The notes under the pieces were generated by a model. That model was not told the DNA's origin, did no database searches, and worked only from the letters and a program-made list of their open reading frames with translations. Positions 1-64,000 of a DNA stretch of 64,000 bases are shown in pieces; position 1 is the first letter of the stretch; each line of letters starts with the position of its first letter. The DNA lies in NCBI RefSeq assembly GCF_000300005.1, contig NC_018691.1:2170001-2234000 (forward strand), given 5' to 3'. This DNA is from Alloalcanivorax dieselolei B5 (GTDB lineage Bacteria; Pseudomonadota; Gammaproteobacteria; Pseudomonadales; Alcanivoracaceae). A program made the position numbers and the translations under genes.

Positions 1-63
1 GGTTCCGTGACCGTGCCGGAGGCACTGCGGCCCTACCTGAGAGGCAAGGAGCGTCTGAGCTGA
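1..63 (+). CDS. serS: Seryl-tRNA synthetase, 3' end only
   Basis: Only the last 20 codons are inside the window, reading [16 protein letters not shown] before a TGA. The VPE-LRPY tail is the usual carboxy end of bacterial seryl-tRNA synthetase, which charges tRNA-Ser in the cytoplasm. The cysG gene starts 32 bases further on the same strand, and serS-cysG is a familiar order in Pseudomonas-like genomes. The assignment rests on a short tail plus this neighbourhood, so it is good but not certain. Confidence 0.8.
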
Positions 64-95
64 GGCGCTCCACAACACAAGGGCGCCAGCTGACG

Positions 96-1508
96 ATGGA
101 TTTTCTTCCCCTTGGTCTGAAACTGACCGGGCAAACCGTGGTGATAGTGGGCGGTGGTGACACCGCCCTGCGCAAGGCCGGTCTTTTGCACCGATCCGGT
201 GCGGTGATACGTTTGATCGCGCCGCAATGGCGCACCGATTTGTGCGCTTTGGTGGAGCAGGGCGGCGGTGACTGCCGGCAACGGGTCTATCAAGAAGGCG
301 ATCTTGATCAGGCACGGCTGGTGGTGGCGTGTACCGATGATGATGCCCTGAACCAGCGTATCGCCGGGCAATGCCATGCCCGTGGCCTGCCGGTCAACGT
401 GGTCGGGCGGCCCGAGCTCAGCAGCTTCGTTTTCCCGGCTCTGGTGGATCGTAATCCGCTGTTTGTGGCGATCACCTCATCCGGGGCGTCGCCGGTACTG
501 GTGCGGCGTCTTCGCGATCAACTGGAAGCCTGGCTGCCGGCGCGCTGGGGCCGGCTGGCCACTTTTCTGGGCCGTCTGCGGGAGAGCGTCGCGGCGCGTC
601 TGCCAGGGCGCCGTCAGCGGGAAGCGTTCTGGGAGGCGCAGCTGGATGGTCCGCTGATGGAGCAGGTGCTTTCCGGTCATGAAAGCGAGGCGGAACACGC
701 CCTGGAACGTGCCCTGGCCGGTATCGACGGCAACCCGGCGGCGGCGCGGGGAGAGGTTTATCTGGTCGGTGCTGGCCCCGGTGATCCGGATTTGCTGACC
801 TTCCGGGGGCACCATCTGCTGACCAAGGCGGACGTGGTGCTGTACGACCGGTTGGTGGCCCCGGAGATCGTTGCTCTTGCCCGCGCTGACGCGGAGAAAG
901 TGTACGTCGGCAAAGCCCGTGATCAGCACGCCTTGCCCCAGGGAGAGATCAACGATCTGCTGGTGCACTACGCCAGTCAGGGGAAACGGGTGTGCCGCTT
1001 GAAAGGCGGCGATCCGTTCATCTTCGGGCGCGGCGGAGAAGAGTTGGAAAACGTGGTGGCCGCCGGTATCGACTTCCAGGTGGTGCCCGGCGTGACCGCC
1101 GCCGCCGGCTGCGCCGCTTATGCCGGCATCCCGTTGACCCACCGCGATCACGCCCAGTCCGTACGTTTCGTCACCGGCCATCGCCGTGACGGCAGCGTCG
1201 ACCTGGACTGGCCCAATCTGATGGCGGAGCAGGAAACCCTGGTGTTTTACATGGGACTGGTGGGGCTGAAGGAGATTTGTGCCCAACTGATGGCCCACGG
1301 CCGCGCGCCGGATACGCCCATCGCCCTGGTTTCCCGGGGCACCACCGACGCTCAGGAAGTGATCACCGGCCAGCTGGATTCCCTGCCGGCGGCCCTCGAG
1401 GGACGCACCGTGCACGCGCCGACCCTGATCATCGTCGGCAGTGTGGTCAGTTTGCATCCGCGTTATCGCTGGTTCGGAGAGGCCGGACGCTCGACGCCGG
1501 ACGCCTGA
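96..1508 (+). CDS. cysG: Siroheme synthase (trifunctional CysG)
   Basis: This 470-residue protein makes siroheme, the cofactor of sulfite and nitrite reductases, from uroporphyrinogen III. The amino half (about residues 1-215) is the precorrin-2 dehydrogenase/ferrochelatase module with a Rossmann glycine motif ([12 protein letters not shown] near residue 18) and a [14 protein letters not shown] segment near residue 130. The carboxy half (about 222-465) is the SAM-dependent uroporphyrinogen methyltransferase, starting with [15 protein letters not shown] and including [16 protein letters not shown] and VPGVTAA. Length matches the fused enterobacterial and pseudomonad enzyme (about 460). The ATG at 96 directly precedes the first conserved residues. 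It probably follows serS in one transcript. Nothing is odd about it. Confidence 0.97.
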
Positions 1509-1599
1509 CGCCTGACGCTCAAACCTGGAGACACCACCAATCCGGGTCCATATCGGCAGGCGCCGGGAATTCTAATTCGAGGATCGCTACAAGGCGGTT

Positions 1600-1665
1600 G
1601 TAGGAGCTTGCCTGCAAGCGAATTAGGCTTCCGGGCAAAAGATTCGCTTGCAGGCAAGCTCCTAC
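1600..1665. repeat. Long perfect inverted repeat (REP-like hairpin)
   Basis: Bases 1600-1623 and 1642-1665 are perfect reverse complements (24 bp), separated by 18 bases. The arm begins GTAGGAGCTTGCCTGCAAGC. It lies between the convergent ends of cysG and the ybiB gene. Size, position and sequence style match extragenic REP/REPIN elements of pseudomonad-like genomes, and the hairpin could also stop transcription from both sides, although no T-run follows. Confidence 0.75.
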
Positions 1666-1724
1666 GGCGACTTCGTTCCGATCCGCGGGAAGCTGCTGAG
1701 CACGAACTGTTGGACTATTTATTA

Positions 1725-2711
1725 TTACAGCGCGTCGCGCTTGCGTTCCGTCCATAACGTTTGAGCGGCCTTGGTGGCGGCCTCCAGATCCTTCGCTTTA
1801 CCCAGCCCCCACAAGGTCGCCGCCACCGTTCGGCATACCGCCGCTTCGCCATAGGCGTCGCTTTCCTCGCCATGCCACACCGCCCGCAGATGGTCGGTGG
1901 ACACGGTGCCCGGCGGTGTTTGCCGGGGCAGGGCGGCGTCGAGCGTGGCTTCCACCGGCTCCCCGGCACGCAGACCGCCGATGCTGGTGCGGGCATCCGG
2001 GCGGATTTCCACTTCTCCCCCTTCACCTTTGAACAGCAGCAGATTGCGGTCGCCGCAGAGACGGGACGCTTCCTGATGCAGATTCAGATAGGCGGGGTGA
2101 AACACACTTTGCAGGCTCAGGGCGGCCTGGGCCGGATTGAGATTGCGCGACAGTGTGTTGATCGGCGAGCGCAGCCCCAACTGAAAGCGTAGCATCAACA
2201 GCGTGCTCAGCGGCGGACAAAACTGCTCCACCCCGAGATAAGTAAAGCCTTCATCATGCAATTGCTCGCCGGCTTCCGCCACCGTGCGTGGCAGCTTGAA
2301 GCCGAGTTTGCGCAGGCTCTCATCGGTATAATGCCGCTCTGGCGTATGGGCGGGTCCGCCGTGCATGAACACCCGCACACCGTTGCGCGCCAGCAACCGG
2401 GCCGCCAACAAGTACCAGGGATGATGCTTTTTCTTGCCGGCGTAGCTTGGCCAGTCGACATCGGCTTTCGGCAAGCCGATTAAATAGTGGCTGCACACCG
2501 GGCGGCAGGCGTCGAGAAAGCCGGCCAGTTCCTCCGGGGTTTCTTCCTTGACCCGCAACAGCATGAGGAAGGCACCAATCTGCGCCTGGGTCACCTCGCC
2601 CTGAAGAATATGCCCCATGGCCTCGGCGGCTTCTTGCCGGGTCAGGCTGCGGCGGGCGCGCTTACCGCGTCCCAGGGTGCGGACGAAAGGGGCGAAGGCA
2701 TGCTCGCTCAT
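1725..2711 (-). CDS. ybiB: YbiB-family protein (anthranilate phosphoribosyltransferase-like fold)
   Basis: This 328-residue protein resembles the YbiB group: homologues of anthranilate phosphoribosyltransferase (TrpD) that do not work in tryptophan synthesis and are reported to bind nucleic acid. The helical amino domain (residues 1-70, with LTRQEAAEAMGHIL and QIGAFLMLLRVKEET) and the DWPSYAGKKKHHPWYLLAARLL segment around residue 85 are typical of YbiB, as is the following HGGP motif. It is the last gene of a minus-strand series (BI-1, tusD, tusC, tusB, ybiB), 32 bases after tusB, so it is probably co-transcribed. The biochemical role is not established. Confidence 0.82.
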   Translation of the reverse strand: MSEHAFAPFVRTLGRGKRARRSLTRQEAAEAMGHILQGEVTQAQIGAFLMLLRVKEETPEELAGFLDACRPVCSHYLIGLPKADVDWPSYAGKKKHHPWYLLAARLLARNGVRVFMHGGPAHTPERHYTDESLRKLGFKLPRTVAEAGEQLHDEGFTYLGVEQFCPPLSTLLMLRFQLGLRSPINTLSRNLNPAQAALSLQSVFHPAYLNLHQEASRLCGDRNLLLFKGEGGEVEIRPDARTSIGGLRAGEPVEATLDAALPRQTPPGTVSTDHLRAVWHGEESDAYGEAAVCRTVAATLWGLGKAKDLEAATKAAQTLWTERKRDAL

Positions 2712-2743
2712 GGACGGACTCGCGTTAGATCAAACAGGGTGGG

Positions 2744-3004
2744 TCAAGAATACCAGCTTGTGGCCGGGCCGTATTCCGCTGTCAGAGCCACCAGCCGGTC
2801 ATAGTTGATGCATTCCAGGTCCGCGCGCCGTGCCGGCGGCAACGGCGGTTCGCCGAGCAGGTAGCCCGGACCTTGCAGCGGAAACTCCGCCGCCACCAGA
2901 TGGCCGTGGTCGACGAACACGCACAGATCGCCGGGTTGATACAGGGCCAGGCAGGTCCGCGCCTGCTCGCTGTCCAGATCGTCGAAAGCAATGAGATGCA
3001 GCAT
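2744..3004 (-). CDS. tusB: Sulfurtransferase complex subunit TusB (DsrH family)
   Basis: This 86-residue protein matches TusB/DsrH, the non-catalytic subunit of the TusBCD sulfur-relay complex that passes sulfur towards MnmA for 2-thiouridine at the tRNA wobble base. It begins MLHLIAFDD and has the short alpha/beta fold length of the family. I chose the ATG at 3004, which sits 2 bases after the tusC stop; a TTG two codons upstream overlaps the tusC stop and is less attractive. Tight spacing with tusC and tusD supports a three-subunit operon. Confidence 0.88.
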   Translation of the reverse strand: MLHLIAFDDLDSEQARTCLALYQPGDLCVFVDHGHLVAAEFPLQGPGYLLGEPPLPPARRADLECINYDRLVALTAEYGPATSWYS

Positions 3005-3006
3005 GG

Positions 3007-3321
3007 TCAAAACACCAGGGTCTGATCCGAAGCGGCTTGCAGATGATGTAAGTCGCCGGCACTCAGTGGTTCAACGCCATCCAGGGGATGGTCGGCCAGG
3101 GCTTCGGCGGAGGCCACACAGCGCACCGCGAAGGCCTGCAACTGCTCCAGCTGTGTTTGCGGTGCCGCGAGGCGGTTGAGCGCGCGCAGTACTCCGTCGG
3201 TTATCCACACAGTGGATTGGAGGCCGAAGGCGGCGCCGGTGAGGATCATTTCCTGAGTCTCGCGCCAATCCGGAGAGTGCCGGGGGCCACGATGCAGTAT
3301 GTACAGAATGGAATCAGCCAA
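3007..3321 (-). CDS. tusC: Sulfurtransferase complex subunit TusC (DsrF family)
   Basis: This is the TusC/DsrF subunit of the TusBCD complex. The protein begins ADSILYILHRGPRHSPDWRE and continues LTGAAFGLQSTVWITDGVLRAL, matching the DsrE/F fold. No ATG fits. The most sensible start is TTG at 3321, which overlaps the tusD stop at 3314, giving 104 residues, slightly shorter than the usual about 118. Upstream in-frame codons would extend into tusD and lack family similarity. It is translationally coupled to tusD and followed by tusB 2 bases later. Confidence 0.85.
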   Translation of the reverse strand: MADSILYILHRGPRHSPDWRETQEMILTGAAFGLQSTVWITDGVLRALNRLAAPQTQLEQLQAFAVRCVASAEALADHPLDGVEPLSAGDLHHLQAASDQTLVF

Positions 3322-3700
3322 AGTGCAGTACCCGGTCGCTGTGGCGGGTTGCCTCCACCCAGTCGCCGAGCCCCACCAGTTGGAAGCCCTTGGCCAGATT
3401 GTCACCGTCGAGCCCGGCGCGTTGGCCTTCGGTATCGTCGGTAACGCCTCGTCGCAGGGCGGCCCCGACGCAGACCCGGGCGGGCAGGGCGCTGTCCTTG
3501 ACCAGGGATTGCCAGCGGCTGGCCACGGCCTCGCCGTCACGTCCCGGATGGATCAGCCGGTTGGCCAGGTGGACGCCGTCACCGTAAAAGAAGACTTGAA
3601 ACAGGGAGTAGGGGGAACGCAACACCGCTTCGGTGGTGTGGAGAGCGGTGACCGCCGCCGCCGTTTCCGGCCCGGCGGTCACCAGGATACTGAACTGCAT
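3314..3700 (-). CDS. tusD: Sulfurtransferase complex subunit TusD (DsrE family)
   Basis: This 128-residue protein is the catalytic subunit of the TusBCD sulfur relay. The active-site cysteine is at about residue 77 in the segment ARVCVGAALRRG, corresponding to Cys78 of the E. coli protein. The opening MQFSILVTAGPE and the FFYGDGVHLAN segment fit the DsrE fold. The ATG at 3700 shares one base with the stop of the upstream BI-1 gene, and its own stop overlaps tusC. I see no tusE near this operon, although TusE is the next carrier in the relay. Confidence 0.93.
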   Translation of the reverse strand: MQFSILVTAGPETAAAVTALHTTEAVLRSPYSLFQVFFYGDGVHLANRLIHPGRDGEAVASRWQSLVKDSALPARVCVGAALRRGVTDDTEGQRAGLDGDNLAKGFQLVGLGDWVEATRHSDRVLHFG

Positions 3701-4386
3701 CAATCGTTGCCGGTGAGGGCGGTCAACAGGTGCAGCAGGGACAGGAACAGATTGTAGATGGATACGAACAGGGTCACGGTGGCCATGATGTAGTTGGTCT
3801 CGCCGCCGTGAATGATGGCGCTGGTCTGCCACATGATCAGCAGGGAGGAGAGCAGCACGAACGCCGCGGACACCGCCAGTGCCAGAGCCGGGATGTTGAA
3901 GAAGAACGCCGCCAGACTGGCGACGAACGCCACCAGAATACCCACCATGATGAAGTTGGTGAGGAAGCTGAAGTCCTTGCGGGTCACCAGGGCGATGGCG
4001 GACATGGCCACGAAGATGGTGGCGGTGCCGCCCAGTGCCAGACTGACGATTTCCATGCCGCCAGGGATCTGAGCGTACATGTTGATGATCGGTCCGGTGG
4101 TGAAACCCAGCCAACCGGTCAGGCCGAACACGGCCAGAATGCCCCAGGCGCTATTCCGCAGCTTGCTGGTGGCGAACAGGAGACCAAAATAAACGACGAT
4201 GGTCAGGATCGGGCTCATATAGCCCATTCCCGTGGACATGGCGAACAGGGAGGCGCCGGTGGCCACGATCAGGCTCAGGCCCAGCAGCATATAGGTGTTT
4301 TTCAGCACCTGGGCGGCACGTTCGCCAGTGACTACCGCTCCACCACTGGCGTGCGGGGCGACATAGGGATTCGGTTGGTTGCGCAT
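3700..4386 (-). CDS. Bax inhibitor-1 / YccA family membrane protein
   Basis: This 228-residue inner-membrane protein belongs to the Bax inhibitor-1 (UPF0005) family, with about seven hydrophobic spans (for example around residues 33-50, 55-75, 80-98 and 105-125) and a short charged amino end. Bacterial members are implicated in calcium leak and, for YccA, in modulating the FtsH protease. The ATG at 4386 gives MRNQPNPYV; an upstream TTG would add a cytosolic stretch without similarity. It is the first gene of the tusDCB-ybiB series, as in pseudomonads, and is divergent from tRNA-Ser. Confidence 0.9.
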   Translation of the reverse strand: MRNQPNPYVAPHASGGAVVTGERAAQVLKNTYMLLGLSLIVATGASLFAMSTGMGYMSPILTIVVYFGLLFATSKLRNSAWGILAVFGLTGWLGFTTGPIINMYAQIPGGMEIVSLALGGTATIFVAMSAIALVTRKDFSFLTNFIMVGILVAFVASLAAFFFNIPALALAVSAAFVLLSSLLIMWQTSAIIHGGETNYIMATVTLFVSIYNLFLSLLHLLTALTGND

Positions 4387-4498
4387 GATCAATCGCTCAC
4401 AAAACAAAGTGTATCAACGATAATAGGGACGTCCGCGCCAAAATCAAGATTTTCCCAACGAATCACGGGGTTACAGCAATTTTCTTGATCTTTCCCCG

Positions 4499-4526
4499 TT
4501 GACTGCCAATTCGTCTCAGGTATGAT
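4499..4526 (+). promoter_or_regulatory. Sigma-70 promoter of tRNA-Ser
   Basis: TTGACT at 4499-4504 and TATGAT at 4521-4526 are separated by 16 bases and end 11 bases before the tRNA, the arrangement expected of a strong stable-RNA promoter. Confidence 0.7.
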
Positions 4527-4537
4527 TGGCGCCCATC

Positions 4538-4625
4538 GGAGAGGTGGCTGAGTGGCCGAAAGCAGCGGTCTTGAAAACCGCCGACGGGAGACCGTCCGTG
4601 GGTTCGAATCCCACCCTCTCCGCCA
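4538..4625 (+). tRNA. tRNA-Ser (anticodon UGA)
   Basis: The 88-base sequence has a seven-pair acceptor stem (GGAGAGG with CCTCTCC), discriminator G, encoded CCA at 4623-4625, a long variable arm typical of serine tRNAs, the TTCGAATC T-loop and a TGA anticodon flanked by a five-pair stem. It would read UCA and other UCN codons. Confidence 0.97.
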
Positions 4626-4634
4626 TACCTCTAT

Positions 4635-4660
4635 AAACGCCCCGCTCCGCGGGGCGTTTT
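4635..4660 (+). terminator. Rho-independent terminator after tRNA-Ser
   Basis: AACGCCCCGC and GCGGGGCGTT form a stem with a two-base centre and run into TTTT. It sits 10 bases after the tRNA. Confidence 0.85.
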
Positions 4661-5191
4661 CGTATGGCTTTCCCGCCCTGTTCCTCCTCGCCATCTTTCG
4701 GTGTGATTCGAATTGTAAAATTTCGGCCTGTGTCACGGCATTTTCAATGGTGGTTTTTCAGTGGCTGTATTCTCCATTGCTGATGAAAAAGGGGAAGTGT
4801 TTCAGTGCCAGAGTAATGATGTCATTTTGGTTTTATTGAGATTCAATTCCTTATTAAACAAGCATTTATTAAATAGGTCGGTGTTTTTAACTTCCTTGGC
4901 TTCCTCGGGCAGCGCCCTTAAAAAAAGGGAGAGTTTTAGTGGTCGCACCTTCATTGAATTGGAATTTTCCAGTGAGGCAATACAAAGGTGTATTGCCGTA
5001 AAGAAAGGATTGCGCTAAAAGTGAACAAAACTGAACAGCATATGACGCAGTTTGCCGGTTGCGTGCTTGGCGTCGTTATTCGCTGTAACCAGGGCAAGCA
5101 GCCGGCTAAGTCATGAACGGATTTCACTGACTAACGCAACGGTTACGAACAAAAAAGATATTCGCGCCGTGCGTTCCGAAGGAGTGGGAAC
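4661..5191. other. AT-rich leader without a convincing gene
   Basis: This stretch is clearly richer in A and T than its surroundings, especially 4690-5000 (runs such as TTTTATTGAGATTC and AAACAAGCATTTATTAAATAGG). Short open frames exist but show no family resemblance, ribosome site or codon pattern that I would defend. It most likely holds the promoter and a long 5' leader of the adhesin gene at 5192. The composition suggests silencing by an H-NS-like protein or horizontal origin; that is inference. Confidence 0.5.
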
Positions 5192-8100
5192 ATGGTTGAT
5201 AAAATTATTAACATCCTGGAAAAATCCAGCGGCGCTGTCACGAAAGCTCCTTGGGGTGACACGGTGTCGCTCATGGGGGGCGGGAATGTGGTTCAAATGC
5301 CCCTGAGCCCCGACCAGATCGATTTCACCAGCCGGGTGGGTAACGATCTCGTCATTACCCTCAAGAATGGTGAGCAAGTCACCATCACCAATTTCTATCC
5401 CGCTGGTGAAGGGGAGGAGGCGGCCAACGAACTTCAACTTCTTGATGATGAAGGTATTCTCTGGCTGGGCCAGTCCGATGGCGCCGGAGGCTTCGGTTTT
5501 GCCCAGGCAGCCTCGGGAGGTGGGGATTGGGGGTTGGCGGCGCTGGCGGTTGGTGGTGCGGCGGCGGCATTCCTGATCAGTGATTCTTCTTCCGGTTCCA
5601 GTTCTGGCGGATCCGGGGACGATAACGTGGCTCCCGATGCCCCCACGGACCTGACGGTGAGCGAGGATGGGGGGATAGTGACGGGGCGGGGTGAACCGGG
5701 CTCCACGGTCACCGTGCGTGATTCCAACGGCAATGTTATCGGCGAAGGACAAACCAACGCGGAGGGTGAGTTCGAAGTCGAATTGAGCGAGCCGCAGGTC
5801 GATGGCGAGGAACTGGATGTCAGCCTGACCGACGAGGCGGGCAATGAATCGGAGCCCGGCCAGGTCACCGCGCCGGACAGTACCGCGCCGGACGCGCCGA
5901 CCAACGTTGAGGTGAGCGGGGACGGCACCACCGTCACCGGCGAAGGTGAACCTGGAAGCAAAGTCACCATCACGGATCCCGACGGTAACGTGATTGGCGA
6001 AGGCACGGTGGATGACGATGGCAACTTCACCGTCGAACTGACTGAACCGCAAACAGATGGTGAAGAACTGGAAGTGACCCTGACCGACGGAACGGGGAAT
6101 GAGTCCGAACCGGTCACCGCGGTGGCTCCGGATGGAAGCGGTCCTGATGCTCCGGTCATCACTCAGGCAGAAGATGATGTGGCACCGGGCACTGATCCGG
6201 TGCTGACCGGAGGCAGCACCAACGACACCTCGCCGACCCTGACCGGGACAGCGGAAGCGGGCAGCACGGTAGCGATCTTCCAAGATGGCACGGAGATCGG
6301 TACCACTACCGCCGATGGCAGTGGCAATTGGAGTTTTACGCCGACGACGGAACTGGCCGAAGGCGATTACAGCTTCACGGCGACAGCCACGGATGCGGCC
6401 GGCAACACTTCGGATCTGAGCGCGGTGTTTGAACTGAATGTAGACACCACCGCACCGGCGACGCCGACGGTGGAGCCCACCGATGGAGCAACACTTATCG
6501 GTACCGCCGAAGCGGGCAGTACCGTTGATGTGGATACCAACGGGGATGGCACCCCGGACTACACGGTGGAAGCGGACGGCAGCGGTAATTGGAGCGTGAC
6601 ACCGGATACCCCGTTGGCCGATGGCACGAATGTGAGTGTTACCGCCACGGACGAAGCCGGTAATACCAGTGCTCCAGCTACGATCGGTGTGGACGCCACG
6701 GCGCCGGTGGTGGCCTTGGATGCGTTGGTTACCAACGACAGTACCCCGGAATTGACGGGGACGGTGGACGATCCGGACGCCAGCCTCGTGGTGACGGTGG
6801 ACGGCAACGACTATACCGCCACCAACAACGGTGATGGCACCTGGACGCTGGCTGATGGTGATCTGCCGGCACTGACCGATGGTGATTACACCGTGACGGT
6901 GACGGCCACTGACGCCGCGGGCAATGAGAGCACCGCTAGCGGTGCTCTGACGGTGGACACCACCGCACCGGCGGCACCAACGGTGGAACCCACTGACGGA
7001 ACGATCCTTACTGGTACCGCCGAAGCGGGCAGTACCGTTGATGTGGATACCAACGGGGATGGCACCCCGGACTACACGGTGGAAGCGGATGCCGATGGCA
7101 ATTGGAGTGTGACGCCGGATGCGCCGTTGGCGGATGGCACGGAAGTCAGTGTCACGGCCACGGACCCGGCGGGTAATACCAGTGATCCTGCCACCACCAT
7201 CGTGGACGAAAACCTGAACGACACCACGCCCCCGGCGGCGCCGACCATCGCCGAGGTGATGGATGATGTGGCACCGGGGACCGATCCGGTGCTGACTGGA
7301 GGCAGCACCAACGACACCACGCCGACCCTGACTGGGACGGCTGAAGCGGGCAGCACGGTGGAAGTGCTCCAGGATGGTGTGTCCTTGGGAACAGTTGCCG
7401 CCGATGCGAGCGGCAATTGGAGCTTCACACCCAGCACCGAGCTGGCCGAAGGGGACTACAGCTTTACCGCCACGGCCAGCGATGCGGCGGGTAACACCTC
7501 GGATCCGAGCACGGCGTTCGAGTTGAACGTAGATACCACCGCGCCGTCGGCTCCAACGGTAGAACCCACTGACGGAACGATCCTTACTGGTACCGCCGAA
7601 GCGGGCAGCACGGTTGACGTGGATACCAACGGGGATGGCACCCCGGACTACACGGTGGAAGCGGATGCCGATGGCAATTGGAGTGTGACGCCGGACGCGC
7701 CGTTGGCGGATGGCACGGAAGTCAGTGTCACGGCCACGGACCCGGCGGGTAATACCAGTGATTCTGCCACCACCATCGTGGACGAAAACCTGAACGACAC
7801 CACGCCCCCGGCGGCGCCGACCATCGCCGAGGTGATGGATGATGTGGCACCGGGGACCGATCCGGTGCTGACTGGAGGCAGCACCAACGACACCACGCCG
7901 ACCCTGACTGGGACGGCTGAAGCGGGCAGCACGGTGGAAGTGTTCCAGGATGGTGTGTCCTTGGGAACAGTTGCCGCCGATGCGAGCGGCAATTGGAGCT
8001 TCACACCCAGCACCGAGCTGGCGGAAGGGGACTACAGCTTTACCGCCACGGCGACCGATGCGGCGGGTAACACCTCGGATCCGAGCACGGCGTTCGAGTT

Positions 8101-10057
8101 GAACGTAGATACCACCGCACCGGCGGCACCAACGGTGGAACCCACTGACGGAACGATCCTTACTGGTACCGCCGAAGCGGGCAGTACCGTTGATGTGGAT
8201 ATCAACGGGGATGGTACGCCGGACTACACGGTGGAAGCGGACGGCAGCGGTAATTGGAGCGTGACACCGGATACCCCGTTGGCCGATGGCACGAATGTGA
8301 GTGTTACCGCCACGGACGAAGCCGGTAATACCAGTGCTCCAGCTACGATCGGTGTGGATGCCCTGGCTCCAGCCGCGCCGACCATCGAAGATGCGCTGGA
8401 CGATGTGGATCCCGGCACCGGCCCGATACTGCCCGGCGGCAGCACTAACGATGATACGCCTACTCTGAGGGGTATGGCGGAAGCCAACAGCACCGTGGAG
8501 ATTTTCCAGGATGGTCTTTCCGTGGGCACGGTGCAGACCGATGCCAGCGGTAACTGGAGTTTTGTCGTCCCGGCCGCACTGGCCGATGGTACTTATGGCT
8601 TCACGGCCACGGTCACGGACGAAGCGGGCAACACCTCGGATCCGAGTACCTCCTTTGATGTGACAGTGGACACCGTTGCTCCGGATGCGCCGACCTTGAG
8701 CATCGCCGATGCCGCCGACGGTATCGTCGACAGCAACGAAATGGTGGACGGGGTACAGGCGGAGGTAGGCCTGCCTGCCGGCGCCGAGGCGGGTGATGTC
8801 ATCATTCTGACTTTCACCGGAGACGGTGGCGCGGTCTACACTGCTGAACACACCGTAACCACGGATGAGGTGACCGCGGGTACGGCCAATGTGGATGTGG
8901 CCCAATGGCTGGATGACGGTACCTACACCGCTACCGCCACGATCACCGATGCGGCGGGCAACGTCTCGCCGGATTCCAATTCGGTCGGCTTTGACGTCGA
9001 TGCTTCCGGTCCGGTAGTGAATGTCGATGGCGGCAGTCTGCTGGGATTGATTGGTGTGGAAGCGATCGGGCTCCTTGATCTCAACCATCAGATGTTCTCT
9101 GCCTACGACCCGAATAACAATCTGGCGTCGGTCACTATCGAGATGTCTTCGCTGTTGAGCATCAACCAGATTCTGGGGCTGTTGGGAGCAGGGAACCAGA
9201 CTTTGAACTGGTCTCAGGCGCTGGCTGATGAATTGGGACTGGATATCCAGTTCAGCGACTACAATCTTTTCCCTCTCAATCTCACACCGACACTGACGAT
9301 TACCGCGGCGGACGGCGGCGCCATCGATAATCTCGCGATCAACGAGTTTCTGGCTTCGATCTATCTGGCGGATGCCTTGCTCGGAACCGATCTCGGATTG
9401 CTGCCAAGCTATACCATTACAGGGGAGGACCTCGACGGGCAGACCGCTACCGACAGCGTTACCGATCTGGCCGAGCTCAGCCTGTTGAACGCGGCGAATA
9501 ATCCGGTGACTGATGGCACCTCGGGTGCCGACACCCTGGAAGGGACGGCGGGTGGTGATCGTCTCTATGGTTACGATGGTGACGATGTACTCAACGGCAA
9601 CGCCGGAGATGACTGGCTGCGCGGTGGCAACGGCAACGACACCCTCAATGGCGGGGACGGTAACGATACCCTGGTCTACGAAGGCCTGGGTAACGATACT
9701 TTCGACGGCGGTGCCGGCGAGGATACATTGCTGTTGACTGGTGATGGCATTTCTCTCGACTTCGTTGACAGCCTCGCGGGCGACTATGTCGACCCGGCGA
9801 CGATCAACAATATCGAGCATCTGTCGATCAGCGGCACCGGCGCCAACGAGATATCCATCGACCTGGCATCGTTGATCGCAATGACCGATGCCAACAATGT
9901 GCTGTTCATAGACGGTGATCAGGACGATACGGTGGAACTGATCGGAGATTGGCAGAGTACCGGTACCTCCACCGTGGACGGCACTGATTACGTGGTCTAC
10001 AGCCAGGAGGGCAATCCCAGTGAACTGTGGGTACAAAGCGGCGTTTCGGTGATTTGA
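5192..10057 (+). CDS. Large Ig-repeat RTX adhesin (BapA/LapA type), type I secreted
   Basis: This 1621-residue surface or biofilm adhesin is probably exported by the three-gene type I system that follows. The amino end (residues 1-about 115) resembles the BapA prefix module: a short beta-rich region with [19 protein letters not shown], then a hydrophobic patch (about 113-130) and a Ser/Gly linker. Residues about 145-1270 are bacterial Ig-like repeats with the motif GTAEAGSTV...DGNWSFTP...[19 protein letters not shown]...VDTTAP. Residues about 1440-1510 carry calcium-binding RTX nonapeptides ([17 protein letters not shown]). The non-cleaved carboxy-terminal secretion signal should lie in the last 60 residues. 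The protein is acidic and almost free of cysteine. GAAGGAGTGGGAAC precedes the ATG at 5192. I see no classical LapG di-alanine cleavage site. Confidence 0.9.
6956..8110 (+). repeat. Tandem 576-bp coding repeats in the adhesin
   Basis: A 576-base (192-codon) unit is repeated almost identically: bases from 7261 recur from 7837, and the block from about 6956 recurs from about 7532 and, in part, from about 8108. A more diverged partial copy starts near 6175. Each unit holds two Ig-like modules. Near identity at DNA level points to recent duplication or gene conversion, so copy number may vary between strains or be misassembled. Confidence 0.85.
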
Positions 10058-10077
10058 GGCACCTACGATGCACACCG

Positions 10078-10101
10078 GCACCGGGCCGAAAGGTCCGGTG
10101 C
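10078..10101 (+). promoter_or_regulatory. Strong hairpin between adhesin and secretion genes
   Basis: GCACCGGGCC (10078-10087) and GGTCCGGTGC (10092-10101) pair around a GAAA tetraloop with a single G-U pair. No T-run follows, so it may be a partial terminator or an mRNA-stabilising hairpin that sets the ratio of adhesin to secretion-gene transcript. Confidence 0.6.
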
Positions 10102-10132
10102 TTCCCAGGGAAAGCTGCAGTTAAGGATCTAA

Positions 10133-11524
10133 ATGCGGTCTCATGGAAGCAAGGGAGTTCATCGTCCATACCTGTTAGCGATGGTGATGATCTGCGTTTG
10201 TCTTGGCGAAGCCGGGGCAGGGGAAGCCGGTATTGATATCGATGACTCGAAACGTTCCATCAAGCAAGTTCCGGTGTACGGAAGAGAAACAGACTTCGAT
10301 ATTGTCGGCGCGGTTCAACGGGCGGTGAATACACATCCGGTGATCGCCGAATCCATAGGCCGCCTGTTTCAGCAAAACGAGCAGGTGGCGGTGGCACGCG
10401 CGGGCTATTATCCCGAACTCAGTGCCGGTCTGAGCCGTGGCTACCGGGACTCCACCGGACGCTCTGAAGAAGCACTGACCGCTTCGGCCTCCCAGATGTT
10501 GTATGACTTCGGCAAGGTGTCCAGTTCGGTGGCGGCGGCTTCCCACGGGGTGGAACGGGACCGGGCCAACGTGCTCTTGGCAGTGGACCAGCTTGCCCAG
10601 CAAACCGCTCAGGCGGTGATTGAGGTTCAGCGCTATCAAACCCTGCTGGCGATTGCCGAGGAGCAGGTGGAAGCCATTGGAGAGTTACAGGAGTTGGCGT
10701 CTCAGCGGGCCGCCAAGGGCGCCGCCACCCGGTCGGACGAGATTCAGGCGCTGTCCCGCAAAGAAGCGGCCCAGGCCACGGTTTTGCAGTTCCAGGCACA
10801 AAGTGATGCCTGGCAGCGTAATCTGCAAAGCCTGTTGAATGCCCCCGGGCCGGTCACGGTATCTCCGGAGTTTCCCGATCATCTGGCCGACGCCTGCCTT
10901 CGTGTGGAGGAAGACTTCGATAATGTGCCCCGGATCATGCGGGCGGAAGCGGAGCGGGCCGAGGCCCGTTCGCTGATTCGGCAGGCGCGGGCGCAAATGT
11001 TACCGACGTTCTCGATCTCGGCGGATTTCGAGCACTATCTGAATGATCGGCCCGCGGAGCTGGAAGCGATGGATCGGGACAATGACGTTTTCGTTTCCGT
11101 GGGGGTAAGCAGCAAGCTGTATCAAGGCGGTGCCTTAAAGGCCCGCCGGCGGGCGGCTGACTATGCCCTTGAGGCGGCGAATGCCGCCCGGGATGCCGCC
11201 TACCGGGAAGTCTCTCTGGGGTTACGGGAGGCCAAGGTACAGACACTCAGCTTGTCCGGGCGCCTCGAATTGCTGAACAACCGCTATAACAGCATCGCCG
11301 AAACGCAAAAGCTGTATCGGCAACAGTATTTATCATTGGGAACGCGCTCGCTGTTGGACATTCTCAATACGGAACAGGAGATCCACCAGTCCCGCTTCGA
11401 GCAGCAGAACACCCGATTTGATCTGCGCCGCCTGCAAATCGACTGTCTTTACAACGTGGCGGAAATCCGCGCGGCGTTTGGTTTGAGCAGCGCCGCCGTA
11501 CAGGGAGTACCGATTCAGCCATGA
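10133..11524 (+). CDS. TolC-family outer-membrane channel of type I secretion
   Basis: This 463-residue protein is the outer-membrane tunnel partner of the downstream exporter. It has a hydrophobic signal region at about residues 13-30, then two internally similar coiled-coil halves typical of TolC/LapE proteins (VQRAVNTHPVIAESIG near residue 62; YNSIAETQKLYRQQYLSLGTRSLLDILNTEQE near residue 385). The SLGTRSLLDVLN-like segment is diagnostic of adhesin-linked channels. Its stop overlaps the next start by four bases (ATGA), indicating coupling. The amino end before the hydrophobic stretch is unusually long, and an ATG about 16 codons later is a possible start. Confidence 0.9.
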   Translation: MRSHGSKGVHRPYLLAMVMICVCLGEAGAGEAGIDIDDSKRSIKQVPVYGRETDFDIVGAVQRAVNTHPVIAESIGRLFQQNEQVAVARAGYYPELSAGLSRGYRDSTGRSEEALTASASQMLYDFGKVSSSVAAASHGVERDRANVLLAVDQLAQQTAQAVIEVQRYQTLLAIAEEQVEAIGELQELASQRAAKGAATRSDEIQALSRKEAAQATVLQFQAQSDAWQRNLQSLLNAPGPVTVSPEFPDHLADACLRVEEDFDNVPRIMRAEAERAEARSLIRQARAQMLPTFSISADFEHYLNDRPAELEAMDRDNDVFVSVGVSSKLYQGGALKARRRAADYALEAANAARDAAYREVSLGLREAKVQTLSLSGRLELLNNRYNSIAETQKLYRQQYLSLGTRSLLDILNTEQEIHQSRFEQQNTRFDLRRLQIDCLYNVAEIRAAFGLSSAAVQGVPIQP

Positions 11525-13710
11525 GTACCCCGGACGTTGAAGAAACCCCGGTCGAAGCCACGCCGGCTCCCGACTACGGACCCTGGACCGAAGCCATGTT
11601 GGCGGTGGCCCGGCATTATCGTTTGGAATACTCCGAGGAGAATGTTCATCTGACCGCCGCCTGGAGCATGGGACAGAGCCCCGGCGATGTGCTGAAGGCC
11701 ATGGCTCGTCAGTTGGGACTGGCCTGCAAGATCGGCGATCTTGGCCGAATGTCGTTGACACCTTGGCGGTTTCCTCTGGTTGTGCAATTCAAGGACGGTC
11801 AGGTAGCGGTGGCCGAAAGCATCGGCGGTGATGGGACGGTGGCTCTGTCCTACAGTGGCGATCAGGGCCTCAAAAGTCAGCTTCCCCGTCAGGAGCTGAT
11901 CGACAATGTGGTTCTCACACTGATCCTGAGACCGACCCGTTCGGCCCCCGACGCCCGGGTGGACGATTATGTCCGGCCTTATCAGTCCAATTGGTTCCGG
12001 CGCATCATCCTTCGTGATCTGAAGCCCTACGGACATGTGATGCTGGCATCGCTGGTAGCCAATCTATTGGCATTGGCCGGCATTTTGTTTTCCCGCCAGG
12101 TTTACGACCGCGTGGTTCCGGCGGAATCCTATGCCACCTTATACGTCCTGTTCTCCGGTGTACTGGTGGCCATGGTGTTTGACTTCATTCTGCGCAGAAG
12201 CCGCGTTCATATCACAGATCTGTTGGGCAAGCGGGCCGATATGCGAGTGTCCGATCGGGTCTTTGGCCACGCGTTACGCATTAAAAACTCGGAAAAGCCG
12301 CGCTCGACCGGGTCCTTTATCGCCCAGATTCGCGAGCTGGAGCATATTCGGGAATTGCTCACCTCCAGTACGGTAACGGCTTTCGCCGATATGCCTTTCT
12401 TCTTCCTGTTCTGTTTCGTGCTCTGGTATATCGCCGGTCCCTTGGTGCTGGTGCCGCTGGCCGCGGTGGTGCTGATGATCATCCCCGGCCTGCTGGCGCA
12501 GCGTCGCCTGCATGTTCTCGCCAACGAGGCCATGCGCGAGTCTTCATTACGTAATGCCATGCTGGTGGAAACTATCCAGGGATTGGAGGACGTCAAATCG
12601 CTGCAAGCGGAAGCGCGCTTTCAGCAGCAGTGGAATCACTACAACGCGATCACCGCCGACGTCAATCTGAAGCTGCGTTACATCGCCAATACTCTGGTGG
12701 TGTGGAGTCACACGATACAAAGCGGGGTATTCGCCGTCATCGTTCTGTTTGGTGCGCCGATGGTGATGGAAGCGGAATTATCGGTGGGGTCGCTGGTGGC
12801 GGCATCGATCCTGGCATCACGTATGATGGCACCGATGTCTCAGATCACGCATGTGATGAGCAAATGGCAGCATGCCAAGGTGGCGATGAGCAGTCTGGAT
12901 CAGATCATGGAACGCGCGGTGGATCACCCGGAGGAGGAAAAACGGGTTCATCGGCCGTTCGTCACCGGTCACTATCAGTTGAAGCAGACGGTGTTCCAAT
13001 ATGCCGAGGCCCCCACCGCGGCGTTGGCGGTGAAGTCACTGACCATCAACCCGGGAGAGCGCATTGGTGTGCTGGGACGCAATGGCGCGGGCAAATCCAC
13101 GCTTCTGCAGGCTCTGGCCGGCGCCATCGAAGCCGGCTCCGGACAGGTTCTCCTGGACGGCGTCAATCTCACCCATATCGATCCGGCGGATGTGCGTCGG
13201 GATGTCGGTCTCCTCAGCCAGAACGCGCGACTGTTCCACGGCACCCTGCGGGATAACCTGATGCTGGGTGCCCCCCATGTGTCTGATCAGGAGTTACTCG
13301 CCGCCATGGACATGACCGGTGCCAGCGATTATCTGAGAACGCTGCCCGACGGGCTTGATCATCCAATTCTTGAAGGCGGGCTCGGATTGTCCGGTGGCCA
13401 GCGCCAGTCCCTATTATTGTCCCGCCTGCTGTTGCGGCAGCCCAATGTTCTGCTGCTGGATGAGCCCACCGCCTCATTGGATGAGACAGCGGAAAAGAAA
13501 TTCATTCAGAGAACGAGTGACTGGTTGGAACACAGAACCCTGGTGGTGGCGACACACCGGATGAGTATGCTTAATCTGGTCGACCGCATCATCGTGCTGG
13601 AGAATGGCCAGATTTTGTTGGACGATGCGCGCGCCAAAGTACTGTCCATTCTATCAAAAAAGGCACCGGTTCAGTCCGCGAAAAGTAACGAGGAAGGGAC
13701 CCGGCCATGA
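11521..13710 (+). CDS. Type I secretion ABC exporter with C39-like domain (LapB type)
   Basis: This 729-residue inner-membrane ATPase powers export of the adhesin. Residues 1-about 145 form a degenerate C39 peptidase-like domain that lacks an obvious catalytic cysteine and so should bind rather than cleave the substrate. Residues about 160-440 are the six-helix ABC membrane domain. The nucleotide-binding domain follows: Walker A GRNGAGKST near residue 520, a Q-loop region (SQNARLF), signature LSGGQRQS near 623, Walker B NVLLLDEPTAS near 643 and the switch histidine in VVATHR near 678. It overlaps both neighbours by four bases. Family relatives include LapB and RTX-toxin exporters. Confidence 0.94.
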   Translation: MSTPDVEETPVEATPAPDYGPWTEAMLAVARHYRLEYSEENVHLTAAWSMGQSPGDVLKAMARQLGLACKIGDLGRMSLTPWRFPLVVQFKDGQVAVAESIGGDGTVALSYSGDQGLKSQLPRQELIDNVVLTLILRPTRSAPDARVDDYVRPYQSNWFRRIILRDLKPYGHVMLASLVANLLALAGILFSRQVYDRVVPAESYATLYVLFSGVLVAMVFDFILRRSRVHITDLLGKRADMRVSDRVFGHALRIKNSEKPRSTGSFIAQIRELEHIRELLTSSTVTAFADMPFFFLFCFVLWYIAGPLVLVPLAAVVLMIIPGLLAQRRLHVLANEAMRESSLRNAMLVETIQGLEDVKSLQAEARFQQQWNHYNAITADVNLKLRYIANTLVVWSHTIQSGVFAVIVLFGAPMVMEAELSVGSLVAASILASRMMAPMSQITHVMSKWQHAKVAMSSLDQIMERAVDHPEEEKRVHRPFVTGHYQLKQTVFQYAEAPTAALAVKSLTINPGERIGVLGRNGAGKSTLLQALAGAIEAGSGQVLLDGVNLTHIDPADVRRDVGLLSQNARLFHGTLRDNLMLGAPHVSDQELLAAMDMTGASDYLRTLPDGLDHPILEGGLGLSGGQRQSLLLSRLLLRQPNVLLLDEPTASLDETAEKKFIQRTSDWLEHRTLVVATHRMSMLNLVDRIIVLENGQILLDDARAKVLSILSKKAPVQSAKSNEEGTRP

Positions 13711-14978
13711 AAGAGAGCGATAAAGCCGTCAATTCCTCCCCCTTGGAAGCCACGGGGTTGTCGATGAGCGCAGCCGGGGGAACGGCGTCTCTGCTGGATT
13801 ACGATAATGATCATCGCCATTACAACGACGAAGTGGACGATGCCACCGTGGTTCGCTCAACTCGCATTGTCTGGCTCGTTTGTCTGGTCATAGCCGCATT
13901 GCTGGCGTGGTCCTATTTCGCCGAAGTGGTGGAAGTATCAACGGGCGATGGCCGGGTGATCCCGTCTTCCCGGGAGAAGATCATCCAGTCCTTGGAGGGC
14001 GGGATCCTGACGGACTTGCGGGTCAGGGAAGGGGACATCGTTGATGCCGGGCAGGTACTGGCGCAACTGGACCTGACCAAGACCGAGTCCAGTATGGAAG
14101 AAAGTGCGGCCCGTTACCGCGCGGCTCTGGGGACCGTCGCCAGGCTAGAAGCGGAAGTCAACGAAACGCCGTTGATATTCCCTGATGCATTACAGGCCTA
14201 TCCTGAGCTCATCGCCGCCGAAACCGAGCTGTATGAAACGCGGCGCCGAGGGTTGAGATCGTCTCTGGCCGGCGTTCATAAGTCTCAGCGCATCGTGCGT
14301 GAAGAGTTGCAACTGACCAAATCGCTGCTGGAAATCGGAGCTGCCAGTAACGTGGAAGTACTGCGCTTACGGCGCCAGCTCTCGGAGCTGGAGTTGAAGG
14401 CCAGCGAAATCCGCTCTGAATACCTGATTCTCGCACGGGAAGAACTGGCCCGCGCCGAGGCCGAGGCCAACGCATTGTCCTCGGTGGTGCGGGGCCGCTC
14501 GGACACCCTGTCTAGATTGACATTACGCTCGCCGGTACGGGGGGTGGTGAAGGACATCGAAGTAAGTACCCGGGGCGGGGTGATTCCGCCGAATGGCCGT
14601 CTGATGGAAATCGTTCCACTGGACGATCAGTTACTGGTGGAAGCGCGGATCTCTCCCCGGGATATCGCCTTCATTCACCCCGGTCAGTCCGCCAAGGTGA
14701 AGATCACTGCTTACGACTATACCGTTTATGGCGACCTGGATGGCGAGGTGGCGATGATTTCGCCGGATACCATTCAGGATGAGGTCAAACCCGAGATTTT
14801 CTATTACCGTGTATTTATTCGTACCAAGGCGGACGCTCTGATCACTGATGCGGGTACCCGGTTTCCGATCGTACCGGGCATGATCGCCAAGGTGGACATC
14901 CGCACCGGTGAGAAGACCATTTTCGAGTATCTGATGAAACCGATCGATCACGCCGGAGAGGCTCTTCGGGAGCGCTAG
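13707..14978 (+). CDS. HlyD-family periplasmic adaptor of type I secretion
   Basis: This 423-residue membrane fusion protein links the ABC exporter to the TolC-like channel. A single transmembrane helix lies at about residues 52-70 (RIVWLVCLVIAALLAWSYF). It is followed by a lipoyl/barrel-sandwich half (GDGRVIPSSREKIIQSLEGG...VREGDIVDAGQVLAQLD), a long coiled coil (about residues 125-265) and the second half with RSPVRGVVKDIEVSTRGGVI. This is the LapC/HlyD layout at normal length. It starts with ATG overlapping the exporter stop and ends the operon. Confidence 0.94.
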   Translation: MKESDKAVNSSPLEATGLSMSAAGGTASLLDYDNDHRHYNDEVDDATVVRSTRIVWLVCLVIAALLAWSYFAEVVEVSTGDGRVIPSSREKIIQSLEGGILTDLRVREGDIVDAGQVLAQLDLTKTESSMEESAARYRAALGTVARLEAEVNETPLIFPDALQAYPELIAAETELYETRRRGLRSSLAGVHKSQRIVREELQLTKSLLEIGAASNVEVLRLRRQLSELELKASEIRSEYLILAREELARAEAEANALSSVVRGRSDTLSRLTLRSPVRGVVKDIEVSTRGGVIPPNGRLMEIVPLDDQLLVEARISPRDIAFIHPGQSAKVKITAYDYTVYGDLDGEVAMISPDTIQDEVKPEIFYYRVFIRTKADALITDAGTRFPIVPGMIAKVDIRTGEKTIFEYLMKPIDHAGEALRER

Positions 14979-15191
14979 TTCCGGATCATCATAAATGGCC
15001 AGGGCAAGAGGGCTGAGTGGACGGACTGGTCGGTCGATTTTGGCGCGGCACCGGCATGGTGTACCGACATTGCGCCATGGACACCGTCCTCCTGAACGGA
15101 AAACGTAACTAATAGTGTCAGAGGCTCTCGTCACCCCTGCGCTTGTGCCAGCATGCCGGTTGCTAATTGTTTACAACGTAAGGAAAACAAC

Positions 15192-15473
15192 ATGCTTGGA
15201 ATCGTAGCTGTGCTGCAAGCGCAGGCCGGTAAAGGGGACGCTCTGGCGGCGGAAATGAACAAGATCGCCGCGGAAGTACGCAAGGAAGAAGGCAATCACG
15301 CCTATAACGTTCACCAGTCCCTGAACGACAAGGATGTGGTGATGATCTATGAGCAATACACGGATCAGGCGGCGCTGGAAGCGCACCGTGAAAATATGAA
15401 GGAGCTGGGTGGCGGTCTCAAGGATCTGCTGGCGGGACGCCCTGATGTGAAACTGTTCCAGTTGGCGCAATAA
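15192..15473 (+). CDS. Antibiotic biosynthesis monooxygenase (ABM/YgiN-like) domain protein
   Basis: This 93-residue cytoplasmic protein has a single ferredoxin-like ABM domain: MLGIVAVLQAQAGKGDALAAEM, then EEGNHAYNVHQSLNDKDVVMIYEQYTDQAALEAH. Members include quinol and heme-like monooxygenases, but many have no known substrate, so I make no functional call beyond the family. I chose the ATG at 15192 because AAGGA lies nine bases upstream; a farther ATG at 15153 adds residues outside the domain. It stands alone, with a hairpin at 15481-15513 after it. Confidence 0.85.
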   Translation: MLGIVAVLQAQAGKGDALAAEMNKIAAEVRKEEGNHAYNVHQSLNDKDVVMIYEQYTDQAALEAHRENMKELGGGLKDLLAGRPDVKLFQLAQ

Positions 15474-15480
15474 GTCCGTG

Positions 15481-15513
15481 GGGAAATGGCGTGGCGCCGC
15501 CGGGCCATTTCCC
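15481..15513. terminator. Hairpin between convergent genes
   Basis: GGGAAATGGC (15481-15490) pairs perfectly with GCCATTTCCC (15504-15513). It lies between the monooxygenase stop and the MFS stop and could end transcription from both sides. No long T-run is present. Confidence 0.6.
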
Positions 15514-15523
15514 TTGCCAGCAT

Positions 15524-17038
15524 TCAGCGCCCGCCTGGTAGTGCGATCATTGGCACCATGGCGAGAAGGCCGATGCCCACGGCGGTGATCAGGGCGGTAA
15601 GGTTGAGGCCCTGGGTGAAAATCTCCCTCGCTTGATCGAGCACTCCCGCGGGTAGACGGTCCGCCATGGACACCACCTCCCAAAGGCTTTCCCTGACGAC
15701 CGCGGGTATAGTCCCGGCCAGTTGTTCGGTAACGCCGGCGCGATAGAGGCCACTGCTGAGGCTGCCTAACACGGCGACGCCCAGTGCCACCCCCAATTCC
15801 TGTACCGTCTCGGACAGCGAAGCCGCGGAGCCGGCTTTGCCTGGTGGCGCCGCCGCCACGACCAGATCGGTACCCAGCGCGGCGATGGCGCCCAAGCCCA
15901 GATAGATCAGGGCAAAGCCGCTGACGACCTGTATCGTTCGTGCTTCAGCGTCCACCCGGGCCAGCATCAGATATCCCAGCACCGAGAACAGCAGCGCTCC
16001 GGCCACCACCCGTCCGACCGGGAAGCGTCGGGCCAGTAGCGGTGCGCTGATGGCCGCCACCAGCATCGCCAGGGCTGGCGGTCCCATCCAGGCACCAGCG
16101 ATGCGGGGAGACAGGCCGCTGACCAGTTGCAGGTATTGGGTCACCAGCAGCATGGCGCCGCCGACTCCCATCAGTCCCACCAGCAGGATCAGCAGGGCCG
16201 CGGTGAATGAGCGGCCACGGAACAGGCTCAAGTCCAGTAAGGGATCCGCAAGGCGTTGCTGTCGTTTGATGAACAAAAGCAGGCCGAGAACACCAATCAG
16301 CAGTGCGGCGACCGCTTGCCAGTCCAGGCCGTGCCTGGCGAAGTGCTTAACGCCGTAGATCAGCGGCAGTAGAGCCAGAAGGGACAGTGCCACGCTGGGC
16401 AGGTCCAGCCGTCCGCTGGTTTCATCGCGGTATTCGGGGAGCAACCAGGGGGCGCAGAGCCACAGAACCGCCACCACCGGCAGAGCCACAAGAAAGGCCG
16501 ACCCCCACCAGAAATGATCCAAAAGCATACCGCCCACCAACGGGCCGGCGGCCATGCCCAGCGCGAACATGGTGGCCCAGATACCGATGGCCAGCGCTCG
16601 CTGCGATGGGTCACGAAACAAGTTGCTGATCAGCGCCAGGGTCGAGGGCATCAGGGCTGCTCCGGTAAAACCGAGTAACGCCCGCGCCACGATCAGTTGC
16701 ATAGCGGTGCTGGCGAAGGCGGCGAGCAATGAGGCCAGGGCAAAGCCGCCGGCGCCCAGCATCAGCAGTTTACGGCGCCCGATGCGGTCGCCGAGTGTAC
16801 CCATGGTGATCAGGAAACCGCTGATGAAGAAGCCATAAATGTCCATGATCCACAGCGCCTGGGCGCTGTCCGGCTTGAGGTCCGCGGCCAGCGCCGGAAA
16901 GGCGAGATAGAGCAGCGTCACGTCCAGACCCAGTAACAGGGTTGGTAGCGCCAGAACGGCGAGGCCAGCCCATTGGCGTGGACCGGCACGGCTCGCCAAT
17001 GGTGGCGAAGGAGTGGGGGATTCACAGTATGAGGTCAT
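15524..17038 (-). CDS. DHA2-family MFS drug exporter (EmrB/QacA type)
   Basis: This 504-residue protein has about 14 hydrophobic segments, the layout of the DHA2 major facilitator drug:proton antiporters. The conserved loop motif after helix 2 reads GTLGDRIGRRKLLMLG (near residue 82), and motif C-like glycines follow in helix 5 (GAALMPSTLALI). It should expel hydrophobic or cationic compounds across the inner membrane. The ATG at 17038 has AGGAGAAG ahead of it. It is divergent, across 89 bases, from an MmyB-type regulator that probably controls it. Confidence 0.9.
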   Translation of the reverse strand: MTSYCESPTPSPPLASRAGPRQWAGLAVLALPTLLLGLDVTLLYLAFPALAADLKPDSAQALWIMDIYGFFISGFLITMGTLGDRIGRRKLLMLGAGGFALASLLAAFASTAMQLIVARALLGFTGAALMPSTLALISNLFRDPSQRALAIGIWATMFALGMAAGPLVGGMLLDHFWWGSAFLVALPVVAVLWLCAPWLLPEYRDETSGRLDLPSVALSLLALLPLIYGVKHFARHGLDWQAVAALLIGVLGLLLFIKRQQRLADPLLDLSLFRGRSFTAALLILLVGLMGVGGAMLLVTQYLQLVSGLSPRIAGAWMGPPALAMLVAAISAPLLARRFPVGRVVAGALLFSVLGYLMLARVDAEARTIQVVSGFALIYLGLGAIAALGTDLVVAAAPPGKAGSAASLSETVQELGVALGVAVLGSLSSGLYRAGVTEQLAGTIPAVVRESLWEVVSMADRLPAGVLDQAREIFTQGLNLTALITAVGIGLLAMVPMIALPGGR

Positions 17039-17127
17039 CTCGCTTCTCCTATGGAAGAAGCGGTATTCTTGAGGGATTCTACTAACCGTACAATTTAAGC
17101 CCTTATGCTATTAGCAGGACTAACAGA

Positions 17128-17973
17128 ATGAGCCCGGTAAAATCACTGGCCCGCACCCGGCGCGAGCTTGCGGAATTCGTGCGGCAACGTCGCGAGCGTG
17201 TGACACCGGCGGAAGTGGGGCTGCCTTCCGGGCCCCGCCGCCGCACCCCGGGATTACGTCGGGAAGAGGTGGCGGCGCTCGCCGGTGTCGGCATCACCTG
17301 GTATACGTGGTTCGAGCAGGGCAGGGATATCAATGTCTCGGAAACCTTTCTCCTCAATCTGTCCCGGGTGCTGAAACTGGATGACGAGGACTGCTGCCAT
17401 TTGTTCCTGCTGGCGCAACAGCGGCCGCCGGCCTATGAGGCCCGCCAGGCCACAGCGGTTTCCCCGTTAACGCAAGCGGTTCTGGATCAGCTTGCACCTT
17501 GTCCGGCCTATGTAATGAATTTGCGCTGGGATCTGGTAGCCTGGAACCCATCCGCGGATCGTTGGTTCGGGTTGAACGATCGCGCCGCCACCGAGCGCAA
17601 CCTGCTGCGGCTGGTGTTTCGTGACGCCGGTTTGCGTGAACGAATGCCGGACTGGGAGCGGGAGGCGCGGAAGCTGCTGGCGAACTTTCGTTGCGATCTG
17701 GCGGTGGCGCCGGAGGATCCGACGATGCTGGCGTTTGTCGATGATATGAGACGGTTGTCGGAACCGTTCCGGCATTGGTGGGACGAGCCGGACCGGCACG
17801 GCTATCAACGTGGCATCAGCCGTCTGACAGGGGACGATGGCCGGGTGCGATCGCTAAGGCACGAGATGCTGATCGTGGATGAACACCATCATTTACGCAT
17901 GTTGGTGTATTTCGATGATGACACCAGGAACGGTGTAGGCGGCACCGATTCCCGGCGGGCTATAGAGGGTTAA
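17128..17973 (+). CDS. XRE-type regulator with MmyB-like ligand domain
   Basis: This 281-residue transcription factor has an amino-terminal helix-turn-helix (about residues 15-95, with RTPGLRREEVAALAGVGITWYTWFEQGRDINVS, a signature of the MmyB group) and a PAS-like ligand-binding domain (about 115-270, including YVMNLRWDLVAWNPSADRWFG). Regulators of this type commonly control adjacent transporters or dehydrogenases and may bind fatty acids or similar molecules. Its position divergent from the MFS exporter suggests local control of that gene. Its stop overlaps the stop of the convergent acyl-CoA dehydrogenase by two bases. Confidence 0.9.
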   Translation: MSPVKSLARTRRELAEFVRQRRERVTPAEVGLPSGPRRRTPGLRREEVAALAGVGITWYTWFEQGRDINVSETFLLNLSRVLKLDDEDCCHLFLLAQQRPPAYEARQATAVSPLTQAVLDQLAPCPAYVMNLRWDLVAWNPSADRWFGLNDRAATERNLLRLVFRDAGLRERMPDWEREARKLLANFRCDLAVAPEDPTMLAFVDDMRRLSEPFRHWWDEPDRHGYQRGISRLTGDDGRVRSLRHEMLIVDEHHHLRMLVYFDDDTRNGVGGTDSRRAIEG

Positions 17974-19184
17974 TCGTTGTATTCCTGAATCTTCATTTTA
18001 CCTAATTGCGACATGTGGACTTCGTCGGGGCCGTCGGCGATGCGCACGAAGCGGTTCAGAGTGAAGAAGTGAGCGATCGGCGTATCGTCGCTGACCCCCA
18101 TGCCGCCATGGGCCTGGATAGCGCGGTCGGTCACGTTCTGTGCCATCTGTGGCGCCACCACCTTGATCGCCGCGATCAGATCCTTGGCGTCCTTGTTGCC
18201 GTATTTGTCCATACGGTCAGCGGCTTTCAGTGTTAGCAGGCGGGCTTGTTCGATATCGCAAAAAGAACGGGCGATGTCCTGGCGAATACTGCTTTGCTCG
18301 GACAGTTTGCGACCGAACGCCACCCGATTCTCCACCCGGCGGGCCATGATTTCGAGGCTGCGCTGAGCCTGGCCAATCGAGCGCATGCAATGGTGAATGC
18401 GGCCCGGGCCGAGCCGACCCTGGGCGATTTCGAAGCCGCATCCCTCGCCGAGAATCAGATTGCGCTTGGGGATACGCACATTCTCCAGGCGCAGCTCCGC
18501 TTCACCGCCCGGTGAGTTGAGGCTGCCGAATACCGTCAGATTGCGGACGATGTGAATCCCTGGCGTGTCGCGGGGAATAATCACGGTGGACTGTTGTTGA
18601 TGGCGAGGCGCGTCGGGGTCCGTTTTACCCATTAACAACAGCACCTTGCAGCGCGGATCCATGATGCCGGAGATCCACCACTTGCGGCCATTGATGACGT
18701 AGTCGTCGCCGTCGGACTTGATTTCGGTTTCGATGTTGGTGGCGTCGGAGGAGGCCACCTGCGGTTCCGTCATCAGATAGGCGGAACGGATTTCTCCGTC
18801 CATCAGCGGCTTGAGCCATTGCTCCTGTTGTTCGGCATTGCCGTATTTGGCGAGCACTTCCATGTTGCCTGTGTCCGGGGCGGAGCAGTTGAACACCTCG
18901 GCGGACCAGGGAATTCGTCCCATGATTTCGCACAGCGGTGCGTATTCCAGATTACTGAGTCCGGGGCTGAGATCACCGTACTCCTTCGGCAGGAACAGAT
19001 TCCACAGACCTTCGGCGCGGGCCTTTTCCTTCAGCTCCTCAAGCCCGGGCCAGGGTTGCCAGACCCTGGCCGGGTCGGTGACCCAGTCATGCTGTTCCTG
19101 TTCCCGCGGCGCGATATAGGTGTCCATGAAGCGCTGCAAGCGCGCCAGCAGCTCCAGGGTTTGTTCGGAATGATCGAAGTTCAT
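17970..19184 (-). CDS. Acyl-CoA dehydrogenase, ACAD10/11-like
   Basis: This 404-residue flavoprotein has the three-part acyl-CoA dehydrogenase fold: a helical start, a beta domain with YLMTEPQVASSDATNIET near residue 138, and a helical carboxy domain with AIQAHGGMGVSDDTPIAHFFTLNRFVRIADGPDEVH. The TEPxVASSDA form and the ADGPDEVH end are characteristic of the ACAD10/ACAD11 branch. It is the last gene of a minus-strand group with an SDR and an aminoglycoside-phosphotransferase-like kinase, the same partners that eukaryotic ACAD10/11 carry as fused domains. That supports a role in 4-hydroxyacyl-CoA turnover rather than ordinary beta-oxidation. Confidence 0.88.
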   Translation of the reverse strand: MNFDHSEQTLELLARLQRFMDTYIAPREQEQHDWVTDPARVWQPWPGLEELKEKARAEGLWNLFLPKEYGDLSPGLSNLEYAPLCEIMGRIPWSAEVFNCSAPDTGNMEVLAKYGNAEQQEQWLKPLMDGEIRSAYLMTEPQVASSDATNIETEIKSDGDDYVINGRKWWISGIMDPRCKVLLLMGKTDPDAPRHQQQSTVIIPRDTPGIHIVRNLTVFGSLNSPGGEAELRLENVRIPKRNLILGEGCGFEIAQGRLGPGRIHHCMRSIGQAQRSLEIMARRVENRVAFGRKLSEQSSIRQDIARSFCDIEQARLLTLKAADRMDKYGNKDAKDLIAAIKVVAPQMAQNVTDRAIQAHGGMGVSDDTPIAHFFTLNRFVRIADGPDEVHMSQLGKMKIQEYND

Positions 19185-19249
19185 GGAAGCTCCCCCTTTT
19201 TTTGGGAAAAGAGATTGGGAAAAGTCGCTGGAAAAACGGAATCAGGCTG

Positions 19250-19987
19250 TCAGGACAGGATCAGTCCGCCGTCCACCACCAGGGTCTGGCCGCGAATGTA
19301 GTCCGCCAGGGGGGAAGCCAGAAACAGCGCGGCGCCGGCCATATCCGCCGGGGTGCCAAGGCGCCCGGCGGGAATATTGGCCAGAGAGGCCTCCAGACGT
19401 TTGGGGTTTTCCGTGGTGACGCTGGTTAGCTTGGTGGCGACCAGCCCTGGGGCGATGCCGTTTACCGAGATGCCATCCGAAGCCCAGGCTTCCCCAAGCG
19501 TGCGAACCAACGCCACGGCGCCGGCCTTGGAAGCATTGTAGGCGGGATTGCCGCGGGTGGAATGGAAGGCGGCAGTGGAACTGACCACGATCATGCTGCC
19601 CCGGCTTTCGTGCAACATGGAATGAAACTTCATGGCACAGGCGCGCAGGCTATCGAGGTTGACCGCGATCACTTTGTCCCAGCCTTCTCGCTCGAACTCA
19701 CCGCGTCGATAAATCACCGTGCCCTGACATTGAATCAGAATATCGAGTTGAGAGAAGCCGGGAGTGAGGCGTTCAATGGCGTCCATGTCGGAGACATCCA
19801 CCTGGGAGTAGCCCAGACCGTCAAGATCGGACCCTTCGTCATCGGCGTAATCGCCGGCGCTGGCACGGGTGCCCCAGACGTGCACATCGGCACCACGCCG
19901 GCGGAATGCCTGAGCGATGCCGTTACCGATACCGCTGGATCCGCCCACCACCAAAACGGTTTTCCCGCTGAAATCCAGATCATTCAT
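19250..19987 (-). CDS. Short-chain dehydrogenase/reductase
   Basis: This 245-residue NAD(P)-dependent oxidoreductase has the cofactor motif VGGSSGIG at residue 14, catalytic serine in VVSSTAAF near residue 135, the YNASKAG active-site pair near 149 and PG...T after it. The ATG at 19987 follows GTGGAGAACGAT, a usable ribosome site; a GTG four codons upstream is possible. It lies between the kinase-like gene and the ACAD11-like gene, so it may oxidise the 3-hydroxyacyl-CoA made by that pathway. The substrate is not proven. Confidence 0.9.
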   Translation of the reverse strand: MNDLDFSGKTVLVVGGSSGIGNGIAQAFRRRGADVHVWGTRASAGDYADDEGSDLDGLGYSQVDVSDMDAIERLTPGFSQLDILIQCQGTVIYRRGEFEREGWDKVIAVNLDSLRACAMKFHSMLHESRGSMIVVSSTAAFHSTRGNPAYNASKAGAVALVRTLGEAWASDGISVNGIAPGLVATKLTSVTTENPKRLEASLANIPAGRLGTPADMAGAALFLASPLADYIRGQTLVVDGGLILS

Positions 19988-20013
19988 ATCGTTCTCCACT
20001 TTATGCCGAGATG

Positions 20014-21051
20014 TCAGGAGATCCAGCCCAGAGCGCGCTCGAACAGCGTAATAGTGCGGTTATGCAGGCGCTCGCCGGTTTCCATCGGCGCCTTGCCGGC
20101 ACAGGCGCGGGCGTAGGTGCCCTCCAGGATCAGGCCGAGCTTGTAGCAGGCCAGCACGCCGTACCATTCGATGTGGCTGAGATCGCGACCACTGCGGGTG
20201 CGGTAGTGTTCGATCATCGCTTGCCGGTCAGGAAAGGCCGCAGCCAATGAGTCGCCTTCCTGATTGATCCGCAGATCCAGGTGATCCGGGGTGGTGGCCA
20301 GCAGCCAGCCAAGGTCGATAAGCGGATCGCCGATGGTGGTCAGTTCCCAGTCGACAATGGCGGCCAGTTCCGGACGGTCATGGCAGTAAAGCACGTTGGC
20401 GAGATGGTAGTCGCCATGAATGATGCCGGGCTGAAATGTGTCGGGCCGATGACGCTCCAACCATTGGCCGACGCGATCCACGCCGGGAATACCATCGGCA
20501 CCGGGCCATTCGGAAAAAGCCTGATAGCTTTCCAACTGGGCGCGCCAGCGCGGTACCTGACGTTCCAGAAAGCCTTCGGGCTTGCCGAAGCCGCTCAGTC
20601 CGACTTTTTCGTAATCCACCGCGCCGAGAGCGGTAATCCCTTCCACCAGGGACAGGCCCATGCGGTGCACCTGGTCGGCGCTGGCGCCGTGGGACTCAGG
20701 AAAATCACAAGTGGCGTTGAAGCCGTCGATGGGCTCCATCAAATAGAACGCAACGCCAATCACGTCTTCTTCGGGGCAGGCGGCCAGCAGGCGCGGGTGA
20801 GGCACGTTGGTATCGGCCAGCGCGGCGAGTAAACGCATTTCCCGCCGCATGGTGTCGTTGGAATTGGCGCGTAGATGGCGGGGAGGGCGGCGCAGCACAT
20901 AGTCCTTGCCGTGACGTTGGAAGCGCAACAGAAGATTCTGGGTGCCGCCGGCTAGCGGCAGGGGATTCTCGATATCGCCTTTGCCCAGACCCTGCTGTTC
21001 CATCCAGGTGTTCAGTGCCCGCAGATCGACGAGCGATTGCCAGTCCTTCAT
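20014..21051 (-). CDS. Phosphotransferase family protein (APH/ACAD10-kinase type)
   Basis: This 345-residue kinase-like protein has the APH fold: a nucleotide-loop region (LPLAGGTQNLLLRFQRHGKDYVLRRPP near residue 25), the catalytic HGDYHLANVL loop near residue 210 and the metal-binding DWELTTIGDPLIDLGWLL. This is the kinase type fused to acyl-CoA dehydrogenase in ACAD10/11 and found as LvaA in levulinate catabolism, where it phosphorylates 4-hydroxyacyl-CoA. ATG 21051 starts the family-like part; a TTG 33 bases upstream is an alternative. It is first in the operon with the SDR and dehydrogenase. Confidence 0.88.
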   Translation of the reverse strand: MKDWQSLVDLRALNTWMEQQGLGKGDIENPLPLAGGTQNLLLRFQRHGKDYVLRRPPRHLRANSNDTMRREMRLLAALADTNVPHPRLLAACPEEDVIGVAFYLMEPIDGFNATCDFPESHGASADQVHRMGLSLVEGITALGAVDYEKVGLSGFGKPEGFLERQVPRWRAQLESYQAFSEWPGADGIPGVDRVGQWLERHRPDTFQPGIIHGDYHLANVLYCHDRPELAAIVDWELTTIGDPLIDLGWLLATTPDHLDLRINQEGDSLAAAFPDRQAMIEHYRTRSGRDLSHIEWYGVLACYKLGLILEGTYARACAGKAPMETGERLHNRTITLFERALGWIS

Positions 21052-21333
21052 TCCGCACCCACCGTTGTTCTGGTTATGAGTCAATAGAGTAGCAGTGTCT
21101 CGACGTTGGGCGGCATCGTCGGAAGCGACGAAGCTGTTCTCCTGGCGGAAGCAGGCGCTGCTAAAGAAAAGGGTTCAGCGAGGAATAACGGGAATGGGGC
21201 TCTCCGTTCAGACCCGCATCGAGTGAACCGCGGCACTTTGGGCTCCACCCAACAACGCCGCTCGGCTGCCCGTGATGCGGAGTGATTTCGCTTCCCTTAA
21301 CGAAAAAGGGCGATGAATAATCGTCCGATGAAT

Positions 21334-22155
21334 TTATTCCGCCGTGGCGATCAAACGGCGGGCCCGTTGAATCACCGGCTCATCCACCATCTGTCCGTCC
21401 AACTGGAAAGTGGCGCCGTGTTCGGCGACGCCGTCCACCACCCGACGGGCCCATGCCAGTTGCTCGCTGGTGGGGGAAAACGCCCGCCGCACCGGTTCGA
21501 TCTGCCCGGGATGAATGCAGAGCATACCGGTGAACCCCATTTGCGCGGCACGCAACGCCACCGCTGCCACTTTTTCCGTATTACGGAAATCCGGCTCCAC
21601 GCTTTCCACCGGGCCGGCCAGACGGTTCAGCCGGCTGTGCAGGATCAGTTGCGCACGGCACTGATCCAGGACGGTAACGGCGCCTGCGCTGCCGGCTTCC
21701 GCGCCCAGATCCAGACTCAGATCCAAGGCCCCAAAGGTGAGCCGTTCGATGCCATCGCAGGCGGCGATGTGCGGAATGTTAATCACGCCGCGCACGCTTT
21801 CCACCAGTGGCCACAGCGCCTTGCCGTCAATGCGGGCACGCTGAACATCCTCGGCGCTTTCGGTTTTCGGCAGCATGATGCCGTGCACCGCATCGGCTTG
21901 GGCACACAGGGCAAGATCCGCCGCGAAGTGGTCGGTGCTGGCGCCATTCACGCGCACGAACACGGGGGGCGTGGCGTGCTCGAGGAAGTCGGCCAGGGCT
22001 TGGCGGGCCTCGGCTTTATCCGTTTCCGACACCGCATCTTCAAGATCGATGATCACCAGGTCCGCGCCGCTGGCCTGGGCCTTGGCCACCCGCTCCAGAC
22101 GGGTGGCGGGCACGAACAGCATGGTGCGGGCATCACGGGAAGCGCGTGCGGCCAT
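21334..22155 (-). CDS. ccl: CitE/HpcH-family lyase, probable (S)-citramalyl-CoA lyase
   Basis: This 273-residue TIM-barrel protein of the CitE-like family has RTMLFVPATRLERVAKA at the start, the metal/substrate segment LVIIDLEDAV near residue 34 and FVRVNG near 67, then GFTGMLCIHPGQIEPV near 208. Such enzymes split acyl-CoA carboxylates such as citramalyl-CoA into acetyl-CoA and pyruvate. It follows the CoA-transferase by one base and ends an operon holding a hydratase of the itaconyl-CoA type. This matches the ich...ict-ccl set of Pseudomonas aeruginosa. Malyl-CoA or another 3-hydroxy-3-methyl acyl-CoA remains possible. Confidence 0.75.
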   Translation of the reverse strand: MAARASRDARTMLFVPATRLERVAKAQASGADLVIIDLEDAVSETDKAEARQALADFLEHATPPVFVRVNGASTDHFAADLALCAQADAVHGIMLPKTESAEDVQRARIDGKALWPLVESVRGVINIPHIAACDGIERLTFGALDLSLDLGAEAGSAGAVTVLDQCRAQLILHSRLNRLAGPVESVEPDFRNTEKVAAVALRAAQMGFTGMLCIHPGQIEPVRRAFSPTSEQLAWARRVVDGVAEHGATFQLDGQMVDEPVIQRARRLIATAE

Positions 22156-22156
22156 C

Positions 22157-23353
22157 TCAGATTACTCCCGCCTGTTGGAATTGTTCGATGTCGCCGTCAG
22201 CGTAGCCCAATTCGGTAAGAATGGCCGCGCTGTGTTCCCCCAGATCCGGTACTGCGTCCATGCGCGGTTCGAAAGCATTGCTGGCTCCGGGAGGAAGCAA
22301 GGCCGGCAGCGGCCCCTTGGGACTGCCAATCTCGGTCCAGCGCTGCCGGGCGGCCAGTTGCGGGTGCCGCCAGACGCCGTGCATATCGTTGACATGGGCA
22401 TTGGCAATGCGCGCGTCGTCGAGGCGGCGAATGACTTCCTCGGCGTCCAGCTCCGCGAAGACGCCAAGGATCAATGATTTTAGCGCTGCCCGGTTATGCA
22501 CCCGTTGGGAATTGGAAGCGAAACGTTCATCGTCGGCCAGTTCCGCCTGTAGCAGCACCTGTTCGCAGAACACTCGCCATTCCCGTTCATTCTGCAGCCC
22601 CAGCATCACGGTGCCGCCATCGCCGGTGTCGAATGGGCCGTAAGGATAGATAGTAGCGTGGGCGGCACCGGTGCGCGGCGGCGGTTCGGCGCCTTCGAAC
22701 GCGTAGTAGAGCGGGTAGTTCATCCATTCCACCAGACTCTCCAGCATGGAGACGTCGATACGACTGCCTTTGCTGGTGCTCTGGCGCAGCAGCAGAGCGT
22801 TGAGAATATGAGTGTAGGCGTACATACCGGCGGAAATGTCAGCGATGGAACAACCGGCCTTGGCCATGTCGTCCGAGGTGCCGGTGACGGACAGGAAGCC
22901 ACCCTCGCTCTGGATCAGAAGATCGTAGGCTTTCTTATCCTGGTAAGGACCGCCTTCGCCGTAACCGGAAATGTCGCAAACGATCAGTTTGGGGAAACGC
23001 TCATGCAGGGCGTCGAACGACAGTCCGAGGCGGGCGGCGGCGCCGGGAGCCAGGTTCTGCACCAGCACGTCGGCCTGTTCAAGCAGGCGTTCCAGTACCG
23101 GTGTGGCGGTATCGTGTTTCAGATCCAGCGTCAGGCTTTCCTTGGAGCGGTTGGTCCAGACAAAGTGGGAAGCCAGGCCGTGGACCCGTTCATCATAGCC
23201 ACGGGCGAAGTCGCCGACGCCGGGGCGCTCCACCTTGATCACCCGCGCGCCCATGTCCGCCAATTGGCGGGTACAGAACGGCGCGGCGATGGCATGCTCC
23301 AGGCTGACCACGGTAATGCCGTCCAGGGGCCGGGGCGAAACGGTAGTACTCAT
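22157..23353 (-). CDS. ict: CaiB/BaiF (family III) CoA-transferase, probable itaconate CoA-transferase
   Basis: This 398-residue protein is a class III CoA-transferase: LDGITVVSLEHAIAAPFCTRQLADMGARVIKVERP at the start, then the catalytic aspartate in KKAYDLLIQSEGG near residue 165. The ATG at 23353 gives MSTTVSPRPLDG, the normal start, whereas further upstream codons add an unlikely arginine-rich piece. It would move CoA from succinyl-CoA to a dicarboxylate. The neighbours (CitE-type lyase one base after, MmgE/PrpD, acyl-CoA dehydrogenase and MaoC-type hydratase before) fit the itaconate operon of P. aeruginosa. Substrate is inferred from that synteny. Confidence 0.75.
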   Translation of the reverse strand: MSTTVSPRPLDGITVVSLEHAIAAPFCTRQLADMGARVIKVERPGVGDFARGYDERVHGLASHFVWTNRSKESLTLDLKHDTATPVLERLLEQADVLVQNLAPGAAARLGLSFDALHERFPKLIVCDISGYGEGGPYQDKKAYDLLIQSEGGFLSVTGTSDDMAKAGCSIADISAGMYAYTHILNALLLRQSTSKGSRIDVSMLESLVEWMNYPLYYAFEGAEPPPRTGAAHATIYPYGPFDTGDGGTVMLGLQNEREWRVFCEQVLLQAELADDERFASNSQRVHNRAALKSLILGVFAELDAEEVIRRLDDARIANAHVNDMHGVWRHPQLAARQRWTEIGSPKGPLPALLPPGASNAFEPRMDAVPDLGEHSAAILTELGYADGDIEQFQQAGVI

Positions 23354-23421
23354 TCTTGTGCTCCTACAGCTGCGATGGGCGCTTTCTCTGGCAAGGGCAG
23401 GTCGGCGGCCCGCAATTCGAA

Positions 23422-24774
23422 TCAAATCAGGGGAGTGACGTTGTCGGCGTTGTGCAGCGTCCAGACCCGTTCGATGGCGGCGCCCATGGCGTCCTCGGAA
23501 AGGGTACCGGCGAAACGCGCCAGACGGCGGAACTTATCTTCCAGTTCCGCCCGGCTGAGGGTATTGCCGGGGTCACCTTTGGGTTCATCGATACTGCCGT
23601 GCAGGGTACGGCCGTCCCGCGTGACCACATCCACCCGGCCGAGCCAGCGCGCCGGGTAGGCGTTATCCACCTCCGCATCCAGCTGCATCGTGACCTTGTC
23701 ACGAAACGCGGCGACCGCGGCATCGTCCAGCGGGATCTGGTGGAACTCCGCCAGACCGGCATGGCCGTGCAGCGCAATCAGGCCCAGCACCGTTCCCATG
23801 GAAAACTTGGCCTGGTGGATGGTGGCGGGAACATCCACGCGGCCGAGTACATCGATGGCGCCCTGGTGCACCCGGGCGGTGACGGATTCGATGTCGTCCG
23901 CCTTGAGGTCGTGCTCCCGCATGACCGCCAGCAGGGCGTCCGCCGCCGGGTGAGTATGGCGGCAGGAAGCGTGGAACTTGAACGAGGTTTCCGACAGCGC
24001 CCAGCGTTCACCGAGGCGGTCATTGAGAAAACGGGAATCGGCATCCCGGGACAAACCGGCGGCGAGCCCTTGATCGCCTTCGAGGATATTGCGCGCTCCG
24101 GTCAGCCCGTCGGCGGTGAGACAGGCGGCCAGCACGCCATCCGCTGCTGCCTTGGCGGTGTGCAGTTGTTTGGAGTCGGCGGCGTCGCGCAGGAATTCCC
24201 ATAAGCCCGAGGCCTGGGTGCCGGCGCTGCCCAGCAGGTTGATGAAACCGTCCCGGTCCAGTCCCAGAATTTTGCCGGCGGCCACCGCCGCCGCCAAGGT
24301 ACCGACAGTGCCGGTGGTATGGAAAATGCGATAGTGGGAGCGGCCGAGAAATTCGCCGATGCGAATGCCGGCCTCGTAACCGGCCACCGAGGCGACGATC
24401 AAATCACGGCCGTTTTTGCCCTGTTCCTGAGCCATCGCCAGGGCGGCGGGGAACACCACCGTGGCCGGGTGCAGTACCGAGCTGTTGTGCAGATCGTCCT
24501 GTTCCACCACATGGGAAGCGGCACCGTTAACCAGCGCGGCGAAGTAGGCGGAAGTGTCGGTGCCGTCCACCAGATTCCGGGCCGGGCCGGAGGCGGGGCC
24601 CATGCGCCGTGCGTAACCGGCGAACAGAGGGATCGGGTGTTGACCGCTGCCGGCGATCAGGGATGCCAGCCAGTCGAGGAACAGGTCCTCGGTGCGGGCT
24701 ACCACCGCTTCCGGCAGATCCTCATAGCGCAGCTCGGCGAGAAACAAGGCCAGGGCCCGGGTTGCGTCGCTCAT
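23422..24774 (-). CDS. MmgE/PrpD family protein
   Basis: This 450-residue protein is of the MmgE/PrpD fold, which includes 2-methylcitrate dehydratase, cis-aconitate decarboxylase and iminodisuccinate epimerase. Visible family parts are LFLDWLASLIAGSG (residue 30), HVVEQDDLHNSSVLHPATVVFPAALA (residue 87) and FKFHASCRHTHPAADALL (residue 268). Members act on small branched or tricarboxylic acids without a cofactor. An MmgE/PrpD gene also sits in the P. aeruginosa itaconate cluster next to ict. Here it may isomerise or dehydrate a related dicarboxylate. The exact reaction is unknown. Confidence 0.85.
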   Translation of the reverse strand: MSDATRALALFLAELRYEDLPEAVVARTEDLFLDWLASLIAGSGQHPIPLFAGYARRMGPASGPARNLVDGTDTSAYFAALVNGAASHVVEQDDLHNSSVLHPATVVFPAALAMAQEQGKNGRDLIVASVAGYEAGIRIGEFLGRSHYRIFHTTGTVGTLAAAVAAGKILGLDRDGFINLLGSAGTQASGLWEFLRDAADSKQLHTAKAAADGVLAACLTADGLTGARNILEGDQGLAAGLSRDADSRFLNDRLGERWALSETSFKFHASCRHTHPAADALLAVMREHDLKADDIESVTARVHQGAIDVLGRVDVPATIHQAKFSMGTVLGLIALHGHAGLAEFHQIPLDDAAVAAFRDKVTMQLDAEVDNAYPARWLGRVDVVTRDGRTLHGSIDEPKGDPGNTLSRAELEDKFRRLARFAGTLSEDAMGAAIERVWTLHNADNVTPLI

Positions 24775-24797
24775 GTTCGCTCCTTGGAAAGACCGTA

Positions 24798-25961
24798 TTA
24801 GAAGGACCGTGGCAGGTCGAGCAGATGCTCGGCCACGTAAGAGAGAATCAGGTTGGTGGAAATCGGGGCCACCTGGTACAGGCGGGTTTCACGGAATTTC
24901 CGTTCCACGTCGTATTCGCAGGCGAAGCCGAAACCGCCGTGGGTTTGCAGGCACACGTTGGCGGCTTCCCAGGACGCCTTGGCCGCCAGGTATTTGGCCA
25001 TGTTGGCGGCGGCACCGGCATTGAGGCCGGAATCGTACTGCTCACAGGCCCGCCAGCGCATTAGGTCGGCGGCCTCCACTTCGATGTGCGCTTCGGCAAT
25101 GGGGAACTGAATGCCCTGGTTCTTGCCGATCGGGCGGCCGAACACCTCCCGGTCACAGGCGTAGCGGCTGGCCTTGTCGATGAACCAGCGGCCATCACCG
25201 ATGCACTCCGCGGCGATCAGCGTGCGCTCGGCGTTGAGGCCATCAAGGATATAGCGGAAGCCTTTGCCTTCCTCGCCGATCAGCGCCTCGGCGGGAATTT
25301 CCAGATTGTCGAAGAACAACTCATTGGTGACGTGATGCACCATGTTGGCGATGGGCTGGACCGTCATGCCATTGCCGATGGCCTGATGCAGATCCACCAG
25401 AAAGATGGACATACCGTCGGTTTTTTTCTTCACCTGATCCAACGGCGTGGTGCGCGCCAACAGGATCATCAGGTCGGAATGCTGAATGCGGGAGATCCAC
25501 ACTTTCTGGCCGTTGATCACATAACGATCGCCCTTGCGCACCGCGGTGGTCTTGATCTTGGTGGTGTCGGTGCCGGTGGTCGGCTCGGTGACCCCCATGG
25601 ACTGCAGGCGCAGCTCGCCGCGGGCGATACGCGGCAGATAATGATCCTTTTGCTCTGCGGAACCGTTGCGCAGCAGCGTGAACATGTTGTACATCTGACC
25701 ATGCACGGTGCCGGAGTTGCCGCCGCAGCGATTCACTTCTTCCAGAATCACCGAGGCTTCCGCCAGCCCCAGACCGGAACCGCCGTACTCCTCCGGGATC
25801 ATCGCCGCGAGCCATCCGGCCTGGGTCAGCGCGGTAACGAACTCTTCCGGGAAGTCCTGGCGTTCGTCGACGCCGCGCCAATAGGCGTCGTCGAATCCGG
25901 CGCACAGGCCGCGCACACCGTCGCGGATGGCATCCAGGGCTTCTTTATCGTACTGAATCAT
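24798..25961 (-). CDS. Acyl-CoA dehydrogenase of the itaconate-type operon
   Basis: This 387-residue acyl-CoA dehydrogenase has the usual segments: MIPEEYGGSGLGLAEAS near residue 54, LQSMGVTEPTTGTDTTKIKT near residue 115, YVINGQKVWISR near 145 and CLQTHGGFGFACEYDVERKFRE near the end. The TEPTTGTDTTK form matches a subgroup seen beside itaconate and CoA-transferase genes. Its ATG shares one base with the stop of the hydratase gene (TAATG). It probably desaturates a branched short-chain acyl-CoA or dicarboxylyl-CoA feeding the hydratase and lyase. The substrate is inferred. Confidence 0.88.
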   Translation of the reverse strand: MIQYDKEALDAIRDGVRGLCAGFDDAYWRGVDERQDFPEEFVTALTQAGWLAAMIPEEYGGSGLGLAEASVILEEVNRCGGNSGTVHGQMYNMFTLLRNGSAEQKDHYLPRIARGELRLQSMGVTEPTTGTDTTKIKTTAVRKGDRYVINGQKVWISRIQHSDLMILLARTTPLDQVKKKTDGMSIFLVDLHQAIGNGMTVQPIANMVHHVTNELFFDNLEIPAEALIGEEGKGFRYILDGLNAERTLIAAECIGDGRWFIDKASRYACDREVFGRPIGKNQGIQFPIAEAHIEVEAADLMRWRACEQYDSGLNAGAAANMAKYLAAKASWEAANVCLQTHGGFGFACEYDVERKFRETRLYQVAPISTNLILSYVAEHLLDLPRSF

Positions 25962-26797
25962 TAACGGGTCTCCTCGAATTCAACTTCACCGACATGGGCC
26001 TGGCCCTGTTCGTTGCCGGCCATGACCCGGGCAACCCCGGGGGACTCAATAACACCGCCGACCTGAAAAGGCTCAGGCGCGATCAACGGACGCATGCCCC
26101 GATAGCGGAATACCTTGGCGATTTTGTCCGGATTGGCCTGGTCAAACGCTCGCATCACCAGGGTGGCGATCAAAGGTCCGTGTACCACCAAGCCCGGATA
26201 GCCTTCTTCACCGGTGGTGTAGGGCCAGTCGTAATGGATGCGGTGGGAGTTGAAGGTCACCGCGGAATAGCGGAACAGCAGGGTGGCTTCCGGTTCAATG
26301 GTATCGGCCCATTGCAGCGCCGGCATGGGCTCACCGATGGAGGCCTTCAGCGGTACCGGCTCACGGTAAACGATGTCCTGCCGCTCACTCACTTTCTCCT
26401 CGTCATCCTGGAGGTAGCGGTGCCGCACGGTAATGAAGGTGAGTGAGCCGCTGCGGCCGTGTTTTTCCTTGATGTCCTCGATCCGGCTGTGTCGCCGTGC
26501 TGGCACGCCGGCACGCAATGGGCTGTTGAAACGCACTTCGCCGCCGGCCCACATACGTTGGCAGTCGCGAATCGGCGGCAGGAAATCACCGGGGAGGGGA
26601 TGGCCGTCCGGCCCCAGGGTGTCCATGCCGGAAACCGGTTGAAAGAATGCCCACTGCCACAGATGGGGAAGGGGGTCTCCGCTGCTCAGGGGGGCACCGC
26701 CAAGTGTGGCGGTCACCCGGGCCAGGGCGTGAAGGTCCAGACTGTCGTCCTGGATCTGCTCCTTGCCCAGCCATTTATTCGCGTTATCCAAGGCCAT
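25961..26797 (-). CDS. ich: MaoC/HTD2-type hydratase, probable itaconyl-CoA hydratase
   Basis: This 278-residue protein is a double-hotdog enzyme of the mesaconyl-C4-CoA/itaconyl-CoA hydratase (HTD2) group. The amino part has WQWAFFQPVSGMDTLGPDGHP near residue 50, where these enzymes begin their substrate tunnel. The catalytic hotdog motif lies near residue 195: YSAVTFNSHRIHYDWPY followed by GYPGLVVHGPLIATLV. ATG 26797 has CGGAG about nine bases upstream; a TTG 15 bases earlier is the alternative. It opens a five-gene minus-strand operon ending in a citramalyl-type lyase, the P. aeruginosa ich-ict-ccl logic. A double GTATAC palindrome lies about 105 bases upstream. Confidence 0.78.
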   Translation of the reverse strand: MALDNANKWLGKEQIQDDSLDLHALARVTATLGGAPLSSGDPLPHLWQWAFFQPVSGMDTLGPDGHPLPGDFLPPIRDCQRMWAGGEVRFNSPLRAGVPARRHSRIEDIKEKHGRSGSLTFITVRHRYLQDDEEKVSERQDIVYREPVPLKASIGEPMPALQWADTIEPEATLLFRYSAVTFNSHRIHYDWPYTTGEEGYPGLVVHGPLIATLVMRAFDQANPDKIAKVFRYRGMRPLIAPEPFQVGGVIESPGVARVMAGNEQGQAHVGEVEFEETR

Positions 26798-27100
26798 GCG
26801 CAGGCTCCGCAATAGATAAAAACAGGCATATAAAAAAGAAATCGGACTACCCGTGGGCTCGGCAGGGGAGTCACATCAAGAGAAGGAACCGATTTGCTTT
26901 TGTATACGGTATACAGTATACATTGATCGCGCAACAGGAAAGCGAGCCTGTCATTCTCTGATCCCGACGGGTTTGGCGAAAAAGTACAGAGACGCGCCGA
27001 CGGCTCCCCGTCAGTGTCGGATTCGGCCAAGCAAGGCAGGCGCTAACAACAAATACCAATGGTGGACCGGCCCGGTCTGGTTCCACCGCGGAGGATAGTG
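26798..27100. promoter_or_regulatory. Divergent promoter region with two overlapping GTATAC palindromes
   Basis: The 303-base gap separates the hydratase operon (minus) from the AraC-type gene (plus). Bases 26901-26915 read TGTATACGGTATACA, a perfect 15-base palindrome, and 26908-26922 form a second, overlapping one with one mismatch. The 14 bases GTATACAGTATACA recur in the GntR/thioesterase gap at 36589-36602. This is best read as the operator of the GntR regulator encoded at 35788-36474. No other gene is visible here. Confidence 0.75.
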
Positions 27101-28165
27101 ATGAATATCCGGTTTGACGGCTCGGCGATGACCACCAGTCATACCATTTCCATTCATCATGTGGAGCAAATGCTGGCGGGTGCGTGCCGACACGGCGTGG
27201 ACCCGGAGCCGGTGATGCAACGTGCCGGGATCCCGGTGCGGTTGCTGAAATCACCATTGTCCCGCGTCTCCCAGGACCAGTACGCGCGGCTGATGTACCT
27301 GTTGCGGCGTGATCTTCGCGATGAATTCTTCGGCCTGTGCAGCCACCCGGTGCCATTGGGGGCCTTCGCTCATATGTGCCAAGACCTGATCCAGTGCGAA
27401 ACCCTTGGCGATGCCTTGCGTCGTGGTTTCACGTTTTATCATTTATTGCTGAAGGACTTTGTGCCGCGTCTTGTGGTGCAAGGGGAAACCGCCCATGTGT
27501 GTGTCCGTGACCAAGGTGACGAGCCAGCCTGTCTGAGCTACGCCAAACGCATGTTCATGTTCTTCACCTGGGGCCTGGCGTCCTGGCTGGCGGCACGACG
27601 GATTCCCTTGCAGCAGGTGAGCTATCAGGACATGGGTGATGGCAAAAGCAATCGCATCCATTTGATTTTCGACGCGCCGTTGAAGGCCAACGACAACTGC
27701 TTCGGCTTCACCTTCGAATCGCGCTGGCTGGAGTTGCCGGTGGTGCAGAACCGTTTGAGCCTGACCTCCTTTCTGCGCCAGGCACCGGCCAACCTGTTGG
27801 TGCGTTATCGGGACGAAACCTCCTGCAGCGAGCGGATTCGCCGGCTGCTGCGCCGTCATCTGAGTTCCGGATTGCCAACCTTGGAAGAAGTCGGCTCGGT
27901 GCTGGGTATGACCCCGCAAACCGTGCGCCGGCGCCTGCGCGATGAAGGCCAGTGTTATCAAGGGTTGAAGGACAATCTGCGTTGCGATGCGGCGATCGAG
28001 TATCTGTCGCGCCCGGACCTGAACCTGGTGGACGTGGCGTCAAAGCTGGGTTTTTCCGAACTGAGCACCTTCCATCGCGCGTTCAAGAAATGGACCGGCC
28101 TGCCGCCGGGAGAATACCGCTACACCCGACTAAGGGCGGCGCGCCCCTATCTGAATATGCAATGA
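27101..28165 (+). CDS. AraC-family regulator with arabinose-binding-like N domain
   Basis: This 354-residue transcription factor has a long amino ligand domain of the type shared with OruR/ArgR-like AraC proteins (HHVEQMLAGACRHGVDPEPVMQRAGIP near residue 18; FTWGLASWLAARRIPLQQVSY near residue 150) and the AraC DNA-binding domain at residues 245-345 (LPTLEEVGSVLGMTPQTVRRRLRDEG, then DVASKLGFSELSTFHRAFKKWTGLPPGEYR). GGAGG precedes the ATG at 27101, which beats an upstream GTG/ATG. It leads the plus-strand acyl-CoA operon and is divergent from the itaconate-type operon, so it may activate one or both. Confidence 0.92.
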   Translation: MNIRFDGSAMTTSHTISIHHVEQMLAGACRHGVDPEPVMQRAGIPVRLLKSPLSRVSQDQYARLMYLLRRDLRDEFFGLCSHPVPLGAFAHMCQDLIQCETLGDALRRGFTFYHLLLKDFVPRLVVQGETAHVCVRDQGDEPACLSYAKRMFMFFTWGLASWLAARRIPLQQVSYQDMGDGKSNRIHLIFDAPLKANDNCFGFTFESRWLELPVVQNRLSLTSFLRQAPANLLVRYRDETSCSERIRRLLRRHLSSGLPTLEEVGSVLGMTPQTVRRRLRDEGQCYQGLKDNLRCDAAIEYLSRPDLNLVDVASKLGFSELSTFHRAFKKWTGLPPGEYRYTRLRAARPYLNMQ

Positions 28166-28378
28166 AGACAAGTATGCAATGCGGAAGCCGGCTTGGCCAA
28201 ATCCATCACCGCTGGCGGTGCGCGGGGTGCCTTGGAGAACAGAATGGCCAATGGTTTTGATGGTGATGGCCATTGGTCGTGCAGCGGCCGTTGGGCATGC
28301 TGAGTACAACAAAAACAGTCAACGGCGTGGTCAGGCACGTGCGAAGCGTGTAAGGGTCCCTTGCCAAGGAGAATACCA

Positions 28379-29536
28379 ATGACACAGTGGCAGCCCGCCT
28401 GGGTTGATGACGAGCTGAGAATTTTTCAGGATTCCGTGCGCAAGATTTTTGAGCGTGAGTTCGTCCCTCAGGAGGAAAAATGGCGCAAACAGCGCCGCCC
28501 GGATCATGAGGTCTGGCCCAAGCTGGGTGAGCTGGGCCTGCTGTGCGCGAGTATCCCGTCCGAGTATGGCGGTGGCGGCGGCACCTTCGCCCACGAGGCG
28601 GTGATCTGCATGGAGCAGGCCCGCGCCCAGGTGAGCAGCTTCAGCATCAGCGTGCACAGCGGCATCGTTTCTCACTACATTCTCAATTACGGCACCGAGG
28701 CGCAGCGCAAGAAATGGTTGCCGCAATTGGCCAGTGGTCAGCGGGTGGCCGCCATCGCCATGAGCGAGCCGGGCGCCGGCTCCGATTTGCAGGCCGTGCG
28801 CACCACCGCGCTGCGTGACGGTGATGAGTATGTGATTAACGGCTCCAAAACCTTTATCACCAACGGCTATCACGCCGAGCTGATCTGCGTGGTGGCGAAG
28901 ACCGACACCCAGGCCAAGGGCAGCCGCGGTATTTCCCTGGTAATGGTGGAGACGGATAAAGTCAGCGGTTTTCGCCGTGGGCGTATTCTGGAAAAAATCG
29001 GCCAGAAAGGGCAGGACACCGCGGAGTTGTTTTTCGATGAGGTACGGGTGCCGGCGGAGAATGTGCTGGGCGGCGCCGAGGGCAAGGGCTTCGTGCAATT
29101 GATGGAACAGCTGCCGCGCGAGCGTATGTTCATCGCCGTGGGCGCGGTGGCCACCATGCAGAAGGCCATTGATGAGACCACCGCCTATGTGAAGGACCGC
29201 AAGGTGTTCGGTCAGCGCCTGATGGATATGCAGAACACCCGGTTCAAATTGGCGGAGTGTCAGACCCAGGCGACGGTGGCCCGCTGTTTTGTCGATGACT
29301 GTGTCTACAAAGTCATGCGTGGCGAGCTGGACGTGCCCACCGCCGCCATGGCGAAGTGGTGGACCACGCAGTTGAACTGCCAGATCATCGATGAATGTCT
29401 GCAACTGCATGGCGGCTACGGGTACATGGAAGAGTATCCGATCTCGCGGATGTACACCGATGCCCGGGTGGGCAAGATCTATGGCGGCGCCAATGAGATC
29501 ATGAAGGAAATCATCGCCCGTTCCATGGATCAATGA
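28379..29536 (+). CDS. Acyl-CoA dehydrogenase
   Basis: This 385-residue FAD enzyme introduces a 2,3-double bond in an acyl-CoA. It shows SIPSEYGGGGGTFAHEAVICMEQAR near residue 60, IAMSEPGAGSDLQAVRTTA near residue 125, VINGSKTFITNG near 152 and LHGGYGYMEEYPISRMYTDARVGKIYGGANEIMKEII at the end, with the catalytic glutamate expected in the EEYPISR area as in long-chain/isovaleryl types. AAGGAG lies eight bases before the ATG at 28379. It is 213 bases after the AraC gene and 13 bases before an acyl-CoA ligase gene, as part of one plus-strand series. Confidence 0.9.
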   Translation: MTQWQPAWVDDELRIFQDSVRKIFEREFVPQEEKWRKQRRPDHEVWPKLGELGLLCASIPSEYGGGGGTFAHEAVICMEQARAQVSSFSISVHSGIVSHYILNYGTEAQRKKWLPQLASGQRVAAIAMSEPGAGSDLQAVRTTALRDGDEYVINGSKTFITNGYHAELICVVAKTDTQAKGSRGISLVMVETDKVSGFRRGRILEKIGQKGQDTAELFFDEVRVPAENVLGGAEGKGFVQLMEQLPRERMFIAVGAVATMQKAIDETTAYVKDRKVFGQRLMDMQNTRFKLAECQTQATVARCFVDDCVYKVMRGELDVPTAAMAKWWTTQLNCQIIDECLQLHGGYGYMEEYPISRMYTDARVGKIYGGANEIMKEIIARSMDQ

Positions 29537-29549
29537 CGGGAGCGCATCG

Positions 29550-31247
29550 ATGACCTCTCCTCACCTGTCTTTCTATCCGAAAGGATTGCCCGAGCGGATT
29601 CGCGCTCCGCAAACCACGCTGGTGGGTAACCTGCGTATTTCTGCTTCGCGTTACCCGGATCGGCCGGCGTTGGTGTTTTACAACGGCGTGCTGAGCTATC
29701 ACGATCTGCAGCGGGACGTCCGGCGCATGGCCGGCTATCTGCAACAAGAGTGCGGCGTGACCAAGGGTGATCGCGTACTGCTCTACACTCAGAACTGCCC
29801 GCAGTTCACCGTTGCCTTCTACGCGGTGATGTCGCTGGGGGCGGCGGTGGTGCCGGTCAATGCCATGAGCACCCATGAGGAACTGGGCTACTATTTCGAA
29901 AATAGCGGCGCCCGTCTGGCGTTTTGCGCCGCCGACCTCTACAGCAATCTGCGCCCCTGTGTGGACAGCGGCCTGGTTACCCGGGTGATTTTGCATCAGT
30001 ACCGGGATTACCTGAACGATCCGCGAGATCCGCTGGTCCCGGGCTGGATCGCGGTGGAGCAGGACGAAGTGACGGATCCGGCGGTGGTGACCTGGGCCGA
30101 AGCTCTGGCCGCGGAACAGACTCCGATGCCGGCCGCCTTTGACGCCGATCAGATGTGTGTGCTGCCTTACACCTCCGGTACCACCGGTCACCCCAAGGGG
30201 TGCATCCATACTCACCGCACTCTCGGATACGCTATTTATTCCTCGTCGTTGTGGCGTGCTCTCAGTGCCGAGTCGGTGTTTCTGTCGGTGGCGCCGATGT
30301 TCCACATGCTGGGTCTGCAAAGCGGCATGAACATGCCGATTCTCCTGGGCGCCACCACGGTGATTTTGCCGCGCTGGGATCGGGATATGGCGGCGCGGCT
30401 GATCGACCAGTGGGGTGTCAGTGTGTGGGGCGCGCCGCCGGCGATGGTCATCGACTTCTTCGCCAAGCCGGATATCGCCGACTATGACCTGTCGCGCCTG
30501 AGCTTGATCTTTGGCGGTGGCGCGGCGATGCCGGAAGCGGTATCGCGGACCTTGAAGGATGACCACGGGATCACGTTCAACGAATCCTATGGTCTGACCG
30601 AGACCTCCGCTTTTTTGCACGCCAATCCGGTGCACCGTAACAAACGCCAGTGCCTGGGGGTGCCCACCTTTGGCGTGGAGTCCCGTGTGGTCGATCCGGA
30701 AACCCTGGAACCCTTGCCGCGGGGCGAAGTGGGCGAGCTGATCACCAGCGGACCACAGGTGATGGAAGGGTACTGGCACAACGACGCGGCCAACCGTGAG
30801 TCTTTTCTTGAACGCGATGGCCGCCGTTTTTTCCGTACCGGTGATCTGGCCTGTATCGATGAGGACGGCTACTTCTTCATGAAGGACCGGCTCAAGCGCA
30901 TGATCAACGTGTCCGGCTATAAAGTCTGGCCGGCGGAAGTGGAAAATTTCATGTATGACCATCCGGCGGTTCAGGAGGCCTGTGTCATTGGTGTACCGGA
31001 CAGCCGCCGTGGTGAAGTGGTCATGGCGATTCTGGTTCTTAAAGAGCGGTATCGCGGCCAGGCCAGCGAAGAGCAGGTGATCGACTGGGCGCGGGAAAAA
31101 ATGGCGGTGTACAAGGCACCCCGCCGGGTGGAATTCGTCGATGCCTTACCGAAGTCCGGCGCCGGCAAGATCCTCTGGCGTCAGCTACAGGACGAACAGC
31201 GGGCGCTGGTTGGCGACGGTGATGTTGTGGCGGCCGGGGACGCGTGA
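29550..31247 (+). CDS. Acyl-CoA ligase (AMP-forming, long-chain type)
   Basis: This 565-residue adenylate-forming enzyme activates a carboxylic acid with ATP and CoA. The phosphate-binding loop is YTSGTTGHPKGCIHTH near residue 208, the A5 region is NESYGLTETSAFLH near 345, the A7/A8 hinge is FRTGDLACIDEDGYFFMKDRLKRMINVSGYKVWPAEVE near 430, and the catalytic lysine follows in PKSGAGKILWR near 535. Length and motifs match long-chain fatty acid-CoA ligases. It lies between an acyl-CoA dehydrogenase and a DUF35 protein, so it probably feeds this operon. The chain type is unknown. Confidence 0.92.
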   Translation: MTSPHLSFYPKGLPERIRAPQTTLVGNLRISASRYPDRPALVFYNGVLSYHDLQRDVRRMAGYLQQECGVTKGDRVLLYTQNCPQFTVAFYAVMSLGAAVVPVNAMSTHEELGYYFENSGARLAFCAADLYSNLRPCVDSGLVTRVILHQYRDYLNDPRDPLVPGWIAVEQDEVTDPAVVTWAEALAAEQTPMPAAFDADQMCVLPYTSGTTGHPKGCIHTHRTLGYAIYSSSLWRALSAESVFLSVAPMFHMLGLQSGMNMPILLGATTVILPRWDRDMAARLIDQWGVSVWGAPPAMVIDFFAKPDIADYDLSRLSLIFGGGAAMPEAVSRTLKDDHGITFNESYGLTETSAFLHANPVHRNKRQCLGVPTFGVESRVVDPETLEPLPRGEVGELITSGPQVMEGYWHNDAANRESFLERDGRRFFRTGDLACIDEDGYFFMKDRLKRMINVSGYKVWPAEVENFMYDHPAVQEACVIGVPDSRRGEVVMAILVLKERYRGQASEEQVIDWAREKMAVYKAPRRVEFVDALPKSGAGKILWRQLQDEQRALVGDGDVVAAGDA

Positions 31248-31307
31248 TCGGACGATTCGCCGGGTGGCCTTGCCACCGGGCTGGCAGTAATGACGAGGAG
31301 AGCAAAC

Positions 31308-31697
31308 ATGGTTAACCAAGAAGGTGGCGTGCAGGCCATCTATCAGGCGGCCCTGGATCAGGGGCGTTTCGAGATTCAACGCTGCAATGATTGTGGTGAT
31401 GCGGTGTTCTTTCCACGTGAACTGTGCCCCGGTTGTGGCAGCGGCGACCTGTCGTGGTTCAGCCCCAGCGGCAAGGGGACGGTCTATGCGGTGACCACGG
31501 TGCGGCGCAAACCGGAAGCCGGTGGTGACTACAACGTCTCTTTGATAGATCTTGAAGAAAACGTCCGGCTGATGAGCCGGATTGAAAACGCGGCCCCGGA
31601 AGAAGTGAAAATCGGCATGGCGGTGAAAGCCCGGGTGGCGGTCAATGAGGGGCGTGGCGTGTTGGTGTTTCATGCGATGGAAGGAGCGGCACAATGA
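31308..31697 (+). CDS. DUF35 OB-fold/zinc-ribbon protein (aldolase partner)
   Basis: This 129-residue protein has a rubredoxin-like zinc ribbon with four cysteines (RCNDCGDAVFFPRELCPGCGSG, the two pairs 15 residues apart, near residues 26-44) followed by an OB fold. Such DUF35 proteins bind acyl-CoA and form complexes with thiolase-like aldolases, as ChsH2 does with Ltp2. It overlaps the next gene by four bases (ATGA), and that gene encodes just such a thiolase-like protein. GAGGAG lies before the ATG at 31308, so I prefer this to the ATG at 31290. It is likely a required subunit rather than an enzyme. Confidence 0.9.
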   Translation: MVNQEGGVQAIYQAALDQGRFEIQRCNDCGDAVFFPRELCPGCGSGDLSWFSPSGKGTVYAVTTVRRKPEAGGDYNVSLIDLEENVRLMSRIENAAPEEVKIGMAVKARVAVNEGRGVLVFHAMEGAAQ

Positions 31698-32872
31698 GCG
31701 GTGATCTGAATCATTTGCGCGGCAAATTCGCCATCGCCGGCGTGGCCACCTTCGGGTGTGGCGAGGCACCGGGCTATACCGACATGGAACTGCTGGCCCA
31801 GGCCGCGCGCCTGGCGGTGGCCGATGCCGGCCTGACCATGAAGGACATCGACGGTTTGTGCACCGCCAGTGCTTCATCCGCCATGTGGTCGATGCCGGTG
31901 GTGGAGTATCTGGGGATCCGCCCCCGTTTCGTCGACGCCACCATGATCGGCGGTTCCAGTTTCATCGCCCATCTGATGCCGGCGATGCAGGCACTGGAGT
32001 CCGGTCAGTGTGACGCGGTGCTGGTGGCCTACGGCAGCGCCCAGCGCACCTCCACATTGAGCCGCAAGGAAATTGGCAAGGCCCGTCTGCTGATGGACCC
32101 GCAACCCTACGAGCATCCTTATCAACCGATGCTGCCGATGTCGGCGTATGCGCTGGCGGCTTCCCGCCATATGCATGAGTTCGGCACCACCCGCCGGCAA
32201 CTGGCGCAAGTGGCGGTGTCGGCGCGCCAATGGGCGCGGAAGAATCCGGACGCGTTCATGCGTGATCCGCTGACAGTGGACGATGTGCTCAATGCGCGCA
32301 TGGTGTCCGATCCACTGACCGTGCGCGATGCCTGTCTGGTCACCGATGGCGGCGGCGCCTACGTATTGGTGCGCGCCGACCGCGCCCGCGATTTGCCGCA
32401 GCCGCCAGTGTATGTGCTCGGCCAGGGTACGGCGGTGTGGAATCGGCAAATCTCCAGCATGGCGGATCTGACCGTTACCGCCGCCACGCAATCCGGGCGT
32501 GACGCTTACGCCATGGCCGGAATGGGACCCAAGGACATTAATGTGGCGGAGCTCTACGACGCTTTCACCATCAATACTTTGTTGTTCCTGGAAGACCTCG
32601 GATTCTGCGCCAAGGGCGAAGCCGGGGCTTTCGTGGAGGACGGTCACATCGCCCCCGGTGGCAGCCTGCCGGTGAACACCAATGGCGGCGGCTTGTCCTG
32701 GGGCCACCCGGGTATGTACGGCATTTTCGCCGCCATCGAGGGCGTCCGTCAGTTGCGTGGTAACGCTGGAGACAGCCAGGTCGCCGGTGCGCAAACTGCG
32801 ATCGTGCATGGCAACGGCGGCACGCTGTCCAGTCAGTCCACCGCCATTCTGGGTACCGCCGCGGCGCTGTGA
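31694..32872 (+). CDS. Thiolase-like lipid-transfer protein, probable Ltp2-type retro-aldolase
   Basis: This 392-residue protein has the thiolase fold but lacks the usual nucleophilic cysteine: the expected site reads MIGGSSFIAHLM near residue 93. It keeps ELYDAFTIN near residue 283 and GHPGMYG near residue 338, including the two tyrosines that act in Ltp2-type aldolases. Such enzymes cleave beta-hydroxyacyl-CoA thioesters of branched or steroid side chains, giving a ketone and a shorter acyl-CoA. The overlapping DUF35 gene just upstream supports this. I consider true thiolase activity unlikely. The substrate is not visible from sequence. Confidence 0.85.
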   Translation: MSGDLNHLRGKFAIAGVATFGCGEAPGYTDMELLAQAARLAVADAGLTMKDIDGLCTASASSAMWSMPVVEYLGIRPRFVDATMIGGSSFIAHLMPAMQALESGQCDAVLVAYGSAQRTSTLSRKEIGKARLLMDPQPYEHPYQPMLPMSAYALAASRHMHEFGTTRRQLAQVAVSARQWARKNPDAFMRDPLTVDDVLNARMVSDPLTVRDACLVTDGGGAYVLVRADRARDLPQPPVYVLGQGTAVWNRQISSMADLTVTAATQSGRDAYAMAGMGPKDINVAELYDAFTINTLLFLEDLGFCAKGEAGAFVEDGHIAPGGSLPVNTNGGGLSWGHPGMYGIFAAIEGVRQLRGNAGDSQVAGAQTAIVHGNGGTLSSQSTAILGTAAAL

Positions 32873-32914
32873 GGCGCTGATTATTCAAGGCGGCAATGCC
32901 GCCGGGAGGCCATC

Positions 32915-34066
32915 ATGATACGTGATCAGGAAACCATGAATACGCTGTTGGACACGATCAACCGTTTCGTGCGCGAACGGCTGGTGCCCAACGAGGAATG
33001 GGTGGCGGAGCACGACGCCATCCCCGAGGACATCGTCAGGGAGATGAAGGCGATCGGTCTGTTCGGGCTGACCATCCCCGAGGAATTCGGCGGCCTCGGT
33101 CTGACCATGGAAGAGGAAGTGCTGGTGATGTTCGAGATGGGACGCACCTCACCGGCGTTCCGTTCGTTGTTCGGCACCACCGTGGGAATCGGTTCCCAGG
33201 GGATCCTGATGGACGGTACCGATGAGCAGAAACAGCAATGGTTGCCATCTCTGGCCACCGGTGAGGTGATGGCGTCGTTCGCGCTGACCGAACCGGGGGC
33301 CGGTTCCGATGCCGCTTCCCTGCGGACCAGTGCGGTGAGGGACGGCGATCACTATGTGGTGAACGGCACCAAACGCTTTATCACCAACGCGCCGCAGGCC
33401 GGTATTTTTACCTTGATGGCGCGTACCGATCCGGAGGTGAAAGGCGCGGGCGGCATTTCCGCGTTTATCGTCGACGCCAAAACTCCGGGAATCTCGCTGG
33501 GTAAACCGGACAGTAAAATGGGCCAGAAAGGCGCCCATACCTGTGATGTGGTGTTCGAGGACTGCCGGGTGCCGGCGGCCAACATCATCGGTGGCAAGCC
33601 TGGCGTCGGTTTCAAGACCGCCATGAAAGTGCTGGATAAAGGGCGGATTCATATCGCCGCCATCTGTGTCGGCGTTGCCGAACGGATGCTGGACGATGCT
33701 CTCCGCTATGCCGCTGAACGCGAGCAGTTCGGCCAGGCCATTGGTGAATTCCAGCTGGTACAGGCGATGCTGGCCGACAGCAAGGCGGAGATCTACGCCT
33801 CTCGTTGCATGGTGCTGGATGCGGCCCGGCGCCGGGATAATGGCGAAAACGTCAGTACCGAAGCCGCCTGCTGCAAGATGTACGCCTCGGAAATGTGCGG
33901 TCGTGTGGCGGACCGCGCGGTGCAGATTCACGGTGGCGCCGGCTATATGTCCGAGTACGGCATCGAACGGTTTTACCGTGACGTGCGGCTGTTCCGTATC
34001 TATGAAGGCACCACTCAGATTCAACAAATCGTCATCGCGCGCAATATGTTACGCGCGGTGCGTTAG
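32915..34066 (+). CDS. Acyl-CoA dehydrogenase
   Basis: This 383-residue acyl-CoA dehydrogenase has TIPEEFGGLGLTMEEEVLVMFEMGR near residue 50, FALTEPGAGSDAASLRTSAVRDGDHYVVNG near residue 120 and VQIHGGAGYMSEYGIERFYRDVRLFRIYEGTTQIQQIVIARNM at the end, all standard. GGGAGG precedes the ATG at 32915. It lies after the aldolase and before a second acyl-CoA ligase, so the operon has two dehydrogenases that could serve two steps or two chain lengths. No hydratase gene lies on this strand; the MaoC-type hydratase is in the divergent operon. Confidence 0.9.
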   Translation: MIRDQETMNTLLDTINRFVRERLVPNEEWVAEHDAIPEDIVREMKAIGLFGLTIPEEFGGLGLTMEEEVLVMFEMGRTSPAFRSLFGTTVGIGSQGILMDGTDEQKQQWLPSLATGEVMASFALTEPGAGSDAASLRTSAVRDGDHYVVNGTKRFITNAPQAGIFTLMARTDPEVKGAGGISAFIVDAKTPGISLGKPDSKMGQKGAHTCDVVFEDCRVPAANIIGGKPGVGFKTAMKVLDKGRIHIAAICVGVAERMLDDALRYAAEREQFGQAIGEFQLVQAMLADSKAEIYASRCMVLDAARRRDNGENVSTEAACCKMYASEMCGRVADRAVQIHGGAGYMSEYGIERFYRDVRLFRIYEGTTQIQQIVIARNMLRAVR

Positions 34067-34193
34067 CAGTTCGCTCTCCACGCATGGCGGTGGGCCAACC
34101 GTCGTGCGTGCTTTTTATTCCGCCTCACAGGTGAATCATGTCTGACCACGATATTGTTGCTCATGCCCGTTGCCGGGCAGGGGAGTATCGCCC

Positions 34194-35765
34194 ATGTATC
34201 TGACCCAGGGGTTGCATCGCGCGGCGCAGCAGGCGCCGGAACGCCTGGCCACGGTGGATGGCGAACGCCGCCGCAGCTATCGCGAGCTGGCTGACCGTTG
34301 CGCCCGGCTGGCCGGTGGGCTCACTGGCCTGGGCGTACAGGCCGGAGACCGGGTGGCGATATTGGCCGCCAACTGCGATTACCACGCCGAGTATTTTCTT
34401 GGCTTGTGGTGGATGGGCGCGGTGGCCAATGCCGTGAATACCCGCTGGAACGTGAAGGAGATGGCGTACTCTCTCAACGATAGCGAAGCGGAGATACTGC
34501 TGGTCAGCGACGCTTTCCTGCCGATGGTGGACACGCTCAAGGCGCGGTGTCCGGGGCTGCGCCATGTTCTGCATCTGGGGGAGACGCCATCTACCCAGAC
34601 AGATGGGCCTGCGGGAATGATTCACTACGAGGATTTTCTGGCGCGGGCGACGCCGGTGGAAGATGGCCGCTTCGGCGGTGACCACCTGGCGGTGCTGCTG
34701 TATACCGGCGGCACCACCGGCTTTCCCAAAGGCGTGATGCTTTCCCATGACAATCTCTGGAGCTGCGCCATCAGCCGCTTGGCGGAAAGCGACCCGCCTG
34801 ATCCGTTCGTCACCTTGTTGGTGTCTCCGCTGTTCCATACCGCCGGCGTTGCCAAATTCATCACCCAGATTGTGGTGGGCGGCACCGCGGTGATGATGCC
34901 GTCCTTCCGCGTGGAGGCGGTGCTGGCCGCCATCGAGCGGGAAAAGATCACCGATGTGATTCTGGTGCCAAGCATGATTCAGATGCTGGTGGATCACCCC
35001 AAGGTGCGGGAACACGATTTGAGCTCCCTGACACGGGTCGCCTACGGTGCCTCGCCCATCTCCCTGCCGGTGCTGGAACGGGCCCTGGCGGTGTTTCCCG
35101 ATGCCCAGTTCACTCATACCTACGGTATGACCGAGGCATCGCCGATGATCACACTGAACTCCTGGCGTAATCACCGTGGCGAGGCCTTGAACAACGGCCG
35201 CATCCGTTCCGCCGGCAAAGCCACCTGGGGCATGGAAGTACGCATCGTCGACGAGGACGACCGGGAAGTGCCCCGGGGCACCGTGGGGGAGGTGGTGGCG
35301 CGGGGAGACAACGTCATGCTGGGCTATTGGAACAATCCGGACGCCACCGCGGAAACCCTGCGCGGCGGCTGGTTGCATACCGGCGATGGCGGTTACATGG
35401 ATGAGGACGGCTACATCTACATCGTCGACCGCATAAAGGACATGATCGTCAGCGGCGGTGAGAACGTGTACTGCGCGGAAGTGGAAAACGTGCTGGCCCG
35501 GCATCCGGCGGTGGCCAGTTGCGCGGTGATCGGCATTCCCCATGACACCTGGGGGGAGAGCGTGCACGCGGTGGTGGTGACGCAATCCGGCGTTGAGGTG
35601 TCCGCCGAGGAACTGACCGATTTCTGCCGCGATGATCTGGCCGGTTACAAGTGTCCGCGTTCGGTGGAATTCCGCGACAGCCTGCCGTTGTCCGGCGCCG
35701 GCAAGGTGCTCAAGCAAGAGCTGCGGGAGCCCTATTGGCGGGGCCGTGCCCGCCGGGTGTCCTGA
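34194..35765 (+). CDS. Acyl-CoA ligase (AMP-forming)
   Basis: This 523-residue adenylate-forming ligase has the loop LYTGGTTGFPKGVMLSHDN near residue 168, FTHTYGMTEASPMITLN near residue 305, WLHTGDGGYMDEDGYIYIVDRIKDMIVSGGENVYCAEVE near 395 and the catalytic lysine in GAGKVLKQEL near the end. It is strongly similar to the ligase at 54910-56460, so the two are paralogues. I chose the ATG at 34194 with GGGAG upstream over an earlier ATG at 34170. It ends the plus-strand series and converges on the GntR gene across 22 bases. Confidence 0.9.
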   Translation: MYLTQGLHRAAQQAPERLATVDGERRRSYRELADRCARLAGGLTGLGVQAGDRVAILAANCDYHAEYFLGLWWMGAVANAVNTRWNVKEMAYSLNDSEAEILLVSDAFLPMVDTLKARCPGLRHVLHLGETPSTQTDGPAGMIHYEDFLARATPVEDGRFGGDHLAVLLYTGGTTGFPKGVMLSHDNLWSCAISRLAESDPPDPFVTLLVSPLFHTAGVAKFITQIVVGGTAVMMPSFRVEAVLAAIEREKITDVILVPSMIQMLVDHPKVREHDLSSLTRVAYGASPISLPVLERALAVFPDAQFTHTYGMTEASPMITLNSWRNHRGEALNNGRIRSAGKATWGMEVRIVDEDDREVPRGTVGEVVARGDNVMLGYWNNPDATAETLRGGWLHTGDGGYMDEDGYIYIVDRIKDMIVSGGENVYCAEVENVLARHPAVASCAVIGIPHDTWGESVHAVVVTQSGVEVSAEELTDFCRDDLAGYKCPRSVEFRDSLPLSGAGKVLKQELREPYWRGRARRVS

Positions 35766-35787
35766 CCGGCGCGATCTCGTTCCCCGT

Positions 35788-36474
35788 TCAACGCAACCCG
35801 GCGCCGCCGCTGGAGACATGGGCCAGCAGCCCTTCACCGGCGGCGGCGATATGACGGCGCATGGCCTCGGCCGCCGCTGCGGCGTCACCGGCGCGTAATG
35901 CCCGGACGATGGCCCAGTGCTCCTGGCTGGATTCCGCCATGCGGTTCTCGATGGTGATCGGCGTCAGTGGTGGCACCCCCTGCCAGAGGGTGAGGACGAT
36001 TTTCTGGGTGCGCGGTTGATTGGCGGCATCGTAGAGCACCCGGTGAAAACGCTGATTGAGTGCCACATAGGCGGCGGAGTCGCCATCATCGGCGGCCTGG
36101 TCCATGTCCTGTTGCAACTGCTCCAGCTCGTCCAGTTCCTCGTCACCGAGTTGGGGACAGGCCTGGGCCACCATGTGGCCTTCCAGCAGTTCGCGCAGGG
36201 CGTAGATTTCCTTGACGTCATCGACGCCGAAGGAACTGACCCGATAAGCGCCCCGGCCCTCGGTCTCCACCAGGCCGTCCGCCTCCAGCCGGCGTAACGC
36301 GTCACGCACCGGGATGCGGCTGGTACCGAAACGCTTGGCCAGGTCCTCCTGCACCAGGCGTTCGCCGCCGGCGATGTCCCCGCGCAGGATCGCTTCGCGC
36401 ATGCGTATGTAGACTTCCTCCTCCATGGAGCGGCGGCGGACGGGAGCGAAAGGGTCGGTTTGGGTTCGCGGCAT
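35788..36474 (-). CDS. GntR-family regulator with FCD domain
   Basis: This 228-residue regulator has a winged helix at residues 15-80 (REAILRGDIAGGERLVQEDLAKRFGTSRIPVRDALRRLEADGLVETEGRGAYR, the GntR pattern) and an all-helical FCD ligand domain at about 90-218 with metal-binding histidines (NQRFHRVLYDAA near residue 145; MRRHIAAAGEG near 208). FCD regulators respond to small carboxylic acids and often repress their own cluster. It is divergent from a thioesterase gene, with a perfect GTATAC palindrome between, and the same site occurs in the promoter of the itaconate-type operon. I infer local and distal control of both. Confidence 0.93.
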   Translation of the reverse strand: MPRTQTDPFAPVRRRSMEEEVYIRMREAILRGDIAGGERLVQEDLAKRFGTSRIPVRDALRRLEADGLVETEGRGAYRVSSFGVDDVKEIYALRELLEGHMVAQACPQLGDEELDELEQLQQDMDQAADDGDSAAYVALNQRFHRVLYDAANQPRTQKIVLTLWQGVPPLTPITIENRMAESSQEHWAIVRALRAGDAAAAAEAMRRHIAAAGEGLLAHVSSGGAGLR

Positions 36475-36587
36475 AGTGTGTTTCTCAAACGCTAAGACAG
36501 TGTTTTCCCGAGTGATGGCGGGAGTTTACAGGATTTACCCGCTTCCGGCCCGGTGCAAGGGAGCGGCGGCCAGCGTGGTTCGTCTAC

Positions 36588-36602
36588 TGTATACAGTATA
36601 CA
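36588..36602. promoter_or_regulatory. Probable GntR operator palindrome
   Basis: TGTATACAGTATACA is a perfect 15-base palindrome centred at 36595. It lies 114 bases before the GntR start and 74 before the thioesterase start. It shares 14 contiguous bases with 26909-26922. Confidence 0.75.
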
Positions 36603-36675
36603 ATGCGCCGGTCCGGATGCTGGCCGCAACGGCCATTTTCCCTTTTCAGCCAAGCAGACAGGAGAGCGCAGGTTA

Positions 36676-37086
36676 ATGAGCTGGACTCGCGAAGACGAAA
36701 TCAACTGGACCAACAACAATCCCTTCCGTTGCCACCTTGGCATCAAGATCAATTGGGTCAACGACGATGGCGGCTCCGAAATCGCCTTGCCGGTTACTCC
36801 TGAGCTGCTACAGGCCTACGGCATGGTGCATGGCGGCATTTATTGCGTGCTGATCGACACCGTGTTGGGCACCTGCGTGCGTGCCTACCATCAACGCGAC
36901 GCCGGCCCGATCACGGTGGATCTCAATGTCAGCTTCCTGCGGCCCACCGGGCAGGGGGAGATCGTCTGCCGTGGCGAGATCATCAAGGCCGGCCGCAAGG
37001 TCATGGTCGGCAGCGCCGATGTGCTCGACGCCGAAGGCCGCAAGCTGGCCACCGGTCGCGGTTCCTTCCTGATGCGTAACGAGTAG
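36676..37086 (+). CDS. PaaI-type hotdog thioesterase
   Basis: This 136-residue single-hotdog protein has the acyl-CoA thioesterase pattern, including AYGMVHGGIYCVLIDTVLG near residue 39, where the HGG loop and the following aspartate/glutamate-type position form the active site, and ITVDLNVSFLRPTGQGEIVCRGEI near residue 76. It should release CoA from small or aromatic acyl-CoAs, protecting the CoA pool. The ATG at 36676 is preceded by GGAGAGCGCAGG. It is divergent from the GntR regulator and shares the palindromic operator with it, so it probably belongs to the same catabolic regulon. Confidence 0.88.
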   Translation: MSWTREDEINWTNNNPFRCHLGIKINWVNDDGGSEIALPVTPELLQAYGMVHGGIYCVLIDTVLGTCVRAYHQRDAGPITVDLNVSFLRPTGQGEIVCRGEIIKAGRKVMVGSADVLDAEGRKLATGRGSFLMRNE

Positions 37087-37091
37087 CCCGG

Positions 37092-37724
37092 TCAGACCGC
37101 TGCCCGGCGGGCGGTGGCGAGCAGGCTGGCGGCGGCGGCGAACAGGGCAGCGAAGCCGCGGTTCACCAGCCGCTGTTGGCGGGCACTGCGCAGCAGTTTG
37201 AGCGCCCGGGCGGCCAGCCCGGTGTAGCCGGCCATCACCACCACGTCCACGGTAATCAGGGTCAGCCCCATGAGGGCGTATTGCAGAGCCATGGGCCGTG
37301 AAGGATCGAGAAACTGGGGCAGGACCGCGAGCAGGAAGACCACGGCCTTGGGATTGCTGGCGTTGATCAGAAAGCCCCGAATCAGCAGCACACCACGGCG
37401 GCGCCCCTGATGGTCGTCGCCAAGGGTATCGTAGTCCTGCGTGGGGGCGCGCCATTGTCGGACCGCCAGATAAAGCAGGTAGGCGACCCCGAACCACTTG
37501 ATCAGAGCGAAGGCCAGCGCCGAGGTGGCGAGCAGGGCGCCAACGCCGGCGGCGACAATGGCGATCTGCAGCACCAGGCCCAGCTCCAGACCCAGGATAT
37601 TCCAGCCCCCGCGCAGAACACCGTAGCGCAATCCCGTGGACATGGAAGCGACCGCACCGGCGCCGGGTGACAGGCAGATCAGCCAACAGGCCACGAAAAA
37701 TGCGAACCAGGTGTGTAGAGCCAT
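37092..37724 (-). CDS. LysE/RhtB-family amino acid exporter
   Basis: This 210-residue membrane protein has about six hydrophobic helices. The first contains the family signature CLSPGAGAVASMSTGLRYG near residue 17, and GFLINASNPKAVVFLLAVLPQFLD near residue 115 is the second conserved block. RhtB/LysE proteins export amino acids or derivatives such as homoserine lactone. It is convergent with the thioesterase gene with only 5 bases between. The ligand cannot be told from sequence. Confidence 0.92.
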   Translation of the reverse strand: MALHTWFAFFVACWLICLSPGAGAVASMSTGLRYGVLRGGWNILGLELGLVLQIAIVAAGVGALLATSALAFALIKWFGVAYLLYLAVRQWRAPTQDYDTLGDDHQGRRRGVLLIRGFLINASNPKAVVFLLAVLPQFLDPSRPMALQYALMGLTLITVDVVVMAGYTGLAARALKLLRSARQQRLVNRGFAALFAAAASLLATARRAAV

Positions 37725-37763
37725 GGGATATCCGTTAACGAAAAAAGGCGGCGCTGAAGACGT

Positions 37764-38780
37764 CTAAGGCGTGCTCAGCAGGCGGGAAGCAAACGCTTCG
37801 AGCGCCGACAATCCCTGAATGTCATCGACGAACAAGGGTACTTGCCGCCGGGGCAGCGGGTCCAGCCGTTGTGCCAGTTCCCGCAGCATTCTTTGCTCGC
37901 GCTCACGTCGGGCCTGGAAGAAGGCCCCTTCGGCGCCGTCCGGCAGCACGCGGTTGACCACCGCGCCGGCCACCGGGATGCCGGCCTCCTTGAGGCTGTG
38001 CACGGCCCGCTCGGTTTCCAGAATGGGCAGGCGCTCAGGTGTGAGGACGAATAGAAAAGCGCTGTGCTCGGGGTCGGAGAGAAGGCGGCGGGCTTTCTGG
38101 AAGCGGCGTTGGCGCTCGATCAGCGGGGCCGCCAGATCACGGGTACGGTCATCCAGGCCGGCCAGTTGATGTTCTTCCGGGGTGTTGACCGGGCTGTCCA
38201 GATCGCGGCCGGGGGTCAGGTGGGATAGCACCTTGCCCAACTGTTCGGAGCGGCGGTGTTGCCGCAACAGTCCCTCGCTCCAGGCCGCCATCACCTCCGG
38301 CAAACTCAGCAGGCGCAAGGTGTGGCCGGTGGGGGCAGTGTCGAAAACAACCAGGTCAAAGCGCTCGCGGGCCTCTTCCATAATAGTGGTAAGGCGCTCC
38401 AGCAGCGCCGCTTCCTGGGCCCCGGGCGCCTGGCGGCTGAGTTTGAGCTGGTGCTCCATGGCCGAGCGTTGCTCGGGTCTGGCGAACCGGGCCATTTGCG
38501 CGCGCACCCGCTGCAGGTGCTCGTCGACCTCCTGTTCGGGGTCCACTTCCAGGGCGGTGAGATTGACCGCCAGAGCCTGTTCCCGATTGCCGATCTCGCG
38601 GTCAAACGCATCGGCCAGGCTGTGGGCCGGATCGGTGGATACCAGCAGCGTGCGGCGGCCAAGATTGGCGGCGGCCAGGGCCAGCGCGGACGCCACCGTG
38701 GTCTTGCCCACGCCGCCCTTGCCACCGACCATCAACTGCCGGTGCTGGCTCAGAAGGTCATGCAGATTGAGTTCCGGCAT
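37764..38780 (-). CDS. ArsA/GET3-family ATPase
   Basis: This 338-residue cytoplasmic P-loop ATPase has the deviant Walker A GKGGVGKTTVASALAL near residue 18, followed by RRTLLVSTDPAHSLADAFD (switch-like DPAHS), and FDTAPTGHTLRLLSLPE near residue 145. It is a single-domain ArsA/GET3 homologue rather than the two-domain arsenite pump ATPase, and no arsB or arsR lies nearby. It is the last gene of a minus-strand cassette with a short Cys-Cys protein and CstA, an association that recurs in other genomes. A role in assembling or gating that transporter is inference. Confidence 0.9.
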   Translation of the reverse strand: MPELNLHDLLSQHRQLMVGGKGGVGKTTVASALALAAANLGRRTLLVSTDPAHSLADAFDREIGNREQALAVNLTALEVDPEQEVDEHLQRVRAQMARFARPEQRSAMEHQLKLSRQAPGAQEAALLERLTTIMEEARERFDLVVFDTAPTGHTLRLLSLPEVMAAWSEGLLRQHRRSEQLGKVLSHLTPGRDLDSPVNTPEEHQLAGLDDRTRDLAAPLIERQRRFQKARRLLSDPEHSAFLFVLTPERLPILETERAVHSLKEAGIPVAGAVVNRVLPDGAEGAFFQARREREQRMLRELAQRLDPLPRRQVPLFVDDIQGLSALEAFASRLLSTP

Positions 38781-38819
38781 TGTGGTGAGTCTCGTTGACG
38801 AGCTTGCTGGCGATAGCGC

Positions 38820-39104
38820 TCAGCAACAACGGAAATTATCCAGTGGTGAATGGGGCATGCCCATGCGTTGGTGCCAGTCGTGGAATCGCTCCATCAGCAG
38901 CGGCTGCAGTTCCAGCGTATACCAACTGGCCGGATTGGGAATGCCCATGGTCTCGGAGAAGACCATGAGCATGAACAGGTCATCTTCGTCCCGGCGGGCG
39001 CGGGCAATGGCGGACCGGTAGGGGGCGTTGTAATACTCCGCCCCCAGTTCCCCGGCCCGCCGATACCAGCGCTTGAAATTGCCGAGAAGGGTCACCGCTT
39101 TCAC
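38820..39104 (-). CDS. Cory-CC-star-type small protein ending in Cys-Cys
   Basis: This 94-residue protein ends NFRCC directly before the stop. It has FKRWYRRAGELGAEYYNAPYRSAIARARRDEDDLF near the start and YTLELQPLLMERFHDWHQRMG later. It fits the small family named for its invariant carboxy-terminal Cys-Cys that sits between ArsA-like ATPase and CstA genes. The YbdD/YjiX partner of E. coli CstA/BtsT also ends in RCC, suggesting a related accessory role. Translation likely begins at the GTG at 39104, which overlaps the CstA stop (GTGA). No enzyme motif is present, and the two cysteines could bind metal or form a disulfide. Confidence 0.85.
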   Translation of the reverse strand: MKAVTLLGNFKRWYRRAGELGAEYYNAPYRSAIARARRDEDDLFMLMVFSETMGIPNPASWYTLELQPLLMERFHDWHQRMGMPHSPLDNFRCC

Positions 39105-40780
39105 CCTTCCACCTCGGCTTCCCGGGCTTTCTTGTGGCGACGCAGACTGGCGGTGCACTCCAGAGTCACCAGCACCGCCGCCACCAGGACCACCAGATCC
39201 AGCGTGAACAGGAACCAGTCCTGTTTTTCGTAGAAGCCACGTAACTGGATCAGCAGCGCCGCCAGCGTCATCACCAGCAGGAACACCAGCGGCACCAGAG
39301 TGTAGAGGGTGGGGCGGCCAAGCCGCACCAGCATCACCGTGACCACCAGCAAGGTGAGGCCGGCCAGCAGCTGATTGGTGGTGCCGAACAACGGCCAGAT
39401 CAACAGTCCGCCGGAACCGTCCGCGCCACCGGCACCGAAGGCCAGCAGTATGCAGGCGCCCACCGCCAACAGCGTGGCGGGTACCGGGCGGCGCATCCAG
39501 GCGACGTTATAGATCTCGCCCCATTCCTGGAAAATATAGCGCTGCAGGCGCAGGCCGGTATCCATGGTGGTGCCGGCGAACAAAGCCGCCATCACCGTCA
39601 GCATGGTGGCCGAGACCGCCGCATCAATGCCGGTGCCGGCGCTGAGAATAGTGGCGCCGCCATCGACGAAGGCCTTCAGACTGCCGGCGCCAAACTTGGA
39701 GTAGACCTCTTGCCAGTCCGCCAGCGAGGCAAAGCCGGCGGTGGCGGCGAGGATCGCGGCCAGGGCCAGGGCCCCTTCACCGATAGCGCCGAAATAGCCG
39801 ACGAAGCGGGCGTCGGTTTCTTTGTTCAACTGTTTGGACGTGGTGCCGGAGGCGACCAGGCCATGGAACCCGGAGATCGCGCCGCAGGCGATGGTAACGA
39901 ACAGCAAGGGCAGCAACGGCGGCGTGCCTTCCGGCACGTTAACGTTGAGGGCAGGCGCCACCACCGTGGGATTGGCGATCAGCATGGCGCCATAAAGCAG
40001 GATCAGGCCGACAAAGAGCTGCAGTCCGTTGATGTAATCACGGGGTTGCAGCAACACCCACACCGGCAGGAGTGAGGCAATGGCGGCATAAGCGAACAGA
40101 ATCAGGATCCAGGCGGCATTGGCGGAAAGGCCGAAGGTGGTTTCCGGCAGCGCGATGGGGACCGATGGGCCGACCCAGATCAAGGCGTACAGCGCCACCA
40201 CGCCAAGCAGGGAGACCACCGCCAGATTCAGTTTCCAGCGATAGATCAACTGGCCGATCACCAGCGCCACGGCGATGGCGCCCCATACCGGTACCACGGC
40301 GCCGGGGTTATTGATCAACAAACGGGCGATGACCACGCCGAACACCGCGTTGACCATTAACAGCACCAGGAAAATAACGATCATGAACACGCTGCGGGCG
40401 CGCGGACCGACCACCTCGCCGGTGAGGCTGCCCACCGACTGCGCCCGATTGCGGACACTGGCCCAGATCGCGCCGGAATCGTGGACCCCGGCAAAGAAAA
40501 TAGTACCGAACACCACCCATAGAAACGCGGGCAACCAACCCCAGATCACGGCGATGGCCGGGCCGACAATAGGCGCGGCGCCGGCCACGGAGGTGAAATG
40601 GTGGCCCCAGAGTACGAATTTGTTAGTGGGTACGAAATCCACGCCGTCTTCCATGGAATGGGCGGGTGTTTCGAAATCCGGGTCCAGTTTGTAGATTTTA
40701 TCGGCGATAAAACGGGAATAGAAAAAATAGCCGGCGGCCATGCCGCCCAGCCCGAGGATCAATAAGACGATGGCGCTCAT
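39101..40780 (-). CDS. cstA: CstA-family carbon-starvation transporter
   Basis: This 559-residue inner-membrane protein has about 15-16 hydrophobic helices and CstA-family blocks: DPDFETPAHSMEDGVDFVPTNKFVLWGHHFTSVAGAAPIVGPAIAVIWGWLPA (residues 33-85), VVFGTIFFAGVHDSGAIWASVRNRAQSVG and ACGAISGFHGLVASGTTSKQL near residue 308. E. coli relatives CstA and BtsT import peptides or pyruvate. It is shorter than E. coli CstA (about 700) and belongs to the short type linked to ArsA and Cys-Cys genes. It is the first gene of that three-gene cassette. Substrate here is not determined. Confidence 0.92.
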   Translation of the reverse strand: MSAIVLLILGLGGMAAGYFFYSRFIADKIYKLDPDFETPAHSMEDGVDFVPTNKFVLWGHHFTSVAGAAPIVGPAIAVIWGWLPAFLWVVFGTIFFAGVHDSGAIWASVRNRAQSVGSLTGEVVGPRARSVFMIVIFLVLLMVNAVFGVVIARLLINNPGAVVPVWGAIAVALVIGQLIYRWKLNLAVVSLLGVVALYALIWVGPSVPIALPETTFGLSANAAWILILFAYAAIASLLPVWVLLQPRDYINGLQLFVGLILLYGAMLIANPTVVAPALNVNVPEGTPPLLPLLFVTIACGAISGFHGLVASGTTSKQLNKETDARFVGYFGAIGEGALALAAILAATAGFASLADWQEVYSKFGAGSLKAFVDGGATILSAGTGIDAAVSATMLTVMAALFAGTTMDTGLRLQRYIFQEWGEIYNVAWMRRPVPATLLAVGACILLAFGAGGADGSGGLLIWPLFGTTNQLLAGLTLLVVTVMLVRLGRPTLYTLVPLVFLLVMTLAALLIQLRGFYEKQDWFLFTLDLVVLVAAVLVTLECTASLRRHKKAREAEVEG

Positions 40781-41054
40781 GATTAATCCTTATTCGCTGC
40801 GCAGTCGAGTAAGACATGTCCATCACAGAATTAACCGCAAAGTGTGAAGCTGGTCAATGCGACCAAAGTCCAAAGCGCTCAATGTTAGTGCGCTCTCTAG
40901 GCAGAGCGGCCGTCGCGGGTTAGGCTTAATGGGCCTTTTCGGATGTCCGGCCTCTGTCTGTTAGTCATGGAGAGGAAGCCATGCCAAGGGGGAACCGGGG
41001 TGACTTCCGACAACAAAAACCACACTCAAGGATCGACGTGGGGGAGATTCGACG

Positions 41055-41705
41055 ATGATCAAAGTAATGGTGGTGGACGACCACGAGTTGGTGCGTACCG
41101 GCATTAGCCGGATGCTGAGTGACCAGGATGGCATCCGGGTCATTGGGGAGGCCGCCTCCGGAGAGGAGGCGGTGAAACTGGCCCGCGATCTGGAACCGGA
41201 CGTGGTGCTGATGGACATCAAGATGCCCGGCATGGGCGGACTGGTCGCCACCCGCAAGATGATGAAGCAGGACGACGGCATTCGCATCATCGCGGTAACC
41301 GTTTGCGAGGAAGAACCGTTTCCCTCCCGGGTGATGGAAGCCGGCGCCGCCGGTTACATGACCAAGGGGGCGGATCTGGAAGAAATGGTCCGGGCGATCA
41401 AGGTGGTGCAGAGCGGTCAGCGTTATATCAGCCCGGACATCGCGCAGGCGATGGCATTGCGTGCCTACAAGCCGACGCCGGCGGCGCTGGATGTGCTGTC
41501 CGAGCGGGAACTGCAGATCATGACGATGATCGTCAACCGCTTCAAAGTGCAGGACGTGGCCGATCAGTTGTGCCTGTCGCCGAAGACGGTCAACACCTAC
41601 CGATACCGGATTTTCGATAAGCTCGGCATCACCAGTGACATGGAAATGGCGCTGATCGCGGTGCGCCATGGTCTGGTCAACGCCCATGAAGCGGTGGCTC
41701 TGTAA
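41055..41705 (+). CDS. uvrY: GacA/UvrY-family response regulator
   Basis: This 216-residue regulator has a receiver domain (residues 1-120, phosphoacceptor aspartate in VVLMDIKMPGMGG near residue 54, conserved lysine in YMTKGADLEEM near 105) and a LuxR-type helix-turn-helix (about 145-205, LSERELQIMTMIVNRFKVQDVADQLCLSPKTVNTYRYRIFDKLGI). It is the GacA/UvrY/SirA orthologue that, with GacS/BarA, drives csr/rsm small RNAs. Its place right before uvrC is conserved in gammaproteobacteria. GGGGGAG lies nine bases before the ATG. The gene is called gacA in pseudomonads. Confidence 0.95.
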   Translation: MIKVMVVDDHELVRTGISRMLSDQDGIRVIGEAASGEEAVKLARDLEPDVVLMDIKMPGMGGLVATRKMMKQDDGIRIIAVTVCEEEPFPSRVMEAGAAGYMTKGADLEEMVRAIKVVQSGQRYISPDIAQAMALRAYKPTPAALDVLSERELQIMTMIVNRFKVQDVADQLCLSPKTVNTYRYRIFDKLGITSDMEMALIAVRHGLVNAHEAVAL

Positions 41706-41757
41706 ACGGTATCCGCCAATCGGATTTTGCCAAACCCGGATTTTGCTAAACTAGGCG

Positions 41758-41784
41758 ACGCCCGTGCTCCGGCACGGGCGTTTT
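41758..41784 (+). terminator. Rho-independent terminator after uvrY
   Basis: ACGCCCGTGC (41758-41767) pairs perfectly with GCACGGGCGT (41772-41781) around TCCG and runs into TTTT. It may attenuate read-through into uvrC. Confidence 0.85.
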
Positions 41785-41838
41785 GCGTTCCGGGTGAACA
41801 GGCCCTAGGCGCCTGGTCCCGCCGCCCACCGATTCGGA

Positions 41839-43665
41839 GTGAACTTGTCCAGTTTCGACGCCAAGCATTTTCTCGCCCATTGCCCGCGCACCCCTGGGGT
41901 ATATCGTATGCTGGACGGCAAAGGCGGCGTGCTGTACGTGGGCAAGGCGCGGGATTTGCGCGCCCGGCTTTCCAGCTATTTCCAGAAGCGAGTGGATTCC
42001 GCCAAGACCCGCGCGCTGGTGGCCAAGATCGAAGCAGTGGAGACCACCGTCACCGCCAGCGAGGCGGAGGCGCTGTTACTGGAACAGTCGCTGATCAAGA
42101 CGTTGCGGCCTCCTTATAACATTCTGCTGCGGGACGATAAGTCCTATCCGTACATCAAGATCACCACCTCGGACCGCTTTCCCCGGGTGACCTTTCATCG
42201 TGGCAGCCGCCGCCCCGGCGCCCAGTACTTCGGTCCTTATCCCAGCGCCGGCAGTGTCCGCGAAACGCTGGCGCTGATCGAAAAGGTGTTCCTGATCCGC
42301 AATTGCCGCGACAGCTTCTTCCGTAACCGCTCCCGCCCCTGTCTGCAGTATCAGATCCATCGCTGTACCGCGCCTTGTGTGGATCTGGTATCCGAGGAGC
42401 ATTACGCCACCCAGGTACGCATGGCGATAGATTTTCTCTCCGGCCGTAGCCGCGAGGTGACCCGCCGGCTGACCCGGGAAATGGAAGCCGCCGCCGAGCG
42501 GCTGGAGTTCGAGCGCGCGGCGGAGTTACGCGATCAACTGGCCGCGGTGCAGGCGGTGCAGCAGAAGCAGAATGTGGAAGCCGGCAGCGGCAATGTGGAC
42601 GCGGTGGCGATAGCCACCCGTCATGGCCTGGCGGTGATCGAAGTGCTGATGGTCCGGCAGGGCCGGGTGCTGGGGCATCGCAGCTTCCGCCCGGATACCC
42701 GCGGTGAGGATAATCAGGAGGAAATCCTGGAGGCCTTCCTGGCCCAGTACTACCTGGGCGAGCGGGATGAACAGTCGATTCCGAAGGAAATTCTACTGCC
42801 AATGGCATTTCCCGGTGCCGAGGCGTTGCAGGAAGCCCTGTCCAGCCGCTACCAGCGGCAGATCAGGCTGGCCTGGCGGGTCAGAGCAGGGCGGGCCGCC
42901 TGGCTCAACATGGCCAAAACCAACGCCGAACAGACCATCGCCGGGGATCTGGCGGCCCGCGAGCATCTGGAGAGCCGCTTCCACGCTCTGGAGACCCTGT
43001 TGGAGGCGGACGCGCCGATCCGCCACGTGGAGTGCTTTGATATCAGCCATACCCAGGGAGAAAGGGCGGTGGCCTCCTGCGTGGTGTTCGATCAGCATGG
43101 ACCGCGCAAGGGCGATTACCGTCATTTCAATGTGACCCCGGACCAGGGCGGTGACGACTATCAGGCGCTGGAGGAAGCGGTCCGCCGCCGCTATCAGCGC
43201 GTGGTCAAGGAGGAGGGGCGTTTGCCGGACCTGTTGTTGATTGACGGCGGCAAGGGGCAGATGCGGCGCGCCTTCGACGTGATTCAGTCCTTACAGTTGG
43301 ACAACCGTATTCTGGTCATGGGCATCGGCAAGGGGCCGACCCGCAAGCCCGGGCTCGAGGCGCTGTATCTGCCTGACGGTCGCGAGTTGGTGCCCGGCGG
43401 CGGCGATTCGGCGCTGCATCTGCTGCAGCAGATCCGTGACGAGGCCCACCGGTTCGCCATCACCGGGCACCGTGCCCGCCGGGCCAAGGCCCGCCGCTCG
43501 GGGCTGGAGGAGATTCCCGGAGTGGGGCCCAAGCGGCGCAAGGCACTGCTGAGCCATTTTGGCGGCCTCAAGCAATTGCGCAATGCGTCCAGGGAGGAAC
43601 TGGCCCGGGTGGAGGGCGTCAACGCCCAGACCGCCCAAACCATATACGACTGGTTCCACGGCTAG
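41839..43665 (+). CDS. uvrC: Excinuclease ABC subunit C
   Basis: This 608-residue nuclease makes both cuts in nucleotide excision repair with UvrA and UvrB. The GIY-YIG domain opens the protein (PGVYRMLDGKGGVLYVGKARDLRARL near residue 18). The UvrB-binding motif lies near residue 208 (EMEAAAERLEFERAAELRDQ), the RNase H-like nuclease domain contains VECFDISHTQGERAVASCVVF near 393 and LLIDGGKGQ near 468, and helix-hairpin-helix repeats close it (EIPGVGPKRRKALLSHFGG). The start shown is GTG; TTG at 41845 is equally possible, since CGGAG immediately precedes the GTG and suits the TTG better. Length matches E. coli (610). Confidence 0.97.
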   Translation: MNLSSFDAKHFLAHCPRTPGVYRMLDGKGGVLYVGKARDLRARLSSYFQKRVDSAKTRALVAKIEAVETTVTASEAEALLLEQSLIKTLRPPYNILLRDDKSYPYIKITTSDRFPRVTFHRGSRRPGAQYFGPYPSAGSVRETLALIEKVFLIRNCRDSFFRNRSRPCLQYQIHRCTAPCVDLVSEEHYATQVRMAIDFLSGRSREVTRRLTREMEAAAERLEFERAAELRDQLAAVQAVQQKQNVEAGSGNVDAVAIATRHGLAVIEVLMVRQGRVLGHRSFRPDTRGEDNQEEILEAFLAQYYLGERDEQSIPKEILLPMAFPGAEALQEALSSRYQRQIRLAWRVRAGRAAWLNMAKTNAEQTIAGDLAAREHLESRFHALETLLEADAPIRHVECFDISHTQGERAVASCVVFDQHGPRKGDYRHFNVTPDQGGDDYQALEEAVRRRYQRVVKEEGRLPDLLLIDGGKGQMRRAFDVIQSLQLDNRILVMGIGKGPTRKPGLEALYLPDGRELVPGGGDSALHLLQQIRDEAHRFAITGHRARRAKARRSGLEEIPGVGPKRRKALLSHFGGLKQLRNASREELARVEGVNAQTAQTIYDWFHG

Positions 43666-43776
43666 CTTGCCCTGCCTGAGCGGCTGCCACACACCATACC
43701 CACAAAAGCGGTCTGGCAATGAGAAGATGGCGGGATTCCGCTATACTGGTTTTTTTTCAGCCGGTCGAAGTAGTTC

Positions 43777-44382
43777 ATGCCTGCTCACTCTCCGATTTTG
43801 AATCTGCCCAACATCCTGACCCTGATCCGCGTCGCTACTATTCCGGTCCTGGTGGCGGCGTTTTACCTGCCGTTCAAAGGCAGCAATATGGTGGCGGCCG
43901 TGCTGTTTCTGGCCGCCGGGCTGACCGACTGGCTGGATGGCTACCTGGCCAGGAAGCTGGGGCAAACCAGCCCCTTCGGTGCCTTTCTGGACCCGGTGGC
44001 GGATAAGCTGATCGTGGCGGTGGCACTGCTGATGCTGGTGCAACAACATGCTACGCTTTGGCTCACTGCTCCGGCCATGGTCATCGTGTGCCGGGAGATC
44101 ACCGTGTCCGCTCTACGGGAGTGGATGGCGGAATTGGGCCTGCGAGCCAAGGTGGCGGTCAGCGCCATTGGCAAAATAAAGACGGTGACCCAGATGGTGG
44201 CCATAACGCTGTTGCTGGCGGTCCAGCCCGGCTATGACATTGCCGGCGGCATGCTGATGACGCCGATCCTCTGGTTGAGTTACCTGTGCCTGTACGTGGC
44301 CATGTTGCTTACTTTATGGTCGATGTTCCTGTATCTGAAGGCGGCGGCGCCGCAGTTCCGGCGTTCGCGTCCAAGACCCTGA
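43777..44382 (+). CDS. pgsA: CDP-diacylglycerol-glycerol-3-phosphate 3-phosphatidyltransferase
   Basis: This 201-residue membrane enzyme makes phosphatidylglycerophosphate, the committed step to phosphatidylglycerol and cardiolipin. The CDP-alcohol phosphatidyltransferase motif DG-x2-AR-x8-G-x3-D-x3-D appears as DWLDGYLARKLGQTSPFGAFLDPVADK near residue 50. Several hydrophobic helices surround it. It follows uvrC, as in Pseudomonas and E. coli, with about 110 bases between. It is slightly longer than E. coli PgsA (182) at the carboxy end. Confidence 0.95.
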   Translation: MPAHSPILNLPNILTLIRVATIPVLVAAFYLPFKGSNMVAAVLFLAAGLTDWLDGYLARKLGQTSPFGAFLDPVADKLIVAVALLMLVQQHATLWLTAPAMVIVCREITVSALREWMAELGLRAKVAVSAIGKIKTVTQMVAITLLLAVQPGYDIAGGMLMTPILWLSYLCLYVAMLLTLWSMFLYLKAAAPQFRRSRPRP

Positions 44383-44400
44383 AAAAACAGAGAAAATGGG

Positions 44401-44428
44401 TTGACAGACCAGGGGGCATGAGTAGAAT
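44401..44428 (+). promoter_or_regulatory. Sigma-70 promoter of the tRNA operon
   Basis: A consensus TTGACA (44401-44406) and TAGAAT (44423-44428) are spaced 16 bases apart and lie 35 bases ahead of tRNA-Gly. A strong promoter for the Gly-Cys-Leu operon. Confidence 0.75.
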
Positions 44429-44463
44429 GCTGATCCGCGTCGAGGCAAACAGTCGGCGCTAAA

Positions 44464-44539
44464 GCGGGAATAGCTCAGCTGGTAGAGCACAACCTTGCCA
44501 AGGTTGGGGTCGCGAGTTCGAATCTCGTTTCCCGCTCCA
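44464..44539 (+). tRNA. tRNA-Gly (anticodon GCC)
   Basis: The 76-base gene has GCGGGAA paired with TTCCCGC, a GCC anticodon in a five-pair stem (CCTTGCCAAGG), a GTTCGAATC T-arm and encoded CCA. It is first of three tRNAs after pgsA, an order kept in pseudomonads. Confidence 0.97.
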
Positions 44540-44547
44540 ATTCCCAA

Positions 44548-44570
44548 CCTCGGCGAAGCCGAGGTTTTTT
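44548..44570 (+). terminator. Hairpin between tRNA-Gly and tRNA-Cys
   Basis: CCTCGGC and GCCGAGG flank a GAA loop and run into TTTTTT. It looks like an intrinsic terminator inside the tRNA operon, so tRNA-Cys and tRNA-Leu may depend on read-through or another promoter. Confidence 0.75.
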
Positions 44571-44587
44571 GTTCTTTAAAGATTTCA

Positions 44588-44661
44588 GGCGCGGTGGCAG
44601 AGTGGTTATGCAGCGGACTGCAACTCCGTGTACGCCGGTTCGATTCCGACCCGCGCCTCCA
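44588..44661 (+). tRNA. tRNA-Cys (anticodon GCA)
   Basis: The 74-base gene has GGCGCGG paired with CCGCGCC, a GCA anticodon (ACTGCAACT loop), a GTTCGATTC T-arm and encoded CCA at 44659-44661. Confidence 0.96.
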
Positions 44662-44706
44662 ATCCCTCTCCGCGGAAGTCCTCTACCACGAGCGCCCCGA
44701 GATCAA

Positions 44707-44793
44707 GCGGGTATGGTGAAATTGGTAGACACAAGAGACTTAAAATCTCTCGACCGTTAGGTCGTGCCGGTTCGAGTCCGGCTACCCGCACCA
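44707..44793 (+). tRNA. tRNA-Leu (anticodon UAA)
   Basis: The 87-base gene has GCGGGTA paired with TACCCGC, a TAA anticodon, a long variable arm and encoded CCA at 44791-44793. Its 3' end borders the putative mobile element whose integrase is read towards it. Confidence 0.97.
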
Positions 44794-44796
44794 GGA

Positions 44797-44810
44797 TTCG
44801 TAGGTGCGCC
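44797..44810 (+). repeat. Putative attachment-site repeat, left copy
   Basis: TTCGTAGGTGCGCC starts three bases after the tRNA-Leu CCA and recurs exactly at 49788-49801. With an integrase just inside, it is a candidate attL core. Confidence 0.65.
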
Positions 44811-44839
44811 AAGACACCTCTAAATCTTGGCAATTAGCC

Positions 44840-44868
44840 GCCGGGGAATGCCGTCCCCGGCTTTTTTT
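44840..44868 (+). terminator. Rho-independent terminator after tRNA-Leu
   Basis: GCCGGGGA (44840-44847) pairs with TCCCCGGC (44854-44861), followed by seven T residues. It ends the tRNA operon. It lies inside the proposed element, to the right of the left repeat. Confidence 0.85.
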
Positions 44869-44979
44869 GCCTGTGGTGTCTTGGATAACCTCGCGATGAG
44901 GTTCCTCCCAGCCAACTCTAACGAAACACGAAACCTACCGGATACCGTTAGCTGCTGGAAAAGCCCAACACCGATGCTT

Positions 44980-45927
44980 TTAACATGACCGGCCAATGGG
45001 ACGCAAGCTGGGGAGGTGCGACACCAATCCGCCGAGCTGGGCGACATCGGGGTGGATATACCCCATTGTTGTCTTAATGTTGGTGTGCCCGAGTACGTCC
45101 TGAAGGCTCTTTAGCTGGCCGGTTGGCGCCAACTGTGTGGCCATGGTATGCCGGAGGCGGTGGGCGGAAATGGGCGTACCCAACTCTCTCGTCAGATCCT
45201 GGAAAAAGCGGGTAATGTGATCCGGCGTCAGCACCGAGCCTTCGTAGCGCGGATTAAACAGAGTACCGTTGAAGACTTGTTCATCGGGCAGCGGAGCGCG
45301 CCCCAATACATCGCGTGTTTGTTGCTCCAGGTACCCTAAATCCTGAATCAAGTCATCGTGAAGAGGAACCGGCCATTCCCGTAATGTTTTGCTGGTCTCG
45401 TAGCGCAGAAGAAGATATTTCTCGTTGAGGTGGAGGTCTTTCCATCGGATCCCCGGCAACTGAGAACGCCGCAGTCCCGTAAAGAAAAACGTCCGGACAA
45501 CGATCCCCCAGAACCATCGGGGCGCCATGCCCTTTGACGTGCCGCGATGACGTGTTAGCAGAGTCATGACGTGGTCGAGGAGGGGAACCGCCACGGTCTT
45601 GGGTAGCCGACCCGGTTCGGGGGCAGGGGGGACCTCCTTGAAGGGGTTGGACGTGACCCAACGGCGTTTGGGGTGCATGGCGAAATTGAAGAGCGCGCGC
45701 AGGTGCCGGCGGTGCAGATTCCAGGTCGTCCGCCGGACAGTCCGTAGGCGCAGATTACGCCAGTCGATGACCGCATCCTCTGTCACCTCATGGATGTATT
45801 CAATATCGGAGTTGTTGAGCCAGCTTTTTACGGACGTCCGGTACATGAGGACGGTGTTGGGTTTCAGCAGCTTGAAGCGAACATAAGCCGCGCAAAGATC
45901 GTTAAAAGTCATCCTTGAGGGGAGCAT
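44980..45927 (-). CDS. Tyrosine recombinase / integrase
   Basis: This 315-residue integrase carries a SAM-like arm/core-binding region at its start (MTFNDLCAAYVRFKLLKPNTVLMYRTSVKSWL) and the tyrosine recombinase catalytic domain. The first arginine is in FFFTGLRRSQLPGIRW, HRLRHTMATQL gives the H-x-x-R, GHTNIKTT the next histidine, and the nucleophile is the tyrosine of MGYIHP. I chose the ATG at 45927 because GGAGG lies nine bases before it; the frame is open further upstream. It faces tRNA-Leu and probably integrated the element there. Confidence 0.92.
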   Translation of the reverse strand: MLPSRMTFNDLCAAYVRFKLLKPNTVLMYRTSVKSWLNNSDIEYIHEVTEDAVIDWRNLRLRTVRRTTWNLHRRHLRALFNFAMHPKRRWVTSNPFKEVPPAPEPGRLPKTVAVPLLDHVMTLLTRHRGTSKGMAPRWFWGIVVRTFFFTGLRRSQLPGIRWKDLHLNEKYLLLRYETSKTLREWPVPLHDDLIQDLGYLEQQTRDVLGRAPLPDEQVFNGTLFNPRYEGSVLTPDHITRFFQDLTRELGTPISAHRLRHTMATQLAPTGQLKSLQDVLGHTNIKTTMGYIHPDVAQLGGLVSHLPSLRPIGRSC

Positions 45928-46027
45928 TTTGTATTCCTCCGTGAGTGGATTGTGTGTGAACAGGCACATCCGAGTGCCCGGGCTAAAGGGTATCGATTTT
46001 TCATTTGAGGCTGAAATGACCAAACGA

Positions 46028-47902
46028 CTAAGTCATTAGTAGTAATCTGACCGCCGGATTGGGCGGGGGCAGCGTCAATCCCAACTCGCTCACCTCGGTC
46101 TTTGAAATCAAATACACCTTCATCAGGGCCTGCTTGCGGGCGCCGGCCGCCTTGCAGGTCCAGATGTTCATGTTGTCGTGGGTCCGCTGGTGCAGCTTCA
46201 GTTTTTGGAAGCGCTTCTGAACGTGATTCCAGCGCGCCGCGCTGAAGTCTTTGAAAATGCCGGGAGAAACCAGAACCAGGCCCTGTTCGATAACATGGAT
46301 GCGGGCCTGGGGAGTGTTAATCGCCAGTCGGCCCGTGGCCAAGCCATCGCGTAACCACGCCAAAAACTGTTTGCCGGCGTCGCCCGTTGCCTGCCCGGTT
46401 TCGTTGGTTTCTTGGGGTGGAGATGGCGCCGGTATGGTGGGCGGGGCGTTGCTTGGTGCGCCCGTGTTCGCTTCGATTTGTTTGTTGGTGTCCTGGGTAG
46501 TTTCTTCGTCGGCGTTTCCGCCAGCGTTGAGATCCATTGGTAGCGGCAACGCCAAGTCATCGGCGATGGTTTCGCTGCTGCGGGTCCCCGCGTGGCTGGT
46601 GGGCATTGAGGAAGGCGGAGAGGGCAAGTCCGGCTCATCGGCGGGCAGGGACGGTGCTTGCACATCCGGCGCCGATGGGCGGCTGTCATGACTGCCCCCG
46701 TTTTCCTCATCGGAATCCGTTTCCGTCGCGGGCTTAGTGTCACTGGGGTGGACGGTGACGCCGGTGTCTGAAGGGCGCTGATCCGGATCTGGCCAGATTC
46801 GGCTGAGGTCGATCTTCAGGCAGGTTAACGATTGGCGCCAGTCGCCTATCGTGATGTCACAAAGCCATATGGCCCGATCCTCATTCGGCACCACGATCCC
46901 ATGCTGTTGCAGCTCATCCATCACGCGGCTGTTGCGAGTGGGGATGCCGGGTTGGCCTTCCTCGATCAAATGCACCAGCAGCGCATCAATGGCGCGCTTT
47001 GATACCACCCAGAGATGGTGCTCATCGGTAAAGCCCGCCGCGCCGCGGCGATTGAGGGGCAGCTCTCCAGAGGTGATGAGGTGTCGTAACCCGGTGAGCA
47101 GCCGCTCCGCCAAAGGCTTGACCCGCGTCGTGGGCATCTGAGGCGTGACGCCACCGGCCAGGTTCTCCGCGACGGAGCGCCGGTCGGCTTTGGCGATGAT
47201 GGCGCCCAAGGGGCCGGCGTCTTCCATTGCCCCCTGAATGGCCGCCAACCAGGCGTCCAGCAGGGTGGGGGCCGAGGCCAGCCAGTCCAGGCCGTGTTGC
47301 GGCAGCAGGATGGGGGCGAGCAGCGGGGCAATCCGTTCGTGTTGGCGATGGACGCGCCCGTGCCGGAAGGTCATTTGATACTGACAGCCCTCGGGCATAG
47401 GGCCGGACACGGGCGTCCAGGCGCGGTCCGATCCATCGGTCTGGTAAAGCGTGATCTCCTGGTCCACCACCGGCTTACCCAGGTCGTGGAGCAGGGCAGC
47501 GGTAAAGCAGGCGTAGGTCCACAGGTCTTGCTGACTGGCTTGCTCTTCAGGGCTGGCGTTCGGCGGCAGCAAGATACCGCGTCTCAACAAAAGGGCGTTG
47601 TGGGCCACTTCCAGGCCGTGGCGCAACAGGCCACCTGGTCCGGCGTGGTGGTGGGCTTCCGATGCGGGGAGCAGCTGGACCAGGGCGGCGAAACGGTCGA
47701 GCAAGGCCTGATACAATCGCTGCCAATGGGATTCGGGGACGCCGGCCAGCCCCTTCAAAGTGGAAATCAGGCCGTTGTGGGGTGCCAACAGGGCGTCCGC
47801 GCGCTGGACCTCAAAACGGCCATTGGAAGGCCGTTGAGGCACAGTGGCGTCATTGGGTGCTTGGAACCAGCGCCGAACCTGTTGGAGTGTTGTCCGCATC
47901 AT
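46028..47902 (-). CDS. MobH/TraI_2-type relaxase
   Basis: This 624-residue protein matches relaxases of the MobH (TraI_2) family of integrative conjugative elements. The amino domain (about residues 25-340) has the histidine-rich metal site of that family: HHHAGPGGLLRHGLEVAHNA near residue 85 and ALLHDLGKPVVDQE near residue 137. A low-complexity Pro/Ser/Thr-rich linker covers about 385-495. The TraI_2 carboxy domain follows, with FLAWLRDGLATGRLAINTPQARIHVIEQGLVLVSPGIFKDF. It would nick and pilot DNA at an oriT. It lies next to the integrase, but no type IV secretion genes are present, which implies mobilisation by a helper. Confidence 0.85.
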   Translation of the reverse strand: MMRTTLQQVRRWFQAPNDATVPQRPSNGRFEVQRADALLAPHNGLISTLKGLAGVPESHWQRLYQALLDRFAALVQLLPASEAHHHAGPGGLLRHGLEVAHNALLLRRGILLPPNASPEEQASQQDLWTYACFTAALLHDLGKPVVDQEITLYQTDGSDRAWTPVSGPMPEGCQYQMTFRHGRVHRQHERIAPLLAPILLPQHGLDWLASAPTLLDAWLAAIQGAMEDAGPLGAIIAKADRRSVAENLAGGVTPQMPTTRVKPLAERLLTGLRHLITSGELPLNRRGAAGFTDEHHLWVVSKRAIDALLVHLIEEGQPGIPTRNSRVMDELQQHGIVVPNEDRAIWLCDITIGDWRQSLTCLKIDLSRIWPDPDQRPSDTGVTVHPSDTKPATETDSDEENGGSHDSRPSAPDVQAPSLPADEPDLPSPPSSMPTSHAGTRSSETIADDLALPLPMDLNAGGNADEETTQDTNKQIEANTGAPSNAPPTIPAPSPPQETNETGQATGDAGKQFLAWLRDGLATGRLAINTPQARIHVIEQGLVLVSPGIFKDFSAARWNHVQKRFQKLKLHQRTHDNMNIWTCKAAGARKQALMKVYLISKTEVSELGLTLPPPNPAVRLLLMT

Positions 47903-47991
47903 GCGGCGGACGGTAGCTCTGTTGTGGGGGCACAGGGAGGGGAAATAGAGACGGAGTGTGTTGGGATTATGGGTTGCTGCAGTCCTGGGGC

Positions 47992-48369
47992 TTACAGCGT
48001 GATAATGTGATCAGGTGGGTTCCCTCCCTGGGCGTTGTAAAGCTGAGGGAAGCAGCCGGCTTGCACGCCTTCAACCGTATCTTTTGCTTTGGCCTCGCCG
48101 CTGCCGCATTGCTCGAAGGTGCCCTCGGCCAGATTGCGCCGTACCGCGCATTGATCACACATCATCAGCAAAATGTCCTTCTGTCTGGCAACTCGGGCTA
48201 GGCGCTCCCCAATTGGATCGCCTTGACGCAGACAAATGAGATTGTCATCGAAGAAGAACATACCGACGACCTCGGCGCCATGGTGATCGGCTTCGAGCTG
48301 GGGCAGGATCATGGTGGCTAGTTTGAAGGTGGAGGCCATGTGGGTAGCGAAGACGTAGGCGACTTTCAT
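47992..48369 (-). CDS. DsrE-family sulfur-carrier-like protein (SaoD-like)
   Basis: This 125-residue protein is a DsrE/DsrF-like fold with conserved cysteine motifs, MMCDQCAVRRNLAEG near residue 74, FEQCG near 91 and VQAGCFPQLYNA near 106. The opening MKVAYVFATHMASTFKLATMILPQLE and VVGMFFFDDNLICLRQGDPIGERLA resemble proteins annotated as DsrE-related SaoD. It is presumably a sulfur or selenium handling protein, but its reaction is unknown. AGGAG lies before the ATG at 48369. It is first in a minus-strand series with the relaxase and integrase, so it appears to travel with the mobile element. Confidence 0.72.
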   Translation of the reverse strand: MKVAYVFATHMASTFKLATMILPQLEADHHGAEVVGMFFFDDNLICLRQGDPIGERLARVARQKDILLMMCDQCAVRRNLAEGTFEQCGSGEAKAKDTVEGVQAGCFPQLYNAQGGNPPDHIITL

Positions 48370-48501
48370 GTGGGACTCCTGATGATTGAAATTGTTATGG
48401 CGTAACAATGGCGTCAAGCGCTAGAAATAAACATGCACCGGAGTCGCCCTTCGCGTTCCGGGTTATAGGTTGCGTACTTCGTCAGATTGAGGAGCCATTC
48501 A

Positions 48502-49050
48502 ATGACGTCGATAGACAGGTCTTTGCGCCCCATTGATATTCCGCTGCCGGAGGGTAAATTGTTTGATGGGGGCGTTATGTTCGTCAGGCTGCAAACACTG
48601 GATGCGCTGGAGCAGTTCTGGAAAGCACACCGTGACCGGTTCGGGTATGCCTGCGAGGGATGTGGAGGGCAGGATCGGCCCAACTTCCTGCATGAGTACG
48701 ACTGGGTTTTTGGCCCATCAAAGTTGGCGGTTGTGAGGGCCGTACTGCGTTGGGGGCAATCGAATCTGGGCTGTGAGTTCGATGAAGGTGGGTGGTGGCG
48801 TTATTGTAACCTGCCGGTTAACCAAGACCCGGATGGATGGCCTATTATTGACTGGGATCGTAACGCCCCTATCGCCCAGATCGTGGAGGCGCTGCATGAA
48901 CTGACCTTCGATGACTGGGGGGATCTGGGAGATAATCCAGAGGTAGAATCCCATGACCGTGACAGCCTGGACGAGATGATCCGCTACTGGAGGAAGGAGC
49001 AAAGGGCGGATGCGGGGTACTATGGGGAGGAAAATGAACGCAGAGCCTGA
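48502..49050 (+). CDS. Hypothetical protein of the mobile element
   Basis: I do not recognise this 182-residue protein. It is acidic and rich in tryptophan, with RFGYACEGCGGQDRPNFLHEYDW near residue 45 (two cysteines three apart), GWWRYCNLPVNQDPDGWPIIDWDRNAP near residue 95 and a charged tail. No transmembrane segment is visible. GAGGAG lies before the ATG at 48502. It is divergent from the DsrE-like gene across about 130 bases. Codon use looks like a genuine gene. Cargo, anti-defence or regulatory roles are all possible. Confidence 0.65.
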   Translation: MTSIDRSLRPIDIPLPEGKLFDGGVMFVRLQTLDALEQFWKAHRDRFGYACEGCGGQDRPNFLHEYDWVFGPSKLAVVRAVLRWGQSNLGCEFDEGGWWRYCNLPVNQDPDGWPIIDWDRNAPIAQIVEALHELTFDDWGDLGDNPEVESHDRDSLDEMIRYWRKEQRADAGYYGEENERRA

Positions 49051-49338
49051 ATGGTTGCTGATTATGGATACTATTGGGCCGATCCGTGCCTCTCGATGGC
49101 CAGTGTGTGACGTGTCTTCCCTTTTGGGTGGGACAGTCTTCTAGCCCTTTGCCTTTTGTCATGCAGCGCCGACGGCACTGCGGCCCTTTCGGATAGGGCC
49201 TTTGCCCTTCGATTTGCCCCTTCCCGTCGCCCTTTTGCCGGTATCGGCCCTTTGCGCCATTCGATGGCTTTGCCGGTCCTTTGGTGGGTTGGGGCAGGGT
49301 CGTGATTGGTGACATCAAGATCGTGGGCGCAACGTAAA

Positions 49339-49365
49339 AAGCCACACCCTTTCGGGGTGTGGCTT
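49339..49365 (-). terminator. Terminator-like hairpin
   Basis: AAGCCACACCC and GGGTGTGGCTT form an 11-pair perfect stem with a five-base loop. On the minus strand it is followed by TTT, giving the form of a rho-independent terminator. Confidence 0.7.
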
Positions 49366-49787
49366 GGCGGTGTGCGGGGTTGGGGCAGATTGGGATGCGG
49401 GCGGGTGCGGAAAGAGGTGGAATGCAGCACCCGCGTGTTGATGAACAAAACCCTTGCAATAGTCTTTTGGCCTTGCCGTGCAACCATCACCATTGCCTGG
49501 TCCAGATCAGGGTGTGGGACCGGAACGTGAGCGGGCGCGGCCACCGGAGTGGTCCGCACAAAGGGGCGCTGCCGGTGTCCGGCGGCAGGCGGCCGGCGTG
49601 GTTGATGAAGGCCATTGCCTTCCCCGGGCCGTCTCAAAATAGAAAAAAGGGAAACGACCAGGGGAAAGCAATAGCCCGCACCGGTGCCGGCACCGTCGAT
49701 GAGCCCGATGGTGTCGCGTTGAAGATGGGATCCACAGTAAAAAGAAGAAACGCCGGTTCACCACCGGCGCGTCGTTGAGCGCCTCCC

Positions 49788-49801
49788 TTCGTAGGTGCGC
49801 C
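49788..49801 (+). repeat. Putative attachment-site repeat, right copy
   Basis: An exact second copy of TTCGTAGGTGCGCC found at 44797-44810. If both are att cores, the element is about 5.0 kb. Confidence 0.6.
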
Positions 49802-50066
49802 GTTATAGTGTCGTTATAGGCGGGAGGGCAGGATCGGAGCCCGAAGGCTGCCCTGATTCTCGATCCGGCAGAGCGTCATGCCGCAAGCGGCAAGGGACCA
49901 CGATGACCGTCGTGGCGGCGGGTGATGGGGGTATTGTGGCATGATGGTGGCTATACCGCCAGAGCATAACCGGGGCTGGAAAGCCGACGATTCTCTATAA
50001 CGACGCGATGTCACGGCATCATCGGGCGCAGGGAGGCTCTGCCGTCACCGTCGTCACTCAAGAGAG

Positions 50067-50324
50067 TTAAGAGAGAGGTTCGTGGCGGGCCACTTCCGCC
50101 GCCTTTTTGAAGACCCAATGGGGCACGCCCCCCCCCAGCTGCGTCAACGCCTGTTGGAGAAGGCTCAGTTGCCGACGATGAAGGCAGGAATAGAGTGAAG
50201 GGCCGGGCTGTCGAGGACGCTTGGGTTTCTCTGTGACGTGGTATCCACGGAGTAGTTTTCGAAATTCAATGGTGACCCAGATCGGACGTCCCTTCCAGTC
50301 TCCTGCTTCCTGTATTGGAGTCAT
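50067..50324 (-). CDS. Small hypothetical protein, intact paralogue
   Basis: I do not recognise this 85-residue basic protein. It reads AGDWKGRPIWVTIEFRKLLRGYHV, then a polar middle and LLQQALTQLGGGVPHWVFKKAAEVARHE. The same pattern (WV-I-[FY]R-LRGY, then VPH-W) occurs just upstream in the frame at 50331-50630, so the two are tandem relatives. That repeated conservation supports real coding. Six bases separate it from the end of its relative. Confidence 0.5.
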   Translation of the reverse strand: MTPIQEAGDWKGRPIWVTIEFRKLLRGYHVTEKPKRPRQPGPSLYSCLHRRQLSLLQQALTQLGGGVPHWVFKKAAEVARHEPLS

Positions 50325-50330
50325 GACTGT

Positions 50331-50630
50331 TTATTCTCTCACTACCACGGTATGGGCCGCTTGGTGACGCGCACTCTGTTGCGCCACCCGTGCCCAAGTG
50401 GGGGACACGCACCCTGAGGTGCGCCAGCGCCTTCTGACAGCCCAGCAATTGACGCCAGTTCGCGCTGGAATAGATCCGGTGACGGCTCCCTCTGGTGTCC
50501 TGAAACTCAACCAACATGTAATACCCCCGCAGGCTTTCCCGATAGCTGATGATGACCCACACCGCCTCACCTCGGCGGTCCCCCCAAGCAACGCACTGGT
50601 GACATGCCTGCCCTCCTTCCTTGCGGTCCT
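50331..50630 (-). pseudogene. Frameshifted relative of the small protein at 50067
   Basis: One frame encodes GDRRGEAVWVIISYRESLRGYY and further to LAHLRVRVPH, aligning with the neighbour's GDWKGRPIWVTIEFRKLLRGYH...GGGVPH. The match then continues in another frame as TWARVAQQSARHQ (neighbour: WVFKKAAEVARHE), ending at TAA 50331, directly ahead of the neighbour's ATG. No standard start codon is obvious in the first frame before GTG at 50562. This is either a degraded copy or a sequencing frameshift. Confidence 0.5.
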
Positions 50631-50820
50631 TTCGGACGCGATGCGCTCCGCCCGCCCGTGTTCCTTGGGCGATGGCTCCTTAATAACGGGGCAGGACTGG
50701 TTTAAAAAGAGTGCGATATCAAAAATGTGCATTTAAACCGTCAGCCACCGTACATTACACACTGGTAGCAAGGGCTTGGATCACAGCGGGATTTCCGGGA
50801 ACTCAATTGTGTGATTTGAA
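50631..50820. other. Intergenic stretch without a supported gene
   Basis: Short open frames only; none has a family match I can see. It separates the small paralogues from the decayed patatin gene. Confidence 0.5.
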
Positions 50821-51227
50821 GTGCCGTGCTTTTTCCGACCCCGCTGGATGCAGCCGTTCTGTTCGCACACCGAATTCCCGATACACTGGACGAGCTACTA
50901 CGACACCGCGCCGGGGAAGGAGCTTCTTGTGAAATACGTGAATTTCGCAGCGCTCAAGACGAGCCTGGTGCGGCTGCTCCTCAGTGCTGTCAATGTCACT
51001 ACGGCGGAGTTCGAAGTCTTTGACAGCTATGTTGACGCCCTCAGCATATCCTGGCGAGCGGCAGCCTGCCGCTGGGTTTCCCCTGGACGGTCATTGACGG
51101 CAAGGCCTACTGGGACGGTGGCATTGTCAGCAACTCACCACTTGATTTTCTCATCCATCACTACGGTTCGGACGGGAAGCGCGTTTATACCGTCGATCTG
51201 TTTTCTCGGGCACAAGTCCGCTTTTGA
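50821..51227 (+). pseudogene. Patatin-like phospholipase remnant
   Basis: The first frame reads SYYDTAPGKELLVKYVNF and SAVNVTTAEFEVFDS, then near 51042 the similarity moves to another frame: ILASGSLPLGFPWTVIDGKAYWDGGIVSNSPLDFLIHHYG, ending at TGA 51225-51227. LASGSLP-GFP and the WDGG (catalytic aspartate) motif are typical of patatin-like lipases. The amino-terminal GxSxG nucleophile region and the carboxy end are missing. Truncation plus a frameshift make it a pseudogene. Confidence 0.8.
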
Positions 51228-51342
51228 CCAACATGATGGAGCTGAAGCGACCCGTCATGGTTCCGCTCATAGCAGTCGCCAACTGGTCCTGCATCGCATC
51301 CACGTCCAGCCCGGACTGTGTCAGTGCGGTTCGGAATAATCG

Positions 51343-51780
51343 TCAGCATCGGTAGGCCGGTGCGGTCTGCTCCATCTGGATATCGGCGATGCCCTCCACG
51401 TCGCCGATAGCGGTCTCGATAGCCATGCCCAGTTGCTCCAGCTGATCGAAGTCGTCGCCGTACACCTTGATAACCAATTCCGTGCGCACGCCGGCGAGCA
51501 GCTCGTTGAAGCGCATCTGGATTGGCTGCAGGAATTCGTGGCGGTTGCCGGGGATCGGCTCAACCAATTGCGCCAGTTCATTGACCTGCTGCACCCGGAC
51601 GGGGCCGCTCACTCATCCCACAGCTTGAGAATGATGATGGCCTGTTCATCAGCAGGCCAAAGTCCGGCGTATCCAAGCTCATCAGGTTGGATCTGACTCG
51701 GGTCTGCACCATGCCGGTGACTGTTATCAGCATCGCTATCGGGATTACCTGCGTAGTCAGGAATATGGTGTGCACATCTC
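51343..51780 (-). pseudogene. CzcA/CusA-type heavy-metal RND efflux pump remnant
   Basis: Two fragments of one RND pump are fused by an internal deletion. The first reads MLITVTGMVQTRVRSNLMSLDTPDFGLL (the transmembrane region with TGMVQT-ISANLMSLG-DFG of CzcA). The second reads FLQPIQMRFNELLAGVRTELVIKVYGDDFDQLEQLG (the periplasmic QPIQMR-DELLAGVR-DVAIKVYG block). About 300 intervening codons, the frame between them and both ends are missing. It is clearly non-functional. Confidence 0.8.
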
Positions 51781-51994
51781 GTTAAGTTTTTGTTAAGTTA
51801 TTGTTTTTTAAGGTATTTTTTGTGGAAGCTCATTTGAGCCCTTGCCTCCGTGGACGGTATTGCCTCTCTCTGGTAGTGCTTCTTCAAATCACTGGGTTAT
51901 CAGGAAAAGCAAATATTGAAAATTGGTTGGACAACCAATAAAATACCGAGCAAGCGTATGATACACACTTGTAATGTTCTAAATGGAGGCCCTG

Positions 51995-52864
51995 ATGAGC
52001 GCAATCTCTATTCAGCCCCGTAAAGTAGATTTCGACGTGTCCTCTGTGCCGCGCCACTGGAATGGCGGTGATCCTGTTTTAACCCGTTTTTTTGACGCCT
52101 TGTCGGTGCACTTCCCCGAGGGGGAGCGGTTTTTTATCCAGTCGGTGCGTCATTTCCAGGATCAGGTGACGGACCAGCGCTTGCGTGAAGATATTCGCCA
52201 TTTCATTCGTCAGGAGGGGCAGCACGGTATTGTCCATGATCGTTTCAATGACGTGATGGAGGCGCAGGGAATCGATGTCGATCAAATTACCCGCAACCTG
52301 CGTCGTTTTATTCGTACGACACAGAAATACATGCCGGAAAAGTATCAACTGGCGATGACCGCGGCTTTCGAGCATTTTACCGCCACTCTGGGCGAGGCGA
52401 TGCTCAAGGATGAAACGGATATGTTCCGAGATGCGGATCCGGTAATGCGGGCGATGTTTCTCTGGCATGGTGTGGAAGAGGTTGAGCACAAGGCAGTGGC
52501 GTACGATGTATACCGAACCGCGGCAGGCGGGGGTTATTTGACTCGCGCTTCGGCCTTGGTGGTTGCCATGCTGATGGTGCACCTGGTCGTCGGACCGGTG
52601 TTCGTGAATATGTTGCGTCTTGACGGTGCGATGCGACGGCCGACGGTAGTGCTGCGTGGTCTAAACCGGCTCTACGGTCATCGCGGTATTCTGACCCGCA
52701 TGTTGCCCGAGTTTATTGCGTGGTTCCGTCCGGGATTCCACCCCTGGGAAACGGGCATGCCGGAGAAAGTCGCGGCATGGTTGAAGGAGTACGGAGAGCA
52801 TGGTGATCCGATGCGGGCATCGGCCGCCGTATATGAAACCGAGCCGGTGAGCGAGGCCGCCTGA
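51995..52864 (+). CDS. PF10118-type metal-dependent hydrolase
   Basis: This 289-residue protein belongs to the YbcI/PF10118 group of putative metal-dependent hydrolases, with a ferritin-like set of acidic and histidine residues: FIRQEGQHGIVHDRFND near residue 73, FEHFTATLGEAML near 125 and WHGVEEVEHKAVAYDVY near 155. Hydrophobic stretches follow near residue 190 (ASALVVAMLMVHLVVGPVFVNML). Function is unproven. GGAGG precedes the ATG at 51995. It opens the plus-strand lipid operon and has a paralogue on the opposite strand at 60450-61361. Confidence 0.85.
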   Translation: MSAISIQPRKVDFDVSSVPRHWNGGDPVLTRFFDALSVHFPEGERFFIQSVRHFQDQVTDQRLREDIRHFIRQEGQHGIVHDRFNDVMEAQGIDVDQITRNLRRFIRTTQKYMPEKYQLAMTAAFEHFTATLGEAMLKDETDMFRDADPVMRAMFLWHGVEEVEHKAVAYDVYRTAAGGGYLTRASALVVAMLMVHLVVGPVFVNMLRLDGAMRRPTVVLRGLNRLYGHRGILTRMLPEFIAWFRPGFHPWETGMPEKVAAWLKEYGEHGDPMRASAAVYETEPVSEAA

Positions 52865-53881
52865 ATGGTCGGCGGAGAAGTGTCTGAAACGGCTGTAAGG
52901 CAAAAGATCGGGGCGCGTCACTGCCACAGGCCGGGCAGGCACTGTGGCAGTTCGGCCATCCGTGACTTGCTTGAGTTCCACGGCTTGGTGATGAGCGAGG
53001 CTTGCTGTTTTGGTCTTGGGGCCGGACTCGGCATTACCTATGTGGAGACTGCAGCCTCCAATACCCCTTTCATCGTCCATGTGCGTTCAATGGAATTCGA
53101 GGAAAACGTATTCAATACTTTGGATGTTCCCTTTTCCTGGCGCAGCTACCGCGATCAACGGTCCGCCAATACGGATCTCAAAGGGGGGCTGAATGAGAAT
53201 CGACCCGCATTGTTGTTAACTGACATTTTCCATTTGCCCTACTTCCAAAGCAGCACACATTTTCCAGGGCACGCCATCGTGGCATGGTTATATGACGAGG
53301 AGCGGGACGAGGTGTTGGTCAGTGATACCGAACGCCCGGGGTTGATCGCGGTATCTACGGCTAATTTGGCCGACGCGCACTTCTCCACCGCACCCCCTTT
53401 TATTCATAACGGCAACCTGTTTGCCCCCGAAGCTATCAAAGCCAGCGTAACTCCGGAACGTATTCGGAGGGCCATCTTTGACAATGCCTATGCTCTGGCG
53501 AACGGCGATCGTTTTAGCGGTCTCACGGCGCTGGATACTTGGATTGACGGGCTGTCACATTGGGCGGCTGACGAAAACTGGCGCTGGTCGTTGCGTTTTG
53601 CTTACCAGGTGATCGAAAAGCGCGGTACTGGGGGAGCCGGATTTCGCACCCTTTACGCCGACTTTTTGGAAGAGGCCAGTGCACGGATTACCGTGGTGAG
53701 AGATGCGAAGTTAGTGGAGCTCATGCGAGGCGCGGCAGCGGCTTGGTCCGGCTTGGCGGCTGTTTTGAAAATGGCTTCCGAGGCAACGACATTTCCTTCC
53801 GCCGATATCGAGTTGGCTATTAATCGGGTTAAATCACACGAGTCGCGTTATGTGAAGCGTGCACTAGATGCTCTGGGCTGA
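52865..53881 (+). CDS. BtrH N-terminal domain / DUF4872 protein
   Basis: This 338-residue protein resembles the BtrH group: RHCHRPGRHCGSSAIRDLLEFHG near residue 18 then SEACCFGLGAGLGITYVE near residue 44, the peptidase-like BtrH start with a candidate nucleophilic cysteine, and an all-helical DUF4872-like second half. BtrH transfers an acyl group from an acyl carrier in butirosin synthesis; related genes occur in lipid clusters, where acyl transfer or thioester cleavage is plausible. It begins one base after the preceding stop. Exact function is unknown. Confidence 0.82.
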   Translation: MVGGEVSETAVRQKIGARHCHRPGRHCGSSAIRDLLEFHGLVMSEACCFGLGAGLGITYVETAASNTPFIVHVRSMEFEENVFNTLDVPFSWRSYRDQRSANTDLKGGLNENRPALLLTDIFHLPYFQSSTHFPGHAIVAWLYDEERDEVLVSDTERPGLIAVSTANLADAHFSTAPPFIHNGNLFAPEAIKASVTPERIRRAIFDNAYALANGDRFSGLTALDTWIDGLSHWAADENWRWSLRFAYQVIEKRGTGGAGFRTLYADFLEEASARITVVRDAKLVELMRGAAAAWSGLAAVLKMASEATTFPSADIELAINRVKSHESRYVKRALDALG

Positions 53882-53959
53882 TTAGACAAAAGCGACCGGA
53901 CCCGGAGCGAGACACTGGCTCTGAGTGAGCCAGGCCAATGAAAAGGGGGAAGCGATTCG

Positions 53960-54421
53960 ATGTCAGATCGTTATTTAACCATGGCCAAGACCTTCTTTGG
54001 CACATCCCATCCCTTGTTCAACGCCTTCGGCGTGGAAGTGGAGGAAGTTGGCAAAGGGCGTGCCGCCATGAGTCTCTCCTGCCGTCCAGCGCTTTGCGAT
54101 CGACACGGGGGGCTTCACCGAGGAGTTGTTGTCACGCTATTGGATACAAATTGCGGGTTGGCAATATTTTCCCGACTCGGTGACATGCGTCCGATTGCGA
54201 CCATCGATCTGCGTGTGGATTTCATTCGGCCTGTACCCGCGGGGGAGGGAATCTACAGCGAGGTGGAGTGTTACGCGGTACGAGGTGATATCGCCTATGT
54301 GCGCGGACAAGGTTGCGCTTATTCCGATCATAACTTGCTGGCAACGGTATTCGGTTCGTTTGCCGTCGGTACTCTCGGGCCTGCATTCGATTCAGCCATG
54401 AAAGGGGAGGGTAAAGTATGA
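53960..54421 (+). CDS. PaaI-type hotdog thioesterase
   Basis: This 153-residue single-hotdog protein has FNAFGVEVEEVGKGRAAMSLSCRP near residue 21, the active-site turn LCDRHGGLHRGVVVTLLDTNCG near 47 and IATIDLRVDFIRPVPAGEGIYSEVEC near 75. It should hydrolyse acyl-CoA thioesters. AAGGGGGAAG lies before the ATG at 53960. It is first of two adjacent thioesterase-like genes before an acyl-CoA ligase. Confidence 0.87.
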   Translation: MSDRYLTMAKTFFGTSHPLFNAFGVEVEEVGKGRAAMSLSCRPALCDRHGGLHRGVVVTLLDTNCGLAIFSRLGDMRPIATIDLRVDFIRPVPAGEGIYSEVECYAVRGDIAYVRGQGCAYSDHNLLATVFGSFAVGTLGPAFDSAMKGEGKV

Positions 54422-54464
54422 AAGAGCGATCGCTTTTGAATCGCCAGATGACGGGTTGGCTGAC

Positions 54465-54860
54465 ATGGCTCTGAATAAAGCGCAAAAAGAAATGCTTGAA
54501 AATACTCCATTTGTGGAGTTTCTAGGTCTTGAGGCGCTGACCTCTGATGAGGGGTTCTCTTGCCGGTTATGCTTTCGAGAACAGCATATCGGTAATCCTC
54601 TGTTGCGTACCTTTCATGGCGGCATTCTCGCCAGTTTTGCCGAAATAACGGCAGCTCTTTATTTGATGGAATCGCTTGATCTGGTCGAAGAGCCGTCATG
54701 CAGTAGTATGACCTTTGATTATTTACGGCCCGCGTTTGCGGGCACGATTCGTGCCGAGCCTTGTATTGTCCGTGCAGGAAGACGTTTCGTAGTCGTTTCC
54801 GTCGACGTTTATCTGGATAAAACGCTTGTGTCAATCGGGCGCTTTATCTATAGCCGCTAA
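54465..54860 (+). CDS. Second PaaI-type hotdog thioesterase
   Basis: This 131-residue hotdog protein has EFLGLEALTSDEGFSCRLCF near residue 16, the TFHGGILASFAEITAALYLM active region near 46 and SMTFDYLRPAFAGTIRAEP near 80. The ATG at 54465 is the first clear start; the stop of the previous gene overlaps another ATG at 54418 that yields only an 18-codon frame. It may act with its neighbour as a heteromeric pair, which is inference. Confidence 0.82.
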   Translation: MALNKAQKEMLENTPFVEFLGLEALTSDEGFSCRLCFREQHIGNPLLRTFHGGILASFAEITAALYLMESLDLVEEPSCSSMTFDYLRPAFAGTIRAEPCIVRAGRRFVVVSVDVYLDKTLVSIGRFIYSR

Positions 54861-54909
54861 GTATTTTCAACTGGGGGCTGATGATTTTTGAGCGACTTGG
54901 GAGAATACC

Positions 54910-56460
54910 TTGATCATATCGCAAACATTACGTCGTGCGGTCCAGCAAAATCCTGACGGCATCGCCACGATTTACAAGGATAGAAGGCGGTCATGGCGCG
55001 CTTTTGAGAATCGTGTTGCGCGCCTGGCCGCGGGCCTTCGCGCCTTGGGAGCGGAAAGCGGGAATCGCGTCGCGATCTTGTCACTCAATAGCGACCGCTA
55101 CCTAGAATATTTTTACGCCGTGCCATGGGCCGGCGCGGCTCTTAATCCCGTCAATATCCGCCTGGCACCGCCAGAGATCGCGTACAGTCTGAACGATTCC
55201 GCATCGTCCATCCTGTTTGTCGATGATGCATTCAGCGACATGCTGTCAAAACTACGGCCGCTGCTTGAGACCGTTCAACATGTGGTTTTCATGGGCGACG
55301 GTAGTTTACCGGACGGGTGTGTCGACTATGAGTCGCTTATCGCTGAATCAGATCCGATGCGGGATATCAGCGAAGGAGGGAGCGAGCTTGCCGGATTGTT
55401 CTATACCGGGGGGACCACCGGGCGGTCGAAAGGCGTGATGCTGAGCCATGACAACCTTGTCTTCAATGCGCTTAATGTGGTGCCGGAAATGGATTATGCG
55501 TCCGGCACGATCTACATGCATGCGGCTCCGATGTTTCATTTGGCCGATATGGCAAGCACTTTTGCCGTGACGCTAGCTGGTGGCACGCACGGCATCGTAC
55601 CTCGTTTCGATGTAGACGATGTGCTCTCTTTTATTGAGCGTGAAAGAGTTACACATGCCCTGCTCGTGCCAACGATGATCAATCTGCTGGTGTCCTCCGG
55701 AAAAATAAAGGAATTCGACGTAAGTAGCGTCAAGCGCATGCTCTATGGAGCGTCGGCTATGCCTGAGTCAGTATTGATCAGCGCCATGAAGCAGATGCCG
55801 GACGCTCTGTTCGCTCAAGGGTATGGACAGACGGAGGCGTCACCCATCATCACCGCCTTGCCACCCGATTTCCATGTGCCTGGAGGCGACAAGCTTCGAA
55901 GCGCGGGCAGGGCCGCGCTGGGAGTCGAGGTTGCCATTTTTGACAAGGATGATACCGAGCGGCCGAGATGCGAAGTTGGCGAGATCTGCGCCAGAGGTCC
56001 GAACGTCATGCTGGGTTATTGGGGAATGGAGGAAGCCTCCGCTGAGGCCCTGCGTAACGGCTGGTTGCATACCGGTGATCTCGGTTATATGGATGAAGAC
56101 GGGTTTGTCTTCATCGTCGATCGCGTCAAGGACATGATCATCAGTGGTGGGGAGAATATATTTTCGGTCGAAGTTGAGAGTGCTATCTATAGTCATCCCG
56201 CGGTACAGGAATGCGCGGTGGTGGGGATTCCCCACGATGAATGGGTTGAAACGGTGCATGCAATCGTCGTGCCTCGCCAAGGCCATGTGCTCACGGAAGA
56301 AGAGCTGTTGAGCCATTGCCGGGAGTTGATTGCCGGCTACAAACTTCCCCGTAGTATCGAGTTCCGTAGTGAACCATTGCCGATAAGTGGCGCCGGCAAG
56401 ATTCTCAAGAATGAGCTGCGTGCACCCTACTGGGGCCGGATGGGGCGATCGGTTACCTGA
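54910..56460 (+). CDS. Acyl-CoA ligase (AMP-forming)
   Basis: This 516-residue adenylate-forming ligase has FYTGGTTGRSKGVMLSHDN near residue 161, FAQGYGQTEASPIITAL near 300, WLHTGDLGYMDEDGFVFIVDRVKDMIISGGENIFSVEVE near 388 and the catalytic lysine in GAGKILKNEL near 498. It starts with TTG after GGGA at 54899. Strong similarity to the ligase at 34194-35765 shows the two catabolic regions share a duplicated activation gene. It starts the acyl-CoA part of the second lipid operon. Confidence 0.9.
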   Translation: MIISQTLRRAVQQNPDGIATIYKDRRRSWRAFENRVARLAAGLRALGAESGNRVAILSLNSDRYLEYFYAVPWAGAALNPVNIRLAPPEIAYSLNDSASSILFVDDAFSDMLSKLRPLLETVQHVVFMGDGSLPDGCVDYESLIAESDPMRDISEGGSELAGLFYTGGTTGRSKGVMLSHDNLVFNALNVVPEMDYASGTIYMHAAPMFHLADMASTFAVTLAGGTHGIVPRFDVDDVLSFIERERVTHALLVPTMINLLVSSGKIKEFDVSSVKRMLYGASAMPESVLISAMKQMPDALFAQGYGQTEASPIITALPPDFHVPGGDKLRSAGRAALGVEVAIFDKDDTERPRCEVGEICARGPNVMLGYWGMEEASAEALRNGWLHTGDLGYMDEDGFVFIVDRVKDMIISGGENIFSVEVESAIYSHPAVQECAVVGIPHDEWVETVHAIVVPRQGHVLTEEELLSHCRELIAGYKLPRSIEFRSEPLPISGAGKILKNELRAPYWGRMGRSVT

Positions 56461-56503
56461 TTTATCATTCTCGTCAAAACCACTTGCTTGGATGAGGAAA
56501 ATT

Positions 56504-57664
56504 ATGAATTTGCAATTTACGCAGGAAGAGCAGGAGTTTCAAAAGACGATACGCGCATGGATGCGGAAAAATATTCCTGAAGAGATTAGTCGTATTTCCG
56601 CGCTTGGCGAAATGCCGGAAAAATCGCAGCAACAGCGATGGGAGAAACGGCTCGGTAAACAGGGTTGGCTGGCGGTAACTTGGCCTGAACAATACGGAGG
56701 TCCGGGATGGACCGCCACACAACGTTATCTTTTTGATCTTGAAAGGGCCATGGCTGGGGCGCCTCCGGTAAGTCCCTTCGGTGTCGCCATGGTAGGCCCT
56801 GTGATCTACACGTTCGGATCCGCGCAACAAAAAGAGCGATGGCTGCCCGGGATAGCGAGCGGCGAGACGCTTTGGTGCCAGGGTTATTCCGAGCCCAATG
56901 CCGGATCGGACCTCGCATCCCTTAAAACCCGCGCCGAGCGCAAACGGGACCACTACCTGGTCAATGGCCAGAAGATTTGGACCACCCAAGCGCATTGGGC
57001 GGACATGATGTTCTGTCTTGTTAGAACCGACCCCGATGCCAAGAAGCAACAGGGTATCTCTTTCCTGCTAATAGATATGAACACGCCGGGTATCGAGGTT
57101 CGTCCCATTTATACCATTGATGGGCACCATCACCTCAACGAAGTGTATTTCACCGATGTCAAGGTGCCGCTGGACAATCTGGTGGGGAAGGAGGGTATGG
57201 GGTGGACGATCGCCAAGTTTTTGTTAACGCATGAACGCACAACGATCGCCGGCGTTGCCGACAGTCACTATGCATTGGCTCGCATGAAGAGGGCTATTGA
57301 CGAAGCTCCTTATTACATCGATAAGCAACAGGCGCGACGACGTGTGGCCGAGTTGGAAGTCGAACTGACGGCGTTGGAGTACACCAACTTTAGGACCGTT
57401 GCCGCGACAGACGAGGGCAGACCTTTTGGACCGGAGTCTTCCGGTCTCAAGATCAAGGGTACCGAGCTACAGCAGAAAATGTCCCAAGCGATGGTCGAGA
57501 TGGGCGGGTTGATGTCGCTTGTCTGGGATAGTTCATCAGCGGTGGGTAATGAAAGCTTTAATCATTCCCCTCGTCGGTACAATTTTCTTCGTGCCTGCAC
57601 GATTTATGGCGGATCGAACGAGATTCAGAAGAACGTGCTTGCCAAGATGCTGTTAGGTTTATGA
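56504..57664 (+). CDS. Acyl-CoA dehydrogenase (pair subunit 1)
   Basis: This 386-residue acyl-CoA dehydrogenase has WPEQYGGPGWTATQRYLFDLERA near residue 64, CQGYSEPNAGSDLASLKTRAERKRDHYLVNGQKIWTT near residue 124 and GGSNEIQKNVLAKMLLGL at the end. It is followed 9 bases later by a second, shorter dehydrogenase. Adjacent unlike pairs of this kind often form alpha2beta2 heterotetramers in steroid and alicyclic side-chain degradation (as FadE28-FadE29). GATGAGG precedes the ATG at 56504. Confidence 0.88.
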   Translation: MNLQFTQEEQEFQKTIRAWMRKNIPEEISRISALGEMPEKSQQQRWEKRLGKQGWLAVTWPEQYGGPGWTATQRYLFDLERAMAGAPPVSPFGVAMVGPVIYTFGSAQQKERWLPGIASGETLWCQGYSEPNAGSDLASLKTRAERKRDHYLVNGQKIWTTQAHWADMMFCLVRTDPDAKKQQGISFLLIDMNTPGIEVRPIYTIDGHHHLNEVYFTDVKVPLDNLVGKEGMGWTIAKFLLTHERTTIAGVADSHYALARMKRAIDEAPYYIDKQQARRRVAELEVELTALEYTNFRTVAATDEGRPFGPESSGLKIKGTELQQKMSQAMVEMGGLMSLVWDSSSAVGNESFNHSPRRYNFLRACTIYGGSNEIQKNVLAKMLLGL

Positions 57665-57673
57665 GAGGTCATA

Positions 57674-58786
57674 ATGGAATTCAATCTTTCCGATAACACG
57701 ACCATGGTTGCCGATACGGCACGGCGGTATCTCAAGGATCACTATGGTTTTGATACCTACATACAACAACTCAACCAACTCAATCATTGCGATCCATCAC
57801 GATGGGATTTGATGCGCGAGCTAGGCTGGTTTGGTCTGCCGTTTCCTGAGTCGGTCGGAGGCTATGGCGGCGATCTGATCGACGTGGCGATGATTGTTAG
57901 GGAGGCTGGCGCCGTCTTATGTCTGGACCCCTATGTCGATCTGGTGATCGGTCCTGGAAAACTTCTCGAGTATCTGGGTACTGAGCGGGCATTGAAGGTA
58001 TTGCAATCCATTGTCGATGATGATGAGAGGGTGGCATGCGCGCTCTATGACTATCACGCCGGATACAATATTTTGAAGCCATCCCTGTCGATTAACGGTG
58101 GCAAACTGTCTGGACGGAAGAATTTCGTTCCTGATGGTGGCTGCGCGAATAAGGTGCTGACGACGGCGATGCTTGGCGATGAGCTGACCTTGGTCCTTGT
58201 GCCGCTTGAAGGCTGCGAGGTGACCCGCTATCGGGGCTTGGACGGTAGCCGGCTTGCCGATGTGCTGTTCGATGACGTGGTGATTGACGAGGAGATGATT
58301 CTTTCTCGCGGCGTGAAGGTGGAGCGCGCCGTCAGCAAGGCGGTCGCCTGGCTGCAGGCGCTCGATTGCGCGCGTATGTATGGCGCCGCCAGTGCGCTTT
58401 ATCAGCGCACTCTTGATTACGCAAAGACGCGGAAGCAGTTCGGTGCGCCGATCGGCAGCTTCCAGGTAATTCAACACTACCTCGTGGATATGTTCACGGA
58501 TCTTCAACAGTTGGAGTCGATGCTGTTCATGGTTTCCGTCAAAGCGGATCTAGACGATACGCTTGAGCGGGAACACGCTTGTTCGGCCACCAAGGCGTAT
58601 TATGCCGACAAGGGGGTGAAGATCGCGCAACTGGCGATCCAGATTCACGGCGGTATCGGGGTCACCGAAGAGCTTGATATAGGCCATTACTTTCGTCTCA
58701 TGACGCACTGCTCCCTAACACACGGCCATGGTGACTACCATCTTGATCGTATCGCCGCCCTCGGAGAGGAGTTCGATCGTGGATGA
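57674..58786 (+). CDS. Acyl-CoA dehydrogenase (pair subunit 2)
   Basis: This 370-residue dehydrogenase is divergent: it keeps FGLPFPESVGGYGGDLIDVAMIVREAG near residue 53 and AIQIHGGIGVTEELDIGHYFR near residue 320, but lacks the usual TEP-GSD loop, reading ACALYDYHAGYNILK instead. Such loop-poor partners pair with a complete neighbour in heteromeric dehydrogenases. Its stop overlaps the start of the GMC gene by 8 bases, so translation is coupled. Confidence 0.85.
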   Translation: MEFNLSDNTTMVADTARRYLKDHYGFDTYIQQLNQLNHCDPSRWDLMRELGWFGLPFPESVGGYGGDLIDVAMIVREAGAVLCLDPYVDLVIGPGKLLEYLGTERALKVLQSIVDDDERVACALYDYHAGYNILKPSLSINGGKLSGRKNFVPDGGCANKVLTTAMLGDELTLVLVPLEGCEVTRYRGLDGSRLADVLFDDVVIDEEMILSRGVKVERAVSKAVAWLQALDCARMYGAASALYQRTLDYAKTRKQFGAPIGSFQVIQHYLVDMFTDLQQLESMLFMVSVKADLDDTLEREHACSATKAYYADKGVKIAQLAIQIHGGIGVTEELDIGHYFRLMTHCSLTHGHGDYHLDRIAALGEEFDRG

Positions 58787-60377
58787 ATATGATTTCATCG
58801 TAGTCGGAGCGGGATCCGCCGGTTGTGTTCTGGCCAACCGACTAAGCGAGTCCGGCCGATTCTCTGTTTGCTTGCTGGAGGCGGGTCCGCACGACAACAG
58901 CGGGTTTGTGAACGTGCCGTTCGGGGTGATCGGTTTGATCCGGGAGGGCAAGCGTAACTGGGGCTATCAAACAGTGGTTCAACGAGCGCTTGACAGTAGG
59001 CGGCTCTATTGGCCCCGTGGAAAAACTCTCGGTGGTAGTAGCTCGATCAACGCCATGGTTTATATTCGTGGACAACCTGAGGATTACGATGCTTGGCGGG
59101 ACAGCGGGCTGAAGGGTTGGGGGTGGGATGATGTCCGGCCCATCTTCAACGCGCATGAGCACAATGAGGAGTATCCGCCGGACGCCTGGCACGGTAACGG
59201 AGGACCGCTGAACGTCACTCGGGTCAGGGATCCTAATCCGCTGACTGAGTTGTTCATTCGCGCCGGGGAAGAACTAGGCGAAAAGCGTAACGATGATTTC
59301 AATGGTGAATCGCAGCGCGGCTTCGGCCAATTCCAAGTGACGCAAAAAGATGGGCGACGCTGGAGCGCCGCGAGGGCGTTTCTCGATCCGGCGAGGAGCC
59401 GCGGTAATTTGACCATTCTGACTAATGCAATGGTTTCCCGGGTAGTGATCGAAAATGGACGTGCGGTAGCCGTCGAGTATAGCGATACGGCCGGCACATC
59501 TCACACCGTTCGGGCAAATCGGGAAGTCGTACTTTCGGGTGGGGCAATCAACTCGCCCCATTTGCTGATGCTTTCAGGCATTGGTGACCGTGACCATTTA
59601 CAAAGTGTTGGCGTTGATTGTCTGGTCGACTGCCCAGAGGTGGGGTGTAATCTTCAAGACCACCTGGACATGACTATTTCGATTCACGATCGTAGCAAAC
59701 AGTCGATTGGCTTCTCCCCTTACTTTCTACCGCGTTTGATGCGAGCGTTCTATGAGTACTTCCGCCATCGGCGCGGCTTTCTAGCCAGCAATGCGGCTGA
59801 GGCGGGTGCGTTTATTAATGTCGGCGAAGGGGCGCGCCCGGATGTGCAGATGCATTTTCTGCCCGCATTTCTGCGCGATCATGGCAGGGAATTCACGTCA
59901 GGCTTTGGCTGCACCATTCATGTATGCCAGTTGCGGCCTAAAAGCCGCGGTTGGATTCGTCTCGCCGATAGCAACCCTCTCAGCGCTCCGCTCATTGATC
60001 CCTGTTATCTTTCCGATGCTGACGATCTTGGCGTCCTGAGAGAGGGCGTCAAACTGGCTCGGCGGGTGTTCCAGACAAAAGCTTTCGCCGAGGTTTTTGG
60101 AGGAGAAGATCTACCGGCGAGCGATGTGGTAACCGATACCCAAATTGAGGACGATATCAGGCAGCGCGCTGAAACTATTTATCATCCGGTGGGCACTTGC
60201 CGTATGGGGGTGGATGATCTGGCCGTAGTGGATGATCGGTTAAGAGTCAGGGGCGTGTTAGGATTGCGCGTTGCTGATGCGTCCGTCATGCCTTCTTTGA
60301 TCAGTGGCAACACTAACGCGGCAAGCATGATGATCGGCGAGAAAGCGGCTGGTTATATCATTCAGGATCAACAATGA
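58779..60377 (+). CDS. GMC-family alcohol dehydrogenase (AlkJ-like)
   Basis: This 532-residue flavoprotein has the FAD motif DFIVVGAGSAGCVLANRLSE at residue 5, the GMC signature GKTLGGSSSINAMVYIRGQPEDYD near 85 and GGAINSPHLLMLSGIG near 260, and the active histidine in HPVGTCRMG near residue 472 followed by ISGNTNAASMMIGEKAA. Relatives oxidise medium-chain or alicyclic alcohols to aldehydes. GTG at 58779 follows GGAGAGGAG and is preferred to an ATG 51 bases upstream. It overlaps the dehydrogenase gene and ends the operon. Confidence 0.9.
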   Translation: MDEYDFIVVGAGSAGCVLANRLSESGRFSVCLLEAGPHDNSGFVNVPFGVIGLIREGKRNWGYQTVVQRALDSRRLYWPRGKTLGGSSSINAMVYIRGQPEDYDAWRDSGLKGWGWDDVRPIFNAHEHNEEYPPDAWHGNGGPLNVTRVRDPNPLTELFIRAGEELGEKRNDDFNGESQRGFGQFQVTQKDGRRWSAARAFLDPARSRGNLTILTNAMVSRVVIENGRAVAVEYSDTAGTSHTVRANREVVLSGGAINSPHLLMLSGIGDRDHLQSVGVDCLVDCPEVGCNLQDHLDMTISIHDRSKQSIGFSPYFLPRLMRAFYEYFRHRRGFLASNAAEAGAFINVGEGARPDVQMHFLPAFLRDHGREFTSGFGCTIHVCQLRPKSRGWIRLADSNPLSAPLIDPCYLSDADDLGVLREGVKLARRVFQTKAFAEVFGGEDLPASDVVTDTQIEDDIRQRAETIYHPVGTCRMGVDDLAVVDDRLRVRGVLGLRVADASVMPSLISGNTNAASMMIGEKAAGYIIQDQQ

Positions 60378-60417
60378 GACGACATTAGCGCCACCAAACG
60401 GTAGTGCTAATGTCGTC
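60378..60417. terminator. Inverted repeat between convergent operons
   Basis: GACGACATTAGC (60378-60389) and GCTAATGTCGTC (60406-60417) are perfect reverse complements beginning directly after the GMC stop. It lies between two converging operons and probably terminates both. No T-run is present. Confidence 0.65.
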
Positions 60418-60449
60418 CCCAGGTCTTTTGGGGCGGCGGAATTCGGATA

Positions 60450-61361
60450 TTAGGCCATCTTGACTTGGTCGCCCTCGGGACGGTTTCTGTAAGCTCGGTA
60501 TAGTGATCCGTTTTCAGCGAACAGGCGTTGTCGCCACGTATCTTCCAGTGCCCGCGTGTCGTGATTGTCAGGATGGTAACGTCGATCAACGAACTCCGGA
60601 AGGCGGCGCATAATCCCGGAGACAAATCCCTTTGGACCGAACAGTACGTTCAATCCAATGGCATTGTCCTTGACGCTGCCCAGCTTCCCGTCCTTGGCGA
60701 GCATCCATGCCCAAGTGATCCCCAACATCGGCAAGAGCACAACCAGGGATGCCGCCGTCGCTGCGATCCGCTCACCGTGACTATTGCCGATGATTTCGTA
60801 AACGTTATAAGCAACAGATTTGTGTTCAAGCTCCTCAAGAGCATGCCATTGCCATATCTTTATCATCTCCGGGTCGGCCAGACTTTGAAACGTCTCGTCT
60901 TCCAATAGCTGCTCCGCAAGCAAGGCGGTAAAATGTTCCATGAAAGTAGTGGCGGCAAGCTGGGTTCTCTTCGGCAACATTTTCAGAATGCGGAGGCCGA
61001 ATTTTACGAAGCGGTCCGGAGTGTCCATGTCGAAGCCGCTCTCGGCAAGCAATTCGTTAAGGCGGTCATGCTCGCGACCATGAATGGCTTCTTGCCCCAT
61101 GAATCCGGAAATGGCCGCTCGCTGCTGCTTGTCGGTGACACGGTTTCGAAAATAACGCACCGAATCCATGAAGTAGCGCTCACCGGGTGGAAAGAACCCG
61201 GACAGCATGGCAAAGAATGTGGTTGCCGTAGCGTTGTCAGCATAGAAGTACTTTGGTGTTGTGTTCGGAAACTGGAAGTCTATGTGACGGGGTGGGATGC
61301 CCACTGACGCACCGTTCAGGACATTGGACGTCTTTGCACTAGTTCTCTTCTTTAAAGCCAT
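60450..61361 (-). CDS. PF10118-type metal-dependent hydrolase (second copy)
   Basis: This 303-residue protein is a relative of the gene at 51995-52864. It keeps the acidic/histidine set: FMGQEAIHGREHDRLNELL near residue 86, FMEHFTALLAEQLLEDE near 141 and WQWHALEELEHKSVAYNVYE near 172. Two homologues in one region, at the start of one operon and the end of the other, suggest a shared lipid role. Hydrophobic helices lie near residue 208. The reaction is unknown. Confidence 0.85.
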   Translation of the reverse strand: MALKKRTSAKTSNVLNGASVGIPPRHIDFQFPNTTPKYFYADNATATTFFAMLSGFFPPGERYFMDSVRYFRNRVTDKQQRAAISGFMGQEAIHGREHDRLNELLAESGFDMDTPDRFVKFGLRILKMLPKRTQLAATTFMEHFTALLAEQLLEDETFQSLADPEMIKIWQWHALEELEHKSVAYNVYEIIGNSHGERIAATAASLVVLLPMLGITWAWMLAKDGKLGSVKDNAIGLNVLFGPKGFVSGIMRRLPEFVDRRYHPDNHDTRALEDTWRQRLFAENGSLYRAYRNRPEGDQVKMA

Positions 61362-61393
61362 GACTCGGCCCTCTTTTTGAAGTTTGATCCTGC

Positions 61394-62257
61394 TTATTGC
61401 GATGATTGACTAGACATTTTTTGCCGCCCCTGTCGCATTCGAAAGAACGCTTCGAGGGGCCACTGATAGCCCGCCGGCATCAGGCGTTGGCCGGCGTCCA
61501 GTATCGTTGCGTCATTACCTATCAACACGCGACGTCGGTTCTTGCGAACCGCGTGGAGGATAGCGTTGGCAGCCTGTTCCGGCGTGGACCGGGCGATGCG
61601 ATCGAAAAGTTCCGTAATTTCTTCCTTGCTGCCCGGGGCTATGTTCCCCATATCACCCATTCGGCTATTACGCGCAATGTTGGTCTTGACGCCGCCCGGG
61701 TGCACGCAGGTTGCACTAACACGGCTTCGCTCAATGTCCAGTTCTTCGCGCAGCGACTCGGTGAACCCTCGAACAGCGAATTTCGCGGCGTTATAGGCTG
61801 ATTGGGTGGGGACTCCAATGATGCCAAAGATGCTGGAGATGTTTATCACATGGCCGTCGCCGGATTGCTTGAGATAAGGCAGAAAAGCCTTGGTTCCGTA
61901 TACCACCCCCCAGAAGTTAATATTCATAAGCCATTCGAAGTTTTCATAGCTCATGGCATCGACGGTTTCTCCGAGTCCAACGCCGGCATTGTTCATTATC
62001 AAGTTAACCTGTCCGTGCTCCTTGACACATTGATCCGCATACCGATACACCTCATCCCTTCGGCTTACATTAACAACATGGGTGGTGACTCTGACCGGGT
62101 AGTCGCGCAGGTCGATGGCGATGTCTTTTAGACTGTTTTCGTCAATGTCCGACAGAGCCAAATGGCAGCCTTTCTTCGCCAGCAGCATGGCGGTCGCTCG
62201 ACCTATGCCTGAACCGGCACCAGTAATCGCAGCGACTTTCCCGTAAAAACGTTTCAT
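61394..62257 (-). CDS. Short-chain dehydrogenase/reductase
   Basis: This 287-residue SDR has ITGAGSGIGRATAMLLAKKG near residue 11, NNAGVG near 88, the catalytic serine in INISSIFG near 141 and YNAAKFAVRGFTESLREEL near 154. It has a longer carboxy end (RKNRRRVLIGNDA) than average. ATG 62257 follows GGAGC. It lies 24 bases downstream of the monooxygenase gene in the same operon, where it could oxidise an alcohol to the ketone used by that enzyme. Confidence 0.9.
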   Translation of the reverse strand: MKRFYGKVAAITGAGSGIGRATAMLLAKKGCHLALSDIDENSLKDIAIDLRDYPVRVTTHVVNVSRRDEVYRYADQCVKEHGQVNLIMNNAGVGLGETVDAMSYENFEWLMNINFWGVVYGTKAFLPYLKQSGDGHVINISSIFGIIGVPTQSAYNAAKFAVRGFTESLREELDIERSRVSATCVHPGGVKTNIARNSRMGDMGNIAPGSKEEITELFDRIARSTPEQAANAILHAVRKNRRRVLIGNDATILDAGQRLMPAGYQWPLEAFFRMRQGRQKMSSQSSQ

Positions 62258-62281
62258 AATATGCTCCAACAGGTAGGCGGA

Positions 62282-63784
62282 TCAGGCACTCAGTAACTTG
62301 CGAAATACGCGGTTCCTTCCGCGCTTGATGCCACTTCCCTCAAAACGAAGGTGGCCATCCTCGAGGTTGCCATAGCGTAATGCGGGCAGGTCACGCAAAT
62401 AGTCATCAAGATTCTGCCAGGGGGTCCTGCTGCCCTGACGAGGGAGGCGGTCGTTGGCGCGAAGAACATATCCGGAACGTAAATTAAGAAAGTTCATCTG
62501 GGTCTTGCTCCCTTGTCCATCGACGGGTGTGACCACCCGGGCGCCAATATCGCGCATGTGATTCAGAAGGCGGCAGACGAATTCAGAGGCGATATCGGCC
62601 TTCAGCGTCCAAGAAGCGTTGGTGTAACCGAACACCAGGGCCATATTTGGTACCCCTTCGAGCATCAGTCCCTTGTACATCAGGGCGTCCGCCACATGAA
62701 CCTCACGGCCGTCGACTTCCAATCTGGCACCACCGAACAGCTGCAAATCAAGGCCAGTGGCTGTGATCAGAACATCAGCGTCGATATGAGCGCCGGACTT
62801 CAATTGGACCCCGGTTTCGGTGACCGCTTCGATGTGGTCGGTGACCACGGAGGCCTGGCCTTCGCGGATAACCTTGAAGAGATCACCCTTGGGAACGGCG
62901 CACATGCGTTCTTCCCAGGGATTGTAATGGGGCTGGAAATGCCGCATATCGACCTCCGGGCCGAGCTGCCGGCGCGCGGTCGCCAAAAGCAGGCGTCGCA
63001 TCGCCTTGGGCTTACTCAGAGAAAGTCGATATACCGCTCTTTGCAACAGAATATTGCGGGTCCGGGCCAGCCGGTAAACGGCCATCTCCGGCAGAATGCG
63101 GCGCAGGTTCCTGGATATCAGATCCTGCTCCGGCACGGTGGCTACATAGGTGGGCGAGCGCTGCAGCATCACTACATGATCCGCCTTGTCGGCCATGGCC
63201 GGAACCAGCGTCACGGCAGTGGCGCCACTGCCAATAACCACCACCCGTTTGCCACTGTAATCGTAGTTTTCCGGCCAGTGTTGCGGATGGATTACGTCAC
63301 CGCGGAATTGGTTGATCCCCGGAATCTCCGGTGTGTAGCCGGAGTCGTACTTGTAGTATCCGGTGCAATTGAATACAAAGCCGGTGCTGAACTGGTGCTC
63401 CTCATCGGTTGCTTCGTCGATGGCTTTGACGATCCAGTGTTTGTTTTCGCTATGCCAGGATTGCGAGATCACTTTCAGACCGAACTGGATTCGGCGTTTC
63501 ACACCGTATTCGCGTGCGGTGTTGTCAATATACCGACGGATAGAAGGGCCGTCGGCAAGCATCTTGGTATCGGTCCAGGGCCGAAAGTTATAACCCAGGG
63601 TAAACATGTCGGAATCGGAGCGGATGCCGGGATAGCGGAATAAATCCCAGGTGCCTCCGATCCGTTTGCGTCGTTCAACGATTCCAAAACGGACGTTGGG
63701 GCATTTTTCCTTTAAGTGACAAGCCGCGCCAATTCCCGACAGGCCCGCTCCGACGATCAGAACATCAAGATAAGGGTGTTTCAT
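62282..63784 (-). CDS. Flavin monooxygenase, Baeyer-Villiger type (EthA/AlmA-like)
   Basis: This 500-residue NADPH/FAD enzyme has the first FAD motif DVLIVGAGLSGIGAACHL at residue 7, GGTWDLFRYPGIRSDSDMFTLGYNF near 43, FNCTGYYKYD, HPQHWPENYDYSGK and the second Rossmann GSGATAVTLVP near 183, with ATGLDLQLFGGA and YTNASWTLKADIASEFVCRLLNHM in the second half. These are shared by EthA and by AlmA, linked to ethionamide activation and long-chain alkane oxidation. It may turn ketones into esters. An alpha/beta hydrolase gene upstream could cleave such esters. Confidence 0.88.
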   Translation of the reverse strand: MKHPYLDVLIVGAGLSGIGAACHLKEKCPNVRFGIVERRKRIGGTWDLFRYPGIRSDSDMFTLGYNFRPWTDTKMLADGPSIRRYIDNTAREYGVKRRIQFGLKVISQSWHSENKHWIVKAIDEATDEEHQFSTGFVFNCTGYYKYDSGYTPEIPGINQFRGDVIHPQHWPENYDYSGKRVVVIGSGATAVTLVPAMADKADHVVMLQRSPTYVATVPEQDLISRNLRRILPEMAVYRLARTRNILLQRAVYRLSLSKPKAMRRLLLATARRQLGPEVDMRHFQPHYNPWEERMCAVPKGDLFKVIREGQASVVTDHIEAVTETGVQLKSGAHIDADVLITATGLDLQLFGGARLEVDGREVHVADALMYKGLMLEGVPNMALVFGYTNASWTLKADIASEFVCRLLNHMRDIGARVVTPVDGQGSKTQMNFLNLRSGYVLRANDRLPRQGSRTPWQNLDDYLRDLPALRYGNLEDGHLRFEGSGIKRGRNRVFRKLLSA

Positions 63785-64000
63785 GGTGTTGCTCCGTAGC
63801 GGCAGTGCGGCACGATTCCGGCTCGGTGGCGGCTGGCCGTTCTTTCAGAAATTGCAGTACCGCCTCGGTGAAAACACTGTTACGGTCTCCCGCGACCATA
63901 TGGCCGGCCTGTTCCAGAACGACATAACGTGCCTCGGGGATTAGAGTGAGCAGCTCTGTTGCGCCCCGGTCACTAAGAACATCGCTGTAGTAGCCACGTA
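63765..64000 (-). CDS. Alpha/beta hydrolase, 3' part only
   Basis: The minus strand is open from the window edge and encodes RGYYSDVLSDRGATELLTLIPEARYV, then VLEQAGHMVAGDRNSVFTEAVLQFL, ending at TGA 63765-63767, 20 bases inside the monooxygenase gene. The AGHMVAGD segment holds the catalytic histidine of alpha/beta hydrolases. It is the upstream gene of the monooxygenase operon and would fit an esterase acting on Baeyer-Villiger products. Confidence 0.75.
   Translation of the reverse strand, partial: RGYYSDVLSDRGATELLTLIPEARYVVLEQAGHMVAGDRNSVFTEAVLQFLKERPAATEPESCRTAATEQHHETPLS

Follow-up and report, generated by a model that had tools for sequence, protein, structure and literature searches.

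A GntR/FCD regulator and a GTATAC operator array proposed to control an itaconate-type catabolic locus in Alloalcanivorax dieselolei B5

The window analyzed here is a stretch of 64,000 nucleotides from Alloalcanivorax dieselolei B5 (NC_018691.1, positions 2,170,001 to 2,234,000), and it carries the same short repeat at two separate intergenic regions, one of them beside a gene for a GntR family regulator with an FCD effector domain. The repeat is rare, is conserved in place in other genomes and is associated with this GntR gene, so the locus raises the question of which protein reads it and which genes are controlled through it. It is highly probable that the GntR/FCD protein is a local regulator, most likely a repressor, acting through GTATAC at both sites and probably released by an acid, and it is very likely that the predicted GntR-array gene switch is real in oil-degrading bacteria. 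This gives a predicted and sharply testable set of regulator, operator and targets for an itaconate-type acid pathway in hydrocarbon degraders.

Two rare GTATAC arrays

The sites and the gene of the proposed regulator are the following.

26902..26921, no strand: operator O1, GTATAC-G-GTATAC-A-GTATAC, three perfect hexamers repeating every 7 bp, in the region separating the MaoC operon from the AraC gene
36582..36601, no strand: operator O2, GTCTAC-T-GTATAC-A-GTATAC, with a degenerate first unit, between the GntR and thioesterase genes
35788..36474, minus strand: regulator of 228 aa from the GntR family, with an FCD effector domain (Pfam PF00392 and PF07729), co-occurring with the array and proposed to bind O1 and O2

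A first-pass annotation had placed a perfect palindrome at 36588-36602 and two overlapping copies at 26901-26922, and direct reading confirms them exactly there (TGTATACAGTATACA and TGTATACGGTATACAGTATACA, respectively), with 14 contiguous bases, GTATACAGTATACA, in common. A degenerate third GTATAC unit to the left of the 36588 palindrome was absent from that listing; scored as hexamer arrays, O1 has 18/18 and O2 17/18 bases, and among periods of 6 to 12 tried at both sites none besides 7 bp scores more than 12. Each unit reads GT-AT-AC and fits the FCD operator dyad GT-(2-3 nt)-AC, in its 2-nt class, as given in the available part of PMC4494728. The annotation took the 15-bp palindrome as the operator. 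While its sites stand, the unit was set aside in favor of the GTATAC array, because the third hexamer is conserved in place, because all GTATAC pairs no more than 60 bp apart in 471,538 bases (29/29) are spaced exactly 7 bp (21) or 14 bp (8), and because an FCD relative, Atu1419, binds a single GTATAC-centred 10-mer.

Across the single-contig genome of 4,928,223 bases the exact palindrome, TGTATACNGTATACA, occurs at O1 and O2 only, the Markov expectation for 4.93 Mb of the window's composition being 0.0008; the prediction that a genome-wide scan would cluster at these promoters thus held, and it was replicated in other genomes and in the bacterium HR32 described below. Within the window, five matches are found at up to 3 mismatches, where 100 shuffles average 0.37 (maximum 2); four of the five are O1 and O2 in overlapping registers and the fifth (41701) has 3 mismatches. 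Up to 2 mismatches in the whole genome give eight matches, four at O1 and O2 and four elsewhere, and two for a backwards-pattern control. One of the other four (2729630, 2 mismatches) coincides with the beginning of an alcohol dehydrogenase frame, and the remaining three fall within or next to frames that have no assigned family or were outside the family scan; none of the four is claimed as a further target. Genomes G006 and G007 each have one weak off-cluster triple site with 3 mismatches resembling that at 2729630, which shows little because both are close relatives. A class-wide sample of 369 genomes yielded the exact triple array once, in the genome that contains the window.

The idea that the similarity of O1 and O2 is chance, or a mobile repeat of no regulatory meaning, can draw on 22 viral-collection stretches that also carry the exact triple array, but its probability is close to nil: the expected number per genome and the single genome of the class-wide sample speak against it, as does an array kept in place across lineages despite diverged flanks, and it is already contradicted by that conservation, by the absence of the array from G028 and G032 and by the HR32 arrays.

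Genes flanking the operators

The genes on either side of O1 and O2, whose functions are assigned by family, solved relatives and gene order, are listed below.

25961..26797, minus strand: Ich-type protein resembling itaconyl-CoA hydratase, encoded first in the MaoC operon; 315.6 bits to 8khg
24798..25961, minus strand: acyl-CoA dehydrogenase at the position of PA0879 (methylsuccinyl-CoA dehydrogenase), from the gene order of PA0878-PA0883
23422..24774, minus strand: MmgE/PrpD protein at the position of PA0881 (methylsuccinate isomerase), from gene order
22157..23425, minus strand: family III CoA transferase at the position of Ict (PA0882), from family and gene order
21334..22155, minus strand: CitE/HpcH-type lyase at the position of Ccl (PA0883); 234 bits to 8khl and 9nzb
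27059..28165, plus strand: AraC-type regulator (PF12625 and HTH_18), first gene of the divergent unit, an uncertain target
28361..29536, plus strand: acyl-CoA dehydrogenase (ACAD_c)
29550..31247, plus strand: AMP-binding enzyme of acyl-CoA ligase type (AMP1)
31290..31697, plus strand: ChsH2-type zinc ribbon/OB protein
31694..32872, plus strand: thiolase family protein
32915..34066, plus strand: acyl-CoA dehydrogenase (ACAD_d)
34170..35765, plus strand: AMP-binding enzyme of acyl-CoA ligase type (AMP2), convergent with the GntR gene
36676..37086, plus strand: hotdog-fold thioesterase (4HBT)

The Ich-type frame was listed to 26812 with a TTG start and has an ATG at 26797; its match 8khg carries the name itaconyl-CoA hydratase, and the matches of the lyase, 8khl and 9nzb, bear the name acyl-CoA lyase beta chain. 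The best solved relative of the MmgE/PrpD protein is IDS epimerase, followed by cis-aconitate decarboxylases, and the acyl-CoA dehydrogenase at 24798..25961 matched no solved chain at E up to 1e-60. Since the best solved relatives of the CoA transferase are YfdE and other family III transferases, its assignment as Ict depends on gene order. Judged by sequence, the hydratase, CoA transferase and lyase genes would together make up the set of an itaconate degradation operon (ict-ich-ccl), and the target genes resemble those that break down small branched acids. The available part of PMC9875883 describes the itaconate/methylsuccinate cluster PA0878-PA0883 of Pseudomonas aeruginosa with the same gene kinds and order as the MaoC operon, namely, hydratase, acyl-CoA dehydrogenase, PrpD protein, CoA transferase and lyase; the PA0880 lactonase and the PA0884-6 transporter, in contrast, are absent from the window operon. 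The genes at 17970-21084 look separate because they were undetected beside the MaoC operon in G003, G012 and G025. The proposed unit, put at about 15 genes in the first-pass annotation, comes to 14 by our count (5 + 7 + GntR + thioesterase).

The candidate binder and its association with the array

Regulators among the scanned cluster and neighbor proteins are of the AraC, GntR and XRE types. The GntR/FCD protein scores 56.8 bits to PF00392 and 113.3 bits to PF07729, both over the cut-off. An AlphaFold2 model of the single chain, built from 7 sequences and applied to fold class only, has a mean pLDDT of 82.4, with residues 1-11 at low confidence, and C-terminal helices at 84-108, 111-129, 133-151, 154-165, 179-194 and 198-221 plus a short one at 172-176. 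As modeled, the protein fits the VanR group, with no extra helix after the linker, and VanR-labelled entries are among its high-ranking structure matches. N140, H144, H186 and H208 are invariant in 7/7 aligned orthologs and kept in HR32 too; a comparison confined to residues predicts that they form a D/N-H-H-H metal site.

Among 143 genomes searched, the own genome included, a GntR ortholog was found in nine, forming about four lineages by our own grouping, and the exact palindrome in seven, all 7/7 belonging to these nine. The array lies before the MaoC operon in 9/9 of them (18/18 in seven, 16/18 in two), although 15-19 of the 50 flanking bases are kept (30-38%) in five diverged genomes, against 41-49 in three close ones. 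The backwards control, at up to 3 mismatches, gave three matches in G012 and one in G021. In the window's genus 7/13 genomes have the GntR gene, and in the 6/13 without it neither MaoC nor AraC orthologs were found at the cut-offs applied, which confounds this genus-level co-occurrence; it was not used as proof.

The comparative evidence points to the GntR/FCD protein as the putative array binder. That the AraC-type protein (27059-28165) binds the array instead is highly improbable, even though its gene adjoins O1 in the window and has an ortholog in 9/9 GntR genomes. Among the nine genomes, the AraC gene adjoins the array in just the four closely grouped ones that include the window's, and lies apart from it in G001, G003, G012, G014 and G025. 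Moreover, G028 and G032, of the same genus as G014 and G025, have the MaoC operon, AraC (57-59% identity), OB protein and thiolase, but no GntR ortholog (best matches 32-33% identical, elsewhere) and genome-wide no array at up to 3 mismatches; the G032 AraC frame looks intact, since the stop in the match ends a 353-residue frame. AraC as array binder was rejected on these two genomes, in which, as MaoC directly follows another gene, the whole promoter region is absent and not the array alone. In addition, the excerpt available on the FCD regulator Atu1419 describes a binding site with GTATAC at its core.

A remote case was found by GntR similarity alone. The unclassified "bacterium HR32" has an ortholog 45% identical, with arrays of 16/18 at the GntR promoter and 15/18 before a PrpD-like gene; these are the only matches in its 2.1 Mb assembly, and in 200 simulations of the locus the array score was never more than 13. 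The neighborhood includes an acyl-CoA dehydrogenase (64%) and a CoA transferase truncated by the contig end (63% over 184 residues). A search for AraC homologs confined to the 11.6 kb contig was negative, which likewise argues against AraC as the binder. Finding the same regulator-array pair in HR32 suggests either an ancient link or its transfer as a module.

How far the control by GntR extends is less certain. The first-pass annotation proposed one regulon: GntR, operator and hydratase/lyase operon hold together, whereas the AraC-led genes can be under its control in some lineages at most, because no array scoring at least 13 lies between AraC and AMP2 in G014 and G025. In these two genomes, of the sister genus, the genome-wide array sites lie only before MaoC and before a DcaP-type porin gene. 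The claimed operator at the GntR/thioesterase promoter is likewise sustained in part, being strong (17, 17, 17, 16 and 15 of 18) in 5/9 genomes and missing or minimal (11, 11, 10 and 9) in 4/9, with background level in G014 and G025 (9, 10) and one hexamer left in G003 and G012 (11, 11); no thioesterase gene was found within 40 kb around GntR in G012. It is therefore a serious possibility, if somewhat short of an even chance, that GntR controls the MaoC operon only (in some lineages also itself), the AraC-led unit and thioesterase being bystanders that share intergenic regions: the MaoC promoter is the sole place with an array in all nine genomes, and both the GntR-promoter array and the gene divergent from O1 vary, the latter being AraC in four genomes and, in G001, G003 and G012, an SDR gene followed by OB and thiolase genes (the SDR gene of locus L040, at 10810-11727, is 86% identical to that of G001). 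Against this, O1 sits between MaoC and the divergent gene in 7/7 same-genus genomes and could serve both sides.

Proposed mechanism and known systems

In the preferred reading, a GntR dimer would bind GTATAC hexamers (GT-2 nt-AC), three in a row at the 7-bp period at O1 and two to three at O2. Occupied O1 would shut down the operon of itaconyl-CoA hydratase, acyl-CoA dehydrogenase, PrpD, CoA transferase and lyase, and the divergent AraC-led unit would probably be shut down with it in this lineage. At occupied O2, GntR would control itself and the thioesterase. The signal for release would probably be one of the pathway's small di- or tricarboxylates (methylsuccinate, mesaconate, itaconate or citramalate type), bound by the conserved residues N140/H144/H186/H208. 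Binding, repression, metal and ligand are inferred, as is any sharing of one array by several dimers. The MaoC start lies about 115 bp, and araC 147 bp, from the O1 centre, distances that decide nothing on activation versus repression, and a sigma-70 scan found no sigma-70-like promoter at O1 or O2. An activator, or a regulator switched by its ligand between activation and repression, is unlikely; the FCD regulator CitO can activate with citrate (PMC4746285, available part), but Atu1419, NanR and AlkR are repressors in the excerpts available.

ItcR, the itaconate regulator of other species, is of the LysR type. RipR, the itaconate regulator of Salmonella, is also LysR-type (PMC9637912, available part), as against the GntR/FCD type proposed here. 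It is a tentative but reasonable idea that an old pair of FCD regulator and 7-bp GTATAC array controls branched C5-dicarboxylate (methylsuccinate/mesaconate/itaconate) catabolism in remote bacteria, replacing LysR regulators, with several dimers packed per array. Among titles and abstract beginnings of open-licence PubMed Central papers, none stood out as tying a GntR protein to an itaconate/methylsuccinate operon or to this Alcanivorax/Alloalcanivorax cluster, and the terms "GntR", "LysR", "regulator" and "Alcanivorax" are absent from the available part of PMC12290011, on the Pseudomonas cluster. Further papers cited from partial text are PMC8012715, PMC12051497, PMC12599236, PMC7797058, PMC12042122 and PMC13086498.

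Among solved chains the best sequence match of the window GntR is PmiR of P. aeruginosa (PDB 7xp0, 7xp1; 26-27% identical), which senses 2-methylisocitrate according to the title of its paper. The VanR-group FCD repressor Atu1419 of Agrobacterium fabrum (PDB 6z74, 6za3, 6za7) has the common FCD/GntR fold and is about 28% identical in the structure match; its G-reading Arg45 aligns with R53 and its Zn ligands Asn137/His141/His192/His214 with N140/H144/H186/H208. According to the excerpts available, it binds ATGTATACAT, which contains the same GTATAC core, with one dimer per palindrome, and it is self-regulated and acts on a catabolic cluster, as proposed here. Its palindromes, however, are single and 109-190 bp apart, and a tetramer can loop between them, whereas the window hexamers are packed every 7 bp; its proposed effector is methylenetetrahydrofolate, and the pathway is a different one. 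AlkR of P. aeruginosa SJTD-1, also of the VanR group, is likewise an FCD repressor in a hydrocarbon degrader; its described site, ATTGTCAGACAAT, is one main palindrome, and long-chain acyl-CoA releases it.

A comparable operator layout is that of NanR, the FCD-type GntR regulator of E. coli, whose (GGTATA)3 operator, in the available description, has three tandem hexamers, as at O1, bound together by three dimers; GGTATA is not self-palindromic and serves a sialic acid pathway, unlike the self-palindromic GTATAC. The window array has the three tandem hexamers at fixed spacing of a NanR-type operator, but the protein was not filed as NanR type because it has no long dimer-joining N-terminal extension (about 10 residues precede the part aligned from NanR residue 26); cooperative binding through another contact is possible. 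Neighboring 10-bp sites overlap by 3 bp, so that binding would involve either cooperation of dimers on different faces or competition between registers, and a packed multi-dimer mode on one array is without description in the available parts of the comparison papers. The 7-bp array offers a clean natural system in which to ask how many FCD dimers can pack on overlapping sites, and the GntR-array pair could serve as a dicarboxylate biosensor.

Predicted operator layout of the locus

The features on which the analysis rests are as follows.

21334–26797 (minus strand): the MaoC operon, five genes read from O1 as MaoC-type hydratase, acyl-CoA dehydrogenase, MmgE/PrpD protein, family III CoA transferase and CitE-type lyase
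26902–26921: O1, predicted operator between the MaoC operon and the AraC gene
Plus-strand unit: AraC, two acyl-CoA dehydrogenases, two AMP-binding enzymes, an OB/zinc-ribbon protein and a thiolase
35788–36474 (minus strand): GntR, FCD-type regulator gene, 228 aa, the proposed binder
36582–36601: O2, predicted operator flanked by GntR (minus strand) and a thioesterase gene (plus strand)

The first-pass annotation had placed a 15-bp palindrome at these two promoters, and its positions for both sequences proved exact on rereading. A Markov model of the window composition gives 0.0008 expected exact copies in the 4.93 Mb genome; the whole-genome scan found two, 9.7 kb apart, each in a divergent promoter region, and exact palindromes occur at these two promoters alone. 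The palindrome is thus real and rare, but a run of the hexamer GTATAC every 7 bp describes both sites better. Scored as three units of period 7 (maximum 18), O1 consists of three perfect units (18) and O2 of GTCTAC plus two perfect units (17), and all other periods between 6 and 12 stayed at 12 or below at both sites. When 250-bp samples were drawn at random 5,000 times from the window and from four loci of the sister-genus genomes G028 and G032, 4,991 stayed at 12 or below and nine reached 17–18; these nine fell on the operators, because outside the two operators those sequences contain nothing that scores 13 or more. In addition, throughout the 471,538 fetched bases all scores of at least 15 fall at these promoters, and the sole other place reaching 13 is a 14 at L047:11982.

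The exact triple array was also seen in 22 stretches from a viral collection (L064–L085), twice in one of them. A weak site with two mismatches to the palindrome is found where a zinc alcohol dehydrogenase frame begins (G000:C1:2729630-2729644, L007) and has counterparts in the close relatives G006 and G007; it may be an additional, minor target or simply reflect kinship with these genomes.

Association of the array with GntR and extent of the predicted regulon

At a cut-off of E <= 1e-45, a GntR ortholog was found in nine of 143 genomes, the window's own included (59–100% identity; the G006 copy is cut by a contig end). The exact palindrome occurs in seven of the 143, all among these nine, and the remaining two genomes, both from the sister genus (G014 and G025), have arrays in degenerate form. 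An array precedes the MaoC gene in all nine (score 18 in seven, 16 in two). Its hexamers match those of the window at 18/18 positions in G003, G012 and G001 and at 16/18 in G014 and G025, with 19, 17, 19, 16 and 15 of 50 flanking bases identical, respectively. The close relatives G006, G007 and G008 say little on array conservation, since their flanks are also kept (46, 49 and 41 of 50). Independent support amounts to roughly four lineages within the family and a remote one, not nine separate events.

This remote case came from scanning a GntR alignment against 84,980 species genomes, which returned 10 loci: seven Alcanivorax/Alloalcanivorax contigs, two remote proteins (28 and 30% identical) whose loci reach array scores no higher than 13 and 11, and the unclassified “bacterium HR32”. 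The HR32 GntR is 45% identical to that of the window, and the recognition segments read GTSRLPVRDALRRLE and GTSRIPVRDALRRLE, respectively. On one side of an array scoring 16/18 (L060:3063-3082) is this gene (ATG at 3094); on the other is a divergent pair of fumarase-type genes, followed by an acyl-CoA dehydrogenase (64%) and by a CoA transferase that the contig end cuts off (63%). A second array (15/18, L060 8800) is upstream of a PrpD-like gene (31%); a MaoC homolog was not found on the contig. Allowing three mismatches, the 2.1 Mb of HR32 contain matches at two places only (three registers; control, 0), and 200 simulated sequences of the 11.6-kb locus never scored above 13. Because the locus was found by protein similarity only, these arrays constitute a blind confirmation. 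HR32 also has a second GntR-type gene at the contig end (L060:11277-11573), which follows an isocitrate/isopropylmalate dehydrogenase-like gene and shows 40% identity over the portion that the contig includes.

Genomes lacking GntR provide a control for confounding. Six of 13 genomes in the window's genus lack GntR, and they do not discriminate because MaoC and AraC orthologs are absent too at the cut-offs used. G028 and G032 do discriminate: the MaoC operon, the OB protein and the thiolase are present together with an AraC ortholog (59 and 57%), but there is no GntR ortholog (best matches, 32 and 33%) and no genome-wide match to the triple array within three mismatches. The upstream CoA transferase gene there runs into the MaoC gene without a gap, so the argument is limited by absence of the promoter region as a whole; judged from sequence, the two genomes still separate AraC from the array. 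Likewise, G064 has MaoC at 50%, no GntR ortholog and no array genome-wide (up to three mismatches). The only array matches within three mismatches in the G014 and G025 genomes precede MaoC and a DcaP-type outer-membrane protein gene.

The thioesterase and, as probable, the AraC operon had also been assigned to the regulon, and both hold only in part. The region upstream of GntR scores 15–17 in five of nine genomes (17 in G000, the window's own, G006 and G007; 16 in G008; 15 in G001), but 9–11 in four (11 in G003 and G012, each with one hexamer left; 10 in G025; 9 in G014), and the G012 loci yielded no thioesterase gene. AraC adjoins O1 in the window genome, G006, G007 and G008 only, whereas in G001, G003 and G012 an SDR gene takes this place and AraC is elsewhere in the cluster; the interval from AraC to the counterpart of the AMP-binding gene at 34170–35765 holds no array scoring 13 or more in G014 or G025. 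The evidence-backed core of the predicted regulon is the five-gene MaoC operon, the rest being lineage-dependent. GntR, the array and the target operon form a well-supported predicted local regulon with an uncommon operator layout. It is a variation within a well-known regulator family and is ready for direct biochemical testing.

The DcaP-type porin gene of G014 and G025 lies just past the thioesterase gene, and the array in front of it is degenerate, with up to four units (L050:15481-15515, L053:1192-1232).

Regulator, probable ligand and possible packing on the array

Atu1419, a related FCD repressor solved with DNA, is described as binding ATGTATACAT with one dimer per palindrome, Arg45 reading guanine, Asn137/His141/His192/His214 holding zinc, and residues including Arg86 and Tyr133 touching bound citrate (PMC7797058). 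By sequence alignment these correspond to R53, N140/H144/H186/H208, and R94 and Y136 of the window GntR, all invariant in the seven aligned orthologs; HR32 has F in place of Y136. The AlphaFold2 model (mean pLDDT 82.4) gave McbR, a Brucella GntR protein, Atu1419 and PmiR as top structure matches. From the conserved metal- and citrate-contact residues and these matches, a small polycarboxylate is a reasonable inference for the ligand, in agreement with the TctA/TctC transporter genes within the clusters of G001, G003 and G025 and with the DcaP-type gene.

Placed every 7 bp, Atu1419-type 10-bp sites overlap their neighbours by 3 bp, and the outer units, 14 bp apart, do not overlap. Three NanR dimers are reported to be able to pack on three close repeats (PMC8012715); the dimer-joining N-terminal extension described there has no counterpart of that length in the window GntR. 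In 13 FadR-subfamily groups, weaker extra boxes are reported at 7–12 nt from the centre of the site (PMC4494728), a known trend of which the GTATAC array may be viewed as an extreme case.

Gene content of the operon and its surroundings

The hydratase matches 8khg, named itaconyl-CoA hydratase (315.6 bits), the lyase matches 8khl and 9nzb (234 bits), and the best solved relative of the PrpD protein is IDS epimerase, likewise the closest structure reported for PA0881 (PMC9875883). P. aeruginosa PA0878, PA0879, PA0881, PA0882 and PA0883, as described in the same source, equal the MaoC operon in gene kinds and order, and P. putida with the PA0878–PA0886 cluster is reported to grow on itaconate, methylsuccinate, citramalate and mesaconate (PMC9875883).

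About 250 bp from the lyase gene is an ACAD-SDR-APH gene group (17970–21084, minus strand), divergent from an XRE regulator with an MLTR ligand domain (17128, plus strand). It is probably a separate unit, because no such group was detected next to the operon in G003, G012 or G025. Further away, a plus-strand ORF of 1,621 aa (5192–10057), with a 1,656-aa frame on the opposite strand, precedes genes for outer-membrane efflux, ABC and HlyD proteins (5192–14978 overall), as in a type I secretion cluster. At 37764–40780 an ArsA/GET3-type ATPase gene adjoins a CstA-like transporter gene; this pair also accompanies the GntR locus in the six same-genus relatives with GntR, but was not seen in the sequence retrieved from G014 and G025.
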